IMG/VR virus record: IMGVR_UViG_3300042325_000598
Span: 1-27,745 of that record
Direction: 5' to 3' (one strand)
DNA: 27,745 nt
Origin: a virus
Positions 1 to 27,745 of the stretch are shown piece by piece. Below the pieces are notes generated by a model. It was not told the DNA's origin, did no database searches, and was given only the letters and a program-made list of their open reading frames with translations. Position 1 is the first letter of the stretch. Every line of letters begins with the position of its first letter. A program made the position numbers and the translations under genes.

Positions 1-873
1 AAAATCTCCCTTGATAAAGATTGCAAAAAAATACAACATGAAGCCAGTTGTTTAAATAAAATTAATAATTTAATTTGCCCTAAATATATAAAAGATGGAG
101 CAATTAAAATCGGAGACGATTTAAGATATATTATTACTTCATATGAGGAATCAGAATCTCTTGAAGAATTAGGAAGGTCATTTTTGCTAGAAAACTTCAA
201 TAGTTTTTGTAAAACATACGCTTTAATGCAAGATTCTAAAAAAATTAATATATCATATAAACAGAATATATCCGAATACTTTCAGACATCAAATATTTCT
301 GAACTTTTAACGGAAGACAGTATTAATGCCATTAAAAATTATACTAATTTTAATTTATTAAAAAAAATAATGGATGATATGAAAAATGAATTATTAGTAT
401 TATACGATGAATCTTTCGAGGATAAGACATTTATATGTCATGGATCTTTAAGCGCAAAAAATATTATCTCTAGAAATGGCGTATTTAAATTTATTAATTT
501 TGATAATTGTTATAGTTCTCATTGTTTTTTTGATCTAAACGAGCTTTTTATAGAACTTGGAGTTCCAGAAAACCTTGAATACGTGTTATTAGAAAAATTT
601 TGCTCAAATTTAAAAATTGAATTTAATTCAAATACTCTTAGTCTATATAAAAAATGTTATAAAATAAGTTTGATTAAAAAAGCAATAGAATTAATGACTA
701 ATTATTTAAAAGAAGTTTATCTCTATAGCTCAGAAAGAATTGATATGATTATCAATATATCTGATAAATTTTACGATTCTTATGATAGATATATGAGTAT
801 TAAATATTTCAAAGATAATAAAGACTTTATATTTAAAACGCTTACTGAGCCTATTTTAGATCAAAAAGCTTAA
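1..873 (+). CDS. APH/choline-kinase-like protein, 5' truncated, probable pseudokinase
   Basis: The reading frame is open from base 1, so the gene starts upstream of the window and the TTG at 184 is not needed as a start; 290 residues are visible. Visible residues 1-75 look like the end of an N-lobe, with a helix containing HEASCL and a hinge-like YIITSYEE. At bases 439-462 HGSLSAKN matches the APH/choline-kinase catalytic loop HGDxxxxN, but the catalytic Asp is Ser. About 10 residues later INFD stands where the metal-binding IDFD is expected, with its first Asp replaced by Asn, followed by a DLNEL helix. The kinase fold is inferred from these motifs. Loss of the catalytic Asp suggests a binding or scaffold role rather than phosphotransfer. 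It lies 33 bp before the next gene. The substrate is unknown. Confidence 0.5.
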   Translation, partial: KISLDKDCKKIQHEASCLNKINNLICPKYIKDGAIKIGDDLRYIITSYEESESLEELGRSFLLENFNSFCKTYALMQDSKKINISYKQNISEYFQTSNISELLTEDSINAIKNYTNFNLLKKIMDDMKNELLVLYDESFEDKTFICHGSLSAKNIISRNGVFKFINFDNCYSSHCFFDLNELFIELGVPENLEYVLLEKFCSNLKIEFNSNTLSLYKKCYKISLIKKAIELMTNYLKEVYLYSSERIDMIINISDKFYDSYDRYMSIKYFKDNKDFIFKTLTEPILDQKA

Positions 874-892
874 TAGATTTTTTAAATAAATT

Positions 893-901
893 TGATATAA
901 T
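893..901 (+). promoter_or_regulatory. Candidate extended -10 promoter, possibly giving a leaderless mRNA
   Basis: TGATATAAT matches the extended -10 consensus TGnTATAAT. The -10 hexamer (896-901) ends 5 bp before the ATG at 907, so a start site 6-7 bp downstream would fall on the start codon. No -35 match is seen at normal spacing. The sequence is AT-rich, so this remains a candidate. Confidence 0.35.
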
Positions 902-906
902 CTTGC

Positions 907-1371
907 ATGAAATTATACAAACCAAACTCCAGCAATACTGGATCTGCTTTTGGATTCCAATTAGGAACTGGCAATAAAAATAAAGAGCCGTCAATTTTTA
1001 TAACAGCCATTCAGCAATTTTCTTGGAATGAAAAAACAAAAAATGGCTCATTTTCTGAAAATTCCAAAAATCCAGAAAAATCAATTTCTCTCAAATTAAA
1101 CGAGAACGAACTAGGTGGATTTATTTACGCCATTGAACAGTATACAGAATTTTCTGCTTTTCATACATATGAGGAAAATAAAACTGCAATATCTTTCAAG
1201 CCTTATACGAAAAAGAATGGACAAAAAGCTTTTTCATTTTCTATTATTAGAAATTCCGCAAATAAATTTGGTATGGGGGTAGAGATGTCAGAGGCTTATG
1301 CTTTGTGCCAATTTTTCAAATTTGCATTAAATGAAATTTATTACGCAAGACAAGCAGCAAATGACAAATAA
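907..1371 (+). CDS. Small protein, possible single-stranded DNA-binding protein
   Basis: This 154-residue protein has no motif I can name with certainty. It alternates predicted beta strands (an ISLKLNENELGGFIYAIEQY segment near residues 60-80, then AISFKPYTKK and KAFSFSIIRN) with a C-terminal helix (SEAYALCQFFKFALNEIY). This strand-rich core followed by a helix resembles PC4/Whirly-type phage ssDNA-binding proteins, but that is inference from pattern and size only. A Rad52-like gene in the same block is consistent with a recombination role. No SD is present; a TATAAT ends 5 bp before the ATG. The end overlaps the next gene by 11 bp if that gene starts at 1361. Confidence 0.4.
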   Translation: MKLYKPNSSNTGSAFGFQLGTGNKNKEPSIFITAIQQFSWNEKTKNGSFSENSKNPEKSISLKLNENELGGFIYAIEQYTEFSAFHTYEENKTAISFKPYTKKNGQKAFSFSIIRNSANKFGMGVEMSEAYALCQFFKFALNEIYYARQAANDK

Positions 1372-3265
1372 AAAAACTGTATTAATTCATTCTAATTTTT
1401 GCAAAGCTTTTACAGGTTTTGGTAAAAATAAAAAAAATATTTTACGTTATTTATTTTCTACTGGAAAATATACTATAGTAGAAGCTGCAAATGGAATTGG
1501 TTTTCAAGACCCAATAACGAAAACGGTTCCGTGGGAATGCTACGGAACCCTACCTCCCGTCCAAACACTACAATCATTAAATCAAGAACAGCAAAGATCT
1601 GCTGGATATGGGGCATTAATGATTGACGATATTATCAAAAAAGTTAAGCCAGACGTATACATTGGAATAGAAGATATCTGGGCTTTTAACGATTTTGATA
1701 AAAAGCCTTGGTGGAATAAAGTCAATTGTATGGTATGGACGACTTTAGATAGTTTGCCAATTCTGCAACAAGCTATTGATTTTGCACCCAAAATTAAAAA
1801 CTATTTTGTTTGGGCATCATTTGCAGAAAAAGCATTCAATAAAATTGGATATAATCATATTAAAACTCTAAGAGGATCTTTGGATACTAAAAACTTTTTT
1901 AGATTTAGCGATGAAGAAAGGTCTGCGCTAAGAGAGAAAAACAATATACCAAAAGATAATTTTATAATTGGATTTGTATTTAGAAACCAATTAAGAAAAT
2001 CAGTCCCTAACATTTTAGATGGATTTAAAAAGTTTCAAAATAAAAATCCACAAGTTAAAGCTAAATTACTTTTACACACCCATTGGAGTGAAGGTTGGAA
2101 TATTCCAGAATTTTTGAGAGAAAAGAATATAAATTCAAATGATATTTTGACAACTTATTTTTGTTCAAAATGCAATTCATACGAAGTAAGGGCATTTACT
2201 GGTCAAGAACAAAATTGCCCAAAATGTAATACTGCAAAATCCGTTAATACAACCAATGTTAGTCAAGGGGTTTCCGAAAAACAGCTGAACGAAATATATA
2301 ACTTAATGGATTTATACTGCCACCCATTCACTAGCGGCGGTCAAGAAATACCAATCCAAGAAGCCAAGTTAACAGAACTAATAACACTTGTCACAGATTA
2401 TTCTTGTGGGGAGGACAACTGCTCAATAGAGAGCGGGGGAGTCCCATTGAAGTGGAGCGAATATCGAGAGCCTGGAACTCAATTCATTAAAGCATCGACT
2501 GATTCTGATAGCATATGTTCAGAAATTGAGAATGTTTATAAAATGGATCAAAACACTAAACGCGAAATTGAAAAGATTTCTCGCCAGTGGGCTATAGATA
2601 ATTTTTCAATAGAAGTTATAGGTAAACAATTAGAGGATATTATTGATAATATGCCTACTGTAGATTATGATTTTGAAAACACACCAATTGTTTTAAATGA
2701 AAATTACAATCCAAAAGAAAACATGAACGCTCATGAATTCATAATTGATTTACATAAGAATTTTGCAAATGAAGATGTAGATGCCAACTCAAGCGCATTT
2801 AAATTTTGGATAAATAAAATTGAAAGCAATGAAATAAATGGTAATCAAATTATCGAACATTTTAGAAATATTTCAAAACAATTAAATGCTAAAAATATAA
2901 AAATTGATTTTGGCTCTTTGTTTGACTCAAAAGATGAGGGCAAAAGAATTGCAGTAATTATCCCACAATCAGATACTGATGTTTTATTAATTAATTCGTT
3001 GATGAAAAATTTAAAAAAACAGTATCCCCAATACAATATCTATATATTCACTAGACCAGAATATTTTAATTTTATCGAAGATAACCCGTATATATATAAA
3101 TGCATGGAATATTCAGAATTATTAGAAAATATTTTAATTCTAGAGGGCGGCGGCGATCATAAAGGATTTTTTGAAATGGCTTTCTATCCCCATACAACAA
3201 CTCAGAAAAATATCTGTTATTTACATAACGGGGTAAACAAACATCAATTTTCATTATCAGAATAA
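1361..3265 (+). CDS. GT4-type glycosyltransferase with zinc-ribbon insert and C-terminal GT9-like half-domain
   Basis: I chose the ATG at 1361 (MTNKKTVLIHSNF) over 1331 because it gives a clean beta-strand start and a short overlap; the protein has 634 residues. Residues 1-430 form a GT-B glycosyltransferase, with the family-4 donor-site motif SGGQEIPIQEAKL at 325-337. An inserted zinc-ribbon candidate has Cys268, Cys271, Cys286 and Cys289 (CxxC...CxxC). Residues about 528-634 (RIAVIIPQ..., then QYPQYNIYIF and EDNPYIYKCMEY) resemble the N-terminal half of GT9 heptosyltransferases. The protein stops just where the GT9 C-terminal half would follow, and that half lies in the next ORF. Acceptor and sugar are unknown; DNA, virion proteins and host envelope are all possible. 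Confidence 0.75.
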   Translation: MTNKKTVLIHSNFCKAFTGFGKNKKNILRYLFSTGKYTIVEAANGIGFQDPITKTVPWECYGTLPPVQTLQSLNQEQQRSAGYGALMIDDIIKKVKPDVYIGIEDIWAFNDFDKKPWWNKVNCMVWTTLDSLPILQQAIDFAPKIKNYFVWASFAEKAFNKIGYNHIKTLRGSLDTKNFFRFSDEERSALREKNNIPKDNFIIGFVFRNQLRKSVPNILDGFKKFQNKNPQVKAKLLLHTHWSEGWNIPEFLREKNINSNDILTTYFCSKCNSYEVRAFTGQEQNCPKCNTAKSVNTTNVSQGVSEKQLNEIYNLMDLYCHPFTSGGQEIPIQEAKLTELITLVTDYSCGEDNCSIESGGVPLKWSEYREPGTQFIKASTDSDSICSEIENVYKMDQNTKREIEKISRQWAIDNFSIEVIGKQLEDIIDNMPTVDYDFENTPIVLNENYNPKENMNAHEFIIDLHKNFANEDVDANSSAFKFWINKIESNEINGNQIIEHFRNISKQLNAKNIKIDFGSLFDSKDEGKRIAVIIPQSDTDVLLINSLMKNLKKQYPQYNIYIFTRPEYFNFIEDNPYIYKCMEYSELLENILILEGGGDHKGFFEMAFYPHTTTQKNICYLHNGVNKHQFSLSE

Positions 3266-3266
3266 T

Positions 3267-4421
3267 ATGTCTCATATTTTAGAAGAATACGCAAAAAATT
3301 TAGGAGTTTTAATATCAAAACCAATAATTTCAGAACATTATTTTCCCATTCCAGAAAACAAATATATTACTATTTATTCTGAAGAAAATATACAATCTAA
3401 AAACTATAAACATTTTAATTTAATGCTGGATTTAATAAACCCAATCCTTCAGCAACAAAATATAAAAATTATTCAAATTGATTGCAAGGGTCGCGCTCTA
3501 AATGGTGTTAATAAAGTTTTAGGTGGGTTATCATTTAAGCAGTATGCAAACATCTTATCTAATTCATTATTACATATTGGGGTAGATAATGTTTATTCGC
3601 ATTATGTGAGTAGCAAAAACGCCCCGTTGGTTAATTTATTTGGCAATACATATCCAAGCATTAGTAATGGCTATTGGTCAAAAAATGATAAGAAAAAAGA
3701 TATTGCTCCAATTTGGGATGTTAAACCATGTTTAAATTTACAAGATCCAAAATCAGAAATTAATAAAATAAAAGTAGAACAAATTGCTCAATCTATTTTA
3801 GATCTATTAAAAATTAATAAAAGAATAAATTTTAAAACAATTAAAGTTGGTGAATTATTCAATAATGGGATTACCGAAGTCGTTCCTACGTCTTTCACTC
3901 CAATACCCATTAATCAAAATGAACTATTATTTTTAAGGGTTGACGAAGGATATGATCAAGAAGCTTTTATAAAATATTGTGAAAATTATAAAGTTTGTAT
4001 AGTTGCTAATCAGCTCATCCAACTATCTGGATTGGAAAAAAATAGACATAATATTAAAAAAATATCAGTTTTTATCGACAAAAGTTTTGCAGAAATACCA
4101 GAAAAGTATTTTGAAATCTTAAAACTTTGGGGCATTGAGTTGCAATTAATGACGAAAATAGAAGAGGATTTTTCATATTTAAAAAATAAATATTTTGATC
4201 ATTCGGTAAATTTTTATTCTCAAAATAAAGAAAAACCAGAAAACATTTCATCCAAAAATCTTTTTCTTTCTGGCAAAAGAGTTTTTGAGAATGGTGTTGA
4301 ATATCCAAGTTTAGCTCATTGTAGAATTAAAGAAAAAAGTGTTGACCAAAGAATGAATGTGTTGGATACTCCTAAATACTGGGAAGAGCAAGAACACTTT
4401 TATATCTATGAGCAAAATTAA
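3267..4421 (+). CDS. GT9-like glycosyltransferase C-terminal half plus unknown domain
   Basis: This 384-residue ORF starts 1 bp after the preceding stop (TAA-T-ATG) in another frame. Residues 30-135 match the nucleotide-sugar-binding half of GT9 heptosyltransferases: strand YITIY, helix, strand IKIIQID, then GLSFKQYANILSNSLLHIGV followed by DNVYSHYVSS (the DSGxxH region) and PLVNLFGNTYP. The GT9 N-terminal half is the tail of the upstream gene, so the two ORFs may form a two-subunit enzyme or a gene broken by a frameshift. Residues 190-384 are a separate alpha/beta region I do not recognise, ending in a conserved-looking SGKRVFENGVEYPSLAHC segment. The 3' end overlaps the next gene by 14 bp. 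Confidence 0.6.
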   Translation: MSHILEEYAKNLGVLISKPIISEHYFPIPENKYITIYSEENIQSKNYKHFNLMLDLINPILQQQNIKIIQIDCKGRALNGVNKVLGGLSFKQYANILSNSLLHIGVDNVYSHYVSSKNAPLVNLFGNTYPSISNGYWSKNDKKKDIAPIWDVKPCLNLQDPKSEINKIKVEQIAQSILDLLKINKRINFKTIKVGELFNNGITEVVPTSFTPIPINQNELLFLRVDEGYDQEAFIKYCENYKVCIVANQLIQLSGLEKNRHNIKKISVFIDKSFAEIPEKYFEILKLWGIELQLMTKIEEDFSYLKNKYFDHSVNFYSQNKEKPENISSKNLFLSGKRVFENGVEYPSLAHCRIKEKSVDQRMNVLDTPKYWEEQEHFYIYEQN

Positions 4422-5232
4422 ATCAAAACAAGAAGAAGAAATCACACAGAAAATAGAACCATCTTCTATTCCTCCGTTAGCGTTTCATGAAAAATATAAA
4501 AGAAATGAATATGGACTGATTGAGTCTCAATCATACGTGTTTAATGACGACGGTTCAGTTAATTGGCGCAAGATGATTAAAGACGAATTCCTTTATCCAA
4601 ATAAAGGGTGGTTTGATATTCGCAAGAAAGAAGCGCCGTCTTCTGTTGAAGGATTAAAGGACAATCAACTTCTTATTATGCTTGGGGGCATCAAGGAAAT
4701 TGCAAAGCTTCGCGGGTTTCACTCTGTTTCATACGATATTAATCATGTTAATGAGAATTATGTTGTAGCAAAATGTAGGATTTCTTGGATTACTAATTAT
4801 GAGCATACTGCTGACTTTCATGTTTGTTATGAAGATGTAGCCAATGCCACACTCGCTAATACAGATGATTTCTGCGCGAAGTTTCTTGAGACTATAGCAT
4901 GTAATCGAGCATTTGTTCGTTGTGTTCGTAATTTCCTTAATATTCATATTGTCGGAGCAGATGAAATTGATAAATCCAAGAATTCATTCGGGCCATCAGT
5001 TGAATCTTCTGGACACGACAGTTCTATTATCCCTGTAACTCCAACAGGCATCCTTGAAAAGACTTTGCGAGAGAAACACAGTGTTGCAGATTTCGAAGGC
5101 TTCAGGATCATTTTAAGAGATCTCTGGTCATCAGAAAAGTATCGTTATGAAGGAATTAAAGACTGGAAACAATTTGAAGATATTCCAGCTAAAGAAGCCC
5201 GAATTCTTCTTCCTTTGATCAATAAAAAATGA
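4408..5232 (+). CDS. Rad52/Sak-like single-strand annealing protein (probable)
   Basis: The internal ATG at 4408 (MSKIKSKQEEE) is preferred to 4357 because it shortens the overlap with the upstream gene from 65 to 14 bp; it gives 274 residues. The core at 85-187 has a helix (LLIMLGGIKEIAKLRGF), beta strands (SVSYDIN, YVVAKCRISWI, DFHVCYEDVANATL) and then a helix with the basic motif NRAFVRCVRNFLNI (166-179). This beta-beta-beta-alpha order with a terminal NRA..RavR helix is typical of phage Rad52/Sak-like recombinases. The role would be annealing complementary ssDNA during replication and repair. The C-terminal 80 residues look like an acidic or partner-binding tail. Assignment rests on motif resemblance, so it is probable only. 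It is coupled to the next gene through ATGA. Confidence 0.5.
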   Translation: MSKIKSKQEEEITQKIEPSSIPPLAFHEKYKRNEYGLIESQSYVFNDDGSVNWRKMIKDEFLYPNKGWFDIRKKEAPSSVEGLKDNQLLIMLGGIKEIAKLRGFHSVSYDINHVNENYVVAKCRISWITNYEHTADFHVCYEDVANATLANTDDFCAKFLETIACNRAFVRCVRNFLNIHIVGADEIDKSKNSFGPSVESSGHDSSIIPVTPTGILEKTLREKHSVADFEGFRIILRDLWSSEKYRYEGIKDWKQFEDIPAKEARILLPLINKK

Positions 5233-5684
5233 TTAAAAGAATCTTAGATCCCAAAGATTTCGAATCGTTAATTTCGGACATCTCGACTCTTTTCGAATTT
5301 GAAAACGAAAATCAAGGTCATCATTTTTTAAAACACAGTAAAGAAACAATTATAAACTGTTTCGGCAATAAGCATATTTTAGCATGGGATATGTTTGTAT
5401 GGGCAAACCACAATGGGAACAATTACGATTGTATTATAATGTTTTTTAATGATAAAAATGCGAAATTCAATGAAAGAATTTTTTCTGAATATCTTTGGTT
5501 ATCGAAGAATCCTAAAATGGGTTATAAATTATTTAAAGAAGCTATAAATTTTGCTAAACAAAATAAATTTAAATATGTTACAATGAATAGGGTAATGAAA
5601 CACCCCCATTCCCACGGAGTAATGAGTTTTTATGAAAAGATGGGTTTTATAAAAGATACAGAAACATTTATTACAGAATTATGA
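5229..5684 (+). CDS. GNAT-family N-acetyltransferase
   Basis: A 151-residue protein of the usual single-domain GNAT length. Residues 95-125 (NPKMGYKLFKEAINFAKQNK followed by FKYVTMNR) fit motif A: a G-containing turn that would hold the acetyl-CoA pyrophosphate, then a helix and a strand. The C-terminal FYEKMGFIKDTETFI is the standard motif B 'fYek.GF' ending. The N-terminus is more divergent. The substrate is unknown; phage GNAT proteins can modify host proteins, sugars or virion parts. Start and stop overlap neighbours as ATGA on both sides, so it is probably translated with them. Confidence 0.7.
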   Translation: MIKRILDPKDFESLISDISTLFEFENENQGHHFLKHSKETIINCFGNKHILAWDMFVWANHNGNNYDCIIMFFNDKNAKFNERIFSEYLWLSKNPKMGYKLFKEAINFAKQNKFKYVTMNRVMKHPHSHGVMSFYEKMGFIKDTETFITEL

Positions 5685-5848
5685 ACAACAGAACAGCAAA
5701 AAAACTAAGAAAAGCTATTGGAGATATTACAAATCCTATTACGCGAAGAGTTTATAGGAGAGTTAAGAAACAGTATAATAAAATTCCACAAGACAGTCGA
5801 GGCATCTTTATTGAGATGACGAGAGAGACTCTAAATGGAAAAAAATAA
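5681..5848 (+). CDS. Small basic protein of 55 residues
   Basis: ATG 5681 overlaps the GNAT stop as ATGA and the frame runs to TAA at 5846-5848, overlapping the next start (5835) by 14 bp. The product is strongly basic, with RTAKKLRKAIGD and TRRVYRRVKKQYNK, and is predicted to be helical. It fills an otherwise empty 150-bp gap, and both junctions have the overlap geometry of the rest of the operon, so I believe it is real. Its charge suggests nucleic-acid binding, but no family is recognised. Confidence 0.6.
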   Translation: MNNRTAKKLRKAIGDITNPITRRVYRRVKKQYNKIPQDSRGIFIEMTRETLNGKK

Positions 5849-6038
5849 TTGGAGTAACAAAAAAGTCGGAGGCTTTTGGATTAAAAAAACAAAAGCTGAC
5901 CGACAATATCTTTCTGGAACTATTGAAATAAAATTAAAAGATGGAACTACTCAAAAAGTAATTCTATCAATTTATAAAAATGATTTCAAAAAAGATAATA
6001 ATCCAGATTTCAATGCTTATCAGATAGACGTTTTATAA
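5835..6038 (+). CDS. Small hypothetical phage protein
   Basis: A 67-residue protein. The layout GGFWIKK..., YLSGTIEIKLKDG, then KVILSIYKNDFKK and DNNPDFNAYQI is a small all-beta fold resembling short DUF736-type proteins (a strand, a 'sGti' strand, then a K-rich 'PDf' end). That resemblance is weak. It is the last + strand gene of this block, and its end overlaps the convergent tail gene by 19 bp. Confidence 0.5.
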   Translation: MEKNNWSNKKVGGFWIKKTKADRQYLSGTIEIKLKDGTTQKVILSIYKNDFKKDNNPDFNAYQIDVL

Positions 6039-7810
6039 AGTTTATAAATTCCAGTTGGAGTATTTAACTGAGCATTCAAGTAGATATTTTGATTATCTCC
6101 GCTAATGGAATAATTAACAAACGAATCATCGCTTATTGAATACTCAGAAAACGATAAACCCGTTCTTGATAGATCTATTCCCGATGTATTATCAACAATA
6201 AGGATCTTGGAAGAGCAATAACATCCAGATTGATCTCTAAATTGAGTAAGATATTCATAACTATATCTTGCCCCCTTTGATAAAGTATCAATAGTAGTTA
6301 TAGAACTAGTCTTAACCGATCCAGTAAGGAAATCTATATTAGCTTCTGAGTCTCCATTTAATAATGAGAATGATTCTGAACTAATATTTGTTTTGGGAGC
6401 GGGGGCCTGATATATATTATAAGGTCCAATTTCCCAAGCGTATCCAGTTGTTATTTCGCTAGATGGCGCGACTTTAAACCATTGTGGAATATTTGGCTTA
6501 ATTAATGAATCATTAAGGGTAAATGAATAATTTTTTAAATTTGTTAATATAGGGATAGTTGAAACTAAATTTCCAGTATTTAATTCTATACCACTTCCAG
6601 TATTTAGATATAAGCTTAGTTTATTTGAATTAGTATATAATGAGTTATTTTCAAATTCAATATTAAAATTAATTTGTCCAGTAGCTGAATCTCCAATCTG
6701 AGGCTTTCCTTGGCTCTTTAGTTCATCTGGGATTCTATATTGAGTAGTTTTGATAAGCTCATTTCCCGTGCTTCCTATTCCACTATAATAAAATTTTACA
6801 TCATAGACACCAGTTACCCCAGTTGGATAATTACATCCAGTTATGAAACTATAAGTTTGTCCATCAATTCCAGTAGGATCAATTAAAGATGTTAGTAAGG
6901 CATCGCCTGTATAAGTATTGAAATCGCTAACTCCAGAAATTGATGAAAATCCGCTCGCTCCAGTTTGAGTAAAAATTGTATCAATTTGGCCAGTACCCCA
7001 ATCAATTTTCAAAGATTCTCCGCTAAGAATTGCAAATGGAACTGATCCAGATATCACCGCAAAATATCCACTAACATACTCTTTATATTCATGAAGATAT
7101 AAAGCGTTATTTGTGACAAGTTGACTATTTATATCGTTTTCAGATGTTATGTATGGAACATAAAATTGATGTTGAATTGGATTTTCATTAAGCCATAACC
7201 CACTAGAATCAGTAACATAAATTGATTGTATTTCTAAAGGATTACCACAAACGTAATACCTACTAGAGTGTATATTTGCGTTTTCGCCTACGGTAGAAAT
7301 TCCAATTCCAAAATTTTTAGTATATACCCCAAATATTCCAGTATTTTCTGCCTCGGTTAAAGTGAAAGAGTTGTCGAAAGAACCTGTGATATAATTATCA
7401 TATACAGTATTTCCAGATATATCCAAAATATCAATATCTACGCTTCTTACAAATGGATTTTCCAATAAAGCACTAGGAGAATTTAAAATATTTAATTGTC
7501 TATCTGTTACATTAAAAACAAAAGACACATCTTTTGCGCGATGAACAGCGTAGCCAGTTGCGGTAATAGATAAATCACCAGTATTTAAATTAAATATTGG
7601 TTCAAATTCATAAATAATATTATTACTATATGGAGATACATGCCAATCCCTTCCGCCACTTCCACTTTCTAAACCAGTTGGCACATCTGGAACTACATAA
7701 TCATAATTATAAAAATCATAAATATTATAATTAAAATTTATAGTAGCTAAGGTATTATCGAATTCATCTTTAAAAGTATAAATTCCGCTATAAAAATCTA
7801 TTTGGTCCAT
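6020..7810 (-). CDS. Tail-tip-associated structural protein, 596 residues
   Basis: This is the last gene of the tail-tip operon, 28 bp after gpJ. The protein is predicted to be almost entirely beta-stranded, with many short strands ending in TG or SG turns (for example FNLNTGDLSITATG and SYSFITGCNYPTG-like segments). It has very few charged helices and no visible enzymatic motif. The same TG/SG-rich style occurs in the C-terminal third of gpJ and in the + strand fibre at 15904, which supports a virion role. Position right after J suggests a side fibre, baseplate decoration or receptor-binding partner. No SD precedes its ATG, only an A/T-rich leader. No convincing terminator is visible before the convergent + strand gene. 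Confidence 0.55.
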   Translation of the reverse strand: MDQIDFYSGIYTFKDEFDNTLATINFNYNIYDFYNYDYVVPDVPTGLESGSGGRDWHVSPYSNNIIYEFEPIFNLNTGDLSITATGYAVHRAKDVSFVFNVTDRQLNILNSPSALLENPFVRSVDIDILDISGNTVYDNYITGSFDNSFTLTEAENTGIFGVYTKNFGIGISTVGENANIHSSRYYVCGNPLEIQSIYVTDSSGLWLNENPIQHQFYVPYITSENDINSQLVTNNALYLHEYKEYVSGYFAVISGSVPFAILSGESLKIDWGTGQIDTIFTQTGASGFSSISGVSDFNTYTGDALLTSLIDPTGIDGQTYSFITGCNYPTGVTGVYDVKFYYSGIGSTGNELIKTTQYRIPDELKSQGKPQIGDSATGQINFNIEFENNSLYTNSNKLSLYLNTGSGIELNTGNLVSTIPILTNLKNYSFTLNDSLIKPNIPQWFKVAPSSEITTGYAWEIGPYNIYQAPAPKTNISSESFSLLNGDSEANIDFLTGSVKTSSITTIDTLSKGARYSYEYLTQFRDQSGCYCSSKILIVDNTSGIDLSRTGLSFSEYSISDDSFVNYSISGDNQNIYLNAQLNTPTGIYKLYKTSI

Positions 7811-7838
7811 TATTTAATATTTTCTATATTTTTTTTAT

Positions 7839-10800
7839 TTATAAAATTGTTACTGATGATAAATAAGGTCTATCATAATTAAGAAGGTTTCCTTCTTCAT
7901 ATATTAAAAATAAGCCAGATTCAGAATAATCCGAGTCAGTATAAAAATTTGCATTATTTTGGGCGGGATTTGGGACGGAACCAATTGCGTTTACTCTGAA
8001 TGAATAATTACCGATACCATCCACATAGAATATAGCGCCAGTTTGATTAGCCACTAAAACTTGACTTTCAACTACTCCTTGTGAGTTTTTAATATTAACA
8101 TTATATCCTTGATTATTTAAAACCTGTTTCCAGCTCCCACTTATATAAAATTGACTAGACGCATTCAAACCCGTCGTTAATTGCTGGATATTAGGTGTGC
8201 TTAATACTTGGTAATTAATATTTCCAATCTTTTGACTTACAGTATAACTATAAGTATTTGATTGATATTCAATACTTTTATCATTTTCAATAAGGGCATA
8301 TTTGCCAGTATCAAATTTAGTACATATAAGAGAATATTCATTAATATTTTCTTCTTTTATTGAAATTACTTTATAAAGTTGATCGTCTGAAAGTGTCCTT
8401 TGGAATCTATATACAGAACCCTCCTTGACGAATGGAACTAGAGAATAATTTATATCAGAAGAATCGACAAAAGCCTCGCAACCGTAATCATATTGAACTA
8501 TTCCTGAAATATTAAATGTTGTTATCTGGGACGGGCTGCTTAAGATAATATCTGAATCTAGTAATCCGTGAGTTGGTTGTAAACTTCCGCTAACATCTTT
8601 AAATAATGAATTAACTCCAGTAATTGCATTTGCTAAATTAGTATCAGCAGCGATACCGCTTCTTCTATTTCCGCTGGCAGTATTATAAATATTATATTTC
8701 CCCCTATTAACTTCAGTAAATTCAGAATCACCAGTTCCAAAAATAATCTTACTATATGTATTATTATCAGAGAAAGGAACGCCTGTAGCTAAAACCCAGC
8801 CAGTAAATTCTGTTGAAAAATAACAGAATTTTGAATTTGAACCAGTATAGAAAGCATATTGGTTTTGTTTCGGAGGTGCAACTTCTCCAGCATACCCATC
8901 TGTATATTTAGAAAATATATAATCTCCCGTAAGGTAGGTATAATAAGTCGAAGGTAAATTGCCCGAATTTAAATAAAATCCAGAACCATGAACTCTAGAT
9001 CTTTGTAAATTAGCTATCTCTAAAATTTCATCATTAGTTGAATATCCAGTAGGAGTATAAACAGTTAATCTATTATCAAATTCTCCATCAATGAATTTTT
9101 CATTTAGTCTAATTGATCCAGATTGAGTGTTAGTAGATAAAACTTTACCAAAATTACTTTTTAAATTTTTGAGTTCATCTTCGACTATGATCAAATCTCC
9201 AGGCTTACAGAATAAAGCTTCAAGACCAGTGGAAAAACTTACACTCTGATTTTCTTTAATAGTTTGAAAGATCAAATGCTTGCCTAATCTTCTTGCCATT
9301 GCTCTTGAAGTTACTCCATTGGCATTTATTGTTTTTTTGAAAATGCCCCTCTTTCTAATATCTTCTTCATCTTCAATGTATTCAATCTTTGTTAAATAAT
9401 TTTCAAATCTATCAATATAAACTACTTCTATAGAATTAAATTGTTCGTCACGACGATAATTACTATAGTTAAAAATACCATCTTTGACATTTGTATTTGA
9501 GAATAAAGCGATTGCATCTTTGGGCCTATCATCAACAAAATTAATTTGAGAATTACTATAATAAATAATACCTCTAAAAAGAGAAGCAATAACATTCAAA
9601 GCGTCAAACACTTTTGTGTTTTCTTCAAATAAAATATTACAAGAGAATCTAGGCTCTAAACCTCCTTGTCCATCTGGAACTCCTTGAAAATATCCAAAGT
9701 CATCTACGGCATCACAGAATCTAGCTATTTTATATAAATCAAAAATATCAATCTGACTATCATCCATATATTGACCAAGACCATATCTTGAGTTTGTAAT
9801 TAAATCTAAAAGAATCCAAGCAGGATTATCTGTCCACTCTAAAAGATATTGATTAGTTTTGGGATCTATTTTAAATTCACCATCCCAGTCTCCATCATAA
9901 ACTATTTTATCTAATGATTGTGTTTGATTGAAACTAAGTTCTGATGAATAATATCTTTTATCTTTTCCATTTGAAAGAATAGGATAATAATTGCTTGGAA
10001 CACGAACTTTTTTTAATTTACAATCAAATACCCTTGTTGGTATGCTGCCAAAACTCCTAGAATCAATTTTTGTAGCGATTATTGCCGAATTTGGATAACT
10101 AAAATTTTGTGGAATAATCTCTGTTACTTTTGAAAGAGAGCATTCTTTTTGTAATAGGGAGGAATTTGTTTCGGCAGAAAGCTTTGTGACTCTAACATAT
10201 CTTTTTACTACCGTATCACTTATTTCTTTTAAAATAAATGGTTGAAAGATATTGGCTCCAGTATTGGATTGACCAGGATATTCACTAATAAATTTATAAT
10301 CAGCAGAGTTAAATGCATTTAAATCTGGATTACCTATATCAATATAAGTGGAACTTTGTATTAGAGCTAAAATTTTAAATTTTCTAATAACTTTATTCCC
10401 TTCTTCGCCCTTTTCATTTATTGACCCAGTTTCTACTTGTATATTAAGAATACTGGCGTAATTCATGCCAGCAGTTAAGTTAGTATTATTTATGTCTTGA
10501 CTAAGAGTGTCCAAAAGAGAATCTACTTGAATAGTAATAAAAACACTTGTAACATTTGGATTATTAATAACATGAGTTGTGGGTATAGCATTTTCGTTAT
10601 ATGAATTTATATTTCTGTCCCACTCGCTATAGCTTAAATTTGTTTTTCTCTGATTATCTTTACTTCCTTCATTATCTATATCAGAAGTAGTTAATGTGGA
10701 ACCTTCTACATTAATCATGTTTGCATCTTCAACAATTCTCTGAACCGAAAAATTTACCCTAAATGGGCCAACTAGTGGTGATGAATAATCTTTATCGATT

Positions 10801-12086
10801 AAAACATTATTAAAATATCTGAATGGAGTTTGATATTCTTCTCCTAATCTATGTTCTGCAAGTATATTTGTATAATTGTATTTTTGAACTGTATTATTAT
10901 TTTCAATAGGAATTGATATTTCATTTAAACCTAAATACGAAACATTAGCTAATGCATTGATAACAAATTGTGGAATAGTGAAAGCCGCATATCCTACAGT
11001 GTAGGACAGATCAAGCCTACCACTAGTTTCCCTCCTCTTCTCAGTATAAGACTGAGTGAGAGCATAGATCCACACAACACTAAATCCCACTGCGCGTCCA
11101 GTGGTCTTGCCAGTACTATCTATTCTCGGCAATAATAAATCATAAATTTTTACGTCTGTACTTAATTCGATAGGATCGCCACCGACATTGAACATGGAAA
11201 ATTTATATTTTTTGTCTTTTGAAATAGCTTCTCCCGCTTTAAAAAAGAGTTCCGTGTCGGTTGGATTTACCTTAATTATATATCTCATATCCCCACCTGG
11301 ACCCTCTATAAGATTTATAAAATTATCGATTACCGTTGCTCTAGGTAAGCTTTCCCATCCCGATGAAAAGTTATTATCAAATATATTTTTAAGATATGAT
11401 CTTTCATAGGGGTTTGTATTTGCGTCATAAATAGTAAACAAATTCAGCAATTGGTCATGAATTAAAGTACCAGTATATCTTGCTTCGTTTGTTGGACGAA
11501 GAAAAGTTGACCAATAATAAGAATCTGCAAGAGTATGTAATTGATTATTTTTATTTTCAAAAAACCATCTTTGGCCTAGTTTAGTTAAATTTGTATTTTC
11601 TGTATAAATATCATCATAAGCTGTATAATTAATAGTAGTATCCGACATCCAACCGTCAGAAACAACATATTCAAGTAACGAATCAATTGCTTTATAATTT
11701 TGCGGTATACTTCGCGGATAATAAACATTTGATTTTTGTATATTCTTGAATACTTGAGAAAGGGTCGTTACGAGAGCCGTACTTTTAACATCTGTCGATA
11801 GACCCAATTTGGGAATTTCTTGAACAATTTTATCATCAGACACAGCGACAGCTGTATCATCTAAATATATACCCTGCAACATATCTTTACTTGATAATAC
11901 AAGGCCATTTTCATTGACTAATCCAAGGATAGGCCCATCACTCACTAAATCTAAAAGCTCTACATAACTAAATGAAGCGGCTAATTGAATTGTGCCAAGA
12001 ACGGGAGGCTTTAATTGCGCTGGTTTTGGTTTGGGTTTTTTCCCTTTACCGCCAGAAAAAGATAATTTCTTTAATAGATGTTTCAT
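7839..12086 (-). CDS. J: Tail tip / host specificity protein, lambda gpJ homologue
   Basis: A 1415-residue protein, longer than lambda gpJ. After a basic N-terminus (GGKGKKPKPKP) comes the J-family opening SYVELLDLVSDGPILGLV (41-58) and YLDDTAV (74-80). The conserved core includes NPAWILLDLITNSRYGLG (754-771), a CDAVDD segment (791-796), EPRFSCNILF (811-820), a strand with NVKDGIFNY (866-874), and FSTGLEALFCKPGDLIIVED (951-970). These are hallmarks of phage_tail_3/gpJ proteins that form the central tail-tip trimer. The last 400 residues are rich in TG/SG turns and probably form the host-facing part. The gene starts 8 bp after gpI, with no SD. The region between residues 80 and 690 is divergent and may hold lineage-specific inserts. 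Confidence 0.92.
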   Translation of the reverse strand: MKHLLKKLSFSGGKGKKPKPKPAQLKPPVLGTIQLAASFSYVELLDLVSDGPILGLVNENGLVLSSKDMLQGIYLDDTAVAVSDDKIVQEIPKLGLSTDVKSTALVTTLSQVFKNIQKSNVYYPRSIPQNYKAIDSLLEYVVSDGWMSDTTINYTAYDDIYTENTNLTKLGQRWFFENKNNQLHTLADSYYWSTFLRPTNEARYTGTLIHDQLLNLFTIYDANTNPYERSYLKNIFDNNFSSGWESLPRATVIDNFINLIEGPGGDMRYIIKVNPTDTELFFKAGEAISKDKKYKFSMFNVGGDPIELSTDVKIYDLLLPRIDSTGKTTGRAVGFSVVWIYALTQSYTEKRRETSGRLDLSYTVGYAAFTIPQFVINALANVSYLGLNEISIPIENNNTVQKYNYTNILAEHRLGEEYQTPFRYFNNVLIDKDYSSPLVGPFRVNFSVQRIVEDANMINVEGSTLTTSDIDNEGSKDNQRKTNLSYSEWDRNINSYNENAIPTTHVINNPNVTSVFITIQVDSLLDTLSQDINNTNLTAGMNYASILNIQVETGSINEKGEEGNKVIRKFKILALIQSSTYIDIGNPDLNAFNSADYKFISEYPGQSNTGANIFQPFILKEISDTVVKRYVRVTKLSAETNSSLLQKECSLSKVTEIIPQNFSYPNSAIIATKIDSRSFGSIPTRVFDCKLKKVRVPSNYYPILSNGKDKRYYSSELSFNQTQSLDKIVYDGDWDGEFKIDPKTNQYLLEWTDNPAWILLDLITNSRYGLGQYMDDSQIDIFDLYKIARFCDAVDDFGYFQGVPDGQGGLEPRFSCNILFEENTKVFDALNVIASLFRGIIYYSNSQINFVDDRPKDAIALFSNTNVKDGIFNYSNYRRDEQFNSIEVVYIDRFENYLTKIEYIEDEEDIRKRGIFKKTINANGVTSRAMARRLGKHLIFQTIKENQSVSFSTGLEALFCKPGDLIIVEDELKNLKSNFGKVLSTNTQSGSIRLNEKFIDGEFDNRLTVYTPTGYSTNDEILEIANLQRSRVHGSGFYLNSGNLPSTYYTYLTGDYIFSKYTDGYAGEVAPPKQNQYAFYTGSNSKFCYFSTEFTGWVLATGVPFSDNNTYSKIIFGTGDSEFTEVNRGKYNIYNTASGNRRSGIAADTNLANAITGVNSLFKDVSGSLQPTHGLLDSDIILSSPSQITTFNISGIVQYDYGCEAFVDSSDINYSLVPFVKEGSVYRFQRTLSDDQLYKVISIKEENINEYSLICTKFDTGKYALIENDKSIEYQSNTYSYTVSQKIGNINYQVLSTPNIQQLTTGLNASSQFYISGSWKQVLNNQGYNVNIKNSQGVVESQVLVANQTGAIFYVDGIGNYSFRVNAIGSVPNPAQNNANFYTDSDYSESGLFLIYEEGNLLNYDRPYLSSVTIL

Positions 12087-12094
12087 ATTATTTA

Positions 12095-12757
12095 TTAAGA
12101 TTTACTAGATACAGTCTCAATAATCTGTTCGGTTGTATTGGGGGAAGAATAAGGATTTTGACGCATAATGGTAGTTGCATTTTGATTTTGAGGAAATGAT
12201 TTTACGCTCATTTGTATTAATTTCGATCCAACTTTAAGCCGTCCATAGCCAACTGGGACCGCAGATCCTTGAGCAGCTACGTTTCCTTTATTAGAGAAAG
12301 CAAAAGATTCTGACAAAGCCTTTGTAGTCGCAGATATTGCTGGACCAGCATCAGGTTTTGGGGCCAATAACATTTGAAGACCAACGGATACAACAGTAAG
12401 AATGACTGCGTTTATTGCTGCCGCAGCAAAAGCAGCACCACCTATAAGAGTTCCTGCGGAGGTTGCAAATCCAAGCGCAGTCACCAAAGCAACCCCCCCA
12501 GATCCCATAATCAAAGGAACTAAATGAATCTCCTGTGGTTCTTTTTGTATGTTTAATTCTTCTAATTCAGTAATTTTTTTGCCATCGACAATCATTGTGT
12601 AATTCAACCCTTCTCTCGAAAGCTCAAATATTCTTTTGTTGAAAGTTCTTCTATTGACATCTATAGCTTTAATAACATTTGCAGCTTTATGTATCTTCAT
12701 TCTAAAGTTTCCGCCAAATTCTTTAGCAAGAATTCCATGTAAAATTATATTTGTCAT
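12095..12757 (-). CDS. I: Tail assembly protein, lambda gpI homologue
   Basis: A 220-residue protein between K and J, as in lambda. An N-terminal ubiquitin-like half (residues 1-80: NIILHGILAKEFGG and ELEELNIQKEPQEIHLVPLI) is followed by a Gly/Ala-rich hydrophobic stretch (85-130), the family motif LQMLLAPKP, and VPVGYGRLKVGSKLIQ. These match gpI-type tail assembly proteins, which are needed for tail-tip formation but are not major virion parts. Its ATG overlaps the gpK stop as ATGA. Confidence 0.88.
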   Translation of the reverse strand: MTNIILHGILAKEFGGNFRMKIHKAANVIKAIDVNRRTFNKRIFELSREGLNYTMIVDGKKITELEELNIQKEPQEIHLVPLIMGSGGVALVTALGFATSAGTLIGGAAFAAAAINAVILTVVSVGLQMLLAPKPDAGPAISATTKALSESFAFSNKGNVAAQGSAVPVGYGRLKVGSKLIQMSVKSFPQNQNATTIMRQNPYSSPNTTEQIIETVSSKS

Positions 12758-13155
12758 ATGTTGGATTTAATTCTCTTTAGTATCTTTACATCACATTCGA
12801 TATTTTTAGGCTGATAAATTTCGAACTCATCAGTGTTTAACCCGTAAATCAAAAATGGAATACAGCAATTTTCTGACATTTTAATATCGAACTCAGAAGC
12901 TTTTTCGTCGCCAATAATATGACTATGGAAAATTGCGCCAAATAAATACTTCTGCTTAAAAAGCAAATATTTCAAAGCGTCAATAGCAAAAAAGTTTTGA
13001 GGATCAGTGGAGCAATTTTTTTCTAGCTGCACTATGTGTTTTTTTAAACTTTCATCATAGCCTATGAATCCACATACTTCAGTATACGGATTTGAACAGC
13101 AGTGATTTTTAATTACCGCTAATGCATCTTTTATATTTTTACAAATATTAACCAT
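12754..13155 (-). CDS. K: JAMM-domain tail assembly peptidase, lambda gpK N-terminal-domain homologue
   Basis: I place the start at the ATG 13155-13153 (MVNICKNIKD), which overlaps the gpL stop by 8 bp. The longer frame from 13245 would overlap gpL by 98 bp. The product has 133 residues and a complete MPN/JAMM zinc-protease signature: Glu26 (TEVCGFIG), then HxH-x7-SxxD with His77, His79, Ser87 and Asp90. Lambda gpK also carries an NlpC/P60 domain, and this protein ends before one could follow. It probably processes a tail-tip protein during assembly. Four cysteines outside the JAMM motif are visible but unexplained. Confidence 0.85.
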   Translation of the reverse strand: MVNICKNIKDALAVIKNHCCSNPYTEVCGFIGYDESLKKHIVQLEKNCSTDPQNFFAIDALKYLLFKQKYLFGAIFHSHIIGDEKASEFDIKMSENCCIPFLIYGLNTDEFEIYQPKNIECDVKILKRIKSNI

Positions 13156-14125
13156 AAGGGAATCCATCTGTTCCAGGAAAGCCTCCAAATGGCAGACTTT
13201 CTCCTTGTATTTTGGGGCTACTAATAAATCTTTTTTTACAAGCATTTAATTTTTTTGAGCATCCATCTTTTAGCCAATAAGTTGGATTTGATTCTGGATG
13301 ATTATTTAAATTACCGCCAGTAATGGAAACATACCAAGTTCTTAGCGGTCCTGAATAACTTTCTTTGTCATTAGGATTTTTATTGATAATTACTTTTGGA
13401 TTTTCTAAATACGCTATACCACTTTGATTATAAGTAGTAGTATCGATCCATTGATAATTAGAATTAGTCAAAAATCCATTTTCTGGAGAATCTGGAATTA
13501 CAGCATCTCCATTTGCATCTAAAAATGGATCTCCGTTTTCCATTTCTATTGGTTTATTAACATAATTACAGCCTGCGCCTCTATACATCCAATAACAATA
13601 CTTTGCTAATATTTGTCTATTAGTGATTTCAAAATTTTCTAAATCAAGCGGCGAAGTGAGTTCAAACTCTACATATACTTTATTTTCAGCCATTTTTTGG
13701 CCAATTAAAAATGTTTCGTTATTTATTTCTGCCGTAAAATCTTGAGGTCCAAAAGGATTGCCACCTTCGAAGTTAACATCATCTAAATATTTTAAGAATG
13801 TTCTTTTTCTGACTATTTTAGCATTTTTAAAATCAAAATTATTTTGAAGTAAACTGCTTATTAAATAATCTTTATTGGCAATTCTAATTTTTGGCCTTGA
13901 TAATTGACCATTGCCATTGATTTCAAAACCTTCACCCTCTACTGGCACGGGAATATATTCAATAGACTGCCAAGTTACATTGCCACCAAAAATAGATCCG
14001 CCATGAATTGGGATAAAAGCGGTAGGCTTATTAACGGTATCTGGGTATATCCTAAAGAATTCCAGCACAGCTGTCGGCTGGATATCCAACAAACTACTTG
14101 CTATTTTATTTTGACCTTGACCCAT
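13148..14125 (-). CDS. L: Minor tail protein, lambda gpL homologue (Fe-S cluster type)
   Basis: A 325-residue protein that begins the - strand tail-tip operon. Family motifs are SPLDLENFEITNRQILAKYC (158-177), YWMYRGAGCNY (178-188) and a C-terminal CSKKLNACKKRF (289-300). Cysteines 177 and 186 (9 apart) and 289 and 296 (7 apart) form the two pairs that hold the iron-sulphur cluster in lambda gpL relatives. An insert of about 100 residues separates the pairs, much more than in typical gpL. It includes a YNQSGIAYL...NNHPESNPTYW region resembling small aromatic carbohydrate-binding modules. The protein probably caps the distal tail tube and joins gpJ. The leader is A/T-rich with no SD. Confidence 0.85.
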   Translation of the reverse strand: MGQGQNKIASSLLDIQPTAVLEFFRIYPDTVNKPTAFIPIHGGSIFGGNVTWQSIEYIPVPVEGEGFEINGNGQLSRPKIRIANKDYLISSLLQNNFDFKNAKIVRKRTFLKYLDDVNFEGGNPFGPQDFTAEINNETFLIGQKMAENKVYVEFELTSPLDLENFEITNRQILAKYCYWMYRGAGCNYVNKPIEMENGDPFLDANGDAVIPDSPENGFLTNSNYQWIDTTTYNQSGIAYLENPKVIINKNPNDKESYSGPLRTWYVSITGGNLNNHPESNPTYWLKDGCSKKLNACKKRFISSPKIQGESLPFGGFPGTDGFPYG

Positions 14126-14162
14126 ATTTAAATTTACACTATTATTATTATAATAATCAAGG
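14126..14162. promoter_or_regulatory. Short divergent intergenic region with overlapping candidate -10 elements
   Basis: Only 37 bp separate the divergent starts of gpL and the next + strand gene. The centre holds the palindrome TTATTATAATAA, which contains TATAAT on the + strand (14149-14154) and on the - strand (14147-14152). No good -35 is found for either direction, so the promoters are either -10 driven or activator dependent, or lie further away. This is inference from position and motif. Confidence 0.3.
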
Positions 14163-14636
14163 ATGGTCGAAATTAAACAACTAATTACCCCTAATGATGA
14201 TTTTTATAATTATTTTTTACAGTACTGCATAAAATCAAAACCTTATGATTTTTGCGAGTTAAAATCTTTTAAATTGCGAAATGCAAAAATTAAAGAATAT
14301 TTTCATACTTTAATAAGTGACTCAATTATTTACACATCAGAAATAGATTATAAAATCTCAATATATGCTTTTTTTTCAGAAGAAAAAGATCATTTAATTT
14401 TAGAGTTTGCCATTGGTGATAATAAATTTAAACCGCAATCTTTAATAAAACATTTCCATGAAATTTTAATCTTAGCCCAAAAAACATTTGACAAAACCAG
14501 CATAAAGTCTACAATACAAAGGAAGTATAAAAAACAAAATTTCATAAACTGGTTAAAAAAATACGACAAAATTTGCGAAATAATAGAATTAGAAAATCAA
14601 ACAAAAATAATTTGGAAAAATGAAAGGTTCAATTAA
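14163..14636 (+). CDS. Hypothetical protein, 157 residues
   Basis: I do not recognise a family. The protein is Lys- and aromatic-rich with mixed alpha/beta character. The C-terminal KKQNFINWLKKYDKICEIIE resembles the end of GNAT-like proteins, but no acetyl-CoA motif is visible, so I do not call one. An AAGG abuts the ATG too closely to act as a normal SD. It overlaps the next gene by 17 bp, and the three small genes here probably form one transcript ending at the terminator near 15146-15178. Confidence 0.5.
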   Translation: MVEIKQLITPNDDFYNYFLQYCIKSKPYDFCELKSFKLRNAKIKEYFHTLISDSIIYTSEIDYKISIYAFFSEEKDHLILEFAIGDNKFKPQSLIKHFHEILILAQKTFDKTSIKSTIQRKYKKQNFINWLKKYDKICEIIELENQTKIIWKNERFN

Positions 14637-14913
14637 AATAATCGGCACAAACAGCATCACAAAACATTTTCAAGATCAAATTTTTGAAAACTGCACTCTA
14701 CAAAGCGAAGGAAAAGTCCATTTACTTTTTTTAAATAATAAAAAACATTTCTTGGATATTAAAGAAAGCCATTTTAATCATAATTTTGTATTAATTTTTG
14801 GGATTATTAGCGACGATGCTAAATTTGTTGGGAATATTGCTTTAGAGTTTTATCCAGAAAAAACTGCAAATTCAAACAGCCTTGCGGAAAAAAATCTTGA
14901 CTTTGTTGATTAA
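14620..14913 (+). CDS. Hypothetical protein, 97 residues
   Basis: A small alpha/beta protein with strands near the start (GSIKIIG), in the middle (KVHLLFLN) and near residues 57-62 (FVLIFG). No motif is recognised. The 17-bp overlap with the upstream gene suggests coupled translation. Confidence 0.45.
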   Translation: MKGSIKIIGTNSITKHFQDQIFENCTLQSEGKVHLLFLNNKKHFLDIKESHFNHNFVLIFGIISDDAKFVGNIALEFYPEKTANSNSLAEKNLDFVD

Positions 14914-14933
14914 AAACAGTAATCTATAAACAC

Positions 14934-15134
14934 ATGAGCGAAAAACAACATAATCTATATCGAGTCTATGACTACAAAAACAATTATATTCAAACCTACA
15001 CTAGCGAAATTTCAGAAGGATTTAGGTGGGCAAAGGATTGCGCGTCGAGAATGAACGGAAGAGTCGATGAGATTACAAAATCAGACACTGGGGAAACGGC
15101 ACTAACAATATTTAGTGTTTCCTTAAAAAAGTAA
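14934..15134 (+). CDS. Small hypothetical protein, 66 residues
   Basis: The layout is NLYRVYDYKNNYIQTYTS, a helix (GFRWAKDCASRMNGR) and a final strand (ETALTIFSVSL), a small beta-alpha-beta fold seen in many unnamed phage proteins. The leader TATAAACAC before ATG is close to TATAAACAT before the gene at 22538, so this may be a shared start context. It is the last gene before a strong terminator. Confidence 0.5.
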   Translation: MSEKQHNLYRVYDYKNNYIQTYTSEISEGFRWAKDCASRMNGRVDEITKSDTGETALTIFSVSLKK

Positions 15135-15145
15135 ATAATTTTTTT

Positions 15146-15178
15146 AAAAAAACCTCATATTTTTATGAGGTTTTTTTT
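15146..15178 (+). terminator. Rho-independent terminator
   Basis: The stem CCTCATA (15153-15159) / TATGAGG (15164-15170) has a TTTT loop and is extended by a 5' A-run pairing with a 3' T-run of eight. It lies just after the stop of the 66-residue gene. The symmetric A and T runs could let it act in both directions. It separates the small-gene block from the holin and fibre block. Confidence 0.9.
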
Positions 15179-15195
15179 GTGTTCACTGTGTAATT

Positions 15196-15540
15196 ATGTT
15201 TATCATGGAACCTGAGAAGTCTCTCTTAAAAGAATTTATAAATGGTGGTTGGATCATTCCTTTTATTGGAGCGTTAACAATGGCTACAAGATTAATTTCT
15301 AGTCCAGTAAAGTTGACAATTTTGCAACAATTAAAAAAAGTTTGTGCAGCTTCAATGTTATCGGGTGTGGCTTGGATAATCATTGACTCAGGTACGGTTA
15401 TTAATTCATTAGAGATTTCTTCGCTATATAAAGCCATAATTTATGGAACTATTGGCGTTGTTTCTCCAGAAATAATCAATGGAATTGTTAATTTAGCGAA
15501 AAAGTTTGAAAAGAGTCCAGAAAAGTTTGTCAATAAGTAA
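15196..15540 (+). CDS. Holin-like membrane protein
   Basis: A 114-residue protein (111 if the second ATG at 15205 is used). Three hydrophobic segments are visible: GWIIPFIGALTMATRLI (about 17-33), an AASMLSGVAWIIIDSG helix (about 51-66) and AIIYGTIGVVSPEIINGIV (about 81-99). The C-terminal tail is basic (KKFEKSPEKFVNK). The small size, three-helix layout and short N-terminal 'NGGW..P.iGAl' opening fit phage holins that open the inner membrane for the endolysin, here encoded at 22905. It follows a terminator, so it should have its own promoter, but none is clear. Confidence 0.7.
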   Translation: MFIMEPEKSLLKEFINGGWIIPFIGALTMATRLISSPVKLTILQQLKKVCAASMLSGVAWIIIDSGTVINSLEISSLYKAIIYGTIGVVSPEIINGIVNLAKKFEKSPEKFVNK

Positions 15541-15571
15541 ATAATTTAAACGATAAGTGTAAAAGCATTTG

Positions 15572-15907
15572 ATGAGTGCTGCGCTGTATAATATTTCCGT
15601 TGAGAAACGAGCTTGTTTTAGTTTGGGGTTGACATTTACCAATACAGATGGCTCTCCCTATGATCTTTCTGGGATAACTTTAACTGGTCAAATACGAAGA
15701 GATTTTGATGATGAATTACAAGCAGTATTTAATACTCAGATATTAAATACTGGAAGTGGGACAGCCATTATCTCTTTAACTTCTGACCAAACGCTACTTC
15801 TTGATGTCGCACCAAGCTCTTATGATCTTTTTGCCGATAGATTAGATGGTTGCCCAGACAAACTAATGTATGGATCTGTAATTAATATTGATAATAAAAC
15901 ACAATGA
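15572..15907 (+). CDS. Small structural protein, baseplate/fibre connector-like
   Basis: The ATG at 15572 is used instead of the TTG just before it, giving 111 residues. The pattern 'f..GltFtntDGsPyDLsGitltgQIRrdfdd', then a strand-turn-strand ending in 'GTAIISLTSDQT..L', is a beta-sandwich seen in many phage structural proteins encoded just before tail fibres (the BppU N-terminal type). Its stop overlaps the fibre start as ATGA, so it probably links the fibre to the virion. The function is inferred. Confidence 0.55.
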   Translation: MSAALYNISVEKRACFSLGLTFTNTDGSPYDLSGITLTGQIRRDFDDELQAVFNTQILNTGSGTAIISLTSDQTLLLDVAPSSYDLFADRLDGCPDKLMYGSVINIDNKTQ

Positions 15908-17418
15908 GTATCAATGTTCAAGTATCTCCCATTCCTAATATTAACATATTGGTTGGCAATAGTGGTAATTTATTAAATTTATCACCACAGGGTTATACTT
16001 TACACGCTAATACTCACATTAGTGGCGGCATTGATGCCATTGATCATAATTATCTTTTGGGCTTACAAGGTGGTCAAAGTAATCAATATTATCATTTAAC
16101 TTCGGGACAATATACTAATTTAAATAGTATAATCAATTCAACAGGAACTTATACTCTTCATTCAGAAACGGGCGCATTTTATGCTTCATCAAATCCATCT
16201 GGATTTATTACAGGAGTTAATAATATTGTTTATGATTTTGGAAATCAAAATATTTCTGGAATTAAAAATTTCTATTCTCGCCCAACAGTCAACGGCACTG
16301 GAATTTTATTAAGTGGTGACATAACAGCTCAACCAGAAGCTACGGGAGTAAGCGGATATTTACAAGCGCAAATTACTATTTTAAATAATGAAACAGGTTC
16401 TTACGCATTAAAATCAGAAACTGGAAACTTCATCACGAACAGCCAAACTGGTCAATTTTATTCATCTAATAATCCAAACCAATACGCGCCAACTGGTTAC
16501 GTTACAGGAATAAGCGGTGGGCTACAGCATCAAATAACCGCTCTTAATAATAAAACAGGCTCCTATTATCTAAACACTAACCCTTCGGGATATATTACTG
16601 GAGTCGATTTATCATTTTCTGGTAATTATTATACAAAAAATGAATCTGAATCTAGGTATGTAAATGCAACTGGAGCAGAAACAATCCTTGGGGATAAAAC
16701 ATTCCACGATAATGTTTACATTAATAATCTATATGTAACTGGTCTTGAAACAATAATCAACACAACCAACACAAACGTTTCAAGTAATTATATAATGCTG
16801 AATTTGACTGGTGGGGCAGTTGATGGTGGTATATTCTTCGTTACTGGATCTAGTTTGACTGGGATAAATGATTCTGGCGCAATTATTGGTTTTGACCACT
16901 CCGATAAATTTAAATTTGGAATTTCCACTAGAGCTAGTGATTTAAGTACTTTAGATACTATCGCTTCTTTAGAAGAGGTGACTACGATTAGTGGCGGATT
17001 ACAAACTCAAATCTCTACATTAAATAGCCAAACAGGAAGTTATGTTTTAAAAATAGAAACTGGTCAATTTTACGCTTCATCAAATCCCTCTGGTTTTATC
17101 ACTGGGGTTGATCTTTCTTCTTACGCAACTCAAGTTTATGTTACTGGTATCAGTGGGGATCTTCAAACCCAAATCACTAGTTTATATAATTCTACAGGTT
17201 CTTATGTTTTAAATACTCAAACTGGTCAGTTTTATGCTAGTTCAAACCCAAGCGGCTTTATCACAGGAATTAACAATCTTGTATATACAACTGGCGACCA
17301 AAGCATAAGTGGTAACATAAATATTAGTGGAAATTTAACAATAAGTGGGGTATATAATATATATCAACAGATAGAAAACGCAAAAATTCTAGCCATCGCA
17401 TATGCAATCGCTTTATAA
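15904..17418 (+). CDS. Repeat-containing tail fibre protein
   Basis: A 504-residue fibre. An N-terminal attachment region contains HANTHISGGID (34-44), a motif common in trimeric phage fibres. A module built around 'TGSYvL...TGqFYaSSNPSGfITG' recurs near residues 80-105, 164-193 (degenerate), 218-234, 378-402 and 431-455. It alternates with 'GISGgLQtQIt.L' helices at 148-160, 202-214, 362-373 and 415-427. Residues 295-345 (YIMLNLTGG, GGIFFVTG, GFDHSDKFKFGIST) form a distinct domain common in environmental phage fibres. The tail ends in a short hydrophobic helix. This reads as a trimeric beta-helix and coiled-coil shaft. It has no catalytic motif. Confidence 0.75.
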   Translation: MSINVQVSPIPNINILVGNSGNLLNLSPQGYTLHANTHISGGIDAIDHNYLLGLQGGQSNQYYHLTSGQYTNLNSIINSTGTYTLHSETGAFYASSNPSGFITGVNNIVYDFGNQNISGIKNFYSRPTVNGTGILLSGDITAQPEATGVSGYLQAQITILNNETGSYALKSETGNFITNSQTGQFYSSNNPNQYAPTGYVTGISGGLQHQITALNNKTGSYYLNTNPSGYITGVDLSFSGNYYTKNESESRYVNATGAETILGDKTFHDNVYINNLYVTGLETIINTTNTNVSSNYIMLNLTGGAVDGGIFFVTGSSLTGINDSGAIIGFDHSDKFKFGISTRASDLSTLDTIASLEEVTTISGGLQTQISTLNSQTGSYVLKIETGQFYASSNPSGFITGVDLSSYATQVYVTGISGDLQTQITSLYNSTGSYVLNTQTGQFYASSNPSGFITGINNLVYTTGDQSISGNINISGNLTISGVYNIYQQIENAKILAIAYAIAL

Positions 17419-17424
17419 TAAAAT

Positions 17425-18252
17425 ATGAAAAAATTAATTACAGGTTATAATTTTAACTCAGATTCAGGAATAGTTCAGCTTACTCAATATTCTGGATTAG
17501 TTTTAGAGAATTTTCTTTTAGTTACCAATGTTACTCAAAATAAAATTATTTATAATTTTGCAGATCCAACTGCTGGTGGATACATTACAGGCGTAGGAAA
17601 TAATTCTTTAAAATTTAATTACACCACTAGTGGCGTGATGACGAATACTGATAGACTTCAGATTTTCTATGACGCTCCAAACGAAAGAGTAGACTTAGCA
17701 TCTGGTTATCTTACTGGTTATCTTACTGGATCAGGAACGTCTACTGGTTTATATTCCGCAGTAGTTCCTATTGAAATTCAAAATGTTGGAGGAAGAGCGG
17801 TAGATATGGGCAGCGGTTTCTATCCTAATTATGGAAGAAATGACGCTGTATCATTTAATTTTGATAAAGATAATGGTGGCGCATTAGCATATCAGGCTGA
17901 TTTAGATAAGGATATAGATAGTGTTACTAATTTTGATATTGGCTATGGATCTGTGTCAAATTATATTACTGGGTTAATTAGTGGAACTTCTTCATCTGGA
18001 GTCGGCACTCAAGTGGTATCTGGCAATTCTAATAGAATTACATTGTTTGGTCAGAATTTTGGAACTTTTCCGTTGTATGTGAAATATGGTCTGGGCTGTA
18101 ATGCTAGTTCATTTAATTTTATGTTATATCCTGGAACAGCCGAATTCGACGCTAGAGGAGAAAAATTCTTTGATGATAGATATAAAGGAGATGTCTCCGT
18201 AAATACCATATCTGGATCAACTGGTCGTTATATTTTCTGGGAGGGAGTTTGA
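17425..18252 (+). CDS. Tail structural protein, 275 residues
   Basis: A beta-rich protein with the same TG/SG-terminated strands as the upstream fibre (SGYLTGYLTGSGTSTGLYSA). Segments such as GGRAVDMGSGFYPNYGRNDAVSFNFD are unfamiliar. No known domain is recognised, and a virion role is inferred from style and position. The ATG is preceded by TATAAT ending 5 bp upstream. The stop overlaps the next start as TGATG. Confidence 0.5.
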   Translation: MKKLITGYNFNSDSGIVQLTQYSGLVLENFLLVTNVTQNKIIYNFADPTAGGYITGVGNNSLKFNYTTSGVMTNTDRLQIFYDAPNERVDLASGYLTGYLTGSGTSTGLYSAVVPIEIQNVGGRAVDMGSGFYPNYGRNDAVSFNFDKDNGGALAYQADLDKDIDSVTNFDIGYGSVSNYITGLISGTSSSGVGTQVVSGNSNRITLFGQNFGTFPLYVKYGLGCNASSFNFMLYPGTAEFDARGEKFFDDRYKGDVSVNTISGSTGRYIFWEGV

Positions 18253-19175
18253 TGAAATTCTACGGAATACAAAACGAAGTAAAATCCTATATAAATCGCT
18301 TACAAAGCGAACAAGGTATCGTTGTGTCTTCTTCTGCAATAAAAGCTATTAATGATAGAGTAGAAAGTCTAAAGAAGTCTGGTGATTGGTCTAGGTTTAG
18401 CTTGGGCTTTAATGATGTAGATGGTGATGCATATCTTACTAGAGCAGGAGTCACCGATCCTTTAGGGAGATGTGAAGTGCTTTGGTTTACTAGAGGAATG
18501 AAGGCTCTAGATTTGTGGAATAATATGGTTTGTTGGCCTTTAAGAAACTATCAAAATGCTGGTACAGGCGCTACTGTTTTTAGTTTAGGGGGATTGGGCG
18601 TTTTTAACGGTACAGCTGTAAATAGCCCAACGTGGGGTATAAATGGATTTACATTTTCTAATCCAGGAGTTGGTACAAATACACAAAGAATTAATTTACA
18701 AACTGTATTAGGAACATCAGACATTAATAGTTTTGCTTATGGAGCAGCATCAATAAATTCAACTTCTAACTTTAATCGTATTTTCGATATTCAGAATGGA
18801 GTAAATACTACGGAAAGAAATCCGTTTTTAACTTTAGGTTTTAATAATCAGCTTAACTTTCAATTACCAAATAAGCCATCTGGTATTTCTGTATCACTTT
18901 CTAAAGTTATTTCTATTGATACTTTTAATTCTGTAATAGGTAGTAAAGTTGGTAATTTAGTTAGAGTAAGTTTAAATGCTTCATTAACAGATACAGCAAC
19001 TACAACAGCAGCAGGATTTGTTGTACCAGCAGCAACATCACAATCAGCTATAATACATTTCAACGGAACAATAGCAATATCATTACTAGGAAGATTCGAC
19101 GCTAATACAACCCTCATTACTACGGTTAATAATCTCTATAAATCAACCCTCGGAAACGGCTTAGGCTTACCATAA
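18252..19175 (+). CDS. LamG-type adhesin paralogue 1
   Basis: The ATG at 18252 is used, giving 307 residues; a TTG lies just upstream. The N-terminal helical region has 'YGIQNEVKSYINRL' and 'IKAINDRVESLKK'. An extra segment of about 35 residues precedes LDLWNNMVCWPLRNYQNAGT and FSLGGLGVFNGT. A beta-sandwich follows with VNSPTW and GVGTNTQRINL, and the protein ends KSTLGNGLGLP. It shares this architecture with the four genes that follow. A concanavalin/LamG-like jelly roll is inferred from the SLGGLG..NGT..N.P.W entry pattern. It probably binds a host-surface glycan or protein. Confidence 0.65.
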   Translation: MKFYGIQNEVKSYINRLQSEQGIVVSSSAIKAINDRVESLKKSGDWSRFSLGFNDVDGDAYLTRAGVTDPLGRCEVLWFTRGMKALDLWNNMVCWPLRNYQNAGTGATVFSLGGLGVFNGTAVNSPTWGINGFTFSNPGVGTNTQRINLQTVLGTSDINSFAYGAASINSTSNFNRIFDIQNGVNTTERNPFLTLGFNNQLNFQLPNKPSGISVSLSKVISIDTFNSVIGSKVGNLVRVSLNASLTDTATTTAAGFVVPAATSQSAIIHFNGTIAISLLGRFDANTTLITTVNNLYKSTLGNGLGLP

Positions 19176-19176
19176 T

Positions 19177-20007
19177 ATGGCAAAAAGATATTACAATTTA
19201 GAAAAAGAAACAAAAGTCTTCCTTAAGAGAATGGAAGAGACTAGGGGTGTATTGCCTGATGGTGCTGGCATTGCTAGAGTGAATGATTATATTGTAAAAA
19301 GAAAAGGTTTGGGATTATTTTTTGGCAATAGAGATAAATCTAGTTTGAATATAAATCTAACACAGAGAATTTCTGTTGCCAGCAATTCTAGCTTATTAGT
19401 TACTCCATCTTGGGAGATGGTAGCGTGGATATATCCTAAAGCATCTCTTAGCCTAAGCGAGACTATAAGTAAAGCTAGAAACGGTTTTACACAACTTGAT
19501 TTTTCTTTAAGAAGCTCATTTTCTACTTGCGCATTTAATGCCGCAACAGGTGCATCATACCTTAGCACACCCAATAAAACTTTCACGATTAATAGTTGGC
19601 AATTTTATAATTTTGGTAGAGACAGTTCAACCAGTAATATATTTTTATCTCGAAATCTGGATACACCTGTTACAGCAACTCAAGCGACACAAGCCTCTTC
19701 TAACTCAGCTTTTGTAATTGGTGACTGGTCTGATGGTGGAAGACCAGCAGACGCTATTTTTGATGGAGTTGGCAGATGGAGTCGATTATTAACTACTGAA
19801 CAAAGGTCTTTTTTATACAACACAGCAAGAGGAACTTCTTACTTAGAAATACTTGCTTACAGACCAGATATTTTAGTCGGATGCGTTAGCTATTGGCAGT
19901 TAAACGAGCCATCTGGCATAAGATATGATTGGCATGGAACAAATCATATGTCTCCGATCAACAATCCTATAAATTCAACTAACGGACTAATAGAAAAATT
20001 TTATTAA
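19177..20007 (+). CDS. LamG-type adhesin paralogue 2 (most divergent)
   Basis: A 276-residue protein. The N-terminal helices match the array (YYNLEKETKVFLKRM and ARVNDYIVKRKGLGLF), but the middle is more like a classic LamG_3 domain: SWEMVAWIYP, then TINSWQFYNFGRDSSTSNIFLS, then VGRWSRLLTTEQRSFLYNTARG. It lacks the CW.LRS..N.GTG segment and the GLGLP ending, and finishes instead with an SYWQLNEPSGIRYDWHGTNH motif. It may therefore bind a different ligand. It starts at TAA-T-ATG and ends overlapping the next start by 1 bp. Confidence 0.65.
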   Translation: MAKRYYNLEKETKVFLKRMEETRGVLPDGAGIARVNDYIVKRKGLGLFFGNRDKSSLNINLTQRISVASNSSLLVTPSWEMVAWIYPKASLSLSETISKARNGFTQLDFSLRSSFSTCAFNAATGASYLSTPNKTFTINSWQFYNFGRDSSTSNIFLSRNLDTPVTATQATQASSNSAFVIGDWSDGGRPADAIFDGVGRWSRLLTTEQRSFLYNTARGTSYLEILAYRPDILVGCVSYWQLNEPSGIRYDWHGTNHMSPINNPINSTNGLIEKFY

Positions 20008-20831
20008 TGGTAAATTCTAAATCATATGGTCTCCAAACTGAGACAAGACAATATCTAAGAAGATTATATGCTTATGGTAGAGAATTAAATTTGTCTGATG
20101 TGGCAGATATTGATAATTTTATTAAAGGATTAAAGCAATTAGGCTTATGGAGTAATACTGTCTGCTGGTTATTAAGATCTCAGCAAAATTTAGGAACAGG
20201 AACTATTGCATTAAGTTTAGGAGGATTGGGAAATTATAACGGCACATTAGTTAATACAGTAACATGGGGATCAAACGGTGTACAATCTGGTGGTGTATCT
20301 CTAACTAGCAGGATAAACATTTCAACTGATATTAGAAGAGTAATAAATTACGGAACTAGTATTTTCGGTGTCGTCTCTAATAATAATGATGATAACTATT
20401 ATATTTTTCAAGTTGCAGATAGTAATGACGGTAATCCTACCTACCCCTCTATTGCAGTAAACCAAGCAAGTGGTTTAGGTGTTGTTCCTGTCGTCACACG
20501 AAATAGCGTTAGGTATTTTCAAGCTACAAGAGGGGGAGCATATTTAGCGGGGTTCTCTTCTGTAGCTGGTGTATTAAGAACAAATTCACAAGCTAATTTT
20601 AGAAATGGTACAGTAATATCAAATGAAATTAATCTAGGAGTAATCAATCCAGATTCGCAAATAACAGTGAATGCTGCTTTTATTGCGGGTAGAGGTAATG
20701 GAGCAATAACAGGTGGAGGTAATACTTCTCCAATTTCTCTAGTATCTACAGTAATTTTTACCAATGAGCAAATTTCAAATTTACATTTACTATACAAAAC
20801 AACAATCGGGAAAGGATTAGGATTACCTTAA
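20007..20831 (+). CDS. LamG-type adhesin paralogue 3
   Basis: A 274-residue protein with the full array pattern: SYGLQTETRQYLRRLYAY, IDNFIKGLKQLGLWSNTVCW, LRSQQNLGTGTIALSLGGLG, NYNGTLVNTVTWGSNG, a beta-sandwich, and the ending TTIGKGLGLP. Its N-terminal DNA is visibly similar to that of the next gene (20110-20156 against 20950-20997), a sign of fairly recent duplication. It starts at TTAATG, overlapping the previous stop by 1 bp. Confidence 0.65.
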   Translation: MVNSKSYGLQTETRQYLRRLYAYGRELNLSDVADIDNFIKGLKQLGLWSNTVCWLLRSQQNLGTGTIALSLGGLGNYNGTLVNTVTWGSNGVQSGGVSLTSRINISTDIRRVINYGTSIFGVVSNNNDDNYYIFQVADSNDGNPTYPSIAVNQASGLGVVPVVTRNSVRYFQATRGGAYLAGFSSVAGVLRTNSQANFRNGTVISNEINLGVINPDSQITVNAAFIAGRGNGAITGGGNTSPISLVSTVIFTNEQISNLHLLYKTTIGKGLGLP

Positions 20832-20832
20832 T

Positions 20833-21651
20833 ATGCCAATCACACGTAAATATACTTTCGACATAGATACTAAACGTTATCTCAATAGAGTTAATACTTA
20901 TAGACAATTAAATGGTCTAGATAAGATAACTAATGCTGATGCTGTAGATATTGATAATTTCATTATAGGGTTGAAGGGTTTAGGGTTATGGACTGATTCA
21001 TATATTTGGTTATTAATGAGCCAACATAATGTAGCTGCTGGAGTATCTTTAGTTGGGCTGAATGATAATACTCCAAATGGGACTCTAGTTAATTCACCCA
21101 CATGGAGCACATCAGGTATGGGATTTTTAAATTCTTTAGCAAAAAGAATAGTTATACCTGTAACTTTTACATTTGGGGATATATTTACAATTTTTGCATC
21201 TGCTAAATTAACAAATACAACTGCTCCAAATTTGAGCATTTTAGGGGTTGGTAATGGTAGAGGTGGGGTAATAGCCGTAGCATCAAATGGTTCAACTTTG
21301 CTGAGAAATGCTTCATGGGATGTTAATACGTTTTCGCCAGGAGCGGTAACTAGTAATGCAATAGTATCTACTGATAATTTCACCAGTACAATAACTGCAA
21401 ATTCCAGCTCTTCAGTTCATTATGCCAATACCACTAAAGTTAGTACATTAAATGGCGATTATAGAATCTCAAATGCTGCAACTATACCAACTATAGGGGC
21501 AAATTATACTGCTGGAGGAAATTACTCTGGTCCATTTAACGGTAATATACATATAGCATTTATGCTCAAAAGATCTATTACAGATTCAGCTCAGTCTAGT
21601 CTATATAGATTATACAAAGAAACAGTCGGAAAAACATTAGGATTACCATAA
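20833..21651 (+). CDS. LamG-type adhesin paralogue 4
   Basis: A 272-residue protein closely related in its N-terminus to paralogue 3 (KYTFDIDTKRYLNRVNTYRQ, VDIDNFIIGLKGLGLWTD). The central segment is looser (LLMSQHNVAAGVSLVGLNDN, then GTLVNSPTW), and the end is ETVGKTLGLP. The region between about residues 90 and 250 differs strongly from its neighbours, as expected if the ligand-facing sandwich diversifies while the ends stay fixed. It starts at TAA-T-ATG. Confidence 0.65.
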   Translation: MPITRKYTFDIDTKRYLNRVNTYRQLNGLDKITNADAVDIDNFIIGLKGLGLWTDSYIWLLMSQHNVAAGVSLVGLNDNTPNGTLVNSPTWSTSGMGFLNSLAKRIVIPVTFTFGDIFTIFASAKLTNTTAPNLSILGVGNGRGGVIAVASNGSTLLRNASWDVNTFSPGAVTSNAIVSTDNFTSTITANSSSSVHYANTTKVSTLNGDYRISNAATIPTIGANYTAGGNYSGPFNGNIHIAFMLKRSITDSAQSSLYRLYKETVGKTLGLP

Positions 21652-21652
21652 T

Positions 21653-22507
21653 ATGCCAAGAACAAGAACATTTGGATTAGATAAAGACACTATAGCATTT
21701 GCCGCTAGAGTAAAAGCTGGTAGCGGTAGAACTATATTACCCGAAAACTTAAAACAAATTAATAAATTTGTAATTGGAACAAAGAAACTAGGATTATGGA
21801 ATTCTATGGTTTGTTGGCCAATGAGAAGTATTCATAATGCTGGTACTGGATCTACTGTTTATAGTCTAGGTGGATTAGGCACTTATAATGGTACTATGAC
21901 AAATAGCCCTGTATGGAATAGCGATGGGTCTGGTATATTCTTTGATCAAGTAGTAAACTATAAAAGAATAGATATTCCTGTAAGAACAACAGGATGGACA
22001 CAAGCTTCTCTATGTGGAGTTTTTAGATCAACAAATATACTTCCATTTACTTTATTAGTTACATTAGATAATAGTGGTACGACGAATGATGCTACAGCCA
22101 AGTTAGCTTTGTCAATATTTCAACCCAATGGACAAACACTTATAAGAAGTAGCGCTCTTACCCCATCTTTTGCTCAAAAATATGCAAGAATAACACCAGG
22201 TCCAACACCGTCAGGTTATAATTATTATTTTGGTCAAACTAATAATATATATGACCCAGTTAATGGAAACTATTTTGTTCAGCAAAATAACTCCACGGGT
22301 AATACCCAAGAAGGTACAGGTGTATTACCATATCTTGCAACAGGCACAAATAGTTTCTTATTCAATACATATAACACAATAGCAACTAGAGCTGATACAG
22401 GAGCATTCGCCGTAGTATTCCAAAGGGCTTTAGGATTAAATATCTCAAACTTATTTAAACAACTATTCAGACAAACTATAGGTACAGGGTTAAATTTACC
22501 ATATTGA
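21653..22507 (+). CDS. LamG-type adhesin paralogue 5
   Basis: A 284-residue protein, last of the array: RTFGLDKDTIAFAARV, INKFVIGTKKLGLWNSMVCW, MRSIHNAGTGSTVYSLGGLG, TYNGTMTNSPVW, and an ending RQTIGTGLNLPY in place of GLGLP. Its CW segment is closest in DNA to paralogue 1 (21805-21890 against 18520-18605), so the order of duplication is not a simple chain. No catalytic residues are seen. Confidence 0.65.
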   Translation: MPRTRTFGLDKDTIAFAARVKAGSGRTILPENLKQINKFVIGTKKLGLWNSMVCWPMRSIHNAGTGSTVYSLGGLGTYNGTMTNSPVWNSDGSGIFFDQVVNYKRIDIPVRTTGWTQASLCGVFRSTNILPFTLLVTLDNSGTTNDATAKLALSIFQPNGQTLIRSSALTPSFAQKYARITPGPTPSGYNYYFGQTNNIYDPVNGNYFVQQNNSTGNTQEGTGVLPYLATGTNSFLFNTYNTIATRADTGAFAVVFQRALGLNISNLFKQLFRQTIGTGLNLPY

Positions 22508-22537
22508 AATATATAATAAATAAACTAATATAAACAT

Positions 22538-22897
22538 ATGAACTTCTCAACAGAATTTAAAACATTTGCTTTTCCAGAAGCACTAATAGAACAGCTCCCA
22601 CTTCTCAATGAACAATTTGGAGAAGATGCAACTGATGGATTATTAACAGTCAAAACGATTGCTTGTGGTTGGGATGATAGTGAACATACAACCCTTAGAG
22701 CTTTAAGATTTCCAGAAACAGCTTCTCTTACAGATCTTACTGATGGAAGAAAAGCTTATACAGCCCTTTGGTCGTTAAAATTACTTGATGTTTTTAATCA
22801 GGGATTATTCCCAGATGTTCAAGAATTGACTACAGAAGAAATGCAAGCGTTGTTGCCTGTATACGAGGATGAGGTTCAATCAGAAGATTTTAACTAA
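22538..22897 (+). CDS. Small acidic protein, possible fibre-assembly chaperone
   Basis: A 119-residue acidic protein. The C-terminus is notably acidic (ELTTEEMQALLPVYEDEVQSEDFN), and a helical SLTDLTDGRKAYTALWSLKLLDVF segment lies in the middle. No family is recognised. A small acidic protein just after a run of fibre and adhesin genes has the position of tail-fibre assembly chaperones, but that is inference from context only. The leader TATAAACAT before the ATG resembles that of the gene at 14934. Confidence 0.4.
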   Translation: MNFSTEFKTFAFPEALIEQLPLLNEQFGEDATDGLLTVKTIACGWDDSEHTTLRALRFPETASLTDLTDGRKAYTALWSLKLLDVFNQGLFPDVQELTTEEMQALLPVYEDEVQSEDFN

Positions 22898-22904
22898 TAA
22901 AAAT

Positions 22905-23672
22905 ATGGAATTTGCAAATAAAAAAGAATTAATAACCAAAGTCCAAAAAGCTTTGAATTTAAATGCTGATGGAATCGATGGCCCAAACACATGGAAACAA
23001 ATACTTATTAAAATAACTGGCGAGCAACCTGCCGAAATTCCTGTCGTTAATTCAAATAATGAATCCAACCCTTTATCTGCGAAATCATTTGCGCTTATTC
23101 TTAAATATGAAGTTGGCGGCGGCGCAAGTTATTATAATAAATGCTTAAAACATCCTTGTTATCCTGGAGGAGAAAGCGGCGTAACAATCGGCATAGGCTA
23201 CGATTTAGGCTATAACACATCATATCAATTCTCAGAAGATTGGAAGGGAATTTTGGATACCCAATCTTATATTCGATTGCTTCAACACCTTGGAAAGAAA
23301 TCTTCCAATGCGAAAGCCGCTATTTCAAGCGTAAAAGATATTGAAGTATCTTGGGATGCCGCAGAAATTGTTTTTAAAAAGAATACATTGCCGCGCTTTA
23401 TAAACGAAACAAAAAAAGCTTTTCCTAATTCCGACAAACTCCACCCAGATGCTTTTGGGGCGTTAGTCAGTCTTGTTTTTAATAGAGGCGCATCGGTTTC
23501 TGGTCCGAGTAGGATTGAAATGCTTAATATCAGAAATTTAATTGATTCAAAAAATTACGAAGCCATCGCCAACGAAGTCCGCAAGATGAAAAGGCTGTGG
23601 ATTGGCAAGGGTCTTGATGGTCTTTTGGTAAGAAGAGATGATGAAGCCTCATTAATTGCTTCGTGCGTTTAA
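22905..23672 (+). CDS. Endolysin: peptidoglycan-binding domain plus lysozyme-like domain
   Basis: The ATG at 22905 is preferred to 22869, which would overlap the previous gene by 29 bp and add an unneeded N-terminus; it gives 255 residues. Residues 5-37 (KKELITKVQKALNLNADGID then GPNTWKQILIKI) fit a short PG_binding_1 repeat. From residue 58 a lysozyme-like domain follows, with Glu69 (LKYEVGG) as the likely catalytic acid. The motif GVTIGIGYDLGY (92-103) has Thr94 at the position of the catalytic Thr in T4-type and pesticin-type lysozymes. The C-terminal RRDDEASLI matches the closing helix of such enzymes. It should cut murein once the holin opens the membrane. Confidence 0.8.
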   Translation: MEFANKKELITKVQKALNLNADGIDGPNTWKQILIKITGEQPAEIPVVNSNNESNPLSAKSFALILKYEVGGGASYYNKCLKHPCYPGGESGVTIGIGYDLGYNTSYQFSEDWKGILDTQSYIRLLQHLGKKSSNAKAAISSVKDIEVSWDAAEIVFKKNTLPRFINETKKAFPNSDKLHPDAFGALVSLVFNRGASVSGPSRIEMLNIRNLIDSKNYEAIANEVRKMKRLWIGKGLDGLLVRRDDEASLIASCV

Positions 23673-23683
23673 AATCTTCAAAA

Positions 23684-23736
23684 AGATCTTGACTGGTGAT
23701 CTATTTATTGGTAATCTGTTTTTGCGTTGAACGCAA
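23684..23736 (+). promoter_or_regulatory. Sigma70-like promoter with inverted repeat and leader hairpin
   Basis: TTGACT (23689-23694), a 17-bp spacer and TAATCT (23712-23717) form a good promoter after the endolysin. AGATC (23684-23688) and GATCT (23698-23702) form an inverted repeat flanking the -35, a possible operator. Just downstream, TTGCGT-TGA-ACGCAA (23722-23736) is a perfect hairpin at or near the 5' end of the transcript. It should drive the MazG-Mom-ThyX-HNH operon starting at 23766. Confidence 0.6.
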
Positions 23737-23765
23737 TAAATAAAAAAATAATTAACTAAATAATA

Positions 23766-24059
23766 ATGAATTCGTTTAAAATTAAGATCTCTGTAGGTGA
23801 CATTTTCGATTATGTTGTTGGAAACAGCAACTATGATCCAATTGAACGCTGCATTGATCCTACTCGTTTTGAAGTCTTTGATTTCGGCATTTATGACAAT
23901 CAAAACAAAAAAACTCTAGAGCAAGATGACAAATTTAAATTCTTCTGTTCCGAAGTAAGTAAATTGCGTTCCATCGCTAAAGAAATGGACCAGAAGGAGA
24001 TTCAATCTATTTGCGGCGAACTTGAATCTATCGCGCCTACTGAAATTAATATCGGATAA
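23766..24059 (+). CDS. Hypothetical protein, 97 residues
   Basis: First gene of the nucleotide/DNA-modification operon. The N-terminus is FKIKISVGDIFDYVVGN, followed by an acidic alpha/beta core and a C-terminal helix (KEIQSICGELESI). I do not recognise a family. It ends 3 bp before the MazG-like gene, so a role with that enzyme is possible but not shown. Confidence 0.5.
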   Translation: MNSFKIKISVGDIFDYVVGNSNYDPIERCIDPTRFEVFDFGIYDNQNKKTLEQDDKFKFFCSEVSKLRSIAKEMDQKEIQSICGELESIAPTEINIG

Positions 24060-24062
24060 TTT

Positions 24063-24398
24063 ATGGAATACAAAGAACTAAAAGAAAAGATTGTGCAGTG
24101 GGGTAAGGATAGGAATATTTTTGAATTTTCTACTCCAATTAAACAGCTGCATAAAACTCAAGAAGAGTTGGATGAAACAATGAACGCTCTTGTTGCTTTT
24201 GCAGACGCAAAAACAGAAAAAGCAAAAGAAAAAGCAATGGAAGAAGTAATTGACGGTATTGGTGACATGGGAGTTACTCTCATGATGCTTTGCCACAAAG
24301 TCGATGTCGATTTCGTTGAATGTCTTGCCAGTGCATACGATGTCATTAAGGATCGTAAAGGCAAAATGATTAATGGTTTTTTCGTAAAAGAATTGTGA
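24063..24398 (+). CDS. MazG-like nucleotide pyrophosphohydrolase
   Basis: A 111-residue single-domain MazG-type protein. The metal-binding motifs are EExxE at Glu34-Glu38 (QEELDE) and ExxD at Glu61-Asp64 (EVIDGIGD), each on a helix, as in the all-alpha NTP pyrophosphatase superfamily. Such enzymes hydrolyse (d)NTPs to NMPs and PPi. In phages they are thought to adjust nucleotide pools or remove unwanted nucleotides. Here it sits with a base-modification enzyme and ThyX, which favours a role in dNTP quality or supply. It overlaps the next gene as GTGA. Confidence 0.8.
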   Translation: MEYKELKEKIVQWGKDRNIFEFSTPIKQLHKTQEELDETMNALVAFADAKTEKAKEKAMEEVIDGIGDMGVTLMMLCHKVDVDFVECLASAYDVIKDRKGKMINGFFVKEL

Positions 24399-25072
24399 CA
24401 GTAAAAAGGATTGATAAATCAATAGCTGATTTAATCATATCAAATAAACATTACTCCAAGAGGCTTGGTATTTTCTGGGAAGGCTTCGGTCTTTTTAATG
24501 ATAACAAACTTATTGGAGTATGTTGCTTTGGTCAACCGTCAGCACCTATCCAAAAACACGCATTTAAAGATAGGAATTTTAGACTTTATGAATTGACTAG
24601 ATTAGTCGTAGATAATGATGTAAAAAACGCCGCATCATTTTTGATTAGTCAATCTACTAAAATGCTTAAAGAGCGGTTCTGTGCGATTATAAGCTATGCA
24701 GATTCGGCTCATGGACATAGTGGTATAGTTTATCAAGCAACAAATTGGCTATATACAGGCGCAACAGTATCTCATGACAGTCTTTATTTGATTGATGGAG
24801 TGGCAACCCACCCAATGACCCTTAGAGATAAGCTAGGCATTACTAAGCCAGCTATTTGGGCCAAAGAAAATAATATACAAAAGATAAAACCTATGCCAAA
24901 GCACAGATATTTCTTTTTTGTTGGCTCAAAGAAGCAAAAGAAACAAATGAAAGCTTCATTGAACTATGAAATTATTTCGAATTACCCAAAGTCTGATAAA
25001 AAATATTATAATAATGGAGATTTGTCTTGTTCTTTTTATGAAAATCAATACAATTTAAAAACTAATGAGTAA
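24395..25072 (+). CDS. Mom-like DNA-modification enzyme (GNAT fold)
   Basis: A 225-residue protein starting at GTG within a GTGA overlap. Motifs typical of the phage Mu Mom family are present: NKHYSKR (17-23), a strand with GVCCFG (41-46), RLYELTRLVVDN (63-74), SYADSAHGHSG (100-110) and IVYQATNWLYTG (111-122). Mu Mom converts adenine in DNA to a carbamoylmethyl derivative that blocks host restriction enzymes. The family is established by these motifs, but the modification made here is not known. The C-terminal 50 residues are Lys-rich. It overlaps thyX by 8 bp, so the modification and dTMP supply genes are translated together. Confidence 0.8.
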   Translation: MTVKRIDKSIADLIISNKHYSKRLGIFWEGFGLFNDNKLIGVCCFGQPSAPIQKHAFKDRNFRLYELTRLVVDNDVKNAASFLISQSTKMLKERFCAIISYADSAHGHSGIVYQATNWLYTGATVSHDSLYLIDGVATHPMTLRDKLGITKPAIWAKENNIQKIKPMPKHRYFFFVGSKKQKKQMKASLNYEIISNYPKSDKKYYNNGDLSCSFYENQYNLKTNE

Positions 25073-25742
25073 TAAAGTAAAACTAGTCGGCTATACAATT
25101 CCTGATAAAGATTATTTTGCTGGAACAGGAGTGGAAACCATTTCCGATCTAATCACATTTTGCGGAAGAGTGTCTAATCCTTCTAATCAAATGAATATGG
25201 ATACGGCAGATAAGTTGATTAATTATCTTCTTAAACACAAACATTTTTCACCATTTGAAATGTGTAACGCTGTTCTTGAAATCGAAACGACAAGAGATAT
25301 TGCTCGCCAAATTCTTCGCCACAGATCATTTGCTTTTCAAGAATTTTCTCAGCGTTATGCAGATCCTACTTCTGTATTGCCAATGGTAGTCCGCGAAGCC
25401 CGTCTTCAAGATACAAAGAATCGTCAAAATTCAGTAGAAACAAATAATGAAGTTCTTTCTTATCGTTGGGAAGTTAGACAAAAACAATTAATTGAAAAAG
25501 CAAAAGAAACTTATGATTGGGCTATTGAAAATGGGATAGCAAAAGAAGTAGCTCGATCAGTTCTTCCAGAAGGAAATATGATGAGTCGTTTATATATGAA
25601 CGGAACTATTCGTAGTTGGATTCATTATCTTGAAGTTCGCACTGGCAATGGGACTCAGAAAGAGCATATTGAAGTTGCAAAACAATGCGCTATAGCTTTA
25701 TCTAAAATCTTCCCAATGTTTTTGGGGCAAGTTATTGATTAA
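25065..25742 (+). CDS. thyX: Flavin-dependent thymidylate synthase
   Basis: A 225-residue ThyX of normal length. The signature RHRSFAFQEFSQRY (85-98) aligns to RHRxxSxNxxSxR, with Ala at the first Ser and Gln at the Asn. Downstream, ARSVLPEGNMMSRLYMNG and SWIHYLEVRTGNGTQKEH match the family's second half. It makes dTMP from dUMP using FAD, NADPH and methylene-tetrahydrofolate, supporting phage DNA synthesis in an AT-rich genome. The stop overlaps the HNH start as TAATG. Confidence 0.93.
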   Translation: MSNKVKLVGYTIPDKDYFAGTGVETISDLITFCGRVSNPSNQMNMDTADKLINYLLKHKHFSPFEMCNAVLEIETTRDIARQILRHRSFAFQEFSQRYADPTSVLPMVVREARLQDTKNRQNSVETNNEVLSYRWEVRQKQLIEKAKETYDWAIENGIAKEVARSVLPEGNMMSRLYMNGTIRSWIHYLEVRTGNGTQKEHIEVAKQCAIALSKIFPMFLGQVID

Positions 25743-26305
25743 TGAACATCGTAGATTGCAATACTAGAACCACACTCTTACTTAATAACGCTTGGCAACC
25801 TATCACTGCCATCACAGCAAAGGCTGCTTTCGCGCATCTATTAAGTCAAAATGTCACCGCTTTAGATAAAAACAATAATTTGTTTGATTCTATAGAGAAG
25901 TGGAATGATTATGCGGAGTTCCATGAAGATCAGCCCGTTCTTCGTAGCGCAAAACGCTCTTGGCCAATTCCAACAATTATTATTGTAACCAGTAAATTTT
26001 TTAAAAAACCCAAAAAGAAAAAACTATCTTTGGCGGAACTAAGCAGAATTCATGATTCTATTTGCCAGTATTGTTTAAAGAAATTTAAAATCGCAGATCT
26101 TACTATTGATCACATCAAACCAAAAAGTAAGGGCGGAACTGATGAACACGAAAATAGGACTTTGGCTTGTCTTGACTGCAATCAAAAGAAGTCCGATCAT
26201 TCTCCATTTTTTAATATTAAAAATGAAATAGTAAAAGCTCCAGTAATTCCTAATCTTTTTCTTCAGGTGTCCAAAATTAGAAAAGAGTGGAAAAGTTTTA
26301 TATAA
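25742..26305 (+). CDS. HNH endonuclease
   Basis: A 187-residue stand-alone HNH protein. The N-terminal 'TRTTLLLNNAWQPITAITAK' leads a domain common in free HNH nucleases. The nuclease core has CQYC (Cys108, Cys111), then LTIDHIKPKSKGG with Asp123 and His124, Asn138, and CLDCN (Cys143, Cys146, Asn147), giving a zinc-bound beta-beta-alpha-metal site. No RuvC or IscB-type domain is present. It could be a homing nuclease or work with the adjacent Mom-like gene against unmodified DNA; neither role is shown by the sequence. Confidence 0.85.
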   Translation: MNIVDCNTRTTLLLNNAWQPITAITAKAAFAHLLSQNVTALDKNNNLFDSIEKWNDYAEFHEDQPVLRSAKRSWPIPTIIIVTSKFFKKPKKKKLSLAELSRIHDSICQYCLKKFKIADLTIDHIKPKSKGGTDEHENRTLACLDCNQKKSDHSPFFNIKNEIVKAPVIPNLFLQVSKIRKEWKSFI

Positions 26306-26311
26306 TTTAAT

Positions 26312-26581
26312 ATGGGAATTTTAGCTTCTTTAATTAAATCATTGGAACTTTTTTTAAACTTAAAAAACAAATCATTTTATTATGAAATCAGAATCAAATC
26401 AAAAAACAGACAAAAAGAAATACTTGACGAAATTGAAAAGCTGCGTAATGATGGGGGCAGCTCTTCTGCTGATCGCGCAGACCTCCTGCGTATGGAACTC
26501 AAACGAGAACGTGAAGAACTGGAAAATTTATCAACCTTCTACTTTAAAGCTGCAAAAGAACGTCCCGATTCAAACCCTTGA
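26312..26581 (+). CDS. Coiled-coil protein overlapping a lipoprotein gene, possible inner spanin subunit
   Basis: An 89-residue protein. A short hydrophobic or amphipathic N-terminus (GILASLIKSLELFLNL) is followed by a long charged helix (RIKSKNRQKEILDEIEKLRN and RMELKREREELENLSTFYF), likely a coiled coil. The lipoprotein gene starts inside it in the +1 frame. That layout, membrane-proximal coiled coil plus embedded lipoprotein, recalls Rz/Rz1 spanins. The N-terminal membrane segment is weaker than in a standard i-spanin, so this is tentative. TATAAT ends 5 bp before the ATG and overlaps the preceding stop. Confidence 0.5.
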   Translation: MGILASLIKSLELFLNLKNKSFYYEIRIKSKNRQKEILDEIEKLRNDGGSSSADRADLLRMELKREREELENLSTFYFKAAKERPDSNP

Positions 26582-26666
26582 TGGAGTTTATACTCCACAA
26601 GTAAATGAAATCTGGCATTCTGATGATAGATTCCGAAAAGTAGAGAATGAATTAAATCTAAGATAA
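26382..26666 (+). CDS. Small lipoprotein-like protein, possible outer spanin (Rz1-like)
   Basis: A 94-residue protein beginning inside the preceding gene in a different frame, with a 200-bp overlap. A basic N-terminus (KKKYLTKLK) leads to a hydrophobic segment at 21-35 ending in a lipobox-like AQTSC, with Cys36 as the likely lipidated residue; Gln at -3 is not ideal. The mature part is short, with VPIQTLDGVYTPQVNEIWHS and a charged C-terminus. The out-of-frame overlap and lipoprotein signal fit an o-spanin that joins the inner and outer membranes at lysis. Its stop lies 3 bp before the promoter at 26670. Confidence 0.55.
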   Translation: MKSESNQKTDKKKYLTKLKSCVMMGAALLLIAQTSCVWNSNENVKNWKIYQPSTLKLQKNVPIQTLDGVYTPQVNEIWHSDDRFRKVENELNLR

Positions 26667-26669
26667 AAG

Positions 26670-26698
26670 TTGACATAAGCGAAAACATAAGTTATTAT
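26670..26698 (+). promoter_or_regulatory. Consensus-like sigma70 promoter for the large RNA
   Basis: TTGACA (26670-26675), a 17-bp spacer and TATTAT (26693-26698) make the best promoter match in the window. The predicted start near 26705 is not followed by a credible ORF but by a long structured region. AGATAA (26661-26666) and TTATCT (26695-26700) form an inverted repeat enclosing it, which may be chance. Confidence 0.7.
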
Positions 26699-26704
26699 CT
26701 AAAT

Positions 26705-27745
26705 AGATCGATTGAGTAGGAGTTACTCAGACTCAAAAGATCCTCTCTAGTCAACGATTAGAGATAAAATACTGTTCTTTAATAAATAAAAATTTTAAAA
26801 ATTTTATTCCCTTAATGGGACAAGGGGCTTCATGCCCCGTGCGGTAAGCGAACGAGAATCTTGAAGCGATTGTGGTGGGTAGAGATTTGAATGCGACAAC
26901 GCCTACCATTAAAGGAATATTAATTTTTGCAATGGAAATCGGTGAGTTTTCACATACGCAGTGGAGCAAATACTTGAGATTCCGTGTGGGTCAATATCCA
27001 TACATTGTAGATACCAAAAAGCCATACGAAGGTTATGGGCTTCCTTCTCCAGCTATAAGGATTCATATAGCTAGTGCCAGTCCTGCATAACGCATTGAGA
27101 GTGCATACTCTATGGACAAATTTTCAATGGCTAGAGGGAATCTGGCAAGTTACTAGTATAACAGGATGCAATTCCTGAGATTCCACAAACACTCTAGCCA
27201 CCTTTTTTATCTGTCGAGAATATCTACACACAGCTGTGAAGACCTATGCTGGGAATCCGTCTGAGGTGATGCAAATCGCTACAAAGTGGCCCTTCCGTGA
27301 ACCAGCGAAGATGCTGTCTATGCGCGAGGGGCATAGGCGTTAAGGTCTGACAGATAAACTAATTTTGCGGTCATTGAGGGGTATTCGTCAACTAAGACGT
27401 TTGTGCAAGGTAGTCAACATAAAACGCACGATTCAGTGATGGGTTAATGCAGTTGATAGAAATCGAGTCTTTCGAGGCGATTATTCGGTTGGGAACACAT
27501 TGCACGATATAGCGACCTGAGCCGTAAAACCATTTCCAATTGCCTGACTGCAAGCGGCTATACCTGATAAAGTAGTGCGCAGTAGGTCAGGAATTGGTCA
27601 ATTTTATGAGAGGATCATACTGAGATCGCTAGGCCCATAGTCTAGAGAGGAGGTTAAATTCCTTCCCCTCATAATTCGTATTCATACGCGATAAAGTATG
27701 ACGCTGCTAAGAGTGTATCCTTAGATAGTCCCAGCCCTGGATGAG
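26705..27745 (+). ncRNA. Large structured non-coding RNA, right end beyond window; candidate GOLLD/ROOL-type giant RNA
   Basis: More than 1 kb without a credible ORF and less A/T-rich than its neighbours, behind a strong promoter. Stems read directly include: 26824-26828/26834-26838 (GGGGC/GCCCC); 27051-27057/27066-27072 (7 bp); 27098-27102/27107-27111; 27128-27136/27192-27200 (9 bp) enclosing 27137-27143/27178-27184 (7 bp) and 27162-27166/27173-27177; 27207-27215/27349-27357 (9 bp) stacked with 27240-27245/27343-27348; 27386-27389/27396-27399; 27536-27541 plus 27543-27548 paired with 27586-27597 (12 bp, one bulge); and a tRNA-like cloverleaf at 27605-27673. Size, phage context and the tRNA-like element resemble giant ornate RNAs, but I cannot match a consensus by eye. 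A shorter transcript ending near 27208 is also possible. Confidence 0.65.
27605..27673 (+). ncRNA. tRNA-like cloverleaf within the large RNA, anticodon-loop CAT
   Basis: The acceptor stem is 27606-27612 with 27666-27672 (6 of 7 pairs). The D-like arm is GATC 27613-27616/27624-27627. The anticodon-like stem 27629-27633/27641-27645 has a 7-nt loop CCCATAG, placing CAT at 34-36. The T-like arm 27649-27653/27661-27665 has a 7-nt loop TTAAATT. Against a real tRNA: no two-base linker at 8-9, no GG in the D loop, C at position 33 and no TTC in the T loop. I read it as a tRNA mimic or degenerate tRNA, not a working tRNA-Met. Confidence 0.5.

Follow-up and report, generated by a model that had tools for sequence, protein, structure and literature searches.

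Five adjacent genes with common ends and different middles

What do five adjacent genes with common ends and strongly different middles do for a phage, and how did their middles come to differ? This question is raised by IMG/VR record IMGVR_UViG_3300042325_000598, of which the 27,745 nucleotides analysed are called here the window. Five open reading frames of 272-308 codons lie side by side on its plus strand (18249-22507), in positions designated slots A to E. Slot A (18249-19175, ATG at 18252; 308 aa) consists of an N-terminal segment with a slot-A insertion, an entry motif, a head and a GLGLP end. Slot B (19177-20007; 276 aa) is a divergent member, with ~45 N-terminal residues common to the others and a Laminin_G_3-like body. 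Slot C (20007-20831; 274 aa) is predicted to comprise a two-helix N-terminal hairpin followed by a concanavalin-A-like jelly roll. Slot D (20833-21651; 272 aa) is a paralogue with a degenerate entry motif, whose head is related to single-copy phage genes, and slot E (21653-22507; 284 aa) is a paralogue with a GLNLPY end, whose head is common to the phage contigs L100, L101 and L003 and is replaced in the other arrays.

An earlier note on this DNA had described all five genes as paralogues. This holds for A, C, D and E, which are mutually related (BLASTP E 8e-18 to 6e-31; z of 16 to 29 for full-length local scores, relative to 200 shuffles), but for B only in the first ~45 residues, to which its likeness is confined (z 5.5 to 10.5 for the N-terminal part, 1.6 to 5.5 for the full length). 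At the sequence level, B is only distantly related to the other four, and yet the common N-terminal region that had been reported is borne out even for this protein. The strong difference of the middles was likewise confirmed, as no clear likeness was detected when those of the five window proteins were compared pairwise (z -0.6 to 2.9). The entry motif GTG..SLGGLG.(Y/F)NGT..N..W, claimed for four proteins, is complete in A, C and E and reduced to NGT..N..W in D. Similarly, three GLGLP ends and one GLNLPY end had been listed; A and C end in GLGLP and E in GLNLPY, but D ends in TLGLP. Neither the entry motif nor the shared ending is found in B.

The shared protein ends are also visible as DNA repeats on the plus strand: a 134-nt entry repeat in A (18495-18628), C (20127-20260) and E (21776-21909), and a 50-nt junction repeat at A/B (19137-19186), C/D (20793-20842) and D/E (21613-21662). 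In this region, promoter-like sites are no more frequent than chance would give (39 against 39.6 expected), and terminator-like sites, mostly within genes, are more frequent (10 against 3.9 expected).

Predicted fold of the array proteins

The slot C protein was modelled with AF2 from a 28-row alignment (mean pLDDT 75, with weak loops; pTM 0.81). The model begins with helices at residues 11-22 and 29-44, continues as a beta-sandwich (~50 to ~247) and closes with a helix (253-265). In it, the conserved entry provides the first strands and the conserved end the last helix, and the two would form one face beside the hairpin. Comparison with concanavalin-A-like jelly rolls gave a VIA Z of up to 16.9 (2.7 A over 196 residues), and Foldseek returned many phage ConA/LamG-like matches, including cyanophage virion structural proteins. 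The structure prediction and the search for LamG folds that had been proposed earlier thus yielded a ConA-like jelly roll for C, and this modelled fold would place the protein in the concanavalin A-like lectin/glucanase (LamG) superfamily. In Pfam, four of the 28 aligned members match PF13385 Laminin_G_3 at E<=0.01 (best 6e-4). Among the window proteins, scanning of A, C, D and E gave no Laminin_G_3 match, and the body of B is borderline, falling just below the cut-off (E 4.5e-6; 27.3 bits against 27.6). Probably, A, B, D and E also have a hairpin, an entry, a jelly-roll head and a C-terminal helix, like C.

Among the PDB structures that best match the head are clostridial neurotoxin binding domains, at ~10% sequence identity. 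A toxin relationship of the heads is not claimed, as these matches are taken to reflect only the common ConA-like jelly roll.

Glucanases have the jelly-roll fold as well, and sialidases and arabinanases contain it in accessory lectin domains; this would fit with an enzymatic role of the paralogues (as glycoside hydrolases or sialidase-like enzymes) instead of a binding one. We consider such a role very improbable: no glycosidase family was matched in Pfam, what was matched are binding modules or ConA folds of a generic kind, and the heads are too variable to share a conserved active site. A binding function of lectin-type heads is therefore preferred.

Order and copy number in related phages

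IMG/VR was scanned with C, A, the family alignment and F, the gene that follows the array, as queries. Ten other uncultured phage contigs (L101, L003, L108, L100, L099, L102, L105, L106, L107 and L110) carry the array in identical order with F behind, and the gene order A-(B)-C-D-E-F is thus common to 11/11 contigs, including the window. In all of them the slot ORFs are intact and their spacing is tight or overlapping. The idea that copies are gained and lost proved mostly wrong, number and order being nearly fixed in the 11 contigs with a single loss of B. This loss is found in L105 (5458-6336), where slot B is deleted apart from its ten initial codons (MAKRYYNTEK), which are joined in frame to C. 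About half of the arrays have an extra gene of 155-323 aa between A and the upstream gene g1 (L108:2796-3767, L100:482-961, L099:3332-3817, L105:3956-4510 and L110:3335-3802).

Most other family members are single-copy. When loci were counted with 2 kb flanks, using a family profile that does not count B, 49 one-copy, 4 two-copy and 8 four-copy loci were obtained. Cultured relatives of C, E, F and one single-copy relative were sought among 50,697 phage records and none was found, and a search of bacterial and archaeal genome contigs with two single-copy relatives found no relative.

Replacement of heads between conserved DNA blocks

Comparison of the window with its closest relative, L006/L099, located the switches at the DNA level. 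The conserved DNA consists of the gene junctions and, in C, D and E, of the first ~70-80 codons. On the plus strand, the blocks conserved with L006 cover A in full with the first ~50 nt of B (18252-19226; 99.0%), the end of B and the first ~73 codons of C (20000-20226; 80%), the end of C and the first ~70 codons of D (20791-21042; 85%), the first ~80 codons of E (21647-21894; 92%) and, finally, the end of E with F (22496-22869; 94%). Between these blocks lie the replaced heads of slots B to E. The switch points of C, D and E lie in or just past the conserved entry, and the match of B ends ~50 nt into the gene. The variation of the array is block replacement, and dense A-site changes, as in the targets of diversity-generating retroelements, are not the pattern. 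A reverse transcriptase was sought among the PHROG-scanned proteins of the window, an incomplete contig, and no match was obtained.

N-termini keep their slot while heads move

In order to follow the parts separately across the 11 arrays, 51 proteins were each divided into four parts, the N-terminal segment, the entry, the head and the C-terminal 25 residues; three C/E proteins in which the exact motif is missing were included manually for the comparison of head pairs. When N-terminal segments are compared between phages, the nearest neighbour belongs to the same slot in 51/51 cases, with mean normalised scores of 0.78 within slots and 0.24 between them. For the heads, this is the case in only 27/51, and the corresponding scores are 0.10 and 0.06. 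In the N-terminal tree, each of the five slots is one supported clade (UFBoot 97-99, SH-aLRT 84-97), the single-copy outgroup is separate and there are 5 label changes, the minimum; the tree was built on 56 columns and speaks to the slots themselves, not to the relations between them. The head tree of A, C, D and E requires 22 label changes; its branches with good support by themselves demand a minimum of 3 for A, 5 for C, 3 for D and 2 for E.

Between phages, 25 head pairs of the same slot and seven of different slots are related at E<1e-3. The seven cross-slot pairs (E 1e-17 to 1e-73) always associate C with A or D, and the heads of B and E paired solely within their own slot in this search. 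In one case at the DNA level, C of L003 matches A of L100 with 85% identity over 544 nt, ungapped, from codon 71 of C to the stop, and no DNA match is detectable 5' of this stretch. Recombination among the copies, as proposed earlier, is strongly supported by these results: heads have been replaced between phages and moved across slots, the N-termini never. The slot fidelity of the N-terminus could in part be an old divergence, since crossovers need DNA homology, which is present mainly in the entry and the ends.

Within one phage, related heads are about as rare (2/106 pairs) as between phages (32/1325). The two pairs are slots C and D of L101 (1785-3456; E 4e-51), whose likeness suggests a recent copy within the array, and A and C of L099. 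Together with the cross-slot homology, these two pairs would fit with the copies being mainly a recombination reservoir, in which one slot is displayed at a time, or slots differ in expression, and the others store heads. Such a silent store predicts decay, inversion elements or loss, of which only one loss was seen; the intact ORFs of the 11 contigs, their tight or overlapping spacing and the conserved slot-specific N-termini also speak against it, and we hold it to be quite improbable. The preferred reading is that of five slots with exchangeable heads.

Neighbouring genes and location on the virion

Two plus-strand genes precede the array. The first, g0 (15904-17418), encodes a repeat-rich, fibre-like protein of 504 aa that matches PF18338 BppL_N (E 2.7e-7) and whose N-terminal 123 aa are 92% identical to a protein of L181, a siphovirus-type contig. 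The second, g1 (17425-18252; 275 aa), lies directly upstream of A, resembles virion structural proteins (phrog_5838, E 1.1e-10) and is found upstream of the array in every array contig reaching that far. A lysozyme follows downstream of the window array.

Since the array borders head genes in T4-type relatives, namely those of the head maturation protease, the major head protein and the portal, decoration of the capsid has to be considered, by which the five proteins, like outer head proteins, would hold virions near glycans (mucus, cell envelopes). In addition, a head-decoration PHROG is matched by a short stretch of the L108 gene that lies between g1 and A. In the window, however, the array stands behind lambda-type tail genes and the fibre-like g0, with g1 directly before it and the lysozyme next; genes preceding the array in L110 and L106 have matches among tail fibre families; and head swapping fits receptor-binding proteins. 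A capsid location is therefore improbable, and a position at the tail is favoured.

F (22538-22897, plus strand; 119 aa) is a conserved gene that follows both the array and many single-copy family genes, which it commonly overlaps. Searches against Pfam, PHROGs and solved-structure profiles gave nothing interpretable, and its model, a small alpha/beta fold (pLDDT 86), reached an uninformative best Z of 4.1 in the fold search. F may be an assembly factor or adaptor; with no interpretable profile, PHROG or fold match, a chaperone role remains a guess.

Elsewhere in the window, a large protein with a glycosyltransferase match (1331-3265; phrog_2170, E 4.5e-18) lies beside the tail genes, and a Mom-like DNA modification protein (24395-25072; phrog_1384, E 1.6e-50) adjoins thymidylate synthase and an HNH endonuclease. 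The last ~1.1 kb (26660-27745) has no ORFs, with 18-33 stops per frame and a G+C of 0.44 against ~0.33 around it, and searches there gave no tRNA and no Rfam match. A 25-nt pattern from this stretch recurs in four phage contigs with tRNA genes (L204-L207), of which L204 and L206 are 77-95% identical to it in pieces, with inserts between. The ORF-free stretch of the window is a candidate for a long structured RNA, with a fold z of only -2.3. Just before the ORF-free, RNA-like stretch of L206 lies a group I intron-like match (605-860; 49.9 bits) and, after it, 18 nt that weakly match the tmRNA 3' end.

Phage type and integrity of the window

The window had been assigned to a siphovirus. This label suits its tail genes, which are lambda-type (gpJ, I, K and L types; 7839-14125, minus strand), but not the array itself: a T4-type portal is present in 8/10 of the other array contigs, one of which also has a contractile sheath, and none of the ten has a gpJ-type tail. 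Judged from these gene contents, the array module seems to cross phage types. Either it was recently transferred between phage types, as A is 99% identical in DNA to its counterpart in a contig that has a T4-type portal, or a chimeric join lies within the window at ~16.2-17.5 kb. A comparable transfer has been reported for Alteromonas phages (PMC10579305).

That the lambda-type tail and the array were joined in a metagenomic chimera, the array itself being real but belonging to T4-type phages only, is suggested by the near-identity of A, by the window lysozyme, 67% identical to one in the same T4-type-portal contig, and by the lack of another contig in which a gpJ-type tail and the array are joined; when g1 was used to seek a second such contig, only short g1 matches without the array were obtained. 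On the other side, L181 independently backs the window order from the tail genes into g0 (88% DNA identity over 11858-16249), and g0, g1 and A are closely consecutive, intact ORFs. Furthermore, the tetranucleotide usage of the right flank (22870-26600) resembles that of the tail half (0.70) and of L180 (0.68) more than that of the T4-type contig (0.11). This likeness favours a real transfer, although not decisively, and we regard a chimera as unlikely.

Proposed model

Taken together, the array is probably a five-slot receptor-binding cassette at the fibre end of the tail, with slot-specific docking ends and exchangeable lectin-type heads. Each gene would give a small protein made of a two-helix hairpin, a fixed entry forming the first jelly-roll strands, a variable ConA/LamG-like head and a fixed C-terminal helix. 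Each protein is most likely anchored by its slot-specific N-terminal segment, at a site of its own on the fibre or on adjacent array proteins, and docking of the five at separate sites would lead to a mixed assembly. The heads probably bind differing cell-surface glycans or proteins. A slot would change its specificity when recombination at the conserved entry and junction sequences brings in a new head, whose source may be the same slot, a different one or a single-copy relative from another phage; homologous heads are present in all three of these sources. F might help to fold or mount the array proteins. By such exchange the phage can probably change or widen what it attaches to. Only tentatively do we advance the fuller picture of a mixed five-part lectin assembly, with its own docking site for each protein and five independently exchangeable heads, in a cassette that moves between T4-type and lambda-type tails.

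Read from sequence in 11 natural phage contigs, attachment specificity would then be modular by numbered slot: docking ends stay and heads travel. This points to a host-recognition cassette common to phages with different tail types. The array also offers a compact set of heads, about 125-180 residues each, for tests of ligand specificity.

Comparison with known systems

Related in design are the single-copy genes followed by F in other uncultured phages (for example L116, L113 and L129), which have the N-terminal motif, the entry, the GLGLP end and F as in the array, but one copy instead of five. More broadly, LamG/concanavalin-A-like proteins of cyanophages and other tailed phages in BFVD, some annotated as virion structural, have the same predicted fold as C, with a sequence identity of 10-17% among the matches listed.

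In the Alteromonas phages A5, V22 and P24, a host-recognition module of fibre and chaperone is common to morphologically distinct phages (PMC10579305). The array would be similar in being shared across differing phage types. The Alteromonas module, however, has one fibre and a known chaperone, whereas the array has five small paralogues and an F without a recognised chaperone match.

The closest parallel is the branched tailspike complex TSP1-TSP4 of Ackermannviridae, encoded by adjacent genes and hetero-assembled at the tail (PMC8432352, PMC11414711, PMC8825819). Its N-termini are conserved by slot, and a conserved motif marks where TSP1, TSP3 and TSP4 exchange receptor-binding modules (PMC8432352); the complex tolerates exchanged spikes (PMC11414711). 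The array resembles it in its adjacent genes, its slot-specific N-termini and its variable modules of receptor-binding type exchanged between slots. The Ackermannviridae proteins are large tailspikes with XD/TD domains, whereas those of the array have ~270-310 aa, a predicted hairpin and ConA-like jelly roll, five slots and uncultured phage hosts; XD/TD domains (gp10-like) and beta-helix heads were sought in the five proteins with Pfam and PHROG, without a match. Since no homology was detected and fold and size differ, the array works like the Ackermannviridae tailspike cluster but is not a member of it. As fold, size, slot number and phage groups all differ from this known example, the same slot design appears to have arisen more than once.
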